DNA from: Ruegeria arenilitoris
Lineage (GTDB): Bacteria > Pseudomonadota > Alphaproteobacteria > Rhodobacterales > Rhodobacteraceae
Direction: 5' to 3'
Length of the DNA stretch: 64,000 nucleotides
Assembly: GCF_013032445.1 (NCBI RefSeq)
Contig: NZ_WQCA01000004.1
Span: 248,001-312,000 of the forward strand
Below, one piece after another: positions 1 to 64,000 of this stretch. A model generated the notes under the pieces. It saw only the letters and a list, made by a program, of their open reading frames with translations, did no database searches and was not told where the DNA came from. The translations under genes and the position numbers were made by a program. How positions within the stretch are numbered: position 1 is the first letter of the stretch; each line of letters begins with the position of its first letter.

Positions 1-637
1 CGATACCGGTGATCGACCCGGTTGCACCGCAGTTGACGAAACCGTGGTAAACCTCGGTATCAACGCCCACCATCAGGGTCACCTGGTCGTCCTGGCTGGT
101 GATGTTTTCCGCCGCATAGCGCAGGTCATCCTTGCCGCCGAATTCCTTGAAGCCGATCAAGTTGGAATGTTCAGCGCGCAGGGCAAAGAACAGATCAGCG
201 CGCGTGGCAAAACCGTAATACGGGCTGTTGTAGATGATCGCAGGCACATCTGGCGCAGCGGAGAGGATCGCCTTGAAATGGTTCTTTTGCGCCGCCGGGG
301 ACGTGCCGCGCGACAACACGCGCGGGATCACCATCAGGCCCACTGCCCCAACTTTCTGCGCGTGGGCTGCATGGGCCACGGCGGACTTGGTGTTTATGGC
401 TCCGGTGCCGACCACAACGGGCAATCCGGCAGCGGCCAGACGCTCGACACCTTCCATCCGCTGCTCATCCGTCAGCAGCGGCCAATCACCCATCGATCCG
501 CAATAAACCACCGCCGACATGCCCGCGTCGATCATCTGTTTCCCTTTGCGCACCAACGCATCAAAATCCGGGGTGCGATCCGCCTTACAGGGGGTCATGA
601 GCGCAGGCATGGTGCCGGTGAAAACATTGGTCGACAT
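1..637 (-). CDS. DapA/NanA-family aldolase or dehydratase (3' end missing)
   Basis: The visible part is the N-terminal ~212 residues of a dihydrodipicolinate synthase/N-acetylneuraminate lyase family TIM barrel; the 3' end lies past the left edge. The Schiff-base lysine is K164 in GFKEFGG and the family tyrosine is Y136 in YNSPYYG. The usual GTTGE loop reads GSMGDWPLLT near residue 48, so it is not a standard DapA. Relatives of this type catalyse pyruvate aldol or sugar/imino-acid dehydratase reactions. It could process 2-keto-3-deoxy sugar acids made by the galactose locus, or (from memory of similar proteins) sit in a hydroxyproline catabolic cluster. A terminator at 741-780 separates it from the galactose genes, which favours the second reading. 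Family confidence is high; substrate is unknown. Confidence 0.8.
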   Translation of the reverse strand, partial: MSTNVFTGTMPALMTPCKADRTPDFDALVRKGKQMIDAGMSAVVYCGSMGDWPLLTDEQRMEGVERLAAAGLPVVVGTGAINTKSAVAHAAHAQKVGAVGLMVIPRVLSRGTSPAAQKNHFKAILSAAPDVPAIIYNSPYYGFATRADLFFALRAEHSNLIGFKEFGGKDDLRYAAENITSQDDQVTLMVGVDTEVYHGFVNCGATGSITGI

Positions 638-708
638 CGGATCTATCCTTTGAAAATGCAGGGTCAGGACGGGCGGAATGGGCCCTTTCAAATCGCCATA
701 ACGGATAT

Positions 709-723
709 TGGATACAAAATCCA
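709..723. promoter_or_regulatory. Short inverted repeat upstream of the DapA-family gene
   Basis: TGGAT and ATCCA flank a 5-base spacer about 70 bp upstream of the DapA-family start. The core resembles the TTGTATACAA-like sites of FadR-type GntR regulators only loosely. It is a possible operator in the only promoter-sized gap this gene has. Confidence 0.2.
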
Positions 724-740
724 GAACAAATGAAACCAAT

Positions 741-780
741 AAAAAACGCGCCAGACCACAGGCTCGGCGCGTTTCGTTTG
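741..780 (-). terminator. Rho-independent terminator after the ATPase gene
   Basis: Read leftwards, the stem AACGCGCC (745-752 paired with 766-773) is followed at once by a run of T (A at 741-746 on the given strand). It ends the iclR/ATPase transcript and isolates the DapA-family gene. Confidence 0.75.
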
Positions 781-796
781 GGGTGCTGTGCGGTGG

Positions 797-1855
797 TTAC
801 CGGAACCGCTGGCCGGTCTCTGGATCGAACAGCATCACGCGTTCCGGACGAACAACAAGTCCGATCCGCTCTCCTTGCTTGCTGCGCTGGTCTTCACGCT
901 CTTCGACGATCAGTTTGTCGCCATTCGGCGTTAGCAGGTATGAATAGCTCACCCCGCCTAGCGCCTCGGTCAGATCAACGGTGCAGGTATCGCCCGTGCG
1001 GTCGACCTCAATATGTTCCGGGCGGATACCCAGCGTGACCTTGTTCAGCTCCGCTGGCACATTGGCCGCCACGTCGAGCGGCGCGCCAAGTGCCGGGTGC
1101 GAGACCTTGCCGTCGGCATAGTCGCACTCAAGAAAATTCATCGCCGGAGAGCCAATGAAACCCGCCACAAACCGGTTGTCTGGATCACGATACAAGTCCA
1201 TCGGCGCACCGACTTGTTCGATCCGTCCATCCCGCAGCACCACGATCTTGTCGGCCATGGTCATCGCCTCAACCTGATCATGGGTCACATAGATCATCGT
1301 CGCGCCGATCTCGTTGTGCAGCCGCGCAATCTCGACCCGCATCTCGACGCGCAACTCAGCGTCGAGGTTGGACAGAGGTTCGTCGAACAGAAACACCTCG
1401 GGGCCCCGCACGATGGCACGCCCGATGGCCACCCGCTGACGTTGACCACCAGACAGCGCCTTGGGTTTGCGCTTGAGGTACTGGTCCAGCTTCAGAATGT
1501 TTGAGGCCTGCTGCACCTTCTGGTCGATCTCAGACTTGGCAACGCCATTCATGCGCAGACCAAAGCCCATATTCTCGGCCACGGTCATGTGCGGGTACAG
1601 CGCATAGGTCTGGAACACCATCGCGACGCCGCGCTTGGCAGGGTCCACATGGGTCACGTCGCGTGCACCGATTTGGATCTGCCCTTCGGTGGTTTCCTCA
1701 AGCCCCGCGATCATCCGTAACAAGGTGGACTTACCGCAGCCCGAGGGGCCAACGAAGACGCAAAACTCTCCGTCCTCAATCTCCAGATCAATGCCGTGGA
1801 TTACCTGCGTCTCACCATACCGCTTGATCGCCTGATTCAGAGTCACACCCGTCAT
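797..1855 (-). CDS. Sugar ABC transporter ATP-binding protein (MalK/UgpC type)
   Basis: This 352-residue protein is the cytoplasmic ATPase of a CUT1-type carbohydrate importer. Walker A is GPSGCGKST at residues 36-44, the ABC signature LSGGQRQ is near 134, and Walker B VFLFDEP is near 156. The C-terminal ~110 residues match the TOBE/regulatory region of MalK/UgpC proteins. The gene overlaps the upstream iclR gene by 4 bp (ATGA) and runs away from the binding-protein and permease genes at 2812-5943. It most likely powers that transporter, since no other CUT1 ATPase is in the window. UgpC/MalK-type ATPases can serve several permeases, so exclusive pairing is inference. Confidence 0.93.
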   Translation of the reverse strand: MTGVTLNQAIKRYGETQVIHGIDLEIEDGEFCVFVGPSGCGKSTLLRMIAGLEETTEGQIQIGARDVTHVDPAKRGVAMVFQTYALYPHMTVAENMGFGLRMNGVAKSEIDQKVQQASNILKLDQYLKRKPKALSGGQRQRVAIGRAIVRGPEVFLFDEPLSNLDAELRVEMRVEIARLHNEIGATMIYVTHDQVEAMTMADKIVVLRDGRIEQVGAPMDLYRDPDNRFVAGFIGSPAMNFLECDYADGKVSHPALGAPLDVAANVPAELNKVTLGIRPEHIEVDRTGDTCTVDLTEALGGVSYSYLLTPNGDKLIVEEREDQRSKQGERIGLVVRPERVMLFDPETGQRFR

Positions 1856-2679
1856 GTCGCTTGCATCCTGTCTGTTTCAGCGCTTGGACGGGTCTCGGGG
1901 AACCGCCAGGCCTGTGCTTCGGCTCCAATCTGTTCGGCCACGCGGCGAACTCGGGGAACCCAGGTTTCCAATTGTTCGAAATTCATGCGTTCTGTCGATC
2001 CGGTCACGGAAATCGCCCCCAGCATCCGCCCGCCCGAAGTCAGAATCGGACAGGCAATGCAGATGATGCCGGGCTCATGCTCCTCATCATCGACAGCATA
2101 GCCGCGGCTGCGGATCAGGTCGAGGTCAGACCGCAGCGCCGCCTCGGAGGTCAGTGTCTTGTCGGTAAACCGGTGATAGCTTTGCTGCGACACCGCGCGA
2201 TCCAGCGCCGCCTCATCCAGAAAAGCCATCATCGCCTTGCCGACACCGGTGCAATAGGCCGGACCAACCTTGCCGGCCTGCGAATACATCTCGATAGGTT
2301 GGGCAGCGTTGCGCTTGTCGACATACAGCACTTGGCTGGAATCAAGCTGCGCCAGATGTACCGTTTCCCCGGTCTCCCGGCTGAGGGCATCCAAAAACGG
2401 CCGCGCAATCGGCGCCAACGAGCTTTGTGTCCACGCCGCATGGGCCAGCCGCACCAACCGCAATCCCGGCGTATAGGTCTGCCGCTCAGGATCATAAGAC
2501 AGCATCCCCTGATTGGTCAGCGTCTGCAGAAACCGATACAGCGTCGCCTTGGGAAAATCGCTGTTCTCCAGCAATTCCGCGAATCGGACCGGGCGGGCGA
2601 AGGCCGCCACCTGATCCAGCACGTCACATGCTTTTCCTATTGTTCCGTCACCAGCCACGGGCGCCTGTTCTCCTCCCAT
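1852..2679 (-). CDS. IclR-family transcriptional regulator
   Basis: This 275-residue protein has an N-terminal winged helix-turn-helix (about residues 15-75, including the conserved PKATLYRFLQTL recognition region) and a C-terminal IclR effector-binding domain (about 90-255). IclR proteins commonly repress or activate sugar and aromatic catabolic operons. It is divergent from the binding-protein gene at 2812 and shares a 132-bp promoter region with it. A near-palindrome at 2735-2752 overlaps the probable -10 of that promoter. The regulator therefore probably controls the galactoside operon and its own ATPase gene. The inducer may be a galactose-derived sugar acid, which is inference. Confidence 0.9.
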   Translation of the reverse strand: MGGEQAPVAGDGTIGKACDVLDQVAAFARPVRFAELLENSDFPKATLYRFLQTLTNQGMLSYDPERQTYTPGLRLVRLAHAAWTQSSLAPIARPFLDALSRETGETVHLAQLDSSQVLYVDKRNAAQPIEMYSQAGKVGPAYCTGVGKAMMAFLDEAALDRAVSQQSYHRFTDKTLTSEAALRSDLDLIRSRGYAVDDEEHEPGIICIACPILTSGGRMLGAISVTGSTERMNFEQLETWVPRVRRVAEQIGAEAQAWRFPETRPSAETDRMQAT

Positions 2680-2706
2680 AAACCCACCGCCATCCTCACG
2701 AGGGTC

Positions 2707-2752
2707 TTGACAAGACTAACCGAGTCGATGTGTAGTTTTCAATATGTAAAAC
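2707..2752 (+). promoter_or_regulatory. Promoter and candidate IclR operator of the galactoside operon
   Basis: TTGACA (2707-2712) and TGTAGT (2731-2736) form -35 and -10 boxes with an 18-bp spacer. The near-palindrome GTTTTCAATATGTAAAAC (2735-2752; 7 of 9 pairs match) overlaps the -10 and probable start site, where a repressor would act. The link to the divergent IclR gene is inference. Confidence 0.5.
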
Positions 2753-2811
2753 ACGGTTTCATTATTTGGAACTTTACAAAGCTACAAAAATGGAAGCTAA
2801 GGGAGGAAACC

Positions 2812-4071
2812 ATGCATTCCATGTTCAAGCGCACAGCGGCGGCGCTGGCGGCCAGTGTGGCACTTGCTGCGCCTGTTGCGGCAGAACTGACCGGCGAGCT
2901 GAGAATCTTCCTCGATACATCGAACCCGGCGCCGCGCGCGACGATGGAAGCGATGATCGAGCGGTTCGCGGCCAAACACCCAGGGTTGGAGATCGAAACC
3001 ACGGTGATCGACCGCGAGGCCTACAAGACGCAAATCCGCAACTTTCTGACTGCGGATACTCCGGACGTCGCCAACTGGTACGCAGCCAACCGGATGAAAC
3101 CTTATGTCGAGGCTGGCCTGTTCGAAGACGTCTCGGACCTGTGGGCCGAACCCGAGATTGCCGACAACCTCGCATCGACCAAAGGCGCGATGACCATCGA
3201 CGGCAAGCAATGGGGCGTGCCCTATACCTATTACCAATGGGGGGTTTACTACCGCAAAGACATTTTTGACGAGCTGGGCCTGACCGAACCAACGACTTGG
3301 GAAGAAGAACTGGCCAACTGCCAGAAGATCGTCGATTCAGGCCGCGCCTGCTACACTATCGGCACCAAGTTCCTGTGGACCGCCGGTGGTTGGTTCGACT
3401 ACCTGAACATGCGTACCAACGGCTTTGATTTCCACAATCAGCTCGCCAATGGCGAAGTCAGTTGGGAGGACGACCGCGTCAAGCAAACCTTCGCCAACTG
3501 GAAACAGCTGATTGACATGGGCGCGTTCATCGACAACCACCAGACCTACAGCTGGCAAGAGGCCCTGCCTTTCATGGTCAACGGCGATGCCACGGCTTAC
3601 TTGATGGGCAACTTTGCAGTGGCCCCCCTACGTGAGGCTGGTCTGACTGATGATCAACTGGATTTCTACCAGTTCGTCGCCATCAACCCCGACGTTGAAC
3701 TGGCCGAAGACGCGCCGACCGATACATTCCACATTCCGACAAACGCTTCAAATAAAGAAGCCGCACGCGAATTCCTGCGTTTTGTCGTCTCGGCAGACGA
3801 ACAGACCGAGATCAACAATGGCGCGAACCTCGGTCAGCTGCCAGTAAACGCGCAGTCTAAGGTGGATGATGACAAGTTCCTGCAACAGGGCTTTGAGATG
3901 CTCTCGTCCAACAGTCCCGGCGGCGTCGCCCAATTCTGGGATCGTGACGCACCGGCGGAAATGGCCAAAGTATCGATGGAAGGCTTCCAAGAGTTCATGG
4001 TCAAGCCAGACAATCTGGACCGCATCCTGTCCAAACTGGAACGCGCCCGTCAGCGTATCTACGAGAACTAA
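2812..4071 (+). CDS. Sugar ABC transporter substrate-binding protein
   Basis: This 419-residue periplasmic protein starts with a Sec signal peptide (positive MHSMFKR, then a hydrophobic Ala-rich stretch, cleavage near AAPVAAEL). The rest matches the type-1 extracellular solute-binding family (MalE/UgpB-like). The start is chosen at 2812 because GGGAGG at 2801-2806 is a strong ribosome site and the signal peptide begins there; the open frame continues upstream through iclR on the other strand but that part is not coding. It heads the operon with two permeases and galactosidases, so an alpha- or beta-galactoside is the likely ligand. Two hairpins follow it. Confidence 0.93.
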   Translation: MHSMFKRTAAALAASVALAAPVAAELTGELRIFLDTSNPAPRATMEAMIERFAAKHPGLEIETTVIDREAYKTQIRNFLTADTPDVANWYAANRMKPYVEAGLFEDVSDLWAEPEIADNLASTKGAMTIDGKQWGVPYTYYQWGVYYRKDIFDELGLTEPTTWEEELANCQKIVDSGRACYTIGTKFLWTAGGWFDYLNMRTNGFDFHNQLANGEVSWEDDRVKQTFANWKQLIDMGAFIDNHQTYSWQEALPFMVNGDATAYLMGNFAVAPLREAGLTDDQLDFYQFVAINPDVELAEDAPTDTFHIPTNASNKEAAREFLRFVVSADEQTEINNGANLGQLPVNAQSKVDDDKFLQQGFEMLSSNSPGGVAQFWDRDAPAEMAKVSMEGFQEFMVKPDNLDRILSKLERARQRIYEN

Positions 4072-4077
4072 ACCGGT

Positions 4078-4101
4078 CAGGCCGGGCCCAAGCCCGGCCT
4101 G
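4078..4101 (+). promoter_or_regulatory. Strong hairpin just after the binding-protein gene
   Basis: CAGGCCGGGC and GCCCGGCCTG form a perfect 10-bp stem with a CCAA loop, 7 bp after the stop codon. It has no T-run, so it is more likely an mRNA-stabilising or processing hairpin than a full terminator. Such elements are known to raise binding-protein output relative to the permeases. Confidence 0.6.
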
Positions 4102-4114
4102 CACCTAATCCTGC

Positions 4115-4140
4115 GTAAGGCGGGTGATAACCCGTCTTAC
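4115..4140 (+). promoter_or_regulatory. Second hairpin between binding protein and permease
   Basis: GTAAGGCGGGT pairs with ACCCGTCTTAC (11 bp with one G-T wobble) around a GATA loop. It follows the hairpin at 4078-4101 and precedes the permease start by about 30 bp. With the first hairpin it probably sets the expression ratio within the operon. Confidence 0.5.
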
Positions 4141-4169
4141 TCCTTTGATCTAAAACCCCGAGTGTCCGC

Positions 4170-5093
4170 ATGTCAGCCGTTGAAGTCCCCGATCAGGAAA
4201 GCTGGTTCCACAGAAACCAACAGCGCATCGCGCCCTGGCTGTTTCTGGCCCCCGGCCTGTTGTTCTTCATGGTCTATGTGATCATCCCGGTTTTCCAATC
4301 CTTCAACCTGTCGCTCTACGAATGGGATGGGCTCGGTGCAGCTGAATATGTGGGGTTCAGAAACTACGAAGATCTCTACTGGGAATGGGTGGACCGGGAT
4401 GCGTTCTACACCTCGCTGAAGAACAACCTGATCTGGCTGATCCTCTATCTGGCAGCGATCCCAGCGGGGCTGTTCATCGCACTGTTCCTGAACCAGACAG
4501 TCTGGGGCATCCGCCTGTACAAATCGCTGTTTTTCTTTCCATTCGTCATTTCTCAGGTCGTTGTCGGCCTCGTATTCACGTGGTTCTACGACCCGACCTT
4601 CGGCCTGCTGAACGAATTCCTCGGTCTGTTCGGCCTCGGCCCGCTGAACGTGCTGGGTGACGAACGCTTCGTCACCTACGGCATCATCTTTGCTGGTCTC
4701 TGGCCGCAGACTGCCTATTGCATGATCCTCTACCTCACTGGCCTGAACGCAGTGGACCCCGAACAGATCGAGGCCGGACGTCTGGACGGCGCCAAGGGAC
4801 TACGGATGCTGTGGCACATCATCCTGCCGCAACTTCGCCCCGCCACATTCATCGCCTTCGTCGTGACCATCATCGGCGCGCTTCGCAGTTTCGACCTGAT
4901 CTCTATCATGACACAGGGAGGCCCCTTCGGCTCGTCCCGCGTGCTGGCTTATTACATGTTCGAGGTCGCCTTGTCCGAATACGGCTTCCGCATGGGGTAT
5001 GGCGCTGCCATCGCGGTGGTCCTGTTCCTGATCATGCTCTGCTTCATCGCCTATTTCCTGTGGTCGATGTACCGCGAAGAAAGGGGGCACTGA
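4170..5093 (+). CDS. Sugar ABC transporter permease (MalF/UgpA type)
   Basis: This 307-residue inner-membrane protein has about six hydrophobic helices, the first at residues 22-45. The EAA loop of binding-protein-dependent permeases is seen as EAGRLDGAKGLRMLWHIILP near residue 200, the contact site for the ATPase. It pairs with the permease that begins 1 bp after its stop, and with the binding protein upstream. The operon context (galactosidases, galactonate pathway) points to galactoside import. Nothing in the permease itself fixes the substrate. Confidence 0.92.
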   Translation: MSAVEVPDQESWFHRNQQRIAPWLFLAPGLLFFMVYVIIPVFQSFNLSLYEWDGLGAAEYVGFRNYEDLYWEWVDRDAFYTSLKNNLIWLILYLAAIPAGLFIALFLNQTVWGIRLYKSLFFFPFVISQVVVGLVFTWFYDPTFGLLNEFLGLFGLGPLNVLGDERFVTYGIIFAGLWPQTAYCMILYLTGLNAVDPEQIEAGRLDGAKGLRMLWHIILPQLRPATFIAFVVTIIGALRSFDLISIMTQGGPFGSSRVLAYYMFEVALSEYGFRMGYGAAIAVVLFLIMLCFIAYFLWSMYREERGH

Positions 5094-5094
5094 G

Positions 5095-5943
5095 ATGTTT
5101 CCCAAACCTATCGAAAAACAATCCCGCGCAGCGCAGATCAGCTATCAGGCTATGCTACCGCTAGCCTTGCTTCTATGGCTCGGCCCCTTGCTGGCGGTCG
5201 CACTGTTCTCTGTCAAACCGGCGGCGGATTTCACCAACGCAAACTACTGGGGTATGCCATCCAGCTTTGAGGGTGCGTTCAACTACGGGCAGGTCTTCTT
5301 CAACTCGGACATGCCACGGTACTTGCTGAACTCATTCCTGATCACCATACCCACAGTGATCGGAGCGGTTGCGCTTAGCTGCATGACCGGCTTCGCGCTC
5401 GGCATCTACAAATTCAAGTCGAACCTCTGGATCTTCTTCATGTTCGTAGCGGGCAACTTCGTACCCTTCCAGATCCTTATGGTGCCAGTGCGCGACTTGA
5501 CCCTGCAACTGGGCCTCTACAACACCAAAACCGGTCTGGTCCTGTTTCACATCGCATTCCAGACCGGCTTTTGCACGCTGTTCATGCGCAACTTCATCCG
5601 CGCGCTTCCGTTTGAACTGATCGAAGCCGCCCGCGTCGAGGGCATCAGCGAATGGCGCATTTTCTGGTACGTTGTTCTGCCATTGATGAAGCCCGCCATC
5701 GCAGCGCTCAGCGTGTTGATCTTCACCTTCATCTGGAATGATTATTTCTGGGCCGTGGTGCTGACCCAAGGCGCCGAAAGCCAGCCCGTTACCGCAGGGA
5801 TCACCAGCTTCAATGCTCAATTCCGCGCCGCCTATCAATTAATGAGCGCCGGCTCGATCGTCGCGGCCTTGCCGCCGGTCGCCATGTTCTTCCTTATGCA
5901 AAAACACTTCATCGCGGGCCTGACCCTCGGAGCTGTCAAATGA
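5095..5943 (+). CDS. Sugar ABC transporter permease (MalG/UgpE type)
   Basis: This 282-residue inner-membrane protein is the second permease of the CUT1 importer. It has about six membrane segments and the EAA loop EAARVEGISEWRIFWYVVLP near residue 180. Its start lies 1 bp after the previous stop and its stop overlaps the GH4 gene by 4 bp (ATGA), so the transporter and the first hydrolase are translationally coupled. That coupling supports import of an intact galactoside followed by cytoplasmic hydrolysis. Confidence 0.92.
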   Translation: MFPKPIEKQSRAAQISYQAMLPLALLLWLGPLLAVALFSVKPAADFTNANYWGMPSSFEGAFNYGQVFFNSDMPRYLLNSFLITIPTVIGAVALSCMTGFALGIYKFKSNLWIFFMFVAGNFVPFQILMVPVRDLTLQLGLYNTKTGLVLFHIAFQTGFCTLFMRNFIRALPFELIEAARVEGISEWRIFWYVVLPLMKPAIAALSVLIFTFIWNDYFWAVVLTQGAESQPVTAGITSFNAQFRAAYQLMSAGSIVAALPPVAMFFLMQKHFIAGLTLGAVK

Positions 5944-7280
5944 CCAAAATCACTTTTATCGGAGCGGGTTCCACGATCTTCATGCAGAACATCGTGGGCG
6001 ACGCCCTGCTGACCCCCTCGTTGGCCGACAGCCACTTTGCCTTGATGGATATCGACTCCGAGCGTTTGGCTGAAAGCGAAGCTGTAGCCAAGGCAATGAT
6101 CCGGTCGGTTGGAACCGGCGCAACTGTCTCGACCCATACCGACCGCCGCGCGGCGCTGGACGGGGCCGATTTCGTGATCACTGCCTTTCAGGTCGGCGGG
6201 TACGAGCCCTGCACGGTGACCGACTTCGAAATCCCCAAACAATATGGGCTACGTCAGACCATCGCCGATACGTTGGGGGTCGGAGGCATCATGCGCGGCC
6301 TGCGCACTGTTCCGGTTCTGTGGGATGTGGCGCGCGACATGATGCAGCTTTGTCCCAACGCAACCTTACTGCAATATGTCAATCCGATGGCCATCAACAC
6401 CTGGGCTTTGGCCGAGCAGTTCCCGGCGCTGAAACATGTGGGCCTGTGCCATTCAGTCCAAAACACGGTCGAGGAGCTCGCGCATGATCTCGACCTGCCC
6501 AAGGATGAGTTCCGTTACAAGGTCGCAGGTGTCAACCACGTCGCCTTTTTCCTGAAACTGGAACATCAAGGCCGCGATCTCTACCCCGCGTTGCGGCAGG
6601 GTTATGCCAGCGGTCAGTACCCCAAGGCCCCGTTGCTGATGCCACGCTGCCCCAACAAAGTGCGCTATGAAGTTATGGATCACCTGGGCTATTTCTGCAC
6701 CGAAAGCTCCGAGCATCTGGCGGAATACGTCCCGTGGTTCATCAAGGAGGGGCGGCAGGACCTGATCAAACAGTTCTCCATCCCGCTGGACGAATACCCT
6801 ACCCGCTGCGTAGAACAGGTCGCCAATTGGAAGGAACAGGCCAAGACCCTGACCGACGGCCGCGATATCGAGGTGACCCGTAGCCACGAATTTGCAGCCG
6901 ACCTGATGAATGCCATCGTTACCGACACACCCTATGTGGCCTATGGCAACCTGCCGAACACCGGACAGATTCCACAGTTGCCCTTGGGCGCGGCGGTGGA
7001 AACGCCTTGCCTAGTGGACAGCAACGGCGTGCAGCCTTCGGTCGTCAACGCGATTCCGCCGCAATTGATTGCGCTGATGCGGACGCAGATCAACGTTCAG
7101 GAGCTGACCGTTCGGGCGCTAGTCGATCAGAACCCGGAATACATCTATCACGCCGCCATGATGGACCCGCACACCGCAGCCGAACTGGACCTGCGCCAGA
7201 TCCGCAATCTGGTGACAGATCTTCTAACCGCACATTCAGACTGGCTGCCTGACTGGTGCCAGCCCGCCAAAGCCGCTTGA
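5940..7280 (+). CDS. GH4 alpha-galactosidase-type glycosidase
   Basis: This 446-residue cytoplasmic protein belongs to glycoside hydrolase family 4, which uses NAD+ and a divalent metal in an oxidation-elimination mechanism. The dinucleotide fold opens with FIGAGS at residues 6-11. Predicted metal ligands are C170 in GLCHSVQ and H200 in GVNHVAFF, which match the MelA/alpha-galactosidase branch better than the 6-phospho-glycosidase branch. The gene overlaps the permease by 4 bp and precedes the galactonate pathway genes. The most likely reaction is release of galactose from an alpha-galactoside; GH4 also includes alpha-glucosidases and glucuronidases, so the sugar is inferred from context. Confidence 0.85.
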   Translation: MTKITFIGAGSTIFMQNIVGDALLTPSLADSHFALMDIDSERLAESEAVAKAMIRSVGTGATVSTHTDRRAALDGADFVITAFQVGGYEPCTVTDFEIPKQYGLRQTIADTLGVGGIMRGLRTVPVLWDVARDMMQLCPNATLLQYVNPMAINTWALAEQFPALKHVGLCHSVQNTVEELAHDLDLPKDEFRYKVAGVNHVAFFLKLEHQGRDLYPALRQGYASGQYPKAPLLMPRCPNKVRYEVMDHLGYFCTESSEHLAEYVPWFIKEGRQDLIKQFSIPLDEYPTRCVEQVANWKEQAKTLTDGRDIEVTRSHEFAADLMNAIVTDTPYVAYGNLPNTGQIPQLPLGAAVETPCLVDSNGVQPSVVNAIPPQLIALMRTQINVQELTVRALVDQNPEYIYHAAMMDPHTAAELDLRQIRNLVTDLLTAHSDWLPDWCQPAKAA

Positions 7281-7293
7281 AAGGGCTCAGCGA

Positions 7294-9003
7294 ATGACCA
7301 AGAAACGCCGTTCACAGCATTGGTATGGAAAGCTCGACAAAGACGGCTTCATCCACCGGTCTTGGATGAAGAACCAGGGCTTTCCAGATCACGCCTTTGA
7401 CGGGCGGCCGATCATCGGCATCTGCAACACCTGGTCAGAGCTTACCCCCTGCAACTCGGGCCTGCGTGATCTGGCCGAAGGTGTAAAACGCGGCGTGTGG
7501 GAGGCCGGAGGCTTCCCGGTCGAATTCCCCGTCATGTCTCTGGGCGAAACCCAGATGAAACCCACCGCCATGCTGTTCCGCAACCTGCTGGCTATGGATG
7601 TCGAGGAATCGATCCGTGCTTACGGCATCGACGGCGTGGTTCTGCTGGGCGGCTGCGACAAGACCACCCCGGGGCAGTTGATGGGTGCGGCCTCGGTTGA
7701 TCTGCCCTCGATCGTCGTCAGTTCCGGCCCGATGTTGAACGGCAAATATCGCGGGCAGGATATCGGCTCGGGCACCGACGTCTGGAAATTCTCCGAGGCC
7801 GTGCGGGCCGGGGAAATGACCCTGCAAGACTTCATGAACGCCGAATCCGGCATGTCCCGCAGCGCTGGGGTTTGCATGACCATGGGCACGGCCTCGACTA
7901 TGGCCTCGCTGGTCGAAGCAATGGGCATGAGCCTACCCACCAACGCCGCCCTGCCTGCCGTTGATGCCCGCCGCATGGCCCTTGCGCATCTAACCGGGAA
8001 GCGGATTGTCGAGATGGTGGACGAAGACCTCAAACCTTCGGACATTCTGACTAAAGAGGCGTTCGAAAATGCCATCCTCGCCAATGCCGCAGTCGGTGGG
8101 TCGACCAATGCGGTGGTTCACTTGCTAGCGCTTGCCGGTCGTGTGGGCGTGGACCTGACGCTCAAGGATTTTGAGATCGGCTCGGAAATCCCCTTGCTGG
8201 TGAACTGTATGCCCTCGGGAAAATACCTGATGGAAGACTTCTGCTACGCCGGCGGCGTGCCAGTTGTGCTGAACGAACTCAAATCCTTCCTACGGCCAGC
8301 ACGAACGGTGCTGAAAAAGGACATCTCGGCCCATTACGAAGGCGCTGAATGTTTCAACGACGACGTCATCCGCCCCTTTGATGACCCAGTCAAACCCGCT
8401 GCGGGCCTGCGTGTCCTGCACGGGAATCTGGCTCCTAACGGTGCCATTGTAAAACCCTCGGCAGCAACAGATGAACTGCTGGAGACCGAAGCCGAAGCCT
8501 ACGTTTTCGAGAATATCGAAGACCTCAAGGCCAATATCGACCGCGAAGACCTGCCGGTGACGCCCGAAACCATTCTGGTACTTAAAGGCTGTGGTCCCAA
8601 GGGTTATCCAGGGATGCCTGAGGTCGGCAATATGCCGATCCCCGCCAAGCTGGTGAAAGACGGCGTCCGCGATATGATCCGCATCTCGGACGCGCGCATG
8701 TCCGGCACCGCCTATGGCACGGTCATCCTGCATGTCAGCCCCGAGGCGCAAGCGGGTGGTACGTTGGCGCTGGTCAAAACCGGAGACCGCATCCGCGTGT
8801 CGGCCAGCAAGGGCGAGTTGGAGCTTTTGGTGGACGAAAAGGAACTGGACGCCCGCCGTGCCGCATGGCAACCGGACGACCCGCACTACACCCGCGGTTA
8901 TGCGAAACTCTATATCGACCACGTGCTGCAGGCCGATCAGGGTGCGGACCTTGATTTTCTTGTCGGCAAAGACACCCGCCTTGTGACCAGAGAGAGCCAC
9001 TGA
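7294..9003 (+). CDS. IlvD/Edd-family sugar-acid dehydratase (galactonate/arabonate type)
   Basis: This 569-residue Fe-S dehydratase most resembles L-arabonate/D-galactonate dehydratases rather than IlvD, by my recall of the Rhizobium enzyme. Cluster cysteines are seen in GICNTW, LGGCDKTTPG and AGVCMTMGTAS. It would convert D-galactonate to 2-keto-3-deoxygalactonate. The gene sits between the GH4 gene (13 bp gap) and the SDR gene, with which it shares one base (TGATG). Enzymes of this branch often accept both D-galactonate and L-arabonate, so L-arabinose may enter the same pathway, although no further arabinose-specific gene is seen. Confidence 0.88.
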   Translation: MTKKRRSQHWYGKLDKDGFIHRSWMKNQGFPDHAFDGRPIIGICNTWSELTPCNSGLRDLAEGVKRGVWEAGGFPVEFPVMSLGETQMKPTAMLFRNLLAMDVEESIRAYGIDGVVLLGGCDKTTPGQLMGAASVDLPSIVVSSGPMLNGKYRGQDIGSGTDVWKFSEAVRAGEMTLQDFMNAESGMSRSAGVCMTMGTASTMASLVEAMGMSLPTNAALPAVDARRMALAHLTGKRIVEMVDEDLKPSDILTKEAFENAILANAAVGGSTNAVVHLLALAGRVGVDLTLKDFEIGSEIPLLVNCMPSGKYLMEDFCYAGGVPVVLNELKSFLRPARTVLKKDISAHYEGAECFNDDVIRPFDDPVKPAAGLRVLHGNLAPNGAIVKPSAATDELLETEAEAYVFENIEDLKANIDREDLPVTPETILVLKGCGPKGYPGMPEVGNMPIPAKLVKDGVRDMIRISDARMSGTAYGTVILHVSPEAQAGGTLALVKTGDRIRVSASKGELELLVDEKELDARRAAWQPDDPHYTRGYAKLYIDHVLQADQGADLDFLVGKDTRLVTRESH

Positions 9004-9770
9004 TGGACCAACCAGCCACCTTCCATGATCTGAACGGCGCTTCGGTCTATATCACCGGCGGCGGCTCGGGCGTTGGCGCAGCACTAACGGATGGGTTCCT
9101 TGCGCAAGGTGCCAATGTCGCCTTTATTGGACGGTCCGACGCCAGTGGGTTTGTCGAGGAAATGCGCGACAAACACGGCCGCGCGCCCCTGTTCATGCAG
9201 GGTGACATGACCGACACCGAGTTGCTGCACGTCACCATGAAAAAAGCCGCCGAAGCGAATGGCTCCCTGAACGTGCTGGTCAACAACGCCGCCAATGACA
9301 AACGCCATTCGCTTGAGGAAACCACCACCGAATTCTGGGACTGGATGATCGAGGTGAACCTCAAGGCCTACTACTTCGCCTGTCAGGAGGCCGCGCGCCA
9401 GATGCAAGGTAAGGGTGGGGCGATCGTTAATTTCAGCTCGATCAGCTACATGATGGGCAATGCAGGCTATCCGATCTATACCACCTCAAATGCCGGAATC
9501 ACCGGGATGACACGGTCCTTGGCGCGCGAGTTGGGGCCGCAGAACATTCGCGTAAATGCGCTGGCCCCCGGTTGGGTTCTGACGCAGAAACAGCTGGATA
9601 TGTGGGCCACGCCCGCGGATCTGGCCGCGCATATGGACCGCCAATGCCTGAAAGAACACCTGACGCCCGAGGACATGATCGCGCCGACCTTGTTCCTGGC
9701 CTCAAACGCCAGCCGGGCGATGACCGGGCAATGCATGGCCGTCGATGGCGGCGTTGTCGTAACGGGGTAG
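9003..9770 (+). CDS. SDR-family dehydrogenase, probable galactose dehydrogenase, Asn at the Lys position
   Basis: This 255-residue short-chain dehydrogenase has the cofactor motif TGGGSGVG (18-25), NNAAN (94-98), S146 and Y159. The residue four after the tyrosine, almost always Lys, is Asn here (YTTSN, N163; codon aat). Position in the operon, between the dehydratase and DgoK, makes it the best candidate for oxidising D-galactose to galactonolactone, the step that no other gene in the window covers. The missing Lys could alter the mechanism, be compensated by another residue, or mean a different reaction. Family is certain; substrate is inference. Confidence 0.85.
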   Translation: MDQPATFHDLNGASVYITGGGSGVGAALTDGFLAQGANVAFIGRSDASGFVEEMRDKHGRAPLFMQGDMTDTELLHVTMKKAAEANGSLNVLVNNAANDKRHSLEETTTEFWDWMIEVNLKAYYFACQEAARQMQGKGGAIVNFSSISYMMGNAGYPIYTTSNAGITGMTRSLARELGPQNIRVNALAPGWVLTQKQLDMWATPADLAAHMDRQCLKEHLTPEDMIAPTLFLASNASRAMTGQCMAVDGGVVVTG

Positions 9771-9774
9771 AGCC

Positions 9775-10668
9775 ATGAATACAGAATGGATTGCGGTCGA
9801 TTGGGGAACCTCGCATCTGCGGGCCTGGGCGATGCGGGGCGACAGCGTTTTGGACCACGCGCAATCGGACAAAGGCATGGCACGAGTGGGAAAAGATGGG
9901 TTCCAGTCCGCCTTGTTCGAATTGATCGAAGGCTGGTTGAGTAGCGGACCCACAGATGTGATAGCCTGCGGCATGGTGGGCGCGCGACAAGGCTGGGTCG
10001 AGGCCCCGTACTCCGCCGTTCCATGCGAACCAACACCGGTTGCTCCGTTCCGTGTGCCGGGGACCGGCCCCCGTATACGCGCCTTCGTTGTGCCCGGTCT
10101 GAAACAAGCCACACCACCCGATGTTATGCGCGGCGAGGAAACCCAGATTGCGGGCTTTCTGGCCTCGCATCAAAACTGGGACGGGGTGATCTGTCTGCCC
10201 GGCACCCATACCAAATGGGTGCAGGTCAGCGCCGGAGAAGTCGTCAGCTTCCGCACTTTCATGACCGGAGAGATGTTCGATCTGCTGGCCGGGCAATCGG
10301 TGCTGAAACACTCGGTTGGCCAGGGCTGGGACGATGCCGCCTTTGCCGACGCCGTGGCAGACACACAGTCCAAGCCCGAACAACTGGCCGCGCGGATGTT
10401 TGGCCTGCGTGCCGCTGATCTGTTGCAAGGACAGGATGGTGATATCACACGGGCGCAGCTATCAGGCTTTCTGATCGGCGCGGAACTGGCCGCGACCCGC
10501 CCCTATTGGCTGGGCCAGCAACTGGCGATCATCGGGGCCGAGGGTTTGTCCGACGTCTACGCCAAGGCCCTGCAACAACAGGGCGCGTTTGTCGAAACCG
10601 CCAACAGCACGCAATGTACTCTGGCCGGCCTTCTGCAGGCCCGTAACCTGACGAGGCAAACCGCATGA
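9775..10668 (+). CDS. dgoK: 2-dehydro-3-deoxygalactonokinase (DgoK)
   Basis: This 297-residue kinase has the DgoK-type N-terminus AVDWGTSHLRAW and the ATP-fold motif GTHTKW near residue 143. DgoK phosphorylates 2-keto-3-deoxy-D-galactonate with ATP. Its stop overlaps the next gene, the matching aldolase, by 4 bp, so kinase and aldolase are translationally coupled. The length fits the family. The pair defines the DeLey-Doudoroff branch rather than the Leloir pathway, of which no gene (galK, galT, galE) is seen here. Confidence 0.93.
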   Translation: MNTEWIAVDWGTSHLRAWAMRGDSVLDHAQSDKGMARVGKDGFQSALFELIEGWLSSGPTDVIACGMVGARQGWVEAPYSAVPCEPTPVAPFRVPGTGPRIRAFVVPGLKQATPPDVMRGEETQIAGFLASHQNWDGVICLPGTHTKWVQVSAGEVVSFRTFMTGEMFDLLAGQSVLKHSVGQGWDDAAFADAVADTQSKPEQLAARMFGLRAADLLQGQDGDITRAQLSGFLIGAELAATRPYWLGQQLAIIGAEGLSDVYAKALQQQGAFVETANSTQCTLAGLLQARNLTRQTA

Positions 10669-11270
10669 GCCGTCCCATCATAGCCATTCTGCGCGGTCTG
10701 CACCCATCAGATGCCGCCTCCACCGGACAGGCCCTGATCGACGCCGGGATCGATAAGATAGAAGTCCCGCTGAATTCTCCCGACCCGCTGGAATCGATCG
10801 GAATTCTGGTCGAAAAGTTCGGCGACCGCGCCCTGATCGGCGCGGGCACCGTTCTGACTACGGATCAGGTGGATGGGGTGGCCAAGGTAGGCGGCAGGCT
10901 AATCGTATCGCCGAACTGCGACCCTGACGTCATATCGCGCACCCATCAACTGGGTCTGGAAAGCTGGCCGGGCATATTTACCCCGACCGAGGCATTTGCA
11001 GCCCTCAAGGCCGGCGCCTCTGGCCTCAAACTCTTCCCCGGCGCACTGGCCGGCCCGGCGGGGCTGTCCGCCCTGCGCGCGGTACTACCCAAGGGCACGC
11101 TGGTTTATGCCGTTGGCGGCGCGGGGCCTGAGAATTTCGACCAATGGATCAAGGCGAGCGCCGACGGGTTCGGCATCGGATCGGCCCTGTTCAAGCCCGG
11201 CATGGCCATCTCTGAGGTTGCTGACCTCGCCGCACGGATCGTGGCTGCCTATGACGAGGCCGCCGGATGA
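10665..11270 (+). CDS. dgoA: 2-dehydro-3-deoxy-6-phosphogalactonate aldolase (DgoA)
   Basis: This 201-residue class I aldolase of the KDPG/KDPGal family shows IAILRG (6-11), the catalytic Glu in KIEVPLNSP, the phosphate-binding GAGTVL and the Schiff-base Lys in LKLFPG. It splits 2-keto-3-deoxy-6-phosphogalactonate into pyruvate and glyceraldehyde 3-phosphate. It overlaps dgoK by 4 bp upstream and the lactonase gene by 4 bp downstream. The EVPLNSP motif (Eda enzymes usually have EVTLRT) supports the galacto-specific member. Confidence 0.93.
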   Translation: MSRPIIAILRGLHPSDAASTGQALIDAGIDKIEVPLNSPDPLESIGILVEKFGDRALIGAGTVLTTDQVDGVAKVGGRLIVSPNCDPDVISRTHQLGLESWPGIFTPTEAFAALKAGASGLKLFPGALAGPAGLSALRAVLPKGTLVYAVGGAGPENFDQWIKASADGFGIGSALFKPGMAISEVADLAARIVAAYDEAAG

Positions 11271-12127
11271 GCACCGTCTACGACGACCGCGCCTGTGAGC
11301 TGGGCGAGGGACCGCTTTGGCATCCCGAGCGGCAACAGCTTTTCTGGTTCGATATCGTCGGCAAACGCCTGATGACGCGGGAAAACGGCGAACAGCACAG
11401 CTGGCAATTCGACGAACATGTCTCGGCCGCGGGTTGGGTCGACAGGGACACGCTGTTGATCGCCTCAGAAACGGGACTTTTGCGGTTCAACCTGAAGACC
11501 GAACAGAAAGAGCTGATAGCCTCGCTAGAAGCGGACAATCCAGTCACACGCTCGAACGACGGCCGCGCGGATCCTTGGGGCGGGTTCTGGATCGGAACCA
11601 TGGGCAAAGGCGCCGAACCTGGCGCAGGCGCGATCTATCGCTACCGTCAGGGCGAATTGCGGCAACTGGTGGCAAACGTCACGATCTCAAATGCGATCTG
11701 TTTCTCTCCGGACCGGTCCTGCGCCTATTACGCAGATACAGTCACAAAGCAGGTCATGCGCTGGCCTTTGAACCCGGAGACCGGCTGGCCCGAGGGTGAA
11801 AGCGCGGTGTTCCTTGACTTGCACGACGAGGGACTGAACCCCGATGGTGCCGTGGTTGATGTCGACGGCAATATCTGGATCGCTCAGTGGGGCGCGAGCC
11901 GTGTGGCGGCCTATACCCCTACGGGTCAGTTCCTGACGGCGGTCGCGTTTGAGGCTACTCATACTTCATGTCCCGCCTTTGGCGGCGGCGACCTGAAGAT
12001 CTTGTTTTGCACCACTGCCCGCGAGGGGCTGGATGCAGGGACCTTGGCCAAACTCCCAACCAATGGCATGACCTTTGCCGCCCCTGGCGCAGGCAAGGGA
12101 CAGGCCGAACACAGAGTCCTTCTATGA
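11267..12127 (+). CDS. SMP-30/gluconolactonase-family sugar lactonase
   Basis: This 286-residue six-bladed beta-propeller of the SMP-30/regucalcin family has the expected metal ligands: Glu in GEGPLWH near residue 15, Asn in SNDGRADPWGG near 102 and Asp in NPDGAVVDVDG near 195. It would hydrolyse the galactonolactone made by the SDR to galactonate, the dehydratase substrate. It overlaps dgoA (4 bp) and the GH42 gene (ATGA at 12124-12127). Relatives act on galactono-, arabino- and gluconolactones, so specificity rests on context. Confidence 0.9.
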   Translation: MSTVYDDRACELGEGPLWHPERQQLFWFDIVGKRLMTRENGEQHSWQFDEHVSAAGWVDRDTLLIASETGLLRFNLKTEQKELIASLEADNPVTRSNDGRADPWGGFWIGTMGKGAEPGAGAIYRYRQGELRQLVANVTISNAICFSPDRSCAYYADTVTKQVMRWPLNPETGWPEGESAVFLDLHDEGLNPDGAVVDVDGNIWIAQWGASRVAAYTPTGQFLTAVAFEATHTSCPAFGGGDLKILFCTTAREGLDAGTLAKLPTNGMTFAAPGAGKGQAEHRVLL

Positions 12128-14031
12128 AGCCCGAACTTGGCGTTTGCTACTATCCCGAACATTGGTCCGAAGAGATGTGGGCCGAGGACGCGGCCCGCAT
12201 GGTGGAAACCGGCTTGAGCTGGGTGCGGATCGGTGAGTTTGCCTGGAGCCGGATGGAGCCAAGCCCCGGCGATCTGCAGTTTGAATGGCTGGATCGCGCA
12301 ATTGAGGTGTTAGGGGCCGCGGGGCTGAAGGTGGTGTTAGGTACGCCGACGGCAACGCCACCGCGTTGGATGCTGGACAAACACCCCGACATGCTGGCCG
12401 TGGATGCTCAGGAGCAGCCGCGCAAGTTCGGATCGCGCAGGCACTATTGCTTTAGCCATATGGGCTATATCGCCGAGTGTGAGCGAATTGCCCGGATCAT
12501 GGGCGAGCGTTACCGACGCAACCCGCATATCGCAGCGTGGCAAATCGACAATGAATATGGCTGCCACGAGACCACGGTGAGTTACAGCCAAGCAGCCTTG
12601 CAGGCGTTTCGGCGGTGGCTGGCGGATCAGTATGGGTCCATCGACGCGCTGAATGCCGCATGGGGCAATGTATTCTGGTCGATGGAATACGACAGTTTTG
12701 ATCAGATCGATCTGCCCAACCTGACCGTGACCGAGCCCAACCCGGCCCATGTTCTGGCCTTTCGCCGCTTCAGCTCGGATCAGGTGGCAGTGTTCAATAA
12801 GGCGCAAGTGGATGTGCTGCGACCACTGACCGATGCGCCACTGCTGCACAATTATATGGGGCGGATACTGGATTTCGACCACTTCAAGGTCGGTAAGGAT
12901 CTGGATATCGCCACCTGGGACAGTTATCCGATCGGGTTTCTGTCGGACCGGCTTGAGGCCGACGAAGCGCATAAGACGGCATTCCTGCAACAGGGTGATC
13001 CGGACATGCAGGCCTTTCACCACGACCTCTACCGTGCTGTCGGACGCGGGCGCTGGTGGGTGATGGAGCAGCAACCCGGCCCGGTAAACTGGGCCCCGTA
13101 CAATCCCGCCCCCCTGCCCGGCATGGTGCGCCTTTGGTCGCTTGAGGCGGTGGCACATGGCGCCGAGGTGGTCAGTTACTTCCGTTGGCGGCAGGCCCCC
13201 TTCGGACAGGAGCAGATGCATGCGGGATTGCTGACCCCGAACAACGCCGCTGCCCCAGCTTTGGCCGAGGCTCGTCAGACCGCCGATGATCTGGCGGAAC
13301 TGGGCGCGGTCACGCAGGCACAGGCAGACGTGGCCATTCTTTTCGACTACGCCTCGGACTGGGCCTGGACGACACAGCCGCAAGGGGCCGGGTTCAACTA
13401 TTTCCGGCTGGTCTTTTCGGCCTATCGCGCGCTACGTCGGGCCGGGCTGTCCGTGGATTTCCTCTCGGCGTCCGAAACGCCAAAGTCCGGGTACAAGCTG
13501 ATCCTCGCCCCCGGGCTGGCAACATTGGGCGATATGGTAGAACAGCGCCCGGACCAGCTGACACTCTTTGGCCCCCGCAGCGGCGCTATCACGCACGACT
13601 TTCAGATCCCCAAAACTCGCCCCGGCCTTTCCGGATTGGATTGCGAAGTTGAACTAGTCGAAACCCTGCCTCCGAACGTATGCCGCGAGGTTGTTGGCGG
13701 CGGCGCAGCCCAGCACTGGATTGATCGCTTGTCCGGTAGTGCCCCGGACCTACTGACCTATACCGACGGAACATCCGCACTGAAGGGTGAAAACGGGCTC
13801 TGGTATCTGTCTGGGTGCTCGGATGAAACCCTGTGGGATCGGGTGATCTCAATGGCCGCACATGAGGTTGGACTGACCTTGCATCCTATGCCCGAAGGAC
13901 TACGGCGGCGCGAGACCGAACAGCACGTTTTTCTGATCAACTACAATTCTTCCCGCGTTTCTTGGAACGGGCATGAGATTGGTGCCTGTGAAGCACTCAT
14001 CCTGAAAAAACACGCGCCCGAAGAGGGGTAA
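12124..14031 (+). CDS. GH42 beta-galactosidase
   Basis: This 635-residue cytoplasmic enzyme is a glycoside hydrolase family 42 beta-galactosidase. The acid/base is E144 in WQIDNEYG and the nucleophile E315 in WWVMEQQPG. The trimerisation-type domain and a C-terminal beta domain follow in normal length. The start at 12124 is chosen because it gives the 4-bp ATGA overlap with the lactonase and because GH42 proteins begin with this ELGVCYYPE block; the frame is open further upstream inside the lactonase gene. It ends the galactoside operon and gives the locus both alpha- and beta-galactosidase activity. Its last codons carry a terminator for the opposite strand. Confidence 0.93.
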   Translation: MKPELGVCYYPEHWSEEMWAEDAARMVETGLSWVRIGEFAWSRMEPSPGDLQFEWLDRAIEVLGAAGLKVVLGTPTATPPRWMLDKHPDMLAVDAQEQPRKFGSRRHYCFSHMGYIAECERIARIMGERYRRNPHIAAWQIDNEYGCHETTVSYSQAALQAFRRWLADQYGSIDALNAAWGNVFWSMEYDSFDQIDLPNLTVTEPNPAHVLAFRRFSSDQVAVFNKAQVDVLRPLTDAPLLHNYMGRILDFDHFKVGKDLDIATWDSYPIGFLSDRLEADEAHKTAFLQQGDPDMQAFHHDLYRAVGRGRWWVMEQQPGPVNWAPYNPAPLPGMVRLWSLEAVAHGAEVVSYFRWRQAPFGQEQMHAGLLTPNNAAAPALAEARQTADDLAELGAVTQAQADVAILFDYASDWAWTTQPQGAGFNYFRLVFSAYRALRRAGLSVDFLSASETPKSGYKLILAPGLATLGDMVEQRPDQLTLFGPRSGAITHDFQIPKTRPGLSGLDCEVELVETLPPNVCREVVGGGAAQHWIDRLSGSAPDLLTYTDGTSALKGENGLWYLSGCSDETLWDRVISMAAHEVGLTLHPMPEGLRRRETEQHVFLINYNSSRVSWNGHEIGACEALILKKHAPEEG

Positions 14032-14045
14032 CTCTCCGGGCGCGT
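14005..14045 (-). terminator. Terminator of the Pot-type operon, overlapping the GH42 3' end
   Basis: ACGCGCCCG (14012-14020) pairs perfectly with CGGGCGCGT (14037-14045). Read leftwards, the hairpin is followed by GTG and six T (A at 14005-14010). It terminates the leftward transport operon, and the stem includes the stop region of the convergent GH42 gene. It may also stop the rightward transcript, less strongly. Confidence 0.75.
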
Positions 14046-14067
14046 TGTCTTCCGTCAGACGCGAAGC

Positions 14068-15375
14068 TTACTGGTCACTTTGCAGACTGTGGGGGTCGAA
14101 GGCCCCGCCAAACCCACCATTGTTTGAGGGCTGGGTTTCGGTATCCGAGGCGCCCTCGTCATCGTCACCGCCCAGTGCGTTCGGATCAAACACGTTACCG
14201 AAGCCCGAGTTATTGGTGCCAGAGTCCGGTTCCGCCCCCTCTTCCGTAGCACCGGGTTGTAGGTCACCGGGCTCAAACACACCTTCAAAGCGCTGTTTGC
14301 GTTCTTCCTCACGCTGCTTGCGCTGCTCTTCACGCTGCTTGCGCAACTCTTCGATGCGCTGCTGGGCTTCCAGTTGCTTCTGCTCTCGCACGTCGGCAAT
14401 GCACTGCGCCGGGTTGTAGGCCGTCGCGGTGCCAATCAAGGTGATCGTGGCCACGGCGAACACAACAACAAGAACCGCAGCCATGTTGCCGGAGAAGAAG
14501 CTGGGCAGTTTGATTTTGCCCGCCAGTTCCTCGACGGTGGCATTCTTGCGCGCGGCGGCAACCAGTTCCTGCCGTTTCAGCTTGGCCTCGTTCAGCAATG
14601 CAAAGAACACGGTCATTGCCACGATGATGAAGGCCAGTGCCGAGATTGACGGCGTGATGCCGTAGCGCACTTTTTGCGCCAGTTCGATGGTCAGCGTTGG
14701 GTATTCACCAAAGGTGAAGGTGGTGGTGTTGTAGTTCTCGAACGAGGCGAGAAACGCCAACACCGCCGCCGACGCAATCGCCGGGCGCATGAACGGCAGC
14801 AGGATCTTGCGGAATGCCTGCGCGTGCGATGCGCCGAGGTCCAATGCGGCCTCGGTCAGTGCGATATCATAGCGCTGCAACCGCGCCACCAGCACCAACA
14901 TGCAATAGCTGGCTATGAAGGTGGATTGGCCAATCACCGTCAGGAAAATTCCGTTCGACAATACGCTGTCCGCGCCCAGCCCAAGCATCCGGTTGATCCG
15001 GTCCCAGAACACCAGCGTTGAGATACCCAGAACCACGCCCGGGATCAGGATTGGCGCGATGATGACCGTGTAATAGGTCGCCCGCAGCTTGGGCCAGATC
15101 TGTGTCAGCATCAGCGCGCCCGCCAGCCCCATCGCAACCGACAGAACCACCGTCCCGGCTCCGATGATAAGCGAGTTCTTGATGCCGTTCAGGATACGCT
15201 GATCCTGAAACAGCTCGCCGAACCACTGGAAAGTCAGGCATTCCCACGGCGTCATCCTCGGGAAGGCCGAAGAGTTGAAAGCTGTGACCGACATGATCAC
15301 CAGCGGGCCCAGCAGGTACAGGAAGAAGATGACCAGATAGGCCCAGATGCTTAGGCGGAGGAAGGAATTGTTCAT
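14068..15375 (-). CDS. Pot-type ABC permease (PotC-like) with repeat-bearing C-terminal tail
   Basis: Residues 1-275 are a PotC-like permease with about six membrane helices and the EAA loop EAALDLGASHAQAFRKILLP near residue 178. This protein has 435 residues, whereas PotC-type proteins have 260-280. The extra part holds one more membrane helix (about 300-323), a Gln/Arg/Glu-rich probable coiled coil (about 330-362) and an acidic, Gly/Asn-rich tail. The tail carries three copies of a [F/G]F/E-G-x-F-[D/E]-P-x-x-L unit (near 362, 390 and 420). It overlaps the previous permease by 4 bp. The cargo is probably a polyamine or similar cation; the tail function is unknown. Confidence 0.88.
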   Translation of the reverse strand: MNNSFLRLSIWAYLVIFFLYLLGPLVIMSVTAFNSSAFPRMTPWECLTFQWFGELFQDQRILNGIKNSLIIGAGTVVLSVAMGLAGALMLTQIWPKLRATYYTVIIAPILIPGVVLGISTLVFWDRINRMLGLGADSVLSNGIFLTVIGQSTFIASYCMLVLVARLQRYDIALTEAALDLGASHAQAFRKILLPFMRPAIASAAVLAFLASFENYNTTTFTFGEYPTLTIELAQKVRYGITPSISALAFIIVAMTVFFALLNEAKLKRQELVAAARKNATVEELAGKIKLPSFFSGNMAAVLVVVFAVATITLIGTATAYNPAQCIADVREQKQLEAQQRIEELRKQREEQRKQREEERKQRFEGVFEPGDLQPGATEEGAEPDSGTNNSGFGNVFDPNALGGDDDEGASDTETQPSNNGGFGGAFDPHSLQSDQ

Positions 15376-16292
15376 TTCCCGATATCCCCCATGTTCACCT
15401 TGAACAGGCGCATCATCGCCAGCACGAACAGGATACAGGTCACCAGCAGCACGATGGCGTAGGCGGCCCCCTGCGGCCAGTCATTGTTGTCGTTGAACTG
15501 CTGATAGATCAGCTGCGTGAACCACAAGCTGGACGGCCCGCCTAGAATCTGCGGTGCGGCCAGTGCGCCTGCGGACAGCATGAAGACCATGGTACAGCCC
15601 GAGCTGATCCCTGGCTTGGCGTAGGGAATGACCACCCGCCAGTGAATCCGCCACCAGGGCGCTCCCAGATCACGCGCTGCCTCGATTTGATTGCCGTCCA
15701 AACTTTCGATCACGTTGTAGATCGGGAAGATCATCAGCAGGATGTAGGCATAGCCCAAACCCGCATAGAGCGCGATGTCGTTGCGGATGAAGTCAAACGG
15801 CGTGTCCCAGATGCCCAGACCCATGAACAGGGTGTTCAGCACACCGGTCTCGCCAAAGATAATCCGAAGTGCAAAGGCCCGCAGGATTTCATTGATCCAG
15901 TAAGGGATGATCAGCATGATCGCAAAGATGCGGATATGGCTGCCCTTGGACTGACCCAGATAATAGGCGATCGGGTAGCAGATGATCAGGTTGAAGATCG
16001 TCACACAGACCGCCGCGAGCAGCGTGCGGAAGAACACACGCAGATCGACGGCGTTATAGTCCTGACTGCCGCCCTCGGGGCCGTAGATCAAGTATTTGTA
16101 GTTCTCTAGCGTATAGACGTCCTTAGGCCCGCCAATCTCAGGCGGTGGCAGGTTCGGACGGAATGAGAAATCGAGCATCGACAGCTGTGGCAGAATAATC
16201 AGACCGATGGTCCAGAACAGGACCAGACCCAGTATCGCCAGCCCCATGCCGGTGCCGTTGCGGTTGAAAAACTCTTTCAGAAAGCGGGGCAT
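15372..16292 (-). CDS. Pot-type ABC permease (PotB-like)
   Basis: This 306-residue inner-membrane protein is the first permease of the Pot-type importer. A helix at residues 17-37 is followed by a periplasmic segment, then five more helices with the EAA loop EAARDLGAPWWRIHWRVVIP near residue 210. It starts 11 bp after the ATPase stop and shares ATGA with the next permease. Family assignment to polyamine/putrescine-like transporters is firm; the true ligand is not shown by the sequence. Confidence 0.9.
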   Translation of the reverse strand: MPRFLKEFFNRNGTGMGLAILGLVLFWTIGLIILPQLSMLDFSFRPNLPPPEIGGPKDVYTLENYKYLIYGPEGGSQDYNAVDLRVFFRTLLAAVCVTIFNLIICYPIAYYLGQSKGSHIRIFAIMLIIPYWINEILRAFALRIIFGETGVLNTLFMGLGIWDTPFDFIRNDIALYAGLGYAYILLMIFPIYNVIESLDGNQIEAARDLGAPWWRIHWRVVIPYAKPGISSGCTMVFMLSAGALAAPQILGGPSSLWFTQLIYQQFNDNNDWPQGAAYAIVLLVTCILFVLAMMRLFKVNMGDIGK

Positions 16293-16303
16293 GTGTTTTC
16301 CCC

Positions 16304-17416
16304 CTATTCCGCGGCCAGCTCACCCGCCGGAACCAGAACCGCGTTCTGGGTTTCATATTCCAGCGTGATGTTCTGCCCGGTGTGATCCTGAAAGGACTGC
16401 CCGTGGTTCGGGATCGACACTTTGATCTCTTTGCCGCCCTCGCCTTCGGTGAAGATGTTGAAGACATTGCCTTCGAATTCTTCGTGGTTCACCCGCGCGG
16501 TGACAAAGTGATCGCCGGTGGCACCATCGGGTGCGATGGCAAAGGCCTCGGGGCGGATGAACATCATCGCGTCGTCACCCTCTTTCATCTTGCCCTGATT
16601 GGCGGATGAGATCCGCGCGACCAGATCGCCAGAGCGGTTGGTCTCGATCAGTGCCTCGGCCCCCATGACCTGCTTGATCTTGCCGCGGAACACGTTGTTT
16701 TCGCCCACGAATGAGGCCGCAAAGGCCGTATTCGGGTCATTATAGATCGTCTTGCCATCGGCAATCTGGTCAATCACCCCGGCCCGCATGACGGCGATGT
16801 TGTCCGACATAGTAAGCGCTTCGCCCTGATCATGAGTGATATAGATGAAGGTGATGCCGACACGCTGCTGAATTTCCCGCAACTCGGTCCGCATGTGTTG
16901 ACGCAACTTAAGGTCCAGTGCCGACAGTGGTTCATCCAGCAGCAGCACATCCGGCTCGGCGCAAAGGGCGCGGGCAATCGCAACCCGCTGACGTTGACCA
17001 CCGGACAATTCGCTGGGTAGCTTGTCGCCCTGCCCCGGCAGAGCAATCATGTCCAGCAATTCGTCGGCACGCTTGCGGCGTTCCTTGGCACTGGCGCCTT
17101 TGATCTCCATGGAAAACGTAATGTTCTCCCAAACTTTCATCAGCGGGAACAACGCCAGGTTTTGAAAAATCAGGGCCGTCGGACGCTTGTTCGGGCCGAT
17201 GCCCTGCATATCGTTGCCACCGATCAAAACCCGGCCCTCACTTGGATCCAGAAAGCCCGAGACCGCACGCAGGATCGTCGTCTTGCCGCAGCCCGAGGGG
17301 CCCAGAAACGAAAAGAAATCGCCCCCGTTGATGTTCACATTGGCGTCCCGCACGGCGACAAAGTCACCGAAACGGATCCACAGGTTTTCAAGATCTACAC
17401 CGACCCCTGCACTCAT
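16304..17416 (-). CDS. Pot-type ABC transporter ATP-binding protein (PotA-like)
   Basis: This 370-residue cytoplasmic ATPase has Walker A GPSGCGKTT (near 38-46), signature LSGGQRQRVAIARAL and Walker B VLLLDEPLSALD, followed by a TOBE domain in the C-terminal third. It energises the two permeases directly downstream. An intercistronic terminator at 17455-17520 separates it from the binding-protein gene, so it is probably made at a lower level than the binding protein. Confidence 0.92.
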   Translation of the reverse strand: MSAGVGVDLENLWIRFGDFVAVRDANVNINGGDFFSFLGPSGCGKTTILRAVSGFLDPSEGRVLIGGNDMQGIGPNKRPTALIFQNLALFPLMKVWENITFSMEIKGASAKERRKRADELLDMIALPGQGDKLPSELSGGQRQRVAIARALCAEPDVLLLDEPLSALDLKLRQHMRTELREIQQRVGITFIYITHDQGEALTMSDNIAVMRAGVIDQIADGKTIYNDPNTAFAASFVGENNVFRGKIKQVMGAEALIETNRSGDLVARISSANQGKMKEGDDAMMFIRPEAFAIAPDGATGDHFVTARVNHEEFEGNVFNIFTEGEGGKEIKVSIPNHGQSFQDHTGQNITLEYETQNAVLVPAGELAAE

Positions 17417-17454
17417 TTTTGGTATCTCCGTCAGGTGCGTTTGCTAACCGCACC

Positions 17455-17520
17455 AAAAAAGCCTCCGTCACGCCGAAACGGCGTGCGGGTAAATTGCCCC
17501 CCGCGCAATGGCGGAGGGCA
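17455..17520 (-). terminator. Attenuator-type terminator between the binding-protein and ATPase genes
   Basis: Read leftwards, CCTCCG (17513-17518) pairs with CGGAGG (17462-17467), with an inner perfect hairpin CACGCCG-AAA-CGGCGTG (17469-17485), and six T follow (A at 17455-17460). It lies inside an otherwise continuous operon and should cause partial termination after the binding-protein gene. Confidence 0.7.
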
Positions 17521-17534
17521 GCGTTTCAAAGCAA

Positions 17535-18659
17535 TCAGGCGCTTTTGAACTTGTTGACGAACTCGGTGCGGGTTTCCGCATACCACGGGGCTTCGGCCGG
17601 CCACGGGTTCAGGTTCGCCAGCGAGTCGCCCGGATAGGCCTCGGCAAAGTTCTTTTTGTAGGTGTCGCCGGAATACTGATCGGCGCCCAGAACCGGCGAG
17701 TTATAGCCGTGGCTGTCAATTGCAACACCGGCCGGTTTCGCCTGGAAGGCGAAGTCGATGAAGGCATAGACCTGATCGATATTGGCCGCGCCCGTCGGCA
17801 TTGCCATACCGTCAACCCAAGCCATCGCACCTTCGATCGGGGCCTGATAGTGTACCGGCTCACCTGCCGATTTCAGCGCCAGCGGCGGGCCGTCCCATGT
17901 CTGACCGACCACAACACCTTCGTTCAGCAGGCCATTTTTCTGCGTATCGGCGTCATTCCAGATCAGCTTGATCCGGTTCTTGCGCTCGATGCACCAGTCG
18001 GTGATCTGACCCCAGACCTTGCGCATGGTCTCTTCATCGCCATACGCGGCCCAGACCGAGCCCGGCTCCATCTCACCAGCGCGTTCCATATAAAGGCCTG
18101 CGCCCAGCATCATCGAATGTGCCCGGCCCATTGTCTTACCGGCGTTTTCTTCGGACCAGACATCGCCATAAGAGGGCGCGTCGCCTTCGGGCAGCCACAG
18201 GTCGGTGCGATAGGCGATGCCTTCGGTACCCCAGATATGCGGCAGCCAATGTACGCCGCTGTCACCGAAGTTCCATGCATCCGTACCAATCGCGGCCATC
18301 GCCGGGTTCACCAGATCGATCGGCACCTTGCTCATGTCGAAGGGCTGCAACAGTTCCAGCGGTTCCCACTGCAGCGAGCGGTTGTTGGTCGGCGACACGA
18401 TGTCAAAACCCTGACCCTTGGTCGCCTTCATCTTGTTGATGATTTCCTCGTTCGACCCGATACCGGTGTAATTCACCTTGATACCGGTCAGGGTCTCGAA
18501 TTCCTGAATGAAGCTGGGCGGCAGGTAATCCGACCACATCAGAATGTTGATCTCACCCGAGGACGCCAGCGCGCTTTTGCTATAAAGCGGTGCCGCCAGC
18601 GCAGCAGCACCTGCGCCTTTCAGGACAGAGCGTCTGGAAAGCGTTTTCCGTTCAGCCAT
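17535..18659 (-). CDS. Pot-type extracellular solute-binding protein, Tat-exported
   Basis: This 374-residue protein belongs to the PotD/PotF-like (type 1/8) solute-binding family. The N-terminus has a twin-arginine signal (LSRRSVLKG at 8-16, hydrophobic Ala/Leu stretch, cleavage near SALA), so it is probably exported folded by Tat. A ribosome site GGGAGAAACG precedes the start. It heads the Pot-type operon running left. Position between two galactosidase loci is not enough to suggest a sugar ligand; polyamine or a related cation is the family expectation. Confidence 0.9.
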   Translation of the reverse strand: MAERKTLSRRSVLKGAGAAALAAPLYSKSALASSGEINILMWSDYLPPSFIQEFETLTGIKVNYTGIGSNEEIINKMKATKGQGFDIVSPTNNRSLQWEPLELLQPFDMSKVPIDLVNPAMAAIGTDAWNFGDSGVHWLPHIWGTEGIAYRTDLWLPEGDAPSYGDVWSEENAGKTMGRAHSMMLGAGLYMERAGEMEPGSVWAAYGDEETMRKVWGQITDWCIERKNRIKLIWNDADTQKNGLLNEGVVVGQTWDGPPLALKSAGEPVHYQAPIEGAMAWVDGMAMPTGAANIDQVYAFIDFAFQAKPAGVAIDSHGYNSPVLGADQYSGDTYKKNFAEAYPGDSLANLNPWPAEAPWYAETRTEFVNKFKSA

Positions 18660-18731
18660 TTTCGTTTCTCCCGTTGTTGGACTTTGTAGTTTTTTTGTTT
18701 TGTTAGTGCAGGCTAGACCTTTGCGGCAGTG

Positions 18732-18752
18732 CTGTCAGTCCAAAAGTGACAG
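18732..18752. promoter_or_regulatory. Inverted repeat upstream of the Pot-type operon
   Basis: CTGTCA and TGACAG flank a 9-base spacer about 75 bp upstream of the binding-protein start, in the 148-bp gap after the second GH42 gene. It could be an operator of the Pot-type operon. No terminator is visible for the GH42 operon here. Confidence 0.3.
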
Positions 18753-18807
18753 TTTCCAGTTTTCATAGGTCCAGTTTGCGATCGAATCTGTCAGAACCGG
18801 GATCGCG

Positions 18808-20772
18808 TCACGGCTCTATCCAGACTGAGACACCATAGGGCGGGATTTCAGAAGTACCAACAAGATATTGGCGATCCTCGGGGTCGGACAATATCTGCGG
18901 CGTTGCGCCGAAATTGAAGGCAAAGACCAAAGCGCCCCGGCGCGCGAGGCGCACATCCCTGTTGTTTTCCGTTACTGGGATTCCCGCCCAGTTCAGCGCC
19001 TCGGTCAGAATAGTCTGCAACAGCGGCCCGCGCGGGATCATCGCCAGGTACATCGCCCGATCCGACTGCACAATTGCCGGGCTGCCATCCCGGTAAGCGC
19101 TTGAAAAACAGGCTGCTATCGAATGTTCAGTCTCGATGATTTCGCGCCATCCGGTGAATTCGTGCTGTGTGCCGTCCTGCAGACGCACCGATTCCCGCGC
19201 CAGATCGGGCAATGATTCGACCCTCAGAACCCGGACACCCACCAAATCGGCCAACTCACCCGGGGCGAGGTTTTGGGGTGTGTGCATGTCGGCGGTCTTA
19301 CTGCCCGCGCGGGCACCGATCAGCAGCTTTGCCTGACTGTCCCGCAACCGTTTCGCCAGATCTTTAGAGACGATCATGCTTTGCGGCAAAACGATCATTG
19401 CATAGCCGGTCAGGTCATCCTCTGGCCCGACAAAATCCAGATCAACGCCAAGAGATCGCAGCCCCGCATACCATTCTCGGAAAATCTGTGCATTCGGGAA
19501 CGCGTCATCGTGGGGAAGGATATCGGCGGCCCAGATGGACGGATAATCCAGCAGAATGGCAACCGACGCCCGTTGGCGTGTTGCCGAAGGCAATACAGCT
19601 CGCTCCTGAACCACCTGCGCCAGTTCCAGCGCGGCCTGATCTGGACTGCCGTCCGAGCGCAACAGGGCGGTGTGAAACTGCTCTTGCGCGAATTTGGCCT
19701 GTCGCCAGCGGAAGAACATCACCGCCTGCGCGCCGTGGGCATAGGCTGCCCACGTCCACAGCCGAACCATGCCATCTGCCGGGGATGGGTTCTTTTCCGC
19801 CCAGTCCACGGGGCCGGGCTGCTGTTCCAGCACCCACATGCGCCCGTTGCCCTGTGACCTGTAGAGATCGCAGTGAAACCCCTGATAATCCGGCGCACCT
19901 GTGCGCAGGTATCGGTGCTTGTCCTCATCGGACAGGGTCGAGCCCAGCAGGTTGCCCAACGGATAGCTGTCGAAGCCGACGATATCCAGATCGGTCGCGA
20001 CGGCGTGATGATCGAATTCGAAACTGCCCGCCATGAAGTTATGAGTGATATCCCGGCCTGGGGAAAATTGCCGAACGATGTACACCTGCGCCCGGTTGAA
20101 CAACCGCACCCGTTCCGAAGAATAGCGCGCGAAATCAAGCGCATGGGTCGGGTTGGGATTGGCCACCAGCCCATTGGGCAGCTCGATCTGGTCAAAGCTT
20201 GTATAGCCGGATGCCCAGAACACGGTGCCCCATGTCCGGTTCAGATTGTAGATGGTGCCGTAACGCTGCTCCAACCAGCGGCGGAACCCGTCGCGCGCCG
20301 CATCCGAGTAGCTGAGCACCGTGTCATGGTCGTTATACTCATTGTCGATCTGCCAGGCGTGGACATGACGGTTTTCTCCATAACGGCGGGCGTATTCGGT
20401 TGCGATCCGGCGCGACTCGGCCAGATAAACGTCGCTGGAAAAACAATAATGCCTGCGGGACCCGAACCCCCTGACGCGCCCATCCGGACCAACCGGCAGG
20501 ATTTCCGGGTACTCATTGATCAGCCATTTCGGCGGCGCGGCCGTCGGCGTGGACATCATCACGCGCAGGCCCGCATCACCCAGAATGTCTATCACCTCGT
20601 CCAGCCAGCCCCAGTTGAACTGCCCCCGCTCGGGTTCAATCAGACTCCAGGTAAATTCTGCAAGGCGCACCCAGTCGAGGCCCATCTCGACCATCCGGCG
20701 TGCATCCTCGCGCCAAAGCGACTGATCCCATTGTTCGGGATAGTAGCAAACCCCCAGTTCAAGCTTGCTCAT
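18808..20772 (-). CDS. Second GH42 beta-galactosidase-like hydrolase
   Basis: This 654-residue protein is a second GH42 enzyme, clearly related to the one at 12124 but divergent in the middle and C-terminal parts. The acid/base is E145 (WQIDNEYN) and the nucleophile E316 (WVLEQQPG). The start at 20772 gives a 4-bp ATGA overlap with the permease; a start 33 bp further upstream is possible but lacks that logic. It ends the operon that carries a polar-amino-acid-type transporter, so its substrate may be a glycosylated amino acid, amine or polyol rather than lactose. It has no signal peptide. Confidence 0.92.
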   Translation of the reverse strand: MSKLELGVCYYPEQWDQSLWREDARRMVEMGLDWVRLAEFTWSLIEPERGQFNWGWLDEVIDILGDAGLRVMMSTPTAAPPKWLINEYPEILPVGPDGRVRGFGSRRHYCFSSDVYLAESRRIATEYARRYGENRHVHAWQIDNEYNDHDTVLSYSDAARDGFRRWLEQRYGTIYNLNRTWGTVFWASGYTSFDQIELPNGLVANPNPTHALDFARYSSERVRLFNRAQVYIVRQFSPGRDITHNFMAGSFEFDHHAVATDLDIVGFDSYPLGNLLGSTLSDEDKHRYLRTGAPDYQGFHCDLYRSQGNGRMWVLEQQPGPVDWAEKNPSPADGMVRLWTWAAYAHGAQAVMFFRWRQAKFAQEQFHTALLRSDGSPDQAALELAQVVQERAVLPSATRQRASVAILLDYPSIWAADILPHDDAFPNAQIFREWYAGLRSLGVDLDFVGPEDDLTGYAMIVLPQSMIVSKDLAKRLRDSQAKLLIGARAGSKTADMHTPQNLAPGELADLVGVRVLRVESLPDLARESVRLQDGTQHEFTGWREIIETEHSIAACFSSAYRDGSPAIVQSDRAMYLAMIPRGPLLQTILTEALNWAGIPVTENNRDVRLARRGALVFAFNFGATPQILSDPEDRQYLVGTSEIPPYGVSVWIEP

Positions 20773-22415
20773 CGGTTTTCCCTTGCCGTGCGGCGTTCGA
20801 TCCATTTCAGGAAGCTGGCGCAGCCCAGCGTGATCACGACATAGAGGATCGCCGCGGTGTTAAACGGTGCAAAGGGCAGGAAACTGGCGGCCTGAAACTC
20901 GCGCATCCGCTGGGTCATATCGCGGACCGACAGGATCGACAGCAGCGAAGTATCCTTGATCATCGCAATGAATTCATTGCCCAAGGGCGGCGTCACGATC
21001 CGCAACGCCTGCGGCAGGATGATCAACCGCGCGGTTTGCCAGCGGGACAGGCCGAGCGAGCCACCCGCTTCGATCTGTCCACGAGGGATGGCCTCGATGC
21101 CGGACCGGAAAATCTCGGCCATATAGGCAGAATAACCCACAGATATGGCGATGATCCCGCGCGTCATATTGGTCATGTCGATGCCGCCGCCGGTGGCGTC
21201 CTTGACCGCCCCCGCCAGAGGCAGGCCGATATAGAGAATGATCACCAGCATCGGAATGCCGCGGATCGTGTCGACAAAGAACTCGGCCCCCACGGCCAGC
21301 GGGTGCAGTTTGTGTTGTGCCCCGCCAACGGTCAGCGTCAGCAGCAGAAAGCCAAAGACGGCAAAAGCCAGCGCCGGGTTACGGTATTTGTCCGGCAGGA
21401 ACTGTGTCCGCCAGATCACCGGATACCCCTTGGTGTTGGTGCCAACCGGAACAAATGCACCCGAGACACTGTCTACGGTTTCGATCTGCTCCAGCGCGCT
21501 GGCCGCATCCGGGGCGCTGCGGATACGATATTGCGGGCTTTCACCTTCCTGAAACTCACCAAAGCGGATCATGTCGGCCTGCGCTTGCGGAGTGCCGCGT
21601 ACGATGGCGATGCGGGCGTCCAGCGTACCGATGAGCTCATATTTGACCTGTGGCTGCATGAAGAAAAACGCCGAGATGGCCAGCAAGGCCAGACTGATGC
21701 AGCCATAGGTGACGGTCGTGCGGGCCTTGGGTTTGAACGATTGCAGCCCGACCCAGATCAGGCCCAGAATGGCTGCGAAGATATAGGCGAAGATAGCCGC
21801 CCGGAACGTGATCGCCACCCCGGTGGCGAATTGCCAATGCGCCATGAACATCAGATAGAACAGAACCGCGCCTGTCAGGATTTCAAACCCCAGACGCACA
21901 TAGGCCCGCGACCCGTTTGGTAGACGAGAGGACATCAGGATCGCGGCAACGACAAGAGCGTAAATTACCAGCACGATTTGCAGCCCGGTCTGAACCTTAT
22001 CGACCACCTCGGGGAACAGCACCCACGTTTGCGAGGATCTGTCGATCAGAGTCGATGTGTTTTCGCTGAGGGCGTGAAAAAAGACAGACTCGGCAAAGGG
22101 CATCAGTACCTGCGGCGCCGCGAGCCCCAAAACCGCCAACACCAACGCTGATGGCAATGCCACTAGCGCCGCAACCCGCAGCCAGCCCGGCGCGGCGTCG
22201 TGAAAGCGCGCGTATCGAGCACAGAGATACCCCAGAATTGCCACCGCGATAATGATCAGAAACCCAACAAAAATCGGCCCTGCGTTATTGCCGATCCCTA
22301 AGATCGCAATCAGTGACCGCAGGTATTTCGACGAAGTGGCAAACAAGTAGATGATGAACGGAGCAGCGGCGAGCAACACAAGGTTGCTCGGGCGGATCGA
22401 GCTTAGGCGCGACAT
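20769..22415 (-). CDS. Polar-amino-acid-type ABC permease with long N-terminal and periplasmic extension
   Basis: This is a 548-residue permease; HisM/GlnP-type permeases have 220-280 residues. The C-terminal ~200 residues are the permease domain, with the EAA region EAGGSLGLSRWQTARLIILP near 480. The N-terminal half has about six further helices. Between them lies a soluble stretch (about 285-365) with wording such as ADMIRFGEF and GAFVPVGTN, reminiscent of a piece of a type-3 binding protein. It is coupled to the GH42 gene by ATGA. No ATPase gene is adjacent, so one must be supplied from elsewhere. The cargo is unknown. Confidence 0.85.
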   Translation of the reverse strand: MSRLSSIRPSNLVLLAAAPFIIYLFATSSKYLRSLIAILGIGNNAGPIFVGFLIIIAVAILGYLCARYARFHDAAPGWLRVAALVALPSALVLAVLGLAAPQVLMPFAESVFFHALSENTSTLIDRSSQTWVLFPEVVDKVQTGLQIVLVIYALVVAAILMSSRLPNGSRAYVRLGFEILTGAVLFYLMFMAHWQFATGVAITFRAAIFAYIFAAILGLIWVGLQSFKPKARTTVTYGCISLALLAISAFFFMQPQVKYELIGTLDARIAIVRGTPQAQADMIRFGEFQEGESPQYRIRSAPDAASALEQIETVDSVSGAFVPVGTNTKGYPVIWRTQFLPDKYRNPALAFAVFGFLLLTLTVGGAQHKLHPLAVGAEFFVDTIRGIPMLVIILYIGLPLAGAVKDATGGGIDMTNMTRGIIAISVGYSAYMAEIFRSGIEAIPRGQIEAGGSLGLSRWQTARLIILPQALRIVTPPLGNEFIAMIKDTSLLSILSVRDMTQRMREFQAASFLPFAPFNTAAILYVVITLGCASFLKWIERRTARENR

Positions 22416-22435
22416 GGGACCTCTCTGCAGATATG

Positions 22436-22463
22436 CGGCCCGGTCGCTACTTGCGCCGGGCCG
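22436..22463 (-). promoter_or_regulatory. Hairpin between the PAAT binding-protein and permease genes
   Basis: CGGCCCGG (22436-22443) and CCGGGCCG (22456-22463) form a perfect 8-bp stem with a 12-base loop. There is no T-run. Like the hairpins at 4078 and 17455, it sits directly after a binding-protein gene and probably favours its expression. Confidence 0.55.
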
Positions 22464-22481
22464 TTACGGGAAAGACCGGTG

Positions 22482-23237
22482 TTACTCGGTGCTCCAGTAC
22501 TTGCCTATCAACGTGTCCAGAGTGCCGTCGGCCTTGATCGCCTCAAGCCCTGCGTTGATCGCGTCAACCGTGGCGTCGCCCTCCTGGAAAACAATGCCCA
22601 GCGGATCGGATTGCAATCCGGTGATGCCGACCGTCAGTTCGCCCGCGAATTCCTGCTCGTAAGCAGAGGCCGAAGTGCCGTCGATGATCACACCCTGAAC
22701 ATCGGCGTTCTGCAGTGCCAGGATCGCGGCTGAAAAGTTGTCATAAAGGCTGACATTCTCACGCCCGACCAGTTCCTCGGCCAGTTGCGCATTGGTGGTG
22801 CCGGTCTGTGCGGCCAGTTTCAGGCCACCAGCCTTGAAATCGTCCAGCGTCAGGTCGGCGTTATCAACTTGCAAAATAATGGCTTGGCTCACCACGATGT
22901 AGGGCTCGGAGAAGTCCATCGTTTCTTCGCGTTCCGGTGTGATTGACACGCCCGAAATCACCAGATCAAACTCTCCCTGCTGGAGCGCTGCAAAGATGCC
23001 ATCCCATGCAGTATTGACGAAATTCGGAACACAATTCACCTTTTCGCAAATCGCGTTCATCACATCCACGTCAAAGCCCACGATCTCACCAGTCGTCTCA
23101 TCGACTGTCTCCATCGGCGGATAGGTGGCGTCGGTTCCGATTTTAAGAACGCGCCCTTCCAGATCGGCGGCAAAAGCCGCTGGGGCGGCCATCGCAGTCA
23201 GAGCGGCTGCGGCCAGTAGATTCTTGAACATCTTCAT
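22482..23237 (-). CDS. Polar-amino-acid-type ABC substrate-binding protein
   Basis: This 251-residue periplasmic protein has a Sec signal peptide (MKMFKNLL, Ala-rich core, cleavage after AAFA) and the type-3 binding-protein fold. Typical motifs are IGTDATYPPME, GFDVDVMNAIC, DLVISGVSITPER and SEPYIV. Proteins of this family bind amino acids, opines or related compounds. It is the third gene of an operon with an isomerase, a LacI regulator, the long permease and a GH42 enzyme. That mix suggests a ligand with both amino and sugar parts, which is inference. Confidence 0.92.
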   Translation of the reverse strand: MKMFKNLLAAAALTAMAAPAAFAADLEGRVLKIGTDATYPPMETVDETTGEIVGFDVDVMNAICEKVNCVPNFVNTAWDGIFAALQQGEFDLVISGVSITPEREETMDFSEPYIVVSQAIILQVDNADLTLDDFKAGGLKLAAQTGTTNAQLAEELVGRENVSLYDNFSAAILALQNADVQGVIIDGTSASAYEQEFAGELTVGITGLQSDPLGIVFQEGDATVDAINAGLEAIKADGTLDTLIGKYWSTE

Positions 23238-23253
23238 TACTCCTTCTGTTGGT

Positions 23254-24300
23254 CTATTTTGTGGGCGCTGTGTGCAGCGCAGGGGTGTCAGGTTGGCGCT
23301 CGATGAGTGTGGCCCTGATCTTTTTCTGGGTCTCGGACGGGTTGGCCCCGTCCAAAGCTTTCAACATGTATTCGCCTAGAAGGCGGCTGGTCTCTTCGAT
23401 CGGCACATAATAAGTGCTGGTCGGTGGCACGAAATAGCGGCTGAGTTGCAAATCATCGGTCGAAATCACCACTAAATCCCTGCCGATCCGAACCCCGGCG
23501 GCATGGGCGGCGGACAACACGCCCAAGGTCATAGCCTCATTCGCGCAGATACAGGCCGTCGGGCGATCCGGCAGCCGCATCAGCGCGTCAAAGCTATTCT
23601 GCCCCGTGCGTGCCGTAGTAGAGCCATTGAAAATCAGGGCCGAGTCGATCGGAATTCCACCATCAGTCAGGGCCTGTTCGTATCCGGTTTGGCGCTGGGT
23701 GGCGTAGATCAGCTCAGCCGGAGGGTTCACCAAGGCAATACGACGGTGTCCCAGACGCACCAACCGCGCGGTGGCGTCGAACGCTGCCGCCTGACTGTCG
23801 AAGTCCACATAGGCGTGCTCCATTTTGCTATCGCTCATCCCCATGGTGACAAACGGGAAGGCATGTTGCTGTAGAAAAGCAATGCGAGGGTCATCATGGA
23901 GGGTGCCCGAGAATATAACGCCATCCGCCAGCCCATCCTGAACGATCCGCGCCAATGTCGTCATGGCATCCGGGATATCGGCCACATTGAACACACTCAT
24001 TTCATAACGTGACCCCTGCAAGGCCGCTGAAATTCCGGCCAGAATACGCGTGAACTCCACCCCTTCCCATTCCTCTGCCGCGTCCGGCGACACGCTGACC
24101 AAAACTGCGATGCGATAGGACTTGTTGGTGCGCAACTTCAACCCATCCATGTTGACGCGATAACCTAATCGGGTCGCAACGGCCTGAATCTCTTGGCGTG
24201 TCTCTGACTTGACAGATGCTGCCCCGCGCAGCGCATTTGAGACGGTGCCGACGGAATAGCCGGTCTCTTTGGCAATCGACTTGATCGTCGCGCGCGCCAC
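23254..24300 (-). CDS. LacI-family transcriptional regulator
   Basis: This 348-residue protein has a LacI helix-turn-helix (TIKSIAKETGYSVGTVSNAL, residues 5-24) and a periplasmic-binding-like effector domain to about 330. The start codon is GTG at 24300; it shares one base with the isomerase stop (TAG/GTG). It lies between the isomerase and binding-protein genes, so it is co-transcribed with what it probably regulates. A perfect LacI-type palindrome at 25070-25085 in front of the first gene suggests autorepression. The effector is probably the sugar released or imported by this operon. Confidence 0.92.
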   Translation of the reverse strand: MARATIKSIAKETGYSVGTVSNALRGAASVKSETRQEIQAVATRLGYRVNMDGLKLRTNKSYRIAVLVSVSPDAAEEWEGVEFTRILAGISAALQGSRYEMSVFNVADIPDAMTTLARIVQDGLADGVIFSGTLHDDPRIAFLQQHAFPFVTMGMSDSKMEHAYVDFDSQAAAFDATARLVRLGHRRIALVNPPAELIYATQRQTGYEQALTDGGIPIDSALIFNGSTTARTGQNSFDALMRLPDRPTACICANEAMTLGVLSAAHAAGVRIGRDLVVISTDDLQLSRYFVPPTSTYYVPIEETSRLLGEYMLKALDGANPSETQKKIRATLIERQPDTPALHTAPTK

Positions 24301-25052
24301 TATCCGACCTCTGCCGAGAGATGACGTTCAAGAAATCTGTGCCCGGTCTGAAGGGTTTCGGCATGTTTGGTCGTTTCATCATGTTCGACAAACAGATCAG
24401 TGCATGGGCTTGATTCCAAAATGTGCAGTACGCGGGGCCAATCCACCACGCCCTGCCCCAGGTTGCGCCAGCGCTCATCGCCTTGGCCTGCCGAGGGTTC
24501 GGCATCCTTGGCATGAACCGAAACGATCCGGTCCGCATAGCGCTGCAACAGTCGTGTCGGATCCTTTTGAGACACCGCCAACCACCCGATATCGGGTTGC
24601 CAGTACAGATTCTCCTGCGCCAGGATCAAGTCCAACGGCGTTTCGTCAGAAAGTTCGGTAAGGTCATAATCATGATTGTGGTAGGCAAGGTGAATGTCAT
24701 GTTCTGCCAGCTGGGCACCCCAATCTGCCAACTGGCCCGACACGTCCATCCATCCCTCGGACGTGTCGGGCCTCGCCTCGGGCGTCAGCCACGGCATGAC
24801 GGCCACCCGGCATCTTAACAACCTTAGCAGATCGAGAATTTCGTCAAAGCGAGTCTCAAACTCCTCCCAGTCGAAATGTGCTGAACGCACGTTCAAGCCT
24901 GATCGTTCCACCCGGCGCACCATGTCCTGAGGGGTCAGATCGTGAAAACCAATCGTCTCAATATCCGTGAATCCGCAGGCGCTAACGAGATCCAGTTGAG
25001 AGGCTAGCCCCCCAATCTGCCGAACCGTATATAACTGCGCTGCAATCCGCAT
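24300..25052 (-). CDS. Xylose-isomerase-like TIM-barrel sugar isomerase/epimerase
   Basis: This 250-residue protein belongs to the AP endonuclease 2/xylose-isomerase-like TIM-barrel family (sugar phosphate isomerase/epimerase, IolE-like). Likely metal ligands are in AYHNHDYD, WQPDIGW and VHAKDAE. The start at 25052 (MRIAAQLYTVR) is chosen because the family begins there; an in-frame ATG 57 bp upstream would place the operator at 25070-25085 inside the coding region. It is the first gene of the operon with lacI, the PAAT-type transporter and GH42. It may convert the sugar released by the hydrolase; the reaction is unknown. Confidence 0.82.
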   Translation of the reverse strand: MRIAAQLYTVRQIGGLASQLDLVSACGFTDIETIGFHDLTPQDMVRRVERSGLNVRSAHFDWEEFETRFDEILDLLRLLRCRVAVMPWLTPEARPDTSEGWMDVSGQLADWGAQLAEHDIHLAYHNHDYDLTELSDETPLDLILAQENLYWQPDIGWLAVSQKDPTRLLQRYADRIVSVHAKDAEPSAGQGDERWRNLGQGVVDWPRVLHILESSPCTDLFVEHDETTKHAETLQTGHRFLERHLSAEVG

Positions 25053-25069
25053 ATCCCCGGTCAAACCAT

Positions 25070-25085
25070 ATTGAAACGTTTCAAT
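25070..25085. promoter_or_regulatory. LacI-type operator
   Basis: ATTGAAACGTTTCAAT is a perfect 16-bp palindrome with the central CG typical of LacI-family operators. It lies 18 bp upstream of the isomerase start. A further half-site GTTGAAAC follows at 25089-25096. The LacI protein encoded by the second gene of the operon is the obvious ligand. Confidence 0.7.
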
Positions 25086-25209
25086 TAGGTTGAAACAGCA
25101 ATACGCCACTTGTCAAGCATAGGGTTTCGACGCGCATCCTCGTCACGAAACTCCGTGTAATTCGAGTTGCGTTGACTTCCCCATCGAATAAGCAGTCGGT
25201 TTTTCTGTT

Positions 25210-25221
25210 GTTAGCGCTATC
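25210..25221. promoter_or_regulatory. Possible second operator, AGCGCT-centred
   Basis: GTTAGCGCTATC contains the perfect core TAGCGCTA and one further matching pair. It lies in the divergent gap between the isomerase and fusion genes, about 150 bp before the latter. The core resembles operators of glucoside-specific LacI regulators. The 317-bp gap holds no gene that I can support. Confidence 0.35.
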
Positions 25222-25369
25222 ATTTTCCCATATCATCGCCCCTTATGGAGTTGTGGCAAAGTGCCCATTCAAGGTGGCAATGTACCGAAAGGAGCCATGA
25301 AACTGGAATACCACAGGCCAAGTTGATAGTTGGCCGCGCAATCGTGCCCGGCCAAAACAGGAACTGATC

Positions 25370-27451
25370 ATGCTATTTAAACGCGCAGATTTCCCCAAAG
25401 ATTTCCTCTTTGGCAGTACCGTCCTTGGTGGGCAGCACGAAGGCTCTACTCTGGGCGACGTGTTACCGGGCGCGAATGGCAATCAGGCCTGTGGACATGG
25501 AGGCTTTAATCCGCGGGAACTGGATCTGGTTCGCGAAGCCGGGTTTGACTGCTACCGCTTTTCGGTCAAATGGGCGCATGTCATGCCCAATGGTCGTGGC
25601 GTGGTAAGCCAGAAAGGGTTGGACTATTACGACAGTCTGGCCGATGCCTTGTTAGAGCGCGAGCTTCGACCTTGTGCGACGCTTTATGACAACACCCTTC
25701 CTGAGGCACTGGCAGACCTGGGCGGATGGCGGAACCGCGATTGTGCTGGTTGGTTTTCCGACTTCACTGAGATTGTCATGAGCAACATCGGTGACCGCAT
25801 TTATAGTGTTGCGCCAATTGAAATGCCCTCATCTTTCAGCATGCTAGGCGAAGCTCAAACATCAGGTTTGAACGAGAACCGGGCCAAAGCACGTATGATG
25901 CATCACCTTTTGGTGGCCCATGGAAAAGCAATCGCGGCAATGCGTGGTTTGGGGATGACCAATCTGGGCGCGGTGTTCAGTCTGGACCTTACCTCCTCCG
26001 CTGCTTCCAGCCCTGACATTGCCGTTGAGTTGGACGATATCTTAAGCCAGTGCTTTCTGGGCGGCGTATTCAACAACGCCTACCCGGACGTTTTGCTGGA
26101 GATTCTTGAACCTATCCTGCCGACGGCATGGCGGGATGATTTCGAAGCCATTGGCACGCCGATTGATTGGTGCGGCCTACGTTTCAACTCACTCAAGCCG
26201 ATTGATCCCAATGCCCTGACCTCCATCCAGCAGGCTTATACGAAGGAGCTGCCTATCTATCTCATGGAAAACGGCGAAAATGGCTCTGAACCCCCGCACG
26301 ATGACAAAGGCCTCAATCAGAACCTGAAAGTCGTGCAAAAAACTCTGGAACTCGGCACGCCAGTGAAAGGCTACTTCATCCGAACATCTGGGAAAGATAA
26401 CCTGCCCGCTCTGGAAACCATGTTAGCAGGAAGCTCGGTCTCGCTGCCCCTCGCGCAGCCCGCCGGCGCCATGCACGAACATTGGAATCTGGTCGCCGAT
26501 ATTGGCGGCACCAATACGCGGTTGGGCGTGATCTCGAATGGCAAGCTGACCGATCTGCGGAAATACCCGACGGGCACCCTGCCCGAGTTGCTTGAGGCGT
26601 TTCACAGCCTGCGTGATGAGATCGGAACCGATCCGCGCGCCGTGGTGGCCGCCGGGGCCGGACCGGTTAAGGACGGAACGATCCGCCTGACCAATGCCAA
26701 TCTCGATCTGTCCGAACATGATATCGGCAAAGCAACCGGTGCACAGCACACCTTTGTCATTAATGACTTCACCGCTGCCGCCTGGTCCGTGGCAGAGATC
26801 ACCGGTGATGACGTCGAGGTTTTGCAGGGCGCCGCGACACCGCCCCGCGGAACAAGGCTGGTCGTAGGGCCGGGCACCGGTCTTGGCGTTGGTGCCCTGC
26901 TCTATTCAGAAGGTCGCTACCACACAGCTTCGGGAGAAGGAGGCCATGTAGGCCTGTCGCCCCGCCATGTCGATGAGGTCGAGGTTTTCCGCGCCGCCCG
27001 TCACATCTCACCAGATTGCTTTTTTGACGATACCTTGGTGCTTGAGGCTGAAATGTTCCTCAGCGGTACTGGCCTGCCGATCCTGTACCAAGCCGCCGGG
27101 ATGGCCGCCGGTCAAGCCAATACACCAGTGCGCAGCGCCCGAGACATTCTGGAGGACGCCCGCGCACAAACCGACCCGATTGCGGTGAAAGCGGCGCATA
27201 TGTTCACCACCCATCTGGGTGCGGTGATGGGCGATTTGGCCGTCGTGCTTATTCCCTCGGGCGGAGTGTTTCTTTTGGGTGGCGTCGCCGAAAAGAACCG
27301 CTGGCTGTTCAAGGACGCGTTCCGCGATGCATTCAACGCAGGTGGGCGGTTTAGCGATTTGCGGCGCTCATTCAACTTGTATGTTTCGGAACAGGACGAA
27401 TTTGGCATTGTTGGCGCTAACAATTTCTGCAAAAGTGCGCTCGCGCGGTAG
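25370..27451 (+). CDS. Fusion of a GH1-like domain and glucokinase
   Basis: This 693-residue protein has two domains. Residues 1-355 resemble a shortened GH1 beta-glucosidase: GQHEG (21-25), the pair E151 (APIEMP, where GH1 has NEP) and E300 (YLMENG) align with the two catalytic glutamates. The substrate-binding Asn before the acid/base and the His of the usual HWDLP (here DNTLP, near 107) are lost. Residues 368-693 are a full bacterial glucokinase with ADIGGTNTRLG, INDFTA, GPGTGLG and EGGHV. An in-frame ATG at 26471 lies just before the kinase domain, without a clear ribosome site. The protein would cleave a glucoside and phosphorylate the glucose, if the GH1 part is active. Confidence 0.87.
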   Translation: MLFKRADFPKDFLFGSTVLGGQHEGSTLGDVLPGANGNQACGHGGFNPRELDLVREAGFDCYRFSVKWAHVMPNGRGVVSQKGLDYYDSLADALLERELRPCATLYDNTLPEALADLGGWRNRDCAGWFSDFTEIVMSNIGDRIYSVAPIEMPSSFSMLGEAQTSGLNENRAKARMMHHLLVAHGKAIAAMRGLGMTNLGAVFSLDLTSSAASSPDIAVELDDILSQCFLGGVFNNAYPDVLLEILEPILPTAWRDDFEAIGTPIDWCGLRFNSLKPIDPNALTSIQQAYTKELPIYLMENGENGSEPPHDDKGLNQNLKVVQKTLELGTPVKGYFIRTSGKDNLPALETMLAGSSVSLPLAQPAGAMHEHWNLVADIGGTNTRLGVISNGKLTDLRKYPTGTLPELLEAFHSLRDEIGTDPRAVVAAGAGPVKDGTIRLTNANLDLSEHDIGKATGAQHTFVINDFTAAAWSVAEITGDDVEVLQGAATPPRGTRLVVGPGTGLGVGALLYSEGRYHTASGEGGHVGLSPRHVDEVEVFRAARHISPDCFFDDTLVLEAEMFLSGTGLPILYQAAGMAAGQANTPVRSARDILEDARAQTDPIAVKAAHMFTTHLGAVMGDLAVVLIPSGGVFLLGGVAEKNRWLFKDAFRDAFNAGGRFSDLRRSFNLYVSEQDEFGIVGANNFCKSALAR

Positions 27452-27490
27452 AATACGCACCTGACCTCATGAAACAGAAAGGACCACGGC

Positions 27491-28417
27491 ATGATCCTTT
27501 GCTGCGGTGAAGCCCTGATCGACATGATCCCCACCCCGACCGTTTCGGGCGGTGAAGGGTTTGTGCCCCATTCCGGCGGCGCCATTTTTAATACGGCGAT
27601 TGCGCTGGGGCGGTTGGGGGCTCCGGTCGGGCTGCTGACGGGGCTGTCTTCGGATATGTTCGGGGAGCAATTGGCCGATGCCCTGCAGGCCAGCCATGTG
27701 GACGGCAGCCATGTGATCCGCTCGAATCGACCGACCACACTGGCCTTTGTGCAGCTGAAGGACGGGCACGCAACCTACAGCTTTGTGGATGAAAACTCGG
27801 CCGGGCGGATGTTGACGCCCGAGGACATGCCCGACCAGTTGCCCGCCGTGTCGGCGCTGTATTTCGGTGGGATCAGTCTGGCCTGCGAACCCTGCGCGGA
27901 TGCCTATGCTGCGCTGCTGGACAAGCATGGGGCGGATCGAGCCGTAATGATCGATCCGAATATCCGGCCCGATTTCATCAAGGACCAGACCCGCTATCGC
28001 ACCCGGCTGAACCTGATGATTGCGCAGGCGGATATCGTGAAGGTGTCAGACGAGGATCTGGACTGGATCGTCCCCGGCCCCGAAACCATCGCTGAGAAAG
28101 TGCCGCTTTTGCTTCAGGCTGGTCCGGCGGTTGTCATCGTCACCCGGGGCAGCGATGGTGCGTCGGGCTATCTGGCGGATGAGTCCGAAACCTCCGTCCC
28201 GGTTCCGCCGGTCGAGGTGGTCGATACAGTCGGTGCAGGCGACACTTTCAACGCCGGCGTTCTGGCTGAGCTGGAACAGGCGGGTCACCTGAGCAAACCC
28301 GCCCTTCGCGCCCTGACCCCCGACCAATTGCGCGCAGCCCTTGCCAAGGGGGCCGAGGTCGCCGCTGTCACCGTATCCCGCGCCGGGGCAAACCCGCCCT
28401 GGGCGCACGAGCTTTGA
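27491..28417 (+). CDS. PfkB-family carbohydrate kinase, probable fructokinase
   Basis: This 308-residue kinase has the PfkB signatures GGAIFNTAIALGRLG near residue 29 and DTVGAGDTFNAG near 242, with the catalytic Asp in GAGD. GAAAGGA about 10 bp upstream is a good ribosome site. It lies 39 bp after the glucokinase fusion and 16 bp before the D-lyxose isomerase. Fructose is the natural substrate in this setting, since the isomerase can form it from mannose. Other ketoses cannot be excluded. Confidence 0.88.
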   Translation: MILCCGEALIDMIPTPTVSGGEGFVPHSGGAIFNTAIALGRLGAPVGLLTGLSSDMFGEQLADALQASHVDGSHVIRSNRPTTLAFVQLKDGHATYSFVDENSAGRMLTPEDMPDQLPAVSALYFGGISLACEPCADAYAALLDKHGADRAVMIDPNIRPDFIKDQTRYRTRLNLMIAQADIVKVSDEDLDWIVPGPETIAEKVPLLLQAGPAVVIVTRGSDGASGYLADESETSVPVPPVEVVDTVGAGDTFNAGVLAELEQAGHLSKPALRALTPDQLRAALAKGAEVAAVTVSRAGANPPWAHEL

Positions 28418-28433
28418 CCTTAAAGAGACAGAC

Positions 28434-29105
28434 ATGAAAAGATCTGACATCAACGTTATCAAGACCGAGGCCGAAGCCTTCATCCGTTCGTTCGGTGCTG
28501 TGCTGCCACCCTTTGCCAACTGGTCCCCGGAACAGATGCGCAGTGAAAAAGCTGCAGGCATTCGCGAGCGCGGGCTGGGTTGGGACATCACCGATTATGG
28601 GCAGGGGCGCTTTGATGAGTTGGGCCTGTTTCTATTCACCCTGCGCAACGGCGATGTGGGCGATCTGAACAGCGGTCGCGGTATGCTTTATGCCGAAAAA
28701 CTACTTGTCTCGCGCGACAAACAGCTATCACCGATGCACCGTCATATCATCAAGGCCGAGGATATCATCAACCGGGGCGGCGGCGATCTGGTGATGGAGA
28801 TTTACGCCTCGGACGCCGAAGGTGGCATCGACCGCAACAATCCCGTTGTCGTGCCCAGCGATGGCTGCCCGGTCACGATCAAACCCGGCGAACTGCTGCG
28901 CCTGAAACCGGGCGAAAGTGTCACCCTGATGCCCGGCATCTGGCACGCCTTCTGGGCCGAAAAGGGAGATTGTCTGATCGGAGAGGTCTCAACCGTCAAT
29001 GATGATCGCACCGATAACGTGTTCGAAGACCCGATCCCCCGCTTCGCCACCATCGAGGAAGATACCGCAGCCGATTTCCTGCTGGTCGCGGATTACTATT
29101 CCTGA
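28434..29105 (+). CDS. D-lyxose ketol-isomerase (mannose isomerase)
   Basis: This 223-residue cupin-type protein matches the D-lyxose isomerase family (EcLyxI-like). The metal site is suggested by MHRHIIK and Glu in LVMEIY, with a further His in GIWHAFW. The family interconverts D-lyxose and D-xylulose and also D-mannose and D-fructose. The start at 28434 follows a ribosome site AAGAGA; the frame is open further upstream inside the fructokinase gene. Next to a fructokinase, mannose to fructose is the likelier reaction here. It ends the operon. Confidence 0.88.
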   Translation: MKRSDINVIKTEAEAFIRSFGAVLPPFANWSPEQMRSEKAAGIRERGLGWDITDYGQGRFDELGLFLFTLRNGDVGDLNSGRGMLYAEKLLVSRDKQLSPMHRHIIKAEDIINRGGGDLVMEIYASDAEGGIDRNNPVVVPSDGCPVTIKPGELLRLKPGESVTLMPGIWHAFWAEKGDCLIGEVSTVNDDRTDNVFEDPIPRFATIEEDTAADFLLVADYYS

Positions 29106-29119
29106 AAAAGGATAAGTCC

Positions 29120-29139
29120 CTTTTCCAAAAACGGAAAAG
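29120..29139 (+). promoter_or_regulatory. Hairpin after the lyxose isomerase gene
   Basis: CTTTTCC and GGAAAAG form a 7-bp stem with a 6-base loop, 14 bp after the stop. There is no T-run, so it is a weak terminator at best. It separates the sugar operon from the small membrane-protein genes. Confidence 0.35.
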
Positions 29140-29217
29140 CGCATTAACATGGTCCTTGAAGCCGGGGTTGAAGGTGTAAGCCTCAGCCCGCGCACCAATT
29201 GCAAGAGGACCGGTTCC

Positions 29218-29475
29218 ATGGTCACGAAAGCCGAGCTTGAAGCCCAGGTCGCTGATTTGCGCCGCCAACTGGCCGAGCAATCCGCGGCCAGCCAACAGCC
29301 ACCCGAGCCCGAGCCACATGACACGGTTGCCGACAGGATTGCGGAAAACTTCGACAACTGGTCCGGCCAGTTGGAAGAAGCTTTGACCGAGTTGGAGGAC
29401 CTGCCGCACAAACGGCCAATCCTGTTTGCACTTGGTATCTTCACGCTTGGCTATCTGCTAGGCCGGTCCCGGTAG
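29218..29475 (+). CDS. Small YqjD/ElaB-like (DUF883-type) membrane-anchored protein
   Basis: This 85-residue protein has a charged helical N-terminus (VTKAELEAQVADLRRQLAEQ) and one C-terminal membrane helix ending GYLLGRSR, the glycine-arginine ending typical of DUF883/YqjD proteins. In E. coli such proteins bind ribosomes at the inner membrane in stationary phase. The start at 29218 is preceded by AAGAGGA at the right distance. The next gene, 10 bp on, encodes a YqjE-like holin-family protein, so the pair resembles E. coli yqjDE. Function here is inferred. Confidence 0.75.
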   Translation: MVTKAELEAQVADLRRQLAEQSAASQQPPEPEPHDTVADRIAENFDNWSGQLEEALTELEDLPHKRPILFALGIFTLGYLLGRSR

Positions 29476-29485
29476 GAGCCCGATC

Positions 29486-29959
29486 ATGAGCCGCATTTCC
29501 CGCAATATTTCAATCATTCTGCGCGCCGAACGGCTGATCGCCCAACGCCATGTCGCGGTGGCGGCCCGTCGCACCGGGTTCTACGCCGCAGCAGGACTGG
29601 CCGTCGGGCTGGCGGTCATCATGCTGAATGTGGCCGGGTTTTTCTGGTTGTCGGCGAGCCTGTCGAAACCGTTGGCGGCGCTGATCATAGCCGGGGCCAA
29701 CCTGCTGCTGGCGCTTATCCTGGCCCTGCTGGCCAACACACAGAACGCGCAGGCCGATACCACGGCGGCGGTCGAGTTGCGCGATATGGCCTTGCAGGAC
29801 ATTGAAACCGACATCAAAGACACCCTGTCAGAGGCGCGCGGCACCGTGGCAGGCCTTCGACGCGACCCGCTGGGCGCGCTGACGCCCGATGTCATCAGCG
29901 CGATTCTGGGGACTCTAGTCCGATATGCCCGGCGGCGGAAAAACAAGCCGGACAAATAG
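29486..29959 (+). CDS. YqjE-like holin-superfamily membrane protein
   Basis: This 157-residue protein has two adjacent membrane helices (about 30-55 and 62-85) and a charged C-terminal region with a conserved-looking RRDPLGALTPDVI stretch. It fits the putative phage-holin/YqjE-type family seen next to YqjD in E. coli. It follows the DUF883-type gene by 10 bp and converges with the acetate kinase gene 7 bp away. There is no phage gene nearby, so a phage role is unlikely. Exact function is unknown. Confidence 0.7.
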   Translation: MSRISRNISIILRAERLIAQRHVAVAARRTGFYAAAGLAVGLAVIMLNVAGFFWLSASLSKPLAALIIAGANLLLALILALLANTQNAQADTTAAVELRDMALQDIETDIKDTLSEARGTVAGLRRDPLGALTPDVISAILGTLVRYARRRKNKPDK

Positions 29960-29965
29960 CGGCGG

Positions 29966-31135
29966 TTACGTCATCTGCGCTGCGGCGCGGGCGATCACCA
30001 TCTCTTCGTTCGTGGGGATCGTCAGGATACGCACACGACTGAAGTCGGTCGACAGAACTGTGCCGCCATCGGCATTTCTGTTGTGGTCCATGTCAATCCC
30101 GATCCAGCGCATCCCGTCGCACACCTGCTGACGGATCTGGGCCGAATTCTCTCCTATTCCGCCGGTAAAGACCAGCGCGTCGATCCCCTCCAGCGCGGCA
30201 GAGAGCGCGCCCAGTTCGCGGCGAATGCGAAACACGTAATAGTCGATGGCCTTGCGCGCGTCAGGCGTGTCGGCGGCCAGCAAGGTGCGCATATCCGATG
30301 AGATGCCCGACAAGCCAAGCAAGCCCGATTTACGATAGAGCATGTCTGCAATTTCGTCCGCGGACATGCCTTCCTGCTGCATCATGTACAGCACGACGCC
30401 GGGGTCCAGCTGACCGCTGCGGGTGCCCATCGGCAACCCGTCCAGCGCCGAAAAGCCCATGGTCGACGCCACGGCCCGGCCGCCCGATATCGCACACATC
30501 GAAGCGCCGTTGCCCAGATGCGCGATGACCACGCGGCCATCGTGCAGACCCGGGGCGATCTCTTTCAACTTCTGCGAGATATAGTCGTAGCTCAGACCAT
30601 GAAAGCCATATCGGCGCACGCCCTTTTCATAGTAGCTCTGCGGCAGAGCGAAGGTATCGTTGACCCATGGATGCGTCCGGTGAAACGCGGTGTCGAAACA
30701 GGCGACCTGCACGGTGTCGGGAAACGCAGCGCTGGCGGCGCGGATACCAGCCAGGCTGTAGGGTTGGTGCAGAGGCGCAAAGGGGATGAACCCGGTCAGG
30801 GTTTCAATGACCTTATCATCGATCAGAACGGGTTCAGAATAAACTGTCCCGCCATGCACGACCCGGTGACCGATAGCACGGATATTGAAGCTCGGCAGAT
30901 ACTCTCGGGCCATGTCCAAAAAGGCCTGAATAGCCTCATCGTGGTTCTTGGCATTGACGAGCGGCCGGTCGACCGAGCGCCCTCCGGCGGATTGCGCCAG
31001 CAGCCGGGGCGCGTCGCCCAGACGTTCGATCTGGCCATGCCAGCGCATACTGGGTCGGTTGCCTTCGACCAATTCATACAGTCCGAACTTCAACGAAGAA
31101 GAACCGGCATTCAGCGCCAGAACGTAGTCAGCCAT
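29966..31135 (-). CDS. ackA: Acetate/propionate kinase (AckA)
   Basis: This 389-residue kinase shows LALNAGSSSLKF (5-16), GHRVVHGG, FDTAFH and HLGNGASM, all hallmarks of the acetate kinase family. It makes ATP and a carboxylate from an acyl phosphate. The start at 31135 overlaps the phosphotransacylase gene by 8 bp; the frame is open further upstream. The usual PLHNP motif reads PLHQP here, a small active-site-region difference. As last gene of the operon with a MaoC-phosphotransacylase fusion, it probably closes an acyl-CoA to acyl-phosphate to ATP route. Acyl length is not known. Confidence 0.92.
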   Translation of the reverse strand: MADYVLALNAGSSSLKFGLYELVEGNRPSMRWHGQIERLGDAPRLLAQSAGGRSVDRPLVNAKNHDEAIQAFLDMAREYLPSFNIRAIGHRVVHGGTVYSEPVLIDDKVIETLTGFIPFAPLHQPYSLAGIRAASAAFPDTVQVACFDTAFHRTHPWVNDTFALPQSYYEKGVRRYGFHGLSYDYISQKLKEIAPGLHDGRVVIAHLGNGASMCAISGGRAVASTMGFSALDGLPMGTRSGQLDPGVVLYMMQQEGMSADEIADMLYRKSGLLGLSGISSDMRTLLAADTPDARKAIDYYVFRIRRELGALSAALEGIDALVFTGGIGENSAQIRQQVCDGMRWIGIDMDHNRNADGGTVLSTDFSRVRILTIPTNEEMVIARAAAQMT

Positions 31136-32522
31136 GGATTTTACCTTTGTTCGCCTGCGCGTGCAGCGCCGCCACCGCGCAAGATGCCAACCGCGACGCA
31201 TCATCATCCGACCGCGATGTCAGAATGATCGGCACGGTGGCGCCAACAACGATCCCAGCTGCCTCGGCATGCGAGATAAATGTAAGCTGCTTTGCCACCA
31301 TATTGCCCGCCTCGATATTCGGCGCCACCAGAATGTCCGCCGCCCCGGCAACCTCAGAGGTGATCCCCTTGGTCCGGGCTGCGTTCAGGTCCACCGCGTT
31401 GTCCATCGCCAAGGGGCCATCGACCAGACCGCCTGTGATCTGGCCGCGCTCGGCCATTTTCGACAGCAGCGCCGCATCGACGGACGAGGGCATATGCGGG
31501 TTGATCGTCTCAACTGCCGACAACACGCCAACTTTGGGTGTTTCGATCCCGATGGATTGCGCCAGATGAATGGCGTTCTGGACGATATCGGCCTTGGTTT
31601 CCAAATCGGGGGCGATGTTGACCGCCGCATCCGTCACCATGATCGGTCGTGACATACCCGGCACGTCCATCACGAACACATGGGACAGACGCCGCCCGGT
31701 CCGCAACCCCCGGTCCCGGCGCAAAACCGCATGCAGCAACACATCAGTATGCAGATGCCCCTTCATCAAGGTCTCTGCCTTGCCTTCAACCACAAGGTCC
31801 ACGGCACGGTGGGCGGCGATTTCGTGGCTGTTGGCCTCGATGATTTCGATAGCCGACAGATCGGCGCCCAGTTCCGCTGCTGCTGCCGCAATCTTGTCCG
31901 GATTACCCAACAGGATCGGCGTGATGATGCCCTTGGCCTTGCCCAGCAGCGCACCGCCCAGCGAGTTCGGCTCTTCCGGGGCGACCACCGCAGTGGGCAT
32001 CGGGTCCATCGGTTCGGCCTTTGCGATCAACGCGTCGAAATGACGGTGGCGTTGGACGATCAGGCCCGGAACCTCGACCGAGTCGAAGGCCATATGCTTT
32101 GCCGGTGGCGTGACCTGCACCTCTCCGCTGAGGACCAAAGCGTTATCGCCAACGCGGCGCACCTCGGCGGCACAGAGCAAGTCACCATCCTCGCGCTTTT
32201 CAAGTACAGTGACAAATGCGGTAACTTCATCACCCGCCACAACGGGAAGGTGGAAGGACAGGTTCGCCCATCGGGTTTGCGTGCCAGCACCGGGTAGAAT
32301 GTTACCCAGAACCGCCGCAATCAGACCAGCAGGCCACAGGGCCGGAGCGACCGCCTCGGGGCGGCCATCGCCATCGCCGTCATAGCCCGCAAGATGCAGC
32401 GGGTTGTGATCGCCCGAGGCTGAGGCAAAGGCATAAAGATCGTCGATTGTGCACAGGCGCATCACCTGTGCTTCGTCCCCGACCTTCACCTGCGCGTAAG
32501 TACGGTTTTCTTCTATCTTCAT
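31128..32522 (-). CDS. MaoC-phosphate acyltransferase fusion
   Basis: This 464-residue protein has an N-terminal hot-dog MaoC/R-hydratase domain (about 1-150) with the hydratase motif ASASGDHNPLHL carrying D38 and H43. A C-terminal phosphate acetyl/butyryltransferase domain follows (about 165-460). It could hydrate an enoyl-CoA and also exchange CoA for phosphate. Such fusions are annotated as bifunctional enoyl-CoA hydratase/phosphate acetyltransferase. It overlaps the DUF3141 gene by 4 bp and ackA by 8 bp. The acyl substrate is unknown; a 3-hydroxyacyl or short-chain acyl-CoA fits the neighbours. Confidence 0.9.
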   Translation of the reverse strand: MKIEENRTYAQVKVGDEAQVMRLCTIDDLYAFASASGDHNPLHLAGYDGDGDGRPEAVAPALWPAGLIAAVLGNILPGAGTQTRWANLSFHLPVVAGDEVTAFVTVLEKREDGDLLCAAEVRRVGDNALVLSGEVQVTPPAKHMAFDSVEVPGLIVQRHRHFDALIAKAEPMDPMPTAVVAPEEPNSLGGALLGKAKGIITPILLGNPDKIAAAAAELGADLSAIEIIEANSHEIAAHRAVDLVVEGKAETLMKGHLHTDVLLHAVLRRDRGLRTGRRLSHVFVMDVPGMSRPIMVTDAAVNIAPDLETKADIVQNAIHLAQSIGIETPKVGVLSAVETINPHMPSSVDAALLSKMAERGQITGGLVDGPLAMDNAVDLNAARTKGITSEVAGAADILVAPNIEAGNMVAKQLTFISHAEAAGIVVGATVPIILTSRSDDDASRLASCAVAALHAQANKGKIHG

Positions 32523-34942
32523 TGCGGATTGGCCTTGTTCACAGCGGCAGCCTTGCGTGCCCGGGATCTGGGGGCAGGTTTGGCCGGGGCATCGGATTTC
32601 TTTTCGATCTCAGCAAGATCGAGTGTCTCGTACAGCGCCTGCGCCATCTCTACAAGCTCGGGCGACGGGTTCGGGATATCGCCCAAAATACGCTTGATTA
32701 GATCGACGGCCTGCTTTTTGTCCGCGGCGCGCGGCAGCAGATCGGGCAGCGTTTCAATCGCACCTTGTTCATCAAAGGTCACGATCACAGTCTGTTCGCG
32801 CAGCATCCGCTGGCGTTGGTCGACGGTCAGGTTCTTAAACGGCGCCTCATTCCGGAACACATGCGCCCAGCGGTGAAGAATCTCGGCCCGGAAGCTCTGA
32901 TTGCTAACACCCAGCAGAAGCAGCAGGCGGATCACAGCCTCAGGCAGACCTCCCTGATTCATATGCGCCAGCGCAGCCTCCACCTGCGGCAGGGAACGTA
33001 GGTTTTCGGGATCGGGCAAGGTGCGATGCGCCGCGTATTTCTTACCAAACCAAGCGGCCAGCGGCCCTCCCCAGAGCGTGAAGAACGTGGCCTCGTACCA
33101 CGCATCGCGCAGGTCCCGGTTCAGGTCCATGGCCTGTTCGATCCAGTCGGCGGTCAGTTTCTCAAGCTCAAGGAAAGGATTATCCGGCGCGGCGGGTTCA
33201 CGTTGCTCGCGCACTGTGTCAGCCAGATGCTCCACGCCTTTCATCATCGGATTCGCGGATGACATCGCAGCCCGCTGAACCCGCAGCGGATGCAGATCGC
33301 GCAGGGCTTTCGCGCCCATCGGCGTTGACATGGACCGTACAACAGGGCGCCCGAAGGTTTCATAGACGTTGGCCTGAACCTCGGACATATGCGCCACGGC
33401 GGCAAAGCTGGCTTCGTCCTCCTGCCCGTCGTCCAACGCCGCCAGGTCTTCGAGGTTTCGGTCGTAGAGCCGGACTTCGAACCGCTTGTCCTGGCCCTCG
33501 CCTTCGGTGTTTTCGATCACCATCTCATAGAGGCCCGGTGCCATCGCCTCGACCGTTTCCAGGGTCGAGGCCAGCTCGGTATGTTCCTTGCGCGCCACTT
33601 TGGACGAGACGAAGATGCCCAGATGCCCGACCTCGTCATGCAGCATATAGATGATCCTCTGCCCGCGCAGGCGGATTTCCTCTTCATCCGCATAAGTGGC
33701 GGCAATCCAGTTCAGCGCCTGCTGCGGCGGCGTGATGTTGTCGCCCTGACTAGCGAATACAAAGATCGGGCCTTTGATGGCCTTGATATCCACCGGCACG
33801 CCGGGTTCCAGCTGTGCGGTGTTCTTGACCAGCCGGTTGCCGACAAACAGCTGCTCGACGATCCAGTGGATTTCCTCTTCGTTCAGAATGAAATAGCCAC
33901 CCCACCAGCGTTCGAAATCGATGAAGCGTTTCCAGCCCGCTTCGGGGTCGCGGTAAAGGTCGAAGTACTTACCGAAATAGTTCCGGCTGGGGTTAAGCTG
34001 TTCGAAGTTCATCACCAGATTGGCACCGTCGAACTTGCCTGCGCCCAGATCGGACCAGAGCATCGGCTGCCACGTGCCCCCCAGAACGCCTGCATTGTAG
34101 CGCATCGGGTTTTCACCCACCTCACCCGACCACGGCGCGACCGGGGCTCCGTTCAGGATCAGCGGTCCGGTCAGGTCCGGGTCGCAGGCAGCCATCAGCA
34201 AGGTCGCCCACCCGCCCTGACAATTCCCGGTCACCACGGGCTGAGGACTGTCGGGATGTCGCGCCCGCACGGTGCGGACGAACCCAGCTTCAGCGTGCAT
34301 GATATCGGCAAGGGTTTGGCCGGGCACAGGATCACGCCCGAAACTGACAAAATACACCGGATGCCCTTTGGACAGGGCAACGCCCACCTGACTGTCCGGT
34401 TTAAACCCCCCGATCCCACCACCATGACCCGCACGCGGATCGATAATGATATAGGGGCGTTTTTTGTCATCCACAGTCACGCCTTCAGGCGGCAGGATAC
34501 GTAACAGTTGGTAATTGCAGGCACGTTTTAGGGTCTTCCCATCAACGATGACCTCGTAATCATAGACCAAAACTGGAGGGCAGCCTGCGGTCTCATGCTC
34601 CAGAAATACATCGCCACGTTCACGCAGCGCGTCCATGGTCAGCACCACTCGCTGCGAGGCGTCTTTCAGATATTCAGCCCAGTCCTTTGCCATGGATTGC
34701 GAACGCATAAGGCGCTGCGACACATCGGAAAATCCCTGCATCAGGTCGCGGGTACGCTCCGCGTGGGCTTCGGCAATCTTTGTCGATTGCAACCGAGTGG
34801 ATTGCGCCAGCAAGTGCCACTGCACGCCCGACTGATCCAGCGCACGGGTTACGATATCAAAGGTTCGGTCCTGAACCGCGGCCGCATCCTGCGCCATTTC
34901 GGATCCGAGTTTCAGCGAGTTCTCTTGCACGTTGGAAAACAT
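32519..34942 (-). CDS. DUF3141 protein, PHA-synthase-like alpha/beta hydrolase
   Basis: This 807-residue protein matches the DUF3141 family. A helical N-terminus (1-110) resembles phasin/PhaC N-terminal regions. The alpha/beta hydrolase core has C241 in GNCQGGW (the Cys box of PHA synthases), D401 in GDNITPP and H440 in GHLGIF, which together make a Cys-Asp-His triad. The C-terminal ~300 residues are helical and end in a basic Ala/Lys tail. It is not a normal PhaC in length or sequence. It lies between fabI and the MaoC-phosphotransacylase gene. A role in polyester or acyl-thioester chemistry is inferred. Confidence 0.8.
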   Translation of the reverse strand: MFSNVQENSLKLGSEMAQDAAAVQDRTFDIVTRALDQSGVQWHLLAQSTRLQSTKIAEAHAERTRDLMQGFSDVSQRLMRSQSMAKDWAEYLKDASQRVVLTMDALRERGDVFLEHETAGCPPVLVYDYEVIVDGKTLKRACNYQLLRILPPEGVTVDDKKRPYIIIDPRAGHGGGIGGFKPDSQVGVALSKGHPVYFVSFGRDPVPGQTLADIMHAEAGFVRTVRARHPDSPQPVVTGNCQGGWATLLMAACDPDLTGPLILNGAPVAPWSGEVGENPMRYNAGVLGGTWQPMLWSDLGAGKFDGANLVMNFEQLNPSRNYFGKYFDLYRDPEAGWKRFIDFERWWGGYFILNEEEIHWIVEQLFVGNRLVKNTAQLEPGVPVDIKAIKGPIFVFASQGDNITPPQQALNWIAATYADEEEIRLRGQRIIYMLHDEVGHLGIFVSSKVARKEHTELASTLETVEAMAPGLYEMVIENTEGEGQDKRFEVRLYDRNLEDLAALDDGQEDEASFAAVAHMSEVQANVYETFGRPVVRSMSTPMGAKALRDLHPLRVQRAAMSSANPMMKGVEHLADTVREQREPAAPDNPFLELEKLTADWIEQAMDLNRDLRDAWYEATFFTLWGGPLAAWFGKKYAAHRTLPDPENLRSLPQVEAALAHMNQGGLPEAVIRLLLLLGVSNQSFRAEILHRWAHVFRNEAPFKNLTVDQRQRMLREQTVIVTFDEQGAIETLPDLLPRAADKKQAVDLIKRILGDIPNPSPELVEMAQALYETLDLAEIEKKSDAPAKPAPRSRARKAAAVNKANPQ

Positions 34943-34953
34943 GAGCCTGTCCT

Positions 34954-35718
34954 TTACCCGACGATGTTGTAGCCGCCGTCAATAAGGTGAATGCCGCCGG
35001 TGACGTTGAACGCCTCGCGGCTGGCCAGAAATGCAGCGTAGGCGCCGACATCCTCGATCGTTGCCAGATGGTGGGTTGGTGCCCGCGCGGCGGCGTCTTG
35101 CAGCAACGCGTCAAACTCGGGCAACCCCGACGCCGCCCGCGTCTGCATCGGCCCCGGCGACAGCGCGTGAACGGATATACCCTGCGACCCCAGTTCGGCC
35201 GCTGCCGATCGCACCGAAGCCTCCAGCGCAGCCTTGACCGGGCCCATCACGTTGTAATGTTCGATAACCCGGGTCGAACCCAGAAAAGAAACCGTCATAC
35301 AGGTGCCGCCCTGCGTCATCAGCGGCTCGGCCAGACGGATCATCCGCAGGAAGGAATGCACCGAGATATCCATGGCCAGCCCGAATCCCTCGGCCGAGCT
35401 GTCAACCACGCGCCCATGCAGATCATCATGCGGCGCAAAAGCGATGGAATGCACCAGCGTATCCAGCCGCCCCCACTGAAGGGCAATTTCATCAAACAAG
35501 GCCTTGGATTGGTTCGGGTCACGCACGTCCAGCGGCATTACAATCGGGGCGTCGATCTGTTTGGCCAGTGCCCGAACATGCGGTTCCGCTTTTTCGTTCA
35601 GATAGGTCAGCGCCACCTCGGCCCCCTGCGCATGAAGTGCACGGGCAATGCCCCAGGCGATCGACTGGTGATTGGCCACGCCCAAGACAACCGCTTTGGT
35701 TCCGTCCAGTCTGAACAT
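34954..35718 (-). CDS. fabI: Enoyl-ACP reductase (FabI-type)
   Basis: This 254-residue SDR-type reductase has the FabI start GVANHQSIAWGIARAL and the FabI active-site spacing Tyr-x6-Lys in YNVMGPVK near residue 158. The canonical role is NADH-dependent reduction of enoyl-ACP in fatty acid synthesis. Its place at the head of the DUF3141/phosphotransacylase/ackA operon, with an 11-bp gap, suggests a second FabI dedicated to this pathway. A housekeeping fabI elsewhere in the genome would be expected. Confidence 0.88.
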   Translation of the reverse strand: MFRLDGTKAVVLGVANHQSIAWGIARALHAQGAEVALTYLNEKAEPHVRALAKQIDAPIVMPLDVRDPNQSKALFDEIALQWGRLDTLVHSIAFAPHDDLHGRVVDSSAEGFGLAMDISVHSFLRMIRLAEPLMTQGGTCMTVSFLGSTRVIEHYNVMGPVKAALEASVRSAAAELGSQGISVHALSPGPMQTRAASGLPEFDALLQDAAARAPTHHLATIEDVGAYAAFLASREAFNVTGGIHLIDGGYNIVG

Positions 35719-36050
35719 TCAGCCGATCCTTTCACGCATTCTGCGGTGCAGCATACTGAATTTCAATATGGGACTCAATTTCAATGCTGCAACGCCGCAT
35801 AGCAAGGAAATGTAACAAACGCACATTGACCAGCCGAACAGGGAATTGTGGTTGCTTCTGCGCCTAAAAATCTCGCCGAACCGAAGCCCCATCCACTCCG
35901 CGCAACTTTGGCAACAGCTTTGAATCGTCAAATGTTCAAAAATTGATGAAAAATAATGCTCTTGTTTATGATCTGGATCAAAATTCATCACATTCAAAAT
36001 CTGTATTGGGGTAACCTAGAAGAGGAATCAGACGCGAACAGTCCAGCCAT
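35719..36050. other. Divergent regulatory region between fabI and napF
   Basis: This 332-bp gap carries no gene I can support. It contains two direct copies of AATTTCAAT (35759-35767 and 35777-35785, 18 bp apart) close to the fabI start, and an FNR-type box near napF. A 92-codon open frame on the minus strand has no family features and no convincing start. Confidence 0.6.
35968..35981 (+). promoter_or_regulatory. FNR/FnrL-type box upstream of nap
   Basis: ATGATCTGGATCAA differs from the FNR consensus TTGAT-N4-ATCAA by one base. It lies about 70 bp before napF. A class II site would place the start near 36016, with TGTATTGG (36002-36009) as an extended -10. This predicts induction of nap at low oxygen. 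Confidence 0.65.
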
Positions 36051-36566
36051 ATGAGCCAGATGACGAGCCGCAGGGCGTTTCTAAGCGCCAGCATGTTCCG
36101 GGAGGACAGTAATACTGTCCGCCCTCCGGGTTCGGTTGTGCCGGGCTTTGTGGATCAGTGCACCAAATGCGGTGACTGTGCCGAGGCCTGCCCCGAAAAT
36201 GTGATTGCGATTGATCAGGATGGTTTTCCGGTGTTTCAACCCGGCGACGATCCCTGCACTTTTTGTGGCGATTGCGCCAAGGCTTGCCCGACGGACGCCC
36301 TGTTGATCGAACGTCTGGCCGACTGGCCGTGGCGCGCGGCCATTCAGGATACCTCGTGCCTGTCCATGACCGGTGTCAGCTGCCGCGTCTGTCAGGACAA
36401 TTGCGAGCAAAACGCAATCCGATTCAAGCTGCAGTTGGGCGGACGCGCCGAACCCACGCTAGATACCGATAGCTGCACCGGATGCGGTGCCTGCGTGGCG
36501 CTCTGCCCTGTCGATGCCGTCGCGCTTGAACGCCAGCCCCTAACCAAAACGGAAACGGTTCAATGA
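36051..36566 (+). CDS. napF: Ferredoxin-type protein NapF
   Basis: This 171-residue protein has three complete 4Fe-4S motifs (CTKCGDCAEACP, CTFCGDCAKACP, CTGCGACVALCP) plus a further Cys-rich stretch CRVCQDNC. NapF helps maturation of the NapA Fe-S/molybdenum enzyme in the cytoplasm. The N-terminus has an RR motif (SRRAFLSA), as in many NapF proteins. A second ATG 9 bp downstream could be the start; neither has a strong ribosome site. It overlaps napD by 4 bp. Confidence 0.92.
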   Translation: MSQMTSRRAFLSASMFREDSNTVRPPGSVVPGFVDQCTKCGDCAEACPENVIAIDQDGFPVFQPGDDPCTFCGDCAKACPTDALLIERLADWPWRAAIQDTSCLSMTGVSCRVCQDNCEQNAIRFKLQLGGRAEPTLDTDSCTGCGACVALCPVDAVALERQPLTKTETVQ

Positions 36567-36856
36567 ATATCTGCGGTTGCCTTGCACATGTTGCACAAGA
36601 CCAGACCGAAGCCGCGGCACAAACCATGCGGGACACGCCGGGCGTCGAAATTCACGCTCAAGCCGAAGACGGCCGTTTCGTCGTCGTTGTTGAAGACACA
36701 CCCGACCGCCTTGCGTCCGAGATCATCATGGATCTGCATCAGATCCCCGGAGTGATTTCTCTGACGCTGACTTATCACCATTTCGAGGATCTCGCGGAAA
36801 GCGCTCCGCATCCCGAGGCCCCAAGCCAAACCACCAGCCGGAGGCTCACGCTATGA
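36563..36856 (+). CDS. napD: NapA signal-peptide chaperone NapD
   Basis: This 97-residue cytoplasmic protein matches Nap[10 protein letters not shown] at the start, a [12 protein letters not shown] strand-helix region and [15 protein letters not shown]. NapD binds the Tat signal of NapA and delays export until the cofactors are inserted. It overlaps napF and napA by 4 bp on each side, so the chaperone is made just before its client. Confidence 0.93.
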
Positions 36857-39345
36857 CTACTTCAGAATCTCGCCGGACTTTTCTCAAGGCCTCAGCGGCC
36901 GCTGCCACTGCGTCAGCCGCAGGCATCCCTCTGGCCACAGGTCAGGCCAATGCGCAGGCCGGTGCCCCCGATATCCGCTGGGACAAGGCCGCCTGCCGGT
37001 TCTGCGGCACCGGCTGCTCGGTTCTGGTCGGCACCAAGGACGGCCGGGTTGTTGCCACTCAGGGCGACCCGGATGCGCCGGTCAACCGCGGCCTGAACTG
37101 CATCAAGGGCTATTTCCTGTCCAAAATCATGTACGGCAAAGACCGTCTGACCACGCCGCTGCTGCGTAAATCGAACGGCGTCTATGACAAGAACGGTGAA
37201 TTCGAGCCGGTCAGCTGGGACGAAGCCTTCGACGTCATGGCCGAGAAATGGAAAGAGTCGCTGGCCAAAAAAGGCCCGACCAGCGTTGGCATGTTCGGCT
37301 CGGGCCAGTGGACCGTCTGGGAAGGCTATGCCGCTGCCAAGTTGATGAAAGCCGGGTTCCGTTCTAACAACATCGACCCCAACGCGCGGCACTGCATGGC
37401 ATCGGCTGTGGTGGGCTTTATCCGCACCTTCGGCATTGACGAGCCGATGGGCTGCTATGACGACCTCGAGCACGCGGACACCTTCGTGCTGTGGGGCTCG
37501 AACATGGCCGAGATGCACCCGATCCTGTGGTCACGCCTGACCGACACCCGCCTGACCAAGCCGGGCTGTGAGGTGCACGTACTGTCCACCTTCGAACACC
37601 GCTCGTTCGAGCTGGCCGACAATGGTATGGTTTTCGAACCGCAGACCGATCTGGCGATCCTGAACTACATCGCCAACCACATCATCCAGACCGGCGCGGT
37701 GAACGAAGAGTTCGTCAAAAACCACGTCAACATCACCAAGACCGCCACCGATATCGGCTATGGCCTGCGCGACAGCCACCCGCTGCAGCAAGAGGCCGCA
37801 AACCCCAATGCGGGTAAGATGGAACCGATCAGCTTTGAGGACTATGCCAAAGCGGTCGAGCCCTACACGCTGGAATACACCGCTGAACTGTCGGGCGTGC
37901 CCGCCGACAAGCTGGAAAAACTGGCCAAGCAATATGCCGACCCGAACCGCAAGGTCATGAGCCTGTGGACCATGGGCTTCAACCAGCACACACGCGGATC
38001 GTGGGTGAACTCGCTAATGTACAACGTGCACCTGCTGGTTGGTAAGATTTCGGAACCGGGCAACTCGCCCTTCTCTCTGACCGGCCAGCCGTCGGCCTGC
38101 GGCACCGCGCGTGAAGTCGGCACCTTTGCCCACCGCCTGCCCGCCGACATGGTCGTCATGAACGACAAGCACCGCGAGATTTGCGAAACCGCCTGGAACG
38201 TGCCCGCTGGCACCATCCCGGCCAAGCCCGGCTTCCACGCCGTGCTGCAGCACCGCAAGCTGAAAGACGGCGATCTGAACGCCTATTGGGTGCAGTGCAA
38301 CAACAACATGCAGGCCGCGCCCAACATCAACGAGGAAGGCTATCCCGGCTATCGCAACCCAGAAAACTTCATCACCGTGTCGGACCCCTATCCGACAGTC
38401 ACGGCCGTGTCTGCCGACCTGATCTTGCCCACTGCCATGTGGGTCGAGAAAGAAGGTGCCTATGGCAACGCCGAGCGCCGCACTCAGTTCTGGCGGCAAC
38501 AGGTGCAAGCGCCAGGCGAGGCGAAGTCGGACCTGTGGCAGCTAATGGAATTCTCCAAGCGCTTCACCGTTGAAGAGGTCTGGGGCGAAGAGCTGCTGGC
38601 CACCATGCCGGAACATCGCGGCAAGACCATGTATGACGTGCTCTATGCCAACGGCAAGATCGACAAGTTCCCGCTGTCGGAAACAGCCGAAGGCTTCGAC
38701 AACGACGATGCCGAGCACTTCGGCTACTACGTGCAGAAAGGTCTGTTCGAGGAATATGCCGACTTCGGTCGCGGCCATGCGCACGATCTGGCACCGTTCG
38801 AGATGTATCACGAGGCGCGCGGTATGCGCTGGCCGGTCGTTGACGGTAAAGAGACGCTGTATCGTTTCCGCGAAGGCTATGACCCCTATGTGCCCGAAGG
38901 CGCAGGCGTGAAGTTCTATGGCAAGCCCGACGGCAAGGCGAGCATCATCTTTGCGCCTTATGAGCCCGCCGCCGAGGAGCCGGATGAAGAATATGATCTG
39001 TGGCTGTCCACGGGTCGCGTGCTGGAACACTGGCACTCGGGTTCGATGACCCGCCGGGTGCCGGAACTGCACCGCGCCTATCCGAATGCGGTTGTCTACA
39101 TGCACCCGCAGGACGCCAAGGATCGGGGTCTGCGGCGCGGTCAGGAAATCGTTCTGTCCACCCGTCGCGGTGAGGTCACCAGCCGTGTCGAGACCCGCGG
39201 GCGCAACAAGGTGCCGCGCGGTCTGGTCTTCATGCCCTGGTTCGACGAGCATCAGCTGACCAACAAGTTGACGCTGGACGCAACCTGCCCGCTGTCGAAG
39301 GAGACCGACTTCAAGAAATGCGCGTGTAAGGTCGAACGCGCGTAA
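36853..39345 (+). CDS. napA: Periplasmic nitrate reductase catalytic subunit NapA
   Basis: This 830-residue molybdoenzyme has a Tat signal (SRRTFLK near residue 6), a 4Fe-4S motif beginning CRFCGTGC with its fourth Cys in NCIKG, and the molybdenum-ligand Cys in NARHCMAS. Length matches the family. It reduces nitrate to nitrite in the periplasm, taking electrons from NapB. The neighbours napG and napH suggest a quinol route independent of, or in addition to, NapC. Confidence 0.96.
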
Positions 39346-39372
39346 CCGGGAAGGATCGCAAAGGTAGTCCCC

Positions 39373-40191
39373 ATGTCCCTGACCGGTACTCCTCTCTCGC
39401 CGCAACGGCGCCGATTCCTGCAGGATTCGGCGCGCGCGGCAGGCGGCTGCGTGGTCGCTGGGTCCTTGCTGGCCTGGTTGGCCCGCGATGCCCGCGCGCT
39501 GCCGGCCGAGGCATTACGCCCACCCGGTGCATTGCCAGAAGAGGATTTCCTGTCGGCCTGCATCCGTTGTGGGCTATGCGTGCGGGACTGCCCTTACGAT
39601 ACGTTGAAACTGGCTGAACTTGGGGTCGACGCCGTTGCAACCGGCACGCCCTATTTCACGGCGCGCGATGTGCCGTGCGAGATGTGTGACGATATCCCCT
39701 GCGTCGTCGCCTGCCCCACCGGCGCGCTGGACCAGGGGCTGGACAATATCGACGATGCCAAAATGGGCGTTGCGGTTCTGGTCGATCAGGAAAACTGTCT
39801 TAACTTCCTCGGCCTGCGCTGCGATGTCTGTTACCGCGTCTGCCCCGTCATTGACGAGGCGATCACGCTGGAAACCGCGCATAACGACCGGTCCGGTCAC
39901 CATGCGATGTTCATTCCGACCGTCCATGCCGACCGCTGCACCGGCTGTGGAATGTGCGAAAAAAGCTGCGTTCTGCCCGAAGCCGCCATCAAGGTGCTGC
40001 CCGCCAGACTGGCGCGCGGCAGCAGCGCGGATCACTACCGCAAAGGTTGGGAAGAAAAAGAGAGCCATGGCGGTCCCCTTGTGGACGGCCTGATCGACCT
40101 GCCCGACCGCCTGCCGGGACCGGGCACGGACAATCTGGCCACACCGGGCGGCTTCGCTCCGTCTTATGACCTTCCGGGGGCAGGACAATGA
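39373..40191 (+). CDS. napG: Ferredoxin-type quinol dehydrogenase subunit NapG
   Basis: This 272-residue Fe-S protein has a Tat signal (PQRRRFLQ near 13) and four 4Fe-4S clusters, visible in [35 protein letters not shown] and [11 protein letters not shown]. NapG works with NapH to pass electrons from quinol to NapA/NapB on the periplasmic side. It follows napA by 27 bp and overlaps napH by 4 bp. Confidence 0.94.
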
Positions 40192-41105
40192 GCGCCCGCA
40201 CTCATCTTCCTGTCGGCCAAGAGGCTGTCGCCACCAAAGGCTGGTTCGGCGCGCACCGTTTTCTGCTGCTGCGTCGCACAAGCCAACTGTTCTTTTTGGT
40301 CTTGTTTCTGCTGGGCCCCTGGTTCGGCATCTGGATCGTGCAGGGCACGCTGGCGGGGTCGCTGACCCTTGGCGTGTTGCCTTTGACTGATCCGTTGGTG
40401 CTGTTGCAAAGCCTCGTGGCCGGTCATTGGCCCGAACTAACCGCGTTGATTGGTGGGTTGATCGTTCTGGTCGCCTACGCGCTGATCGGCGGCCGCGTCT
40501 ATTGTTCCTGGGTCTGCCCGATCAACCCGGTGACCGACGCCGCCAACTGGTTGCACCGCAAACTGGATCTGCCGAAAGGCTGGCAACCAAAACGCAACAC
40601 GCGCCTTTGGGTGTTGGCGACGGTGCTGATTGTCTCGGGCCTGACCGGCGTAATCGCGTGGGAGTTGGTCAACCCGATCACCATGCTGCACCGCGGGCTG
40701 ATCTTTGGCGCCGGTTTCGTCTGGGCTCTGGTTGCTGCGATCTTCATCTTCGATCTGGTCGTCGCGCGCCACGGCTGGTGCGGCCATATCTGCCCGGTCG
40801 GCGCCTTCTATGGCTTGATCGGCAGCAAAAGCCTGCTGCGGGTCAGCGCCGCCAACCGGACCGCCTGTGACGATTGCATGGATTGCTATGCCGTCTGCCC
40901 AGAAAACCAGATCATATCCCCCGCGTTGAAGGGCAAGCCCGGCTCGACACCGCTGATCCTGTCGCCGGACTGCACCAATTGTGGCCGCTGCATCGATGTC
41001 TGCGCCGTCGATGTCTTCAAATTTACTCACCGGTTCGACGACCAGGTCGTCGCACCTTCCGATCCAGTTCCCGCGCCCGAGCCGCGCGAAGCCAGACCTA
41101 TCTAA
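40188..41105 (+). CDS. napH: Membrane quinol dehydrogenase subunit NapH
   Basis: This 305-residue protein has four or five membrane helices in the first ~210 residues. The NapH/NosR-type motifs [13 protein letters not shown] and [12 protein letters not shown] are present. Two C-terminal 4Fe-4S motifs ([12 protein letters not shown] and [14 protein letters not shown]) follow. It anchors NapG and oxidises quinol. The overlap with napG supports a fixed complex. Confidence 0.94.
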
Positions 41106-41117
41106 GGGAGTGCCAAG

Positions 41118-41555
41118 ATGAAAAAATCAATTGTGACAGGCGGAATTGCCCTGATCCCCGTTTTGCTCCTGAGCGGGTTCGCCCTTGCCCAGTCAGCCCA
41201 GGTGGAAACTCTGCGCGGGGCAGATGTAGATGAGCCAATCCCTCTGCATCAGATCCACAAAGATGTCGAAGGACGGATGCAGCGCAACTATCGCCAACAA
41301 CCGCCGCTGATCCCGCATTCAATCGAGCAGTACCAGATCGACGTGCGCACCAACCAATGCCTGTCCTGCCACGACTGGACCAAAGCAGGCGAGCGTAACG
41401 CGCCAACCTTGTCGATGACCCACTATCTGGATCGCGACGGCAACGAGTTGGACCGTATCGCAGGCACCCGGTATTTCTGCAATCAGTGCCACGTGCCTCA
41501 GGCGGATGCTCCTGCGTTGGTCGACAACGTGTTTGAACCCTCGTCCGGCAACTGA
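41118..41555 (+). CDS. napB: Dihaem cytochrome c subunit NapB
   Basis: This 145-residue periplasmic protein has a Sec signal peptide (MKKSIVTGGIALIPVLLLS) and two haem c motifs, CLSCH and CNQCH. NapB transfers electrons to NapA. Conserved HQIHKDVEG and HSIEQY stretches, which supply distal haem ligands in the family, are present. It lies 12 bp after napH and 29 bp before napC. Confidence 0.95.
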   Translation: MKKSIVTGGIALIPVLLLSGFALAQSAQVETLRGADVDEPIPLHQIHKDVEGRMQRNYRQQPPLIPHSIEQYQIDVRTNQCLSCHDWTKAGERNAPTLSMTHYLDRDGNELDRIAGTRYFCNQCHVPQADAPALVDNVFEPSSGN

Positions 41556-41584
41556 TCCAACGCAAGTCTGAAAGGAGCACCAAC

Positions 41585-42286
41585 ATGGCAGACTCCCCCG
41601 AAAATCGCGGTTGGATTGGCCGCATCTGGAATGCAATCTGGACACCGGCTGTCATGTTCAGCTCGGGCTTTCTGGTGTTGGCAGGTTTTCTCGCCGGCAT
41701 CCTGTTCTGGGGTGGGTTCCACTGGACGCTGGAACTGACCAATACCGAGGAATTCTGTACCTCGTGCCACACGATGGAAACCAATCTGGGCGAATATCGC
41801 GAGACGATCCACTACAACAACCACTCGGGCGTGCGCGCGATCTGTTCCGACTGCCACGTGCCGCATGAGTGGAACCACAAGATCAAGGCCAAGATCATGG
41901 CCGTCAAGGACGTCTATCACGAGATGGTCGGCACCATCAGCACGCCTGAAAAATACGAAGAACACCGGCTGAGCATGGCCTCGGCCGTCTGGAAAAAGAT
42001 GAAGGCGTCGGACAGCCGCGAATGCCGCAACTGTCACAATTTCGACTATATGGACTTTACCATCCAGGAAACCCGCGCCGCGTCCGAGCACCAGCGCGCA
42101 ATCGACAACAACATGACCTGCATCGACTGTCACCAGGGCATCGCGCACACTCTGCCGCCGAACTATCTTGAGACCTATCAGGAAATCACCGAAGAACTGG
42201 CTGGTGAACCCTCGGGCAAGCTGCAGCATCAGGTGGCGGATGGCAGCGCTGAAATCCGGTCATTTCTGGCCAATCAGGCGGAATAA
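41585..42286 (+). CDS. napC: Tetrahaem cytochrome c quinol dehydrogenase NapC
   Basis: This 233-residue NapC/NirT-type protein has an N-terminal membrane anchor (about 20-42) and four CxxCH motifs (CTSCH, CSDCH, CRNCH, CIDCH). It takes electrons from menaquinol or ubiquinol and passes them to NapB. With NapGH in the same operon the system has two quinol-oxidising modules, as in E. coli. The last hydrophilic 35 residues are as usual for the family. Confidence 0.95.
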   Translation: MADSPENRGWIGRIWNAIWTPAVMFSSGFLVLAGFLAGILFWGGFHWTLELTNTEEFCTSCHTMETNLGEYRETIHYNNHSGVRAICSDCHVPHEWNHKIKAKIMAVKDVYHEMVGTISTPEKYEEHRLSMASAVWKKMKASDSRECRNCHNFDYMDFTIQETRAASEHQRAIDNNMTCIDCHQGIAHTLPPNYLETYQEITEELAGEPSGKLQHQVADGSAEIRSFLANQAE

Positions 42287-42298
42287 GAGGGGCAAGAC

Positions 42299-42556
42299 AT
42301 GCTGGAACTTCTGGGAACAATCGGGGCCAACATTATCAGCCTGCCGGGTATTCTGGGCCTTGCGCTGGGGATGATGACGCGGCGTGTTTGGCTGGGCGCA
42401 CTGATGGGTGGCGCGGTCGGCGTGATGGAAACGCTGGTCTTCGCGCATTGGAACTTTGCCAATGTCGAAACGATCGAGCTTTTGATTGCCGTGGTCGTCG
42501 GTCTGTGCGCGGGCTCGCTGGGTTCAGCCATCCGCATCAAGGGCACAACAGCGTAA
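42299..42556 (+). CDS. Unknown small membrane protein at the end of nap
   Basis: This 85-residue protein has three short hydrophobic stretches: near 5-25 (TIGANIISLPGILGLALGMM), 31-47 and 60-78. It is Gly-rich, and begins 12 bp after napC with AGAGGGG as ribosome site. A terminator follows. I do not recognise the family; it is not NapE or NapK by length or sequence that I can recall. Operon position suggests a role at the membrane with the Nap complex, but none is shown. Confidence 0.7.
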   Translation: MLELLGTIGANIISLPGILGLALGMMTRRVWLGALMGGAVGVMETLVFAHWNFANVETIELLIAVVVGLCAGSLGSAIRIKGTTA

Positions 42557-42575
42557 ATATATCAACTTGATCAAT

Positions 42576-42612
42576 GTTCACCCGGTGCCTTGCATCGGGT
42601 GAACGCATTTTG
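42576..42612 (+). terminator. Terminator of the nap operon
   Basis: GTTCACCCG (42576-42584) pairs perfectly with CGGGTGAAC (42596-42604); GCATTTT follows. It lies in the 66-bp gap between convergent genes and fits the end of nap. The T-run is short, so efficiency may be moderate. Confidence 0.65.
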
Positions 42613-42622
42613 GGGGTAGGCT

Positions 42623-43657
42623 TTATGCCCCTACATTGACCACCATTTTGCCGAAGTTACCGCCGCTCAGCAGTTGGTTCAGGGCTTCGGGCGCGTTTTC
42701 CAGCCCTTCGACCATATGTTCTTTGTACTGGATCGACCCGTCGGCAAGCCATCCGGTCATGTCGCGGCGGAACTCTTCGTATACCTCGCGCGTGAAGCTA
42801 TCGAAAATGATGAAACCCTGCATTTTCACCTTCATGCGCAACAGCGTGCCCATGATTGCTGGACCCATATCCGGACCTTCGGGCAGCCCCGGCAGGTTAT
42901 ACCACGCGACAACGCCGCAGACCGGCATCCGCGCAAACGGGTTCAGCAGCGGCAGCACCGCATACAGCACCTTGCCACCGACATTTTCGAAATAGACATC
43001 GATTCCGTCCGGGCAAGCCAGTTTCAACTGCTCGGCAAAGTCCGGCGCCCTGTGGTCGATACAGGCATCGAACCCAAGATTTTCTACGATATGCGCACAT
43101 TTCTCCGCACCACCGGCGACGCCCACAACCCGGCATCCTTTGAGCTTTGCGATCTGCCCGACGGTCGCGCCCACAGGCCCGGCAGCGGCCGCAACTACAA
43201 CGGTTTCACCGGGCTTCGGCTCACCGATTTTCAGCAGACCGGCATAGGCGGTATAGCCGGGCATCCCAAGGATACCCAACGCCCAGGACGGGTTTTGCGG
43301 GGATTTGCCAAGGTTCATCACCTCGGTCCCGTCCGAGATTGCATAGTCCTGCCAACCGCTGCCCGACAGGACGTAATCTCCCGCCTCAAACCCCTCAAGA
43401 TTCGACATCACCACCTGCCCCACGACCTGAGCGGTCATGACGCCACCTATGGCCACGGGTTCAGCATATGATTTCGCATCGTTCATACGCCCGCGCATAT
43501 AGGGATCCAAAGACAGATAAACTGTGCGCACCAGCATCTCATTCGGGCCGGGGGTCGGAACCTCGGTCGTGGTCAGGCGCAGCGTGTTTTCGTCCGGCTG
43601 ACCGCTGGGGCGTTCATTCAAAACGATCTGCCGGTTAACGTCTGTGGATTGGGTCAT
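42623..43657 (-). CDS. NADP-dependent MDR oxidoreductase (zinc-independent, CurA-like)
   Basis: This 344-residue medium-chain reductase has the nucleotide motif AAAGPVGATVGQIAKLKG near residue 156 and lacks zinc-binding Cys clusters. It fits the leukotriene B4 dehydrogenase/CurA-like double-bond reductase group, which reduces alpha,beta-unsaturated carbonyls with NADPH. It stands alone, 91 bp downstream of the AraC-type regulator on the same strand, and converges with nap. Substrate is unknown. Confidence 0.88.
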   Translation of the reverse strand: MTQSTDVNRQIVLNERPSGQPDENTLRLTTTEVPTPGPNEMLVRTVYLSLDPYMRGRMNDAKSYAEPVAIGGVMTAQVVGQVVMSNLEGFEAGDYVLSGSGWQDYAISDGTEVMNLGKSPQNPSWALGILGMPGYTAYAGLLKIGEPKPGETVVVAAAAGPVGATVGQIAKLKGCRVVGVAGGAEKCAHIVENLGFDACIDHRAPDFAEQLKLACPDGIDVYFENVGGKVLYAVLPLLNPFARMPVCGVVAWYNLPGLPEGPDMGPAIMGTLLRMKVKMQGFIIFDSFTREVYEEFRRDMTGWLADGSIQYKEHMVEGLENAPEALNQLLSGGNFGKMVVNVGA

Positions 43658-43748
43658 GTTCAGACTCCTTTGTTTTGGGTCTCGTCCTGCGACTTGGGTT
43701 TGCTTTGCTACTGTGCAGAAAGCGTAAGGCTCCGCAACGTCATATACC

Positions 43749-44666
43749 TCAACTGCCGCTGCGGAACGCGGTTGGCGTCTGCCCGAACTCGGCCTTAAAA
43801 GCTCGGGTCATGGCGCTGGCGTTTTCATAACCGCAGCGCCCGGCGATTTCAGCGATGGATTGTTCCGTCTCTTCCGCCAGTTTTCGCGCAAGGTTCAGCC
43901 GCAAACGCCGATACAGCGCCTGCGGCGTGGTTTTCAGTTCGGCCTGTATCCGCAACTCGATCCGTTTCTGCGAGCACCCGATTTTGCGGGCGACTTCTTT
44001 GATCGGCAGCGGCGTTTCCAGATTCACCTGCATCACGGTAAGAGCGCGATTGACCAGGCTGTCTTCGGATTTCAGCGGCAGCGCATAGTGATCCGCGCCG
44101 CCCCGGCTCATCAGCAGATGCGCGACCTCCATCGACAACAGTGGCCCGTGATCGCGGCGAATGAGGGCCGAGGCCAGGTCAAACGCCGCCATCGCCCCGG
44201 AACAAGTCAGACGGTTGCCGTCGATGACATACCGCTCCTGAACCGCGTTGACCGCCGGAAAGGTCTCTTCGAACCGGGCCAGTTCATCCCAGTGAATCGT
44301 CGCCCGGTGATCGTTCAGTAACCCAGCCCGGGCCAACAGCCAGCTGCCGGTGTCCAGACCCGCCAGCTGTGTGTGCCGTCCTGCAGCCGACAGCACAGCA
44401 CGAATGGTGTCACGTGTGTCCAACTTGAGATAACCATAAGACGGCATAACCACCAGCACGTCTCCACGCTGATCAGCCAAAGCGCCGTTCGGCGTGACGG
44501 CAAGCCCGCTGGAGCTTTCAACCAACCCTCCGTCAATCGAACAGAATCGCCACGCATACAGACTCTGCCGTGCTAAAGTGTTTGCCGCCCGCAGCGGCTC
44601 GACCATATTGGCAAGGCAGTGGTTCGAGTATCCGTCGAAAATCAAAATGTTATATTGCCGGGACAA
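43749..44666 (-). CDS. GlxA-type AraC-family regulator
   Basis: This ~305-residue protein has an N-terminal DJ-1/PfpI-like (amidotransferase-like) domain (about 5-175) and a C-terminal AraC helix-turn-helix pair (about 205-300; AEIAGRCGYENASAMTRAFK). I place the start at a TTG (44666) because homology begins at RQYNILIFDGY. An ATG at 44741 would add 25 unrelated residues and leave only 23 bp to the divergent gene. Regulators of this class (GbdR, CdhR, SouR, ArgR) control carnitine, choline and amino-acid catabolism. It probably controls the divergent acyl-CoA genes. Confidence 0.82.
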   Translation of the reverse strand: MSRQYNILIFDGYSNHCLANMVEPLRAANTLARQSLYAWRFCSIDGGLVESSSGLAVTPNGALADQRGDVLVVMPSYGYLKLDTRDTIRAVLSAAGRHTQLAGLDTGSWLLARAGLLNDHRATIHWDELARFEETFPAVNAVQERYVIDGNRLTCSGAMAAFDLASALIRRDHGPLLSMEVAHLLMSRGGADHYALPLKSEDSLVNRALTVMQVNLETPLPIKEVARKIGCSQKRIELRIQAELKTTPQALYRRLRLNLARKLAEETEQSIAEIAGRCGYENASAMTRAFKAEFGQTPTAFRSGS

Positions 44667-44764
44667 ATTTTTTCCAACTCTGCACGATTCCGAACTAATT
44701 CTGCATGTCGTGAAAATGCGCAATGCCGTTTCTTGCGTCAATCACCTATCTAAGGATACGCGCC

Positions 44765-45925
44765 ATGCAGTTTGGTCTGTCAGAAGAACAGGAAATGATC
44801 GTTTCGACTGTTCGCAGCTTCGTCGAAAACGAAATCTACCCGCACGAGGCCGAGGTTGAACGCACCGGTCAGGTCCCGCATGAGCTGGGCGAGCAGATCA
44901 AGCAGAAGTGCATCGATCTGGGTTTTTACGCCTGTAACTTCCCCGAAGAGGTTGGCGGCGCCGGTTTGTCGCATTTCGACTTCACGCTGGTCGAGCGTGA
45001 ACTGGGCCGTGGTTCAATGGCGCTGACCCATTTCTTTGGTCGCCCCCAGAACATCCTGATGGCCTGTAACGACGAGCAGCGTGAACGTTACCTGCTGCCC
45101 GCCGTACGTGGTGAGAAAATGGACGCGCTGGCAATGACCGAGCCGGACGCAGGTTCGGACGTGCGTGGCATGAAATGTCAGGCCGTGCGTGACGGCGGTG
45201 ACTGGGTCGTCAACGGCTCGAAACACTTCATCTCGGGCGCGGAACACGCGGATTTCTTCATCGTCTTCATCGCCACCGGTGTGGATGAGACCCCGAAAGG
45301 CCCCAAAAAGCGCATCACCACCTTCCTGGTGGATCGCGGCACGCCCGGTTTTGAGGTACGCGAGGGCTACAACTCGGTCAGCCACAAGGGTTACAAGAAC
45401 TACATCCTGTATTTCGACAATTGCCGCCTGCCCGATGCGCAGGTTCTGGGCGAGGTCGATGGCGGCTTTGCCGTGATGAACGAATGGCTCTACGCGACCC
45501 GCCTGACGGTTGCGGCCTTCTCGGTTGGTCGTGCGCGCCGTTGCTTTGACTATGCTCTGAACTATTCGGCCGAGCGTAAGCAGTTCGGTCAACCCATCGG
45601 CAAGTTCCAGGGTATCGGTTTTCAGATCGCCGACATGATCACCGAGATCGACGCCGCCGACTGGCTGACCCTGTCCGCCGCGTGGCGTCTGGACGAAAAC
45701 CTGCCGTCAAACCGCGAAATCGCCTCGGCCAAGCTGTACGCGTCCGAGATGCTGGCGCGGGTCACCGATACGACTCTGCAAATCTATGGCGGCATGGGCC
45801 TGATGGATGACTTCCCGATCGAACGCTTTTGGCGCGATGCCCGGGTTGAGCGCATCTGGGATGGCACTAGCGAGATTCAGCGTCACATCATCAGCCGCGA
45901 TCTTCTGCGTCCCCTCGGCGCATAA
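44765..45925 (+). CDS. Acyl-CoA dehydrogenase (CaiA-like crotonobetainyl-CoA reductase candidate)
   Basis: This 386-residue flavoprotein has the ACAD motifs AMTEPDAGSDVRGMK and QFGQPIGKFQGIGF. At the usual catalytic-base position (IYEGTS in MCAD) it has Asp (IWDGTSEIQR). The start at 44765 fits the family; an in-frame ATG lies 42 bp upstream without homology. It leads a set with an ADP-forming ligase and CaiD, next to a GlxA-type regulator. A short unsaturated or betainyl acyl-CoA is the likely substrate, which is inferred from the neighbours. Confidence 0.85.
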   Translation: MQFGLSEEQEMIVSTVRSFVENEIYPHEAEVERTGQVPHELGEQIKQKCIDLGFYACNFPEEVGGAGLSHFDFTLVERELGRGSMALTHFFGRPQNILMACNDEQRERYLLPAVRGEKMDALAMTEPDAGSDVRGMKCQAVRDGGDWVVNGSKHFISGAEHADFFIVFIATGVDETPKGPKKRITTFLVDRGTPGFEVREGYNSVSHKGYKNYILYFDNCRLPDAQVLGEVDGGFAVMNEWLYATRLTVAAFSVGRARRCFDYALNYSAERKQFGQPIGKFQGIGFQIADMITEIDAADWLTLSAAWRLDENLPSNREIASAKLYASEMLARVTDTTLQIYGGMGLMDDFPIERFWRDARVERIWDGTSEIQRHIISRDLLRPLGA

Positions 45926-45942
45926 GACCACGCTACTGCGGT

Positions 45943-45988
45943 GAGCGGGCTCTGGCATCAAATGCTCTCACTCTGCCAGGGTCCGCTC
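45943..45988 (+). promoter_or_regulatory. Long hairpin between acyl-CoA dehydrogenase and ligase genes
   Basis: A 15-bp stem pairs 45943-45957 (GAGCGGGCTCTGGCA) with 45974-45988 with two G-T wobbles around a 16-base loop. It lies 18 bp after the dehydrogenase stop. No T-run follows, so it is probably a stabilising, processing or attenuating element. Confidence 0.6.
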
Positions 45989-45991
45989 TCC

Positions 45992-46024
45992 GTCGTTTAT
46001 TTCCAACGACACGATCAGGATCGT
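45992..46024 (+). promoter_or_regulatory. Two small hairpins in the ligase leader, one around the ribosome site
   Basis: GTCGTT/AACGAC (45992-46010) and ACGAT/ATCGT (46011-46024) are short stems directly before the ligase start at 46027. The loop of the second is CAGG, part of the AGGA ribosome site. The leader could therefore control translation. Confidence 0.4.
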
Positions 46025-46026
46025 CG

Positions 46027-48042
46027 ATGAACAGAGATCTTACCCGGCTGCTGCGCCCGAAAACCATTGCCGTCATTGGGGGCGGCGCCTGGTGCCAACA
46101 GGTTATTCTGCAATCGGAACGCATGGGCTATGCGGGTCAAATCTGGCCGGTACATCCCAAGGCCACGGAAATCGCAGGCCATACGGTTTATGGGCACCTC
46201 GAAGACCTGCCCGAGGCTCCCGACGCGGTGTTCATCGGCATCAACCGCCACGCCACGATCGAGGCGGTTCACATTCTGTCCAGCATGGGCGCCGGTGGCG
46301 CGGTGTGTTTTGCCTCGGGCTTTTCCGAGGCTGCGGCCGAGGATGATACGGGCGGAGACCTGCAGGACCAACTGATCGCTGCTGCCGGTGACATGCCCAT
46401 TCTGGGGCCAAACTGCTATGGTTTCATCAACGCATTGGACGGCGCGCTGCTGTGGCCCGATCAGCACGGTGCGACCCCGGTAGAAAAGGGCGTCGCGATC
46501 CTGACGCAAAGTTCGAACATTTCGATCAACCTGACCATGCAAAAGCGTGGCCTGCCAATTGCTTATATGGTGACCTGTGGGAACATGGCGCAGACCAGCC
46601 AGGCCGAGATCGCCTCGGCCCTGATTGACGATCCGCGTGTAACCGCCGTTGGCCTGCATATCGAGGGCTTCAAAGACATCCGCGAATGGGAAGCGCTGGC
46701 CGCCAAAGCGCACAACAAAGGTATCCCTCTGGTCGCGCTCAAGGTTGGCGCATCGGAACAGGCGCAGGCGGCCACCGTGTCACACACCGCGTCGCTGGCA
46801 GGCAGCGATGCCGGGGCGCAGGCTCTGTTGGAACGCCTTGGCGTCCCACGTCTGTCCGCCCTACCCGATTTCCTTGAAACGCTGAAACTGCTGCATTGCT
46901 ATGGCCCGTTACCGGGCGGCAACATCGCCTCGATCAGCTGTTCGGGGGGCGAGGCCAGCCTGATCGCGGATATGGCCGTGGGCACGGGTTTGACCTTCCC
47001 GCGTTTGACCGATGACAAGAAAGCCCACTTGCGCGACGCCCTTGGTCCCATGGTCGCCCTGAATAACCCGTTGGATTACCACACCTATATCTGGCGCGAC
47101 GAAGAAGCGATGACCAAGGCGTGGTCCGGCATGACCGGCAACGATATCGACCTGACCTTCTCGATCGTCGACTACCCGACCACCGACCCGACCGACTGGA
47201 CCTGCGCCTCGCGCGCGGCGATGAAAGTCCGTGCGGAGACCGGCGCGCGGTTCGCAATTGTCGCGACGTTGCCGGAACTGCTGCCGGAAGACGTTGCACA
47301 AGAACTGATGGCCGGGGGCGTCGTGCCCTTCATGGGTTTGGGCGAAGCACTGGCCGCCGCCCGCGCGGCAGCTCAGATCGCGGCACCGTCCACGCATCCC
47401 GTTTGGCTGCCCGGCACCGCCGAGGCGAACCGGACCCTGACCGAGGGCGAGTCCAAACAGGCTCTGGCCGATTGCGGGTTGCGCATCCCGCAGAACCGTA
47501 CGGTTAGCGGTGCCGACGAAGCAAAAGCGGCGGCACAGGAAATGGACGCTCCTTTTGCCGTCAAAGGCGTTGGTCTTGCCCATAAATCCGAACATTCTGC
47601 GGTTCGGCTAGGCGTTCAGGCCGAAGACGTGGCAGATGTCGCCACCGATATCGGTACCAACGAGATTCTGGTCGAAGAGATGATCACCGGAACCGTTGCC
47701 GAATTGCTGGTCGGCGTGGTTCGCGACCCGGCGCACGGCTTTGTGCTTACCTTGGGCGCAGGCGGTGTACTGACCGAGGTTCTGCGCGATACCGCATCCC
47801 TGCTGGTGCCCAGCTCACCCGACGATGTCCGCGTCGCGCTTGGCAAGCTGAAAATCGCACCGCTGCTTGCGGGCTATCGCGGCCAACCAGCGGCTGATAT
47901 GGATGCGATCATCACCGCGATTGAGGCCGTTCAGGCCTATGTCATGCAAAATGCCGACACGCTTGGCGAGGTCGAGATTAACCCGCTCCTCTGCACGCCC
48001 GACAAGGCCGTCGCGGTGGATGCCCTCATCAGAAAGGCCTGA
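46027..48042 (+). CDS. ADP-forming acyl-CoA synthetase (acetate--CoA ligase family)
   Basis: This 671-residue protein fuses the alpha and beta parts of an ADP-forming acyl-CoA synthetase. It has an N-terminal CoA-binding Rossmann domain (5-135), a succinyl-CoA-ligase-like domain (about 145-440, with VSHTASLAGSD) and a C-terminal ATP-grasp domain (about 460-670, with VKGVGLAHKSEHSAV). It would activate an acid to its CoA ester with ATP, giving ADP and phosphate. Between a CaiA-like dehydrogenase and CaiD it could take the place of the CaiB/CaiC CoA-transfer step. Substrate is inferred. Confidence 0.88.
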   Translation: MNRDLTRLLRPKTIAVIGGGAWCQQVILQSERMGYAGQIWPVHPKATEIAGHTVYGHLEDLPEAPDAVFIGINRHATIEAVHILSSMGAGGAVCFASGFSEAAAEDDTGGDLQDQLIAAAGDMPILGPNCYGFINALDGALLWPDQHGATPVEKGVAILTQSSNISINLTMQKRGLPIAYMVTCGNMAQTSQAEIASALIDDPRVTAVGLHIEGFKDIREWEALAAKAHNKGIPLVALKVGASEQAQAATVSHTASLAGSDAGAQALLERLGVPRLSALPDFLETLKLLHCYGPLPGGNIASISCSGGEASLIADMAVGTGLTFPRLTDDKKAHLRDALGPMVALNNPLDYHTYIWRDEEAMTKAWSGMTGNDIDLTFSIVDYPTTDPTDWTCASRAAMKVRAETGARFAIVATLPELLPEDVAQELMAGGVVPFMGLGEALAAARAAAQIAAPSTHPVWLPGTAEANRTLTEGESKQALADCGLRIPQNRTVSGADEAKAAAQEMDAPFAVKGVGLAHKSEHSAVRLGVQAEDVADVATDIGTNEILVEEMITGTVAELLVGVVRDPAHGFVLTLGAGGVLTEVLRDTASLLVPSSPDDVRVALGKLKIAPLLAGYRGQPAADMDAIITAIEAVQAYVMQNADTLGEVEINPLLCTPDKAVAVDALIRKA

Positions 48043-48045
48043 GAT

Positions 48046-48825
48046 ATGGACCCGATCAAAACCCGCCGCGAAGGGGCGATCCTTGAGGTGACGCTGGACC
48101 GGCCCAAGGCCAACGCCATCGACCTAGCCACTAGCCGCAGAATGGGCGAGGTCTTTGCCGAATTCCGTGACGATCCGGAACTGCGCGTGGCCATCATTAC
48201 CGGCGCGGGCGAGAAGTTTTTCTGCCCCGGCTGGGACCTGAAAGCTGCCGCCGACGGTGATGCGGTTGATGGCGACTATGGTGTTGGTGGTTTCGGCGGC
48301 CTACAGGAACTGCGCGATCTGAACAAACCCGTAATTGCTGCTGTGAACGGTATCGCCTGCGGTGGCGGGCTGGAACTGGCGATCTCGGCGGACATGATCA
48401 TCGCTGCAGAACACGCAACTTTCGCGCTGCCGGAAATCCGTTCTGGCACCGTGGCAGATGCAGCCAGCATCAAGCTGCCCAAGCGCATCCCCTATCACAT
48501 CGCCATGGAACTGCTGCTTACCGGCCGCTGGTTTGATGCCGAGGAAGCCAACCGTTGGGGTCTGGTGAACGAAATTGTCGCCGCCAACCAACTGATGGAC
48601 CGCGCGTGGGAACTGGCCCGTTTGCTGGCCTCGGGGCCGCCGCTGGTTTACGCCGCGATCAAAGAGGTTGTCCGCGACGCCGAGGACAGCAAATTCCAGG
48701 ACGCGATGAACCGCATCACCAAACGCCAGTTGCGCACCGTCGACGTGCTTTACGCCAGCGACGACCAGTTGGAAGGCGCCCGCGCCTTTGCGGAAAAACG
48801 CGACCCGGTCTGGAAGGGCAAGTAA
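48046..48825 (+). CDS. caiD: Enoyl-CoA hydratase, CaiD-type (carnitinyl-CoA dehydratase)
   Basis: This 259-residue crotonase-family protein is strikingly close to E. coli CaiD as I remember it: LDRPKANAID, FRDDPELRVAIITGAGEKFF, GWDLKAAADG and the C-terminal FAEKRDPVWKGK all match. The two crotonase glutamates are E110 (LELA) and E130 (LPEIRSG). The reaction would be reversible hydration of crotonobetainyl-CoA to carnitinyl-CoA. It begins 3 bp after the ligase stop. Very similar enzymes exist for other short enoyl-CoAs, so the symbol is likely but not proven. Confidence 0.82.
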   Translation: MDPIKTRREGAILEVTLDRPKANAIDLATSRRMGEVFAEFRDDPELRVAIITGAGEKFFCPGWDLKAAADGDAVDGDYGVGGFGGLQELRDLNKPVIAAVNGIACGGGLELAISADMIIAAEHATFALPEIRSGTVADAASIKLPKRIPYHIAMELLLTGRWFDAEEANRWGLVNEIVAANQLMDRAWELARLLASGPPLVYAAIKEVVRDAEDSKFQDAMNRITKRQLRTVDVLYASDDQLEGARAFAEKRDPVWKGK

Positions 48826-48829
48826 AAGG

Positions 48830-50071
48830 TCAACGCTTCGGAGGTGTCAGCCATTGCGCTGACATGCCGAAGTTCGACTCTTTCAGCTCTTGCTTAGCGA
48901 TGGCCTGCAGATGCACCTCATCCGGGCCATCCGCATAGCGCAGCGCCCGCGCCCAGGTATAGCTGTCGGCCAGCGGCGTGTCCGGCGTCATGCCCATGGC
49001 GCCAAAGACCTGCATCGCACGATCAGTCACGGTGGCGTGCACATTGGGCGCTACCACTTTGATCAGTGAGATTTCACGCCGCGCAGCCTTGGCGCCGACC
49101 TGATCAATCTTCCACGCCGCCTGCAGGGTCAGCAGTCGCGCCTGATCGATCTCAAGCCGTGATTTCGCGATCCATTCCCGGATCACCCCCTGCTCTGACA
49201 GCTGCTTGCCGAAGGTCTTCCGCTCCTGCGCGCGTTCTACCATCAGTGACAGCGCCATTTCGGCGGCACCGACCGAGCGCATACAGTGATGAATACGCCC
49301 CGGCCCCAGCCGCGCCTGCGCCAGAGCAAACCCACTGCCTTCTTCGCCCAGCAGATTGCCGGCGGGAACGCGCACATCCTTGAAGACCAGTTCCGCATGG
49401 CCCTCAGGATCGTGCATGTTCAGGATCGTGGGGTTGCGCACGATCTCAAGACCCAGCGTGTCCTTGGGCACGATCACCATGCTCTGCTGCTTGTGCCGGT
49501 CCGCATTCGGGTCGGTCTTGCCCATGACGATGAACATCTTGGTGTTCGGGTGGCAGGCATTGGTAATGAACCATTTGCGGCCGTTAAGGACATACTCATC
49601 CCCCACGCGCCGGATCGAGGTGGTGATGTTGGTCGCGTCCGAACTGGCTACGTCCGGTTCCGTCATCGCAAAGGCTGATCGGATTTCACCATTCAGCAAC
49701 GGCAACAGCCATTCCTCGCGCTGTTCGGGCGTAGCGAACATGTGCAGCAGTTCCATGTTGCCGGTGTCCGGCGCGCTGCAGTTGAACACCTCGGAGGACC
49801 ATGTCACCTGCCCCATCAACTCGGCCAACGGGGCGTATTCCAAATTGCTCAGCCGCGTGCCGGGTTCATCGTCGCGCAAGGAAGGTAGGAACAGATTCCA
49901 CAACCCTTCAGCCCGGGCCAGAGCCTTGAGATCCTCCATGAAAGACACAGGAAAGTTACCCGCCTCAATCTCTTCCTTGTGGTCGCGGATGCGCGGATAG
50001 ATATGCGCCTCCATAAAGCGTTTTAGCTGGTCGCGGTAATCCACGGCGCGAGGCGACAGGGCAAAATCCAT
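48830..50071 (-). CDS. Acyl-CoA dehydrogenase (ACAD10/11-like)
   Basis: This 413-residue acyl-CoA dehydrogenase shows AMTEPDVASSDATN, KWFITNACHPNTK and the C-terminal YADGPDEVHLQAIA. The ADGPDEVH ending is typical of the ACAD10/11-like branch, which has Asp at the catalytic-base position. It converges on caiD with a 4-bp gap and has its own promoter region at 50072-50280, shared with the GntR gene. It may act on longer or branched acyl-CoAs. A link to the carnitine-like cluster is possible only by position. Confidence 0.88.
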   Translation of the reverse strand: MDFALSPRAVDYRDQLKRFMEAHIYPRIRDHKEEIEAGNFPVSFMEDLKALARAEGLWNLFLPSLRDDEPGTRLSNLEYAPLAELMGQVTWSSEVFNCSAPDTGNMELLHMFATPEQREEWLLPLLNGEIRSAFAMTEPDVASSDATNITTSIRRVGDEYVLNGRKWFITNACHPNTKMFIVMGKTDPNADRHKQQSMVIVPKDTLGLEIVRNPTILNMHDPEGHAELVFKDVRVPAGNLLGEEGSGFALAQARLGPGRIHHCMRSVGAAEMALSLMVERAQERKTFGKQLSEQGVIREWIAKSRLEIDQARLLTLQAAWKIDQVGAKAARREISLIKVVAPNVHATVTDRAMQVFGAMGMTPDTPLADSYTWARALRYADGPDEVHLQAIAKQELKESNFGMSAQWLTPPKR

Positions 50072-50280
50072 TGTGATCCCTTTTCAGGCTGTTACGTCAG
50101 ACCATTCTCCGTACCCTAGCCGCGCGATTGGCGTTTGTGAAACCCGCTGGCAGGGTCTCAGTCGCAAGTGCCGCAAGGTCACTCCGGTTGCCGCCACAGC
50201 CCACCCGCTCACAGCTCTGTTGCTCAACCTCCTGCATAAAGGTAAGCGTCTGTGAACACGTGAAATGAACCGAGGGTCAG

Positions 50281-50889
50281 GTGTCTGAGCAGCAGATCAA
50301 GAAATCGGATGACATCGCCGACAAGCTGTCGATGCGGATTGTCCAGGGGGCGCTGAAGCCCGGAGAAAAGCTGCGGCAAGACCTAATCGCGCGCGAGTTC
50401 GGGGTCAGCCAGGTGACCGTGCGCGAAGCTTTGTTGAACCTTGCCTCCAAAGGGCTGACGGTCGCCGTGCCGCGCCGGGGGATGTGCGTAGCGCCGATGG
50501 ATCAGAATGCTATTCAGGAGCTTCGCGTGATGCGCCGCGCGCTGGAACCGGTCGCGTTGCTGCATTCCGTGCCCAACCTGACAACCAATCAGATCGCGTT
50601 GATCGAACAGGTTCACGAAGACTGCGACGGGGCCACCACCGCGGATGATTGGGAGGACGCTAATCAGCGCTTTCACATGGCCGTCATCGCCGCCTGCAAC
50701 ATGCCGCGCATGATCTCAGAGATCAAAAACCTACAAGTGCTGTACACGTGGCATTTCAACAATCTGCACACCGCCAAATGGCGCCAACGCGCAGACCCGG
50801 ATCATGCCGCCATTCTGGCCGCCATCAAGGATCGCGATGCGGCCAAGGCCCATTCGGTGATGCAGCGCCACCTGACACGGTTAGCCTAG
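50281..50889 (+). CDS. GntR-family regulator with FCD domain, BioR candidate
   Basis: This 202-residue protein has a GntR winged helix (about 8-75; LIAREFGVSQVTVREALLNL) and an FCD effector domain with likely metal ligands (NQRFHMAV, HAAIL, MQRHL). The start codon is GTG. It converges with bioC six bases away and is divergent from the acyl-CoA dehydrogenase at 50071. BioR, the alphaproteobacterial biotin repressor, is a GntR protein often encoded beside the bio operon, and BioR-like boxes precede bioB. No such box is seen before this gene, so control of the acyl-CoA genes remains possible. Confidence 0.85.
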   Translation: MSEQQIKKSDDIADKLSMRIVQGALKPGEKLRQDLIAREFGVSQVTVREALLNLASKGLTVAVPRRGMCVAPMDQNAIQELRVMRRALEPVALLHSVPNLTTNQIALIEQVHEDCDGATTADDWEDANQRFHMAVIAACNMPRMISEIKNLQVLYTWHFNNLHTAKWRQRADPDHAAILAAIKDRDAAKAHSVMQRHLTRLA

Positions 50890-50895
50890 ACCGGA

Positions 50896-51654
50896 TTAAC
50901 CGGGTTTGCGGGCGATGATCCATGTCGGGTGGTAGGTCAGCGGAACGCCGGACTCGCCCCCGAACTGTCGGATATAGTCATTGGTGAAGGCCATCAGGCT
51001 GGACTTGGTCCAGGTTTTACGCGCGCGTCCATTTACGCCGGTCCGGCGCAGGTGCTCCAACACTTTGCGGGGCGAGGAAAAATACATCTGCCGTTCCACC
51101 TCTCCGGCGGAGACAACATCCAGAATGCCCTCGACAGCAGTAGTCAGAACGTCCGGCCCACACAGCCCCGGCGCTTTCGCTGCCGACCCGACCTGAACCA
51201 ATTCGTGGTATTGCTGGGGACCAAACCCCGAAACGGCAAGCCAGCCTCCGGGTGCCAATCCCATCGCGGCCCGGTGCAGGAATACCGCGGGATCGGGAAG
51301 CCACTGGACCATTGAGGCCGAAGCAATCAGATGCGGTTTCGCGGGCCATGCGACGTGCTCGGCATCACCGCATAGAAATTCGGCACCAAAGGTGGCGGCG
51401 GTCACATCGGCCTCGGGCGAGAGGTCATTGACCGTGAGCCTGTCGAACGCGAAATGCTCGCAAAGCTGTTGCGTCAGGTGACCAGTGCCGCAGCCGAATT
51501 CCAAAGCCGAGGCGAAGTGCTGCGGTGCGCCGCCATCGCGCAGGTCCTGCGCTAAGCGATCCGCGATCTTAGCCTGCTGACCCGCCGAGTCGTGATAGGT
51601 CATGAAACTACGGCTGAAGCTGCGCTGGACACGGTCAGTCAACTGAGCGTTCAT
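50896..51654 (-). CDS. bioC: Malonyl-ACP O-methyltransferase BioC
   Basis: This 252-residue SAM methyltransferase has motif I EFGCGTGHLT near residue 58 and the BioC-like start VQRSFSRSFMTYHDSAGQQ. BioC methylates malonyl-ACP so that fatty acid synthase can build the pimeloyl chain. The start at 51654 gives an ATGA overlap with bioG; the frame is open further upstream. It is the last gene of bioBFDAGC. Confidence 0.88.
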   Translation of the reverse strand: MNAQLTDRVQRSFSRSFMTYHDSAGQQAKIADRLAQDLRDGGAPQHFASALEFGCGTGHLTQQLCEHFAFDRLTVNDLSPEADVTAATFGAEFLCGDAEHVAWPAKPHLIASASMVQWLPDPAVFLHRAAMGLAPGGWLAVSGFGPQQYHELVQVGSAAKAPGLCGPDVLTTAVEGILDVVSAGEVERQMYFSSPRKVLEHLRRTGVNGRARKTWTKSSLMAFTNDYIRQFGGESGVPLTYHPTWIIARKPG

Positions 51655-52271
51655 GCGATCCACTCCTTCCAGCTTTGACCGGCGGCAAAGGGCACATGCG
51701 GTGCGGAAATCTCGCGCACCGCGTCCGGCTGACCGGCCCATGCGGCCTGTTGCGCGCGAGTGGGAATGATCCTATCCCGCTGCGGAATCCATACCCGGTC
51801 GAACTTGTGGTCCGGCGCTGTTCCACGTTCGATCACCGCGTGAAGCTCAGCCCGCGCGGCGTCGATATCGATTTCGGGGACAGGCCCCGCCAATCCGGCG
51901 CGGCGACAGAACTTGGCGAAACTGGCGGTGCTTAACTGGTCCGCCGTGGCGCGGATCATATCCGGCGCGATGCCGTGATCAACATCGGCTGGGGACAGAG
52001 TGCCGCTGACCGCAATCAGACGATCCGGCTGAAGCCCTGTCTGCGTCAGCCAGTGCGCTGATGAGGCCACGCCAAAGGAAAAAGCAATCAGGGTGACCCG
52101 ATCATATTGCGCGAGGTCGCTCAGCGGATCATCCAACCGGGAATAGTCATCCACAAACAGAACGTCTGAATCGCCCGAAAGGTCTTCAAAAGGCCCAGGC
52201 CCAAGCGCCCAGCCTCCGAAAACCAACAGCACCTCTTGGGTGCCCGAGCGGGACAGCCACTGCTGTTTCAT
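51651..52271 (-). CDS. bioG: Pimeloyl-ACP methyl ester esterase BioG
   Basis: This 206-residue alpha/beta hydrolase of the DUF452/BioG family has VFGGWAL near 17-23 and the nucleophile S65 in AFSFGVAS. A likely catalytic Asp lies in QRDRIIP and the His in APHVPF. BioG cuts the methyl ester of pimeloyl-ACP to free it for BioF; it replaces BioH, which is not present here. It overlaps bioA and bioC by 4 bp each. Confidence 0.87.
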   Translation of the reverse strand: MKQQWLSRSGTQEVLLVFGGWALGPGPFEDLSGDSDVLFVDDYSRLDDPLSDLAQYDRVTLIAFSFGVASSAHWLTQTGLQPDRLIAVSGTLSPADVDHGIAPDMIRATADQLSTASFAKFCRRAGLAGPVPEIDIDAARAELHAVIERGTAPDHKFDRVWIPQRDRIIPTRAQQAAWAGQPDAVREISAPHVPFAAGQSWKEWIA

Positions 52272-53554
52272 GACGCGCCTTTCGCCAAGGATACCATGGC
52301 TGATGTCACACGGCTCAGCTCATCCGGAGAGATGATGTATGGCGGCATACAATAGATATTTCGCGCAAAGGGGCGCAGCCAGACGCCGGTTTCCAGCGCC
52401 AACCCATGAGCGACGGACGGATCGACCCAATCGTCCATTTCAATGACACCGATGGCGCCCAGAACACGCACATCCGAGACCCCCGGCAATCCGCGCGCGG
52501 GTGCCAATTCGTGTTCCATCTGGTCCTCAATCCTGGCCACTTCGGATCGACAATCCCGGATCGACAACTGCTCCAAACTGGCAACAGCCGCCGCACAAGC
52601 CAGTGGGTTTGCCATATAGGTCGGGCCGTGCATCATCACGCCGGCCTCGCTTTCGCCAATGCGGCGGGCAACGGTTTCGGTCGTGACCGTCGCGGCCAGC
52701 GTGATGTGGCCCCCGGTCAGCGCTTTACCCAGACACAGGATATCCGGCACCACACCGGCATGGTGCAGCGCAAACAGCTCTCCGGTGCGACCGAAACCGG
52801 TGGCGATCTCATCGAAGATGACCAGCACGTCATGGGCCTTGCACAGTTCATGCGCCCGTTGCAGCCATGTCGGGTGATAGAAATACATCCCGCCCGCGCC
52901 TTGGACGACCGGCTCAAGGATCAGGCCCGCGATCTGGTCGGCCTTGGTTTCCAGCAACTCTTCCAGCGCGTTCAGACCGTTCAGTTCGCCATCCTCGGAC
53001 CAGTCCTGCCCAAAGGCGATCTGCGGGCGCGGCAGGAAGTGCTGCACCGACAGAGCGCCCGCAAACAGCCCGTGCATCCCGTTAACTGGGTCGCAGACGC
53101 TCATCGCTTTCCAGGTGTCGCCGTGATAGCCGCCGCGGATGGTGGCGAATTGCGTGCGCCCCTTTCGGCCCTGCGCCATCTGGTATTGCACCGCCATTTT
53201 CAGCGCTACTTCGATGGCGACGGAACCGCTGTCGCTGTAGAAGATGCGGTCGAGCCCGTCGGGCAGCAGGTCGATCATTCTGCGACCCAGTTCGATAGCC
53301 GGGGAATGCGTGAGTCCGCCGAACATCACATGCGGCATCTGATCCAACTGCGCCTGCATCGCGCCAATAATGGCTGGGTGACGATGCCCATGCACAGCGC
53401 ACCACCATGAAGACATGGCGTCAATCATTTGGGTCCCGTCCTCGGCGGTCAGCCAGACGCCCTCGGCCCCGGTGATCAGGTGCATCGGACCGGGCTTCAG
53501 CACGTTGGTATAGGGATGCCACAGATGGCGGGCGTCAAACTCAAGCGGGGTCAC
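52268..53554 (-). CDS. bioA: Adenosylmethionine--8-amino-7-oxononanoate aminotransferase BioA
   Basis: This 428-residue class III aminotransferase shows HLWHPYTN near the start, [13 protein letters not shown], and the PLP lysine in [10 protein letters not shown]. It transfers an amino group from SAM to KAPA to give DAPA. The start is GTG at 53554, giving a GTGA overlap with bioD; an open frame extends further upstream without homology. Its stop overlaps bioG by 4 bp. Confidence 0.94.
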
Positions 53555-54171
53555 AGGGCGCTCCGGATTGTGTCGACGTCGATGGCGCTGAAGGAGTCGG
53601 TCAGCGTGTCCCGTGACAAGGTGTCGATGAACGGCAAACGGCCCAGATGCCGGGTGTTGCCCATTTCGGCGATGGTCTGTTCGACATCCGGCTCGGCATC
53701 GCCGACAAAGGCCACACCAACCACATTGCACCCGGCATTGCGCAGTGCCATCAGAGACAGCGTCGTGTGGTTGATCGTCCCTAACGCAGTGCGCGCCACC
53801 AGCACGACCGGCGCCGTCCATTGCGCAATCACGTCGAGGAAAAATACCTGACGGTTCAGCGGCACCATCAGCCCGCCTGCTCCTTCAACGACCAGAGGGC
53901 CGGACACCTGCGGCAAGGCCAGACAGGCCGGGGCGATCTCGATCCCCATATCCTCTGCCGACAAATGCGGTGAAGCTGGCATGTTCAGCCGATACGCCTC
54001 GGGCAGTACCTCGGCCCCCGTCAGTTCAGCGACGATTTCCGAATCCGTTGCCTCTTCCAACCCCGACTGCACCGGCTTCCAATACCGCGCGCCAAGGGCG
54101 GTGGTTAGACCTGCTGCGAAGACAGTTTTACCGATGCCGGTATCAGTGCCAACAACAATCACGGTACTCAT
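53551..54171 (-). CDS. bioD: Dethiobiotin synthetase BioD
   Basis: This 206-residue ATP-dependent carboxylase has the P-loop [10 protein letters not shown] (8-17), the substrate-binding PVQSGLEE and [11 protein letters not shown]. BioD closes the ureido ring of dethiobiotin from DAPA and CO2. It overlaps bioF and bioA by 4 bp. Confidence 0.94.
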
Positions 54172-55301
54172 GCGGCCTCGCTTTGGTGCTGTGCCAGCGT
54201 TTCGAACAGGGCGCTGATGTCAGCGTTGGACACATTGCTGGTGACCGAGACCCGAAGCCGCGAGGTGCCGCGCGGCACGGTCGGCGGGCGAATACCCCGG
54301 ACGTCAAACCCCTGTGCTTGCAAGGTTACGGCCATCTGCATCGTCCGGGCTTCGTCGCCCAGAATGACGGGAATAATCTGGCTGTTCAGCACGTCCTGCG
54401 GCACACCGGTGCGACGCGCCTCGGTATGAGCATGGCGTATTCGGGCATTTGCGGCATTAGTCAGGCTGGTGTCGGATTGCAGATGGTCCAGAACCGCCCG
54501 CACAAGGGCCGCGTTGAACGGTGACGGGGCGGTCGCAAAGATAAACGGCCGGGCCCGGTTGATCAGCGCGTCAATCATCACTCGGGACCCGCAGATCAGG
54601 CCACCCGAGACACCCAAGCCCTTACCGCAAGTGTGCAGTGTCAAAACCTCAGCCTTCAGACCATGGGCCAGACCTTTTCCTTTCGGACCAAAAACGCCTG
54701 TAGCGTGGGCTTCATCCACAACAAGAACAGCTCTGTGTTCGATGGCCAGATTGGACAAAGCGCGCAGGGGCGCAATATCGCCCTCCATCGAATAGACACT
54801 TTCCACCGCGATCCAAACCTGCCCCGATCCGCCGGTGGCTTGCCAATCCGCCAAAACCCGCCGGGCATCGGCCACGTCGTTATGAGCAAAGGACCGGGTT
54901 TCGGCCCGACCAGTGCGCATCCCTTCATGGGCGCTGGCATGGACCAGATCGTCATACAGTATCAAATCCCCTGCTGCGGGCAGGGTCGAGAAAATCGCCT
55001 GATTGGCTTGAAATCCGCCGCCCATGAACAAAGCAGCTTCGGCGCCGAAAAAGGCAGCAGCCTCTTCCTCAAGCGCCTCATGTTCCGGGTGATTGCCGCG
55101 CAACAGTCGTGACCCGCCCGAACCTAAAGCCACGCCCCGCTCCAACGCCTTTTGCGCGGCGCGGCGCAACAGCGGTGAGTCCGCAAGGCCCAGATAGTCG
55201 TTCGAGGCAAAGTCCAACCCACGCCTCGGGGCCAGCGCCCGGCGGCGATGCCGGGCGTCCAGTGTTTCAAGCATCGAGTGCAGGCGACTCAATGCTTTCA
55301 T
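54168..55301 (-). CDS. bioF: 8-amino-7-oxononanoate synthase BioF
   Basis: This 377-residue PLP enzyme of the alpha-oxoamine synthase family has [11 protein letters not shown] near 31, [28 protein letters not shown] and the PLP lysine in [12 protein letters not shown]. BioF condenses pimeloyl-ACP and alanine to KAPA. It overlaps bioB and bioD by 4 bp. Confidence 0.94.
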
Positions 55302-56278
55302 TCAGCCGCTTCCGCACAACTTTGCCCGGCCACGGTTTCGGCCTGCAGCCCCAGCTTGTTGAACAGGATTGCGTCAGTGTCTTCTTCGGGATTCTCGGCA
55401 GTCAGAAGCGTTTCGCCCACAAAGATCGAGTTCGCACCGGCGAAGAAACACATGGCTTGCATTTCTTCGGTCATGTCGCTGCGACCGGCAGACAGGCGCA
55501 CATAAGAATTCGGCATCATGATGCGGGCCGTGGCGATCACGCGTACAAAATCGATCGGGTCGATCGGCTTGGCGTCGGCCAGCGGCGTGTCTTCCTGCGG
55601 CATCAGCATGTTGATCGGCACGGATTCGGGCGCAGGACCCATGTTGGCCAGGGTGACCAGCATATCGACGCGGTCGCCGATCTCTTCACCCATTCCCATA
55701 ATACCGCCCGAACACACCTTGATCCCGGCATCCTGCACACGGTTCATCGTGTCGATGCGGTCGGCAAAAGTGCGCGTGGTGATCACCTCGGGATAATAAC
55801 GCTCAGAGGTATCGATATTGTGGTTGTAGTAATCCAGACCCGCGTCGCGCAGACGGATGACCTGATTGTCGTCCAGCATGCCCAGCGTCATGCAGGTCTC
55901 CATCCCCATGTCGCGCACGCCTTCGACCATGGCGACCAACGCATCCATGTCGCGATCTTTTGGCTCGCGCCAAGCCGCGCCCATGCAGAACCGGGTCGCG
56001 CCGCCGTCTTTCGCCTTGCGCGCCTCAGTCAGGACGCGCTGAACTTCAATCAGCTTCGAGGCCGACAGCTTCGAGCCGTTCCGGGCCGACTGCGAGCAAT
56101 AGGAACAATCCTCGGCGCAGCCACCCGTCTTGATCGAAAGCAGCTTGGAGGTTTGGATCTTGTTGGGATCGAAATTCTCGCGATGCACGGTCTGCGCGCG
56201 GAACAGCAGGTCCATCAGAGGAAGATCATAAACAGCTTGTGCTGCTTCGCGGGTCCATGTGGGGGTGGTGTTTTCCAT
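55298..56278 (-). CDS. bioB: Biotin synthase BioB
   Basis: This 326-residue radical SAM enzyme has the CxxxCxxC cluster motif CAEDCSYC (C54, C58, C61) and the second-cluster motif region [13 protein letters not shown]. BioB inserts sulfur into dethiobiotin. It is the first gene of the operon. Two BioR-like palindromes lie immediately upstream, one starting 2 bp before the ATG, so repression by a bound regulator would block transcription start or elongation. Confidence 0.96.
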
Positions 56279-56279
56279 T

Positions 56280-56289
56280 TTATCGATAA
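56280..56289. promoter_or_regulatory. BioR-like box 1
   Basis: TTATCGATAA is a perfect palindrome and fits the BioR consensus TTATMKATAA. It lies 2 bp upstream of the bioB start. Confidence 0.65.
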
Positions 56290-56320
56290 TTTGTCCGAAA
56301 CTCCATGCCTACCTTTCCTA

Positions 56321-56330
56321 ATATCGATAG
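56321..56330. promoter_or_regulatory. BioR-like box 2
   Basis: ATATCGATAG keeps the perfect core TATCGATA and differs from the consensus at the two outer positions. Its centre is 41 bp from box 1, about four helical turns, so two dimers could lie on one face of the DNA. Confidence 0.5.
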
Positions 56331-56456
56331 AGCTGCAAATTTCAACTGCTAACTGTCCGATCAGCGATGAGCCGCCCGATAATCAGGGAAATGCAGAAGG
56401 GTCACCGACGCCTGTTGGCAGCGTTGTGTCAGATAAAACAGCAGGTCAGCAGCTAC

Positions 56457-57458
56457 TTACGCTACGGGGTCGCGCTCATTCCGTGACTGGCCCTCTATCC
56501 GGGCACGCAACTTTCCAACCCGTCGACGCAGGACGTTTGCGATATCCCGAAAGGGGCGGAAGTAAATGTCGATCAGGTTTGATGCGTGAGCCTCGGTGGG
56601 CTTCAATCCGAAGGTCAGCTTATTCTCACGCTCTGACAGGTGCAGCGACCCGAACAGCCAATCCCAGACCGCGAACGCGACGCCAAAGTTCTTATCGTGA
56701 TGTTCCCGCGCAATCGAATGATGCACCTGGTGCTGCGCCGGAGAGATCAGGATATGCTCCAGCCAATGCCAATACCGGATCGAGATATGCGAATGCCGCA
56801 GGTTTGAGCCAGTAACGTGGAAGACAAAAGACATCACATTGACGCCCAGAACGGTGTACAGATCGACCGCACTGCCGAAGAAGAACAAAAACACCGCCAT
56901 CACGGTGCCCTGCGCAACCGCGCCGCGCATTCCGTAAAGAATGCCCTCAAGCGGGTGCGTGCGGTAGACCGTTATCGGTGTCATCGTTTCGGCCGAATGA
57001 TGAGTTTTGTGGATTGCCCACAGAATTGGCCAGCGGTGCATCCAACGATGCAGAAGGTATTTTGTGAAATCATCGACGATAAAAATTGTGACAGTGAAAA
57101 GCGCCACGATCACGCTTTTCGGTGTGTCGTCGAACAGACCGCGTTGCAGAAAACTCACGTCATGCAACGCGTAGTACAACGCCGTTGCGATCGCCAGTTG
57201 TGACACCAGCAATGGTGAAATGAACAAGGTGAAGACGCGGTTGATCACAAAAATCTTGTAGTCCGCCTTGGCCGACGGCGAGAACAGGATCTTGCGGTCA
57301 AACACCTCACGCAAGGCCGCACGGATCGAGGACCGGCGCACCGCCACCAGCCAAACAAGTGCTATTAGGATTGTAAGAAACAGATACCCAACGAAGGTAC
57401 GCTTCTTGGGGTTTGAAAAATCAGCAAAGACCGAGCCTATTTGATCGAGAAATTCCAA
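56457..57458 (-). CDS. Sterol desaturase/fatty acid hydroxylase family membrane protein
   Basis: This 333-residue membrane protein has the histidine boxes of the di-iron fatty acid hydroxylase family: HRWMH near 138, HKTHHS near 151, and HQVHH with REHHDKNFG near 245. About five membrane helices surround them. The family hydroxylates or desaturates lipids, and several members act on ornithine lipids or carotenoids. It lies 178 bp before the bio operon and 62 bp after the DUF4856-type gene on the same strand, behind a terminator. Its substrate cannot be told from sequence. Confidence 0.87.
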   Translation of the reverse strand: MEFLDQIGSVFADFSNPKKRTFVGYLFLTILIALVWLVAVRRSSIRAALREVFDRKILFSPSAKADYKIFVINRVFTLFISPLLVSQLAIATALYYALHDVSFLQRGLFDDTPKSVIVALFTVTIFIVDDFTKYLLHRWMHRWPILWAIHKTHHSAETMTPITVYRTHPLEGILYGMRGAVAQGTVMAVFLFFFGSAVDLYTVLGVNVMSFVFHVTGSNLRHSHISIRYWHWLEHILISPAQHQVHHSIAREHHDKNFGVAFAVWDWLFGSLHLSERENKLTFGLKPTEAHASNLIDIYFRPFRDIANVLRRRVGKLRARIEGQSRNERDPVA

Positions 57459-57475
57459 GGGGTCTCTTTCCGCTG

Positions 57476-57504
57476 AAAACCCGGCAACCCTAAGGCCGCC
57501 GGGT
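57476..57504 (-). terminator. Terminator after the DUF4856-type gene
   Basis: Read leftwards, ACCCGGC (57498-57504) pairs with GCCGGGT (57479-57485) and is followed by TTTTC (A at 57476-57479). It separates the secreted-protein gene from the desaturase gene. Confidence 0.7.
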
Positions 57505-57520
57505 CAGGATCAAAAGACCC

Positions 57521-58921
57521 TTAGTCGTTCTCTGCCGAAGCATTTTCGCCCAGCTTTTCCGCCAGCGCGGCCAGATCAGCAGTTGCGTCATTGGCGCGGC
57601 TTTCGATGCCGAATTTCTCGATCAGCAACTGCTGAACTTTCAGCATGTTGACCTGATACTCATCCAGCGTCATGTCGCGGCCACGAACAAAGTTGCCGTC
57701 GGCATCAATGTCCGACACCATTTTGCCATCAGGCATCGCCGGGCCAAAACCGATCAACCAGTTCAGATCAATTGCGGTGGCACCCAGATTGTTCTTGCCC
57801 GATTGCAGCGCCATCGAGAAGCCTTTCAGCTCACCCCAATGCTTGGCATAGTCACGCAGCGCCTTGTCGGCATCTTCGCCGGACTTGATCTTGTCGATGT
57901 CTTTGTAGACTGAACCGGCATATTTGAACGTGGCTTCAGCCAGCGTCTTTTCCCAGTTGGTCTCGATGATGTCAGCGTAGTTCTTCAGTTCAGCACGCTG
58001 CGCGTCCGTCAGCGCCTCGCCATTGGCCGAAGCGATCAGGGCACGGCCATCGCGGAACGCATTGAAGATGGTCGCCATGTACTGGGTGTTCTTGCTGCCA
58101 CCTTTGTCAGCGCCAGCGGCATAGTAGGCCGGACCAAAGACCATCTCGGTTTTCAGGTCGATCACGCCGTCACCGCTGGCGTCCGCTGCAGCCATGTCTT
58201 TCTGCTTGGATACGCCATAGTTCTGCTCCGGCGACAGAGTCACAGAATGTGCTGCGGCACCGAAGTAGCCGAAGGCCTCATCCCAGGAATGCTCCTTGCC
58301 TGTGTAATGCGCGCCCTCGGAGTAAGGCTTGTCGTTGGGTTTGTTGTCGGCTTCCAGCTTTTCGTCGAGGTAGTTGTCGACCGCTTGGTTATAAGCCATC
58401 GCGCCCAGCGTGAATTTCGAGATCAGCTGACCCCAATCCATGCCGTTCACCGGGTCATAGCCTTGCTCAGATGCCGCCGCCAATTTGATCATCTGCAGCG
58501 CAACGTCGACGCCCGACTGGTTGCCCGGCCATGCGGGCATTGCACCGTTGTAGAACTTGCCCGAGATGTTCTTGCCCTTGGAGATTTCATTCACTGTCGA
58601 TTGCATGACCGGGAAGCCGTCCTTGCTTGCAGGCGCAATGATTTCCAGGTCTTCTTCGGACCCGTTGAAATAGGCCAGCATCAGCGCTTCGACGTCGGCC
58701 GCGTTATTGCCGCCGTCACCTTTGGCCGCCGCTTTCTTCAGGCTGTCATGCAGCACGTGACGCGCGATCTGACCAGTGTATGAAACCGAATTAGTCTTGT
58801 CGCCTTCATAGCCTTTCAAAGTGACCGGGAAAGGTCCATAGGCCTGATCGGCCATGGCGGCACTGCTGATCATGGCCGCAGCAACAAGCGCCGAAGTGAG
58901 TCTGAGTGTGGGTTTGAGCAT
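57521..58921 (-). CDS. Secreted DUF4856/imelysin-like protein
   Basis: This 466-residue protein has a Sec signal peptide (MLKPTLRLTSALVAAAMISS, cleavage near AAMA). It is helical and resembles the DUF4856 family, related to imelysin-type periplasmic proteins. GAMAYNQAVDNYLDEK and GEHYTGKEHSWDEAFGYFGA-like stretches are typical. One Ca-binding-like loop DASGDGVID lies near residue 247. Imelysin relatives take part in iron uptake, but here no iron gene is next to it. A 19-bp near-palindrome lies upstream. Function is unproven. Confidence 0.78.
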   Translation of the reverse strand: MLKPTLRLTSALVAAAMISSAAMADQAYGPFPVTLKGYEGDKTNSVSYTGQIARHVLHDSLKKAAAKGDGGNNAADVEALMLAYFNGSEEDLEIIAPASKDGFPVMQSTVNEISKGKNISGKFYNGAMPAWPGNQSGVDVALQMIKLAAASEQGYDPVNGMDWGQLISKFTLGAMAYNQAVDNYLDEKLEADNKPNDKPYSEGAHYTGKEHSWDEAFGYFGAAAHSVTLSPEQNYGVSKQKDMAAADASGDGVIDLKTEMVFGPAYYAAGADKGGSKNTQYMATIFNAFRDGRALIASANGEALTDAQRAELKNYADIIETNWEKTLAEATFKYAGSVYKDIDKIKSGEDADKALRDYAKHWGELKGFSMALQSGKNNLGATAIDLNWLIGFGPAMPDGKMVSDIDADGNFVRGRDMTLDEYQVNMLKVQQLLIEKFGIESRANDATADLAALAEKLGENASAEND

Positions 58922-58951
58922 GGGAATCCTCGATCTGTCCGACTCTTTTTA

Positions 58952-58970
58952 TCAGGAATTTAATTTCTGA
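58952..58970. promoter_or_regulatory. Near-perfect 19-bp palindrome upstream of the DUF4856-type gene
   Basis: TCAGGAATTTAATTTCTGA matches itself in 8 of 9 pairs around a central T. It lies 31 bp before the start codon, in promoter position. The shape suits a metal or iron regulator dimer, but it matches none of the motifs I know well (RirA, Irr, Fur/Mur). Confidence 0.5.
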
Positions 58971-59249
58971 GCCTTTTAGTCGATTAACACCGGGTCAAGT
59001 CAACCCCCAAATCATTCAATTCTTGATCCTTGGGCCAGAGCACTACTATCAGGGCCCACGATAAAATTTATCTAGCTCAGGGGCACAGCTGTCCCGGATA
59101 CAACTCAAAAGCCCGTTGTGCAGATCGGCACAAACACACAAGAAGACGGAAATGTGCTCCTTGGCGGTCTTCCCAGAGATAATCTCCCCAACACCGAATG
59201 AACGGAAATCAACAAGCAACTTCGGTCCGCACGTCATTAGTATGGCGGC
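58971..59249. other. Intergenic region without a supported gene
   Basis: With the operator before it, this makes a 328-bp gap. Short open frames on both strands have no family features, signal peptide or ribosome site. I see no tRNA fold. It probably holds the promoter of the DUF4856-type gene and the 3' end of the small-gene pair. Confidence 0.5.
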
Positions 59250-59756
59250 TTATCCCACAACGCGTAATTTGACCCCACATCGCGCACGTATCGCCGGGGA
59301 CGCTCCTGCGGGGAAACGGTTGGCGAAGGTCAGGCCCGAGCGAATTACATCCGGGTCAAGGCGTCCTTGGGTCAGTTCCTCAACCGCTTCACGTGCAGCC
59401 GGGGTGTCATCACGGCGCATGAAATGCAGCGCGCTCAGCAAGCTGGCCTCATCCTCGGTCACCAAATCTCGGCTGTGTTCACATAGGGGGTCGATGTGAT
59501 CAAAGCCATCTTCACGGCAACGAACCACATATTTCAGGAACCGCGCCAGCAAATGCGCGGCCGGCAATCCGATATTGTCACCCCAACGTTCGGCGGCAAT
59601 GGAATACGCCAGATGCCAGGCCTGGGTCTCGGGACAGCGCAACGCATCAAGGTGATGGCGGGCAACCGCCAGAACACCGATCTCGAACGTGTCGAACGAA
59701 TAACTGTCGATCACCTGCATTCCGCCATGCGGCACGGAGCGATACGGCGCGCTCAT
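59250..59756 (-). CDS. Conserved-looking hypothetical protein
   Basis: This 168-residue protein is predicted mainly helical and cytoplasmic, with no signal peptide or membrane segment. I do not recognise the family. It overlaps the small gene upstream by 4 bp (ATGA), which supports both as real. Notable stretches are WHLAYSIAAERWGDNIGL and a clustered Cys/Arg region RCREDGFDHIDPLCEHSRD. No function is proposed. Confidence 0.65.
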   Translation of the reverse strand: MSAPYRSVPHGGMQVIDSYSFDTFEIGVLAVARHHLDALRCPETQAWHLAYSIAAERWGDNIGLPAAHLLARFLKYVVRCREDGFDHIDPLCEHSRDLVTEDEASLLSALHFMRRDDTPAAREAVEELTQGRLDPDVIRSGLTFANRFPAGASPAIRARCGVKLRVVG

Positions 59757-59974
59757 GCCGAAATCCTCTGCTTTTGCGGCTGAGGGGCCTTCAACTTGAC
59801 AACATTCTTGGGCAATTCGTTCTGCAATTGAGCTTCTTGCGGTGTCGGTGATGCCGCATGGGCTGGAAAGCGAAGATCCTTCTCAATTGCGGCGCGCAGC
59901 GCGGGTTTCAGCCCACACCCGTGGGTCCGTGCCAGATCATCTGCCGCCAGAAGCGTGTTCATGATTGTTTTCAT
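59753..59974 (-). CDS. Small hypothetical protein
   Basis: This 73-residue protein has a helical N-terminus (MNTLLAADDLARTHGCG) and a Pro/Lys/Gln-rich basic C-terminus. A second ATG at residue 5 could be the start. It is coupled by a 4-bp overlap to the 168-residue protein. I do not recognise it. Confidence 0.5.
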   Translation of the reverse strand: MKTIMNTLLAADDLARTHGCGLKPALRAAIEKDLRFPAHAASPTPQEAQLQNELPKNVVKLKAPQPQKQRISA

Positions 59975-60143
59975 TGTCAGTCATCCCGGTGCACGTGCCC
60001 GATTTCGCCGTTAAGTGCGCTTGTTTTCGGGGCATTAAGCTGTAAGCGGCCGGGCGTGATTCCATCGGATCTGACTAAGCCGGGCGCTATATGACAAAAT
60101 TACTCAGGTATTGCAACACGCACCATCATCCCGAAACTCAGCC

Positions 60144-60812
60144 TCAGGCAACCGGATGAGCCCCAAACAGAATTCGGAAAGAGATTGCGATGAAAAACAG
60201 CACGCTCCCGGCCAAAACAAACACGTGCCAGATCGTGTTGTGAAAGGGCAGTCTGTCCAGAAGATAGAAAGCAACCCCGACGGTGTAGGCGACACCGCCA
60301 GCGATCATCAGCCAGACAACAACCGTTGAAAGCTCGGACAGCATCGTTGGCCCGGCCCAGACAACAGCCCACCCCATCATCAGATACAGAGCAAGCCCGA
60401 ACCATCGAAAGCGACTGGGATCAATCAACTTCAGCGCAGAGCCCAGCGTTGCCGACGACCACAAGCCAATCAAAAGGCCTGGCCCCTGCCCAGCCGAAAG
60501 CAAAAGGAACGGCGTATAGGTCCCGGCGATTTTCACATAGATGCCCGAGTGATCGAGACGGCGCAGCAGGTCGGTCCACCTGTCGTTTTCTATCATGTTG
60601 TAAAGTGCAGAAAACGTCAGCATCAGCACCAGCGTGAAGCCATAGATCGAAACACCCAGAACAACCTCGGGCTCGGGCCGGTGAAATACGGTGATTGCAA
60701 TCAACACGGGAACAGCAACAAGAGCTGCGGTGACACCTAGAATATGCACAACTCCGTCGCTTACACGCTCGGCTCGGGTGTAGGCCGGTCGGATATCTGC
60801 GAAGGACCACAT
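60144..60812 (-). CDS. Hemolysin III/PAQR-family membrane protein
   Basis: This 222-residue protein has seven predicted membrane helices and the family motifs SDGVVHILG near 18, LLRRLDHSGIYVKIAGTYTPF near 84-104 and HNTIWHVFVLAGS near 190. The Asp/His residues make a zinc site in PAQR relatives. Bacterial members (YqfA/TrhA) affect membrane lipid and energy state; haemolysis is not the usual role. It stands alone, 92 bp before the fatty-acid isomerase gene end. Confidence 0.88.
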   Translation of the reverse strand: MWSFADIRPAYTRAERVSDGVVHILGVTAALVAVPVLIAITVFHRPEPEVVLGVSIYGFTLVLMLTFSALYNMIENDRWTDLLRRLDHSGIYVKIAGTYTPFLLLSAGQGPGLLIGLWSSATLGSALKLIDPSRFRWFGLALYLMMGWAVVWAGPTMLSELSTVVVWLMIAGGVAYTVGVAFYLLDRLPFHNTIWHVFVLAGSVLFFIAISFRILFGAHPVA

Positions 60813-60904
60813 AGGCTTAACTTAAGCGCCAAACGGCTTTGGAACAAGTTAGCGGCGCTCGCGTGCGGTCAAGGGTTCGTGCTTAAACGCTAGGAAACAT
60901 GGCC

Positions 60905-63235
60905 CTAATCGGGGTCATCGGTGGGCTTTGGATCCTTGTATCTGTTAAGATCCAAAATACCGGCCTGCGTCGGCTCCTGCTCTAGAAAGAGATCATAAAT
61001 CCGGTCGCTCAACGCCCAGAAATCTGGGCTGGTTCGGCGCACGCCGAACTCTTCCACAACAGCCATGTGGTCACTTTGCGACTGAATGGATTTTAACGCA
61101 GGTATGAAACTCTCCAACTGGTCCTGCCGGACGTGGAAATAGAAATTCGGGTAACTGCCAATCAGGCCCGGAAGAATGGTTAGGACATCTTCCTCGGGTT
61201 TGCGGCGCGCCTTTTCATCGAACAGGAAAGCCACGTTGTAATGCGCCTTGTCCCGCGCAAGCGTAAATAACGCTATCTCTTCATCGTTTTGTTCAATCAC
61301 AAGAATGGACAGATCGGGCAGATATTTGACCCAATCTCCGACTTGACCGGCCAGATCGCGCAGGGCTTCTTCGGGCTGGCCCGAGGCACAACCCCCCGCA
61401 TCGCATCTATTGATCGCATCTGTGACAGGCCACAACCCGTTGCCGCGTTCCAGCAATCTCAGGAAGAATTCCTTCTTTGGTTGATCTGTTTCATAGGTAA
61501 CTCCGGTGGGGAAACTGTCATCAACGCGACGCTGGTGCCAATAGGTATGCAGCTCTGCCAGAACACCCTGATACCAGGAACGGTGCATCTGTGGGCGGAC
61601 ATCAAGCGGCATGAAAGCCAGAAAAGTATCCTCGCTCTCCATCCGCAACTCGTCCATGTAAAGACGTGTGGCCAGTTGATGTTCGACCCGTCCAAACACA
61701 TCGTAACCTGCTACGAGGTCATAATAGATGCGCTCGAAAATCGGGAAGTCGATGACCCAGGCGGTTTCTGGGATTCCGCCGTGAAACCCTGTCATGGCCG
61801 AGGCATTGTCGAAATGCCGGAACACCGTGATCAGAGCATTTGTATTGGCCCCATCACCATCCCAGATCGAGCTATAGTCAAACCCGGATTGATACACCGG
61901 AGCGGCCCGGTATCGCGCATCCCTGAACTCAAGATACTCGATCTGTTTTTTGTGCGAGAACCCCTGCAATGTGCCCAAAACACCAGCGTTGGCTTCTGTC
62001 ACGGGCAAATCCAAAAACGCGGCGCCCTCCTCCAGAAAGCTTGGGTCAGTGATCGACAAATCCGCATCCGGATCGAGGAAACTGACCCAGAAACGGTCCT
62101 CGATCACGTCAACTGCAGTCTCACCGTGGCAAACGGGGCCGCGGATAAAACTACGGACAAAAAACAGCGCATCATCCAGCAGGAACTGATACCGACTTCG
62201 TGCGGGTATCTGCATGAAGGTACTGAACGGGTTGCCGCCTTCAGCGTCTCCGTAGGGCGGCAATTCGGACAAGGTCCAATCGGCACCGAGGAACAATTGC
62301 CGGTACCGATCCATACGATCCGGACCAAGCGTATAGACCAGATGCTCTTTGTGAACGATCGTTTCCGTGATCTGCTGCAACCGGTAATAAAACAGGTCTG
62401 CGCCCGGATCCTCGAATGGTCTTCGGGTCGCGACTATGTCGATTTCTTCGCCCGGCGGAGTGGTTGAGCGTACGATCTGGAAGAACCGCCGAGGGTCATC
62501 GCCCTGAAAGTGCAGCCGGGCCAGAAAGAGGTGTTCGTATAGGTAGCGGCTCATTAACTGACTGCGAAGATTGTCCGCATTCAGAAACGCCTCCCAGTTC
62601 GTGATTTGGGCTTTGACCCCATCTGGTAAATCGGTCGTCGCCGAGGGCAGTTCGGCACCGTTGCGGGCCCAAACCTTAAGCACCTGAAACTCTGCCTCCG
62701 CAAGAGGTGCTGTACCATAAGGCATACCTGCAAGCGGATGTGCCTTGCTGAATGCATCAAATTCATCGGCCTTGGGACAAACCAAAGGGCGATCGATCGC
62801 AAGGCCAAGCTCAGATGGAAGGGTGGCATTGTCTGGCATGGGGTTCTGGCGGCCCAACTCAAGATATCGTTCGAGCAATCCAGCATTCTGCCCGCCAACA
62901 ACCGAATGGAACCCCAGCGCCCGCCACTCCGGAACAGTCTGCGCGTCGATGCCCAACCGGGTGGGTTGGGCATCGGTCAAACGCTCGGTATGGTAAACGG
63001 CTTCTTTGCTGGCCCCTCGCAAGACACCCGCCGATGACGTCAGTTTCAACTGGCAAGGTGCGTCGTAGCAGCTGTGGCAAACCACACAGCGGTGGTCCAA
63101 AATCGCTTTGACGTCCGCGCTGGCCTGATCTTGCATCAGGGAGGTGCCCGTTTCCTGCGCAAGCATTTCGACCGGGTAAGCGCAGAGCAAAGACATCAGC
63201 GCAGCAGCCCTTAGCAACAGTCGAACTTTTTGCAT
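60905..63235 (-). CDS. cti: Cis/trans unsaturated fatty acid isomerase (Cti), haem c-type
   Basis: This 776-residue periplasmic protein has a Sec signal peptide (hydrophobic LLLRAAALMSLLCAY, cleavage near MLAQ) and a haem c motif CVVCH (C50-H54), as in Cti of Pseudomonas. Cti converts cis- to trans-unsaturated fatty acids in membrane phospholipids, a fast response to solvents and heat. The start at 63235 begins the signal peptide; an upstream in-frame GTG at 63328 adds 31 residues with no signal-like character and runs through the hairpin at 63267-63303. Confidence 0.88.
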   Translation of the reverse strand: MQKVRLLLRAAALMSLLCAYPVEMLAQETGTSLMQDQASADVKAILDHRCVVCHSCYDAPCQLKLTSSAGVLRGASKEAVYHTERLTDAQPTRLGIDAQTVPEWRALGFHSVVGGQNAGLLERYLELGRQNPMPDNATLPSELGLAIDRPLVCPKADEFDAFSKAHPLAGMPYGTAPLAEAEFQVLKVWARNGAELPSATTDLPDGVKAQITNWEAFLNADNLRSQLMSRYLYEHLFLARLHFQGDDPRRFFQIVRSTTPPGEEIDIVATRRPFEDPGADLFYYRLQQITETIVHKEHLVYTLGPDRMDRYRQLFLGADWTLSELPPYGDAEGGNPFSTFMQIPARSRYQFLLDDALFFVRSFIRGPVCHGETAVDVIEDRFWVSFLDPDADLSITDPSFLEEGAAFLDLPVTEANAGVLGTLQGFSHKKQIEYLEFRDARYRAAPVYQSGFDYSSIWDGDGANTNALITVFRHFDNASAMTGFHGGIPETAWVIDFPIFERIYYDLVAGYDVFGRVEHQLATRLYMDELRMESEDTFLAFMPLDVRPQMHRSWYQGVLAELHTYWHQRRVDDSFPTGVTYETDQPKKEFFLRLLERGNGLWPVTDAINRCDAGGCASGQPEEALRDLAGQVGDWVKYLPDLSILVIEQNDEEIALFTLARDKAHYNVAFLFDEKARRKPEEDVLTILPGLIGSYPNFYFHVRQDQLESFIPALKSIQSQSDHMAVVEEFGVRRTSPDFWALSDRIYDLFLEQEPTQAGILDLNRYKDPKPTDDPD

Positions 63236-63266
63236 CAGCCTCCCCCTGTCCGATCTTGGACTACAT

Positions 63267-63303
63267 CCCCCGTAACCCGCCAATATCATTGCAGTTACGG
63301 GGG
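63267..63303 (-). promoter_or_regulatory. Long hairpin in the cti leader
   Basis: CCCCCGTAAC (63267-63276) and GTTACGGGGG (63294-63303) form a perfect 10-bp stem with a 17-base loop, 31 bp before the cti start. There is no T-run. It may terminate weakly after the cysteine synthase gene or act in the cti leader. Confidence 0.55.
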
Positions 63304-63337
63304 CGCTTAGGCAAGAAGGGCGCAGCACGACATAGCG

Positions 63338-64000
63338 TCAGCCGATGTGGTACCCTGGAGTCGAGCGCGAGATTTCGGATTCCTCATCCGTCATGTCCAC
63401 CGAGATGTCACCAAACAACGGTGTGCTCAGGTACCGCTCGCCCGTGTCGGGCAACATACACAGGACCGACGCGCCAGGTTCTGCCTGCTCGGCGATTTCC
63501 ATAGCTACGGCAAAGGTCGCACCGCCAGAGATTCCTGTCAGAATACCTTCCTGGCTGGCCAGTTTTTGTGCCCATTCGACACCCGTCGGGCCGGGCACAG
63601 GTATCAGTTGGTCAAAGTAGCCGTTATCGATGGATTCCTGCAGAACCGCAGGAATAAAATCCGGCGTCCAACCCTGAATCACATGCGGCTCGAACGCCGG
63701 ATGGCTGGAGATAGGATCGTCATCCTCTCCCCTCTCGGTCGCGATACCGCTGCCCACCAATTGCGCATTTTCCGGCTCAGACAGAATGATCTTTGTTTCC
63801 GGCCACTCGGCACGCAGAACACGCGAGACGCCGGTGACCGTTCCGCCAGTCCCATACCCCGTCACGAAGTAATCCAGCCGTTCGCCGTTGAAGTCGCCCA
63901 GAATCTCCCGGGCGGTTGTTGCAGCGTGGATCTCGGCATTGGCTTGTGTTTCAAACTGTCGCGCCAGAAACCAACCGTGCTTTTCGGCCAGTTCGGCGGC
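63338..64000 (-). CDS. Cysteine synthase, CysK-type (5' end missing)
   Basis: The visible part is the C-terminal 220 residues of a PLP-dependent beta-substituting enzyme; the start lies beyond the right edge. QFETQANAEIHAATTAREI, the PLP-phosphate loop GYGTGGTVTG and the C-terminal GISGGATFA and DTGERYLST match O-acetylserine sulfhydrylase A. The active-site lysine is in the missing part. It is 102 bp from cti on the same strand. A cystathionine beta-synthase-like member cannot be ruled out, but the C-terminus is typical of CysK. Confidence 0.9.
   Translation of the reverse strand, partial: AAELAEKHGWFLARQFETQANAEIHAATTAREILGDFNGERLDYFVTGYGTGGTVTGVSRVLRAEWPETKIILSEPENAQLVGSGIATERGEDDDPISSHPAFEPHVIQGWTPDFIPAVLQESIDNGYFDQLIPVPGPTGVEWAQKLASQEGILTGISGGATFAVAMEIAEQAEPGASVLCMLPDTGERYLSTPLFGDISVDMTDEESEISRSTPGYHIG

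Follow-up and report, generated by a model that had tools for sequence, protein, structure and literature searches.

GH1 barrels that lack one or both catalytic Glu residues and have a non-hydrolytic role are known from the KL1 and KL2 domains of Klotho (PMC10628560), which offer the nearest precedent for a dead GH1 domain that has been kept. The AdoMetDC prozyme is reported to be a catalytically dead paralogue that activates its partner (PMC5201418). The locus described here, found in a window of 64,000 nucleotides from Ruegeria arenilitoris (contig NZ_WQCA01000004.1), can be set beside both. As in Klotho, a dead GH1 barrel is retained; unlike in these animal co-receptors, the barrel is bacterial, has trimmed pocket loops and is fused to a metabolic kinase. 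As with the prozyme, a pseudoenzyme is kept together with an active enzyme, but the prozyme acts on its own kind, whereas the dead domain in the window is unrelated to the enzyme joined to it.

The original prediction placed a GH1-like domain and a glucokinase in one chain, and this was borne out. A single forward-strand frame running exactly from 25370 to 27451 encodes 693 residues (Table 1), with Glyco_hydro_1 (PF00232) matched N-terminally (152.8 bits; residues 29-271, profile positions 42-293 of 453) and Glucokinase (PF02685) C-terminally (217 bits; residues 374-687, profile positions 1-311 of 314). A profile search of the genome found no second match to either profile, and the fused gene is the sole PF02685 glucokinase. 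The N-terminal half shares with the GH1 β-glucosidases (TIGR03356, PF00232) its fold, its conserved structural residues and direct descent, but it has lost its acid/base residue, its β8 loop and the greater part of the −1 subsite, and the protein scores 192.9 bits against the TIGR03356 cut-off of 478.5. The C-terminal half resembles the glucokinases of PF02685 and TIGR00749 in the whole domain and the active-site residues, and differs from them in the barrel in front (167.3 bits versus a TIGR00749 cut-off of 225.45). A kinase fused to a second domain is also represented by NF010701, the bifunctional transcriptional regulator/glucokinase, which the window protein matches at profile positions 9-326 of 638; there, however, the partner is a regulator and, by the profile positions, stands behind the kinase, whereas in the window it is a dead glycosidase in front of it. 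No account of this GH1-glucokinase fusion was found among open-licence papers, as judged by their titles.

Table 1. Features of the fused gene and of its surroundings (positions in the window).
Feature	Position	Strand	Basis
Fused gene: catalytically dead GH1-like barrel + glucokinase, 693 aa	25370..27451	+	ORF, domain matches, alignment
GH1-like domain, residues 1-355; eight predicted strands; shortened catalytic-face loops	25370..26434	+	profile match, model
YDNTLP where complete fusions have YHWELP, residues 106-111	25685..25702	+	alignment
E151-M152-P153 replacing Asn-Glu(acid/base)-Pro (NEP)	25820..25828	+	alignments
Junction of 30-residue deletion, β6-α6 loop, between residues 282 and 283	26213..26218	+	alignment
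E300, nucleophile position (ENG), retained	26267..26269	+	alignments
Junction of 27-residue deletion removing WSLLDNYEW... of β8-α8 loop, between residues 339 and 340	26384..26389	+	alignment
Linker, residues 356-371, with ATG at 26471	26435..26482	+	junction and start-codon comparison
Glucokinase domain, residues 372-693	26483..27448	+	PF02685 match
PfkB-family sugar kinase gene, downstream of fusion	27491..28417	+	profile match
D-lyxose isomerase family gene (PF07385), next in same run	28428..29105	+	profile match
Divergent cluster: GH42 - ABC permease - SBP - LacI regulator - isomerase-like TIM barrel	18808..25109	-	profile matches

The barrel is indeed short, the protein being 81 residues shorter than its complete relatives of 774 aa, with the whole shortfall in the GH1 part. 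The fusion, the short barrel and the loss from HWDLP thus stood as predicted, but the claim that both catalytic Glu residues are kept did not. Since NEP is replaced by EMP in gap-free alignments, the acid/base Glu is Met152 and E151 occupies the Asn column; the nucleophile E300 alone is retained. HMMER alignments to solved GH1 enzymes place E151 opposite the Asn and M152 opposite the acid/base Glu of NEP, the first of them also sets E300 opposite the nucleophile, and an alignment of the window protein with 64 further Ruegeria frames assigns all three residues to the same columns. The His of HWDLP has given way to YDNTLP, and the β8 motif WSLLDNYEW, absent from the original prediction, is deleted. 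Of ten active-site columns checked, the window retains Q and the nucleophile; from the −1 subsite set of Q, H, N, Y, W, E and W it keeps Q alone, and all seven are kept in 31/31 complete fusions. A (β/α)8 barrel of the GH1 type is present in the window protein, and its fold is predicted to be retained by the structure model, in which the kinase half and the domain arrangement had confidence too low for use.

At five glucokinase active-site positions, which we take to be E. coli 99, 100, 157, 160 and 187, the residues N, D, E, H and E are invariant in all 19 dead and all 31 complete fusions. By its residues the window product is most likely an active glucokinase, and we are largely confident that the gene combines a dead GH1 half with a living kinase.

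The fusion proved to be widespread in Ruegeria. The 21 related loci, all from this genus, match the query up to residue 693, beginning at residue 1 or 5, and the search for the fusion in other genomes revealed a single open frame across both halves in 50 of 54 Ruegeria genomes, which rules out an isolated in-frame joining or an assembly error. The GH1 half is intact at all ten checked active-site residues in 31 genomes (complete fusions, with open frames of 775-810 aa) and degenerate in 19, including the window (dead fusions, 611-720 aa). In G045 the glucokinase is cut by the contig end and GH1 has no match; G025 has no match to GH1 or to the fused protein, and for G028 the only match is to Glk, weak and stop-containing. 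In G037 the two are separate genes. The unfused glucokinase of this genome (L073, about 5967-7041) lies in a galactoside operon and carries an N-terminal extension without an ATG; in a tree with an unclean out-group it is placed among the Ruegeria sequences, at the end of a long branch. It may reflect total loss of the barrel or a gene that was never fused.

No unbroken fusion outside the genus was present among the matches listed for 394 family genomes (G000 and G042 are Ruegeria), and at 1e-170 the 385 class genomes contained none beyond the window's own. In the family sample, 210 of the 394 genomes match the complete fusion at 1e-90; among the matches listed, 48 span both halves (46 with one internal stop, two with two), and most of the others cover the GH1 part only. 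The long open frames of G118, G206, G100 and G194, considered as candidate fusions, turned out to be separate genes in different frames. GH1 and glk commonly adjoin in other genera of the family, often in the same frame with one stop between them. From 27 out-group loci given, 18 junctions were resolved, with gaps of 8-72 nt and 12 of the 18 in one frame, a proportion that does not represent a family-wide rate because 20 of the 27 loci came from top-ranked matches, which favour same-frame pairs. Because the neighbours in other genera are often in frame and one stop apart, the simplest origin of the fusion would be that a Ruegeria ancestor lost the stop codon of GH1, and the linker is taken as derived from the former GH1 tail, the gap and the glk start. 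In the Glk tree, the branch to a glucokinase beside GH1 in another genus (L116 of G249) is very long (2.73).

Phylogenetic analysis suggested that the dead state did not arise only once. On the Glk DNA tree it needs three changes and a single dead clade is rejected (AU p 0.00013); on an rpoB tree built by a quick method it needs nine changes on the best tree, six of them forced by well-supported branches, and a single clade is again rejected (p 0.0034). A single origin is thereby ruled out on both trees, though recombination could mislead both; they disagree in detail, and the locus has therefore probably recombined. Neighbouring dead copies in the Glk tree have few derived residues in common. 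Among the 46 near-invariant GH1 columns changed in both the window and G004, the two agree in the new residue at 11; the shared fraction has a median of 0.175 over all pairs and is 0.90 for G004/G003. At least two origins of the dead state are supported by these comparisons, and more than two are likely.

The complete and the dead fusions differ in their neighbourhoods. A PfkB-family gene lies behind 49 of the 50 fusions; the agl cassette (GH13, two permeases, solute-binding protein and LacI regulator) is found within about 6 kb of 30/31 complete fusions versus 0/19 dead ones. Its place is occupied in the window by the divergent GH42 cluster (Table 1). A GH42 gene is near 18 of the 19 dead fusions (all but G019), nine of which end a galactoside operon (DgoK, lactonase, GH42), and in group B genomes a galactoside run similar to that of the window directly precedes the dead fusion. 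From these contrasting neighbourhoods the kinase seems to have switched from glucoside to galactoside service. The exception among the complete fusions is G024, whose fusion has the context of the window (GH42, permease, LacI, isomerase); its agl cassette occupies a different contig, and behind it stands a short 5′ stub of GH1 without a start codon (L088, 6688-6939 of G024:C2, roughly 84 residues), possibly the footprint of the parting of cassette and fused gene.

Two further observations concern the window. Positions 4170-14031 hold a galactoside catabolic run comprising ABC permeases, GH4, an IlvD/Edd-type dehydratase, SDR, DgoK, lactonase and GH42. The minus-strand frame 20769-22415 encodes an amino-acid-type ABC permease of 548 aa in which the permease domain starts only near residue 350-377; adjoining a family 3 binding protein, a LacI regulator and GH42, it is odd for a sugar cluster.

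Twelve of the 19 dead-fusion genomes have a separate complete GH1 frame, as does G037; none of the 31 complete-fusion genomes does. All 13 stand-alone genes lie beside agl genes and branch within the Ruegeria GH1 clade (100/99), and a foreign origin is thus ruled out. Seven of the dead-fusion genomes, the window's among them, lack both a stand-alone GH1 and an agl permease (threshold 1e-60). The association between dead fusion and separate GH1 gives a Fisher p of 4e-7 when related genomes are simply counted; an independent-pairs test yielded five pairs, none against the trend, with a median sign-test p of 0.25.

Deletions in the dead barrels are concentrated on one class of loops: the residues gone amount to 52% for βα loops, 3% for strands and 0% for αβ loops, every αβ loop having been spared. 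Group B comprises the most trimmed dead fusions, with more loops deleted than in the window's group and 97-117 changed near-invariant columns versus 71-106. The 39 residues invariant across all 19 dead copies look like residues of general structural importance in GH1, not like a newly formed patch. In a core-versus-surface test, replaced hydrophobic residues were again hydrophobic at 0.62-0.63 versus a one-step chance of 0.58, a weak effect.

Estimates of selection differed between the halves. Median dN/dS was 0.07 for GH1 and 0.14 for Glk in complete fusions (44 pairs with Glk dS under 1.2), and 0.24 and 0.07, respectively, in dead fusions (22 pairs). With transition-weighted sites, applied to 12 chosen pairs (nine dead, three complete), window/G004 gave a barrel value of 0.51 (0.38-0.66) and a Glk value of 0.08. 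Given the few derived residues that the two share, we do not take 0.51 as proof of purifying selection after the loss; the estimate is not clean because both may have decayed largely apart and part of the time since they diverged may predate the loss. Four group B genomes (G018, G043, G014 and G052) have eight deletion runs in common, identical or almost identical in position, and, pairwise, 46-52 derived residues in common, which indicates that their common ancestor already carried nearly the same deletions. Their barrel dN/dS is 0.33-0.48 (upper bounds to 0.64), and over 21 pairs of seven group B1 genomes it is 0.31-0.59, with upper bounds to 0.80, below 1. Within the group B barrel, pN/pS is 0.21-0.31 for β1, β2, β3, α3 and α4, and 0.38-0.44 for α2, β5 and α5; β4 (three codons) and the β4 and β5 loops are without constraint (0.79-0.87), and the region from β6 to α8 reaches 0.61-0.93. 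The trimmed N-terminal half-barrel of group B is, by these ratios, still under constraint; a milder gradient from N- to C-terminus already exists in complete fusions. In the window's own group, by contrast, drift may account for the changes. Faster decay in the window's group was not borne out, since its range of 0.34-0.51 (nearest pair 0.84) overlaps 0.31-0.59, and the case for a structural role is weakened by this and by the wider group B range.

We propose the following course of events. Neighbouring bgl (GH1) and glk genes would have become one reading frame in the Ruegeria lineage through loss of the GH1 stop. The fused gene would then have parted from the agl (glucoside uptake) cassette and landed mostly beside β-galactosidase genes, β-glucosidase activity being supplied by a separate GH1 gene or abandoned; next, in the order we infer, catalytic residues and the loops of the catalytic face would have been shed from the fused GH1 half. 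With translation of the kinase starting ahead of it, the dead half would be hard to frame-shift or drop. The window would then encode a working glucokinase whose N-terminal half is a GH1 pseudoenzyme, folded but non-catalytic. The retained N-terminal half-barrel would probably help the chain to fold, keep it soluble or pack against the kinase, with folding or packing as our best guess. The aligned sequences establish the fusion, the dead active site, the intact kinase residues, the loop-biased deletion, the constraint on the trimmed half-barrel of group B and, recombination aside, more than one origin. We put at about even the complete reading, that of a GH1 pseudoenzyme in frame before the genome's only PF02685 glucokinase with a probable residual structural role.

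The dead half could instead be a pure passenger, without a role and being whittled away, its frame held solely by the downstream kinase. We incline against this, while regarding it as a real possibility: the nearest post-loss pair, G003/G004, has a barrel dN/dS of 0.84 (0.43-1.77), the C-terminal half-barrel of group B is near neutral, and the window protein departs from the near-invariant residue in 88 of 304 GH1 columns which, with so few of the changes in common with G004, implies that much of the decay is recent. It is opposed by the group B barrel estimates, including the 21 pairs below 1, and by the untouched αβ loops. That the barrel is a non-catalytic glucoside sensor tuning the kinase is improbable. 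The GH1 fold is retained, and the dead GH1 domains of Klotho are reported to act as binding proteins (PMC10628560), but the loss here falls precisely on the pocket loops and on the residues that hold the sugar in the −1 subsite, and the replacements differ between lineages.

We give very little credence to synthesis of the kinase alone from an internal start, with the upstream frame a pseudogene. The ATG at 26471 named in the original prediction is present (residue 368) and seems to be the former glk start, a position at which ATG, GTG or TTG stands in 27/31 complete versus 8/19 dead fusions; however, no AGGA was seen ahead of the window's ATG, and the upstream frame is open in 19/19 dead fusions. 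The codon has been lost in the other 11, where the kinase is still conserved and must therefore be read through the barrel or begun elsewhere. Least probable of all is a protein that is still a bifunctional hydrolase-kinase, with a changed specificity and another acid/base. The nucleophile E300 is kept and E151 lies one residue from the acid/base site, and GH1 enzymes without an acid/base Glu exist, such as the plant myrosinases. Against this, the protein no longer has the β8 loop, nor H, N, Y and W in the −1 subsite, and the nucleophile itself is missing from 15 of the 19 dead copies and kept in four. A changed specificity is further unsupported in that the ten active-site columns are replaced in scattered fashion across the dead copies.

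Returning to the structural reading, its boldest form is doubtful: a fused glucosidase would have become, independently in several Ruegeria lineages, an obligate non-catalytic part of the glucokinase, shedding the same loops each time, with the N-terminal half-barrel (β1-α5) turned into a structural or allosteric domain that the kinase has come to need. Pseudoenzyme domains are mostly known as end states, but Ruegeria and its family hold a series, from separate neighbours in other genera, through the complete fusion (31 genomes) and the complete fusion parted from its cassette (G024), to dead fusions that range from the less trimmed (the window's group) to the more trimmed (group B). Such repeated outcomes from one starting point would make it possible to test whether fusion traps a dead domain and its partner then comes to depend on it.
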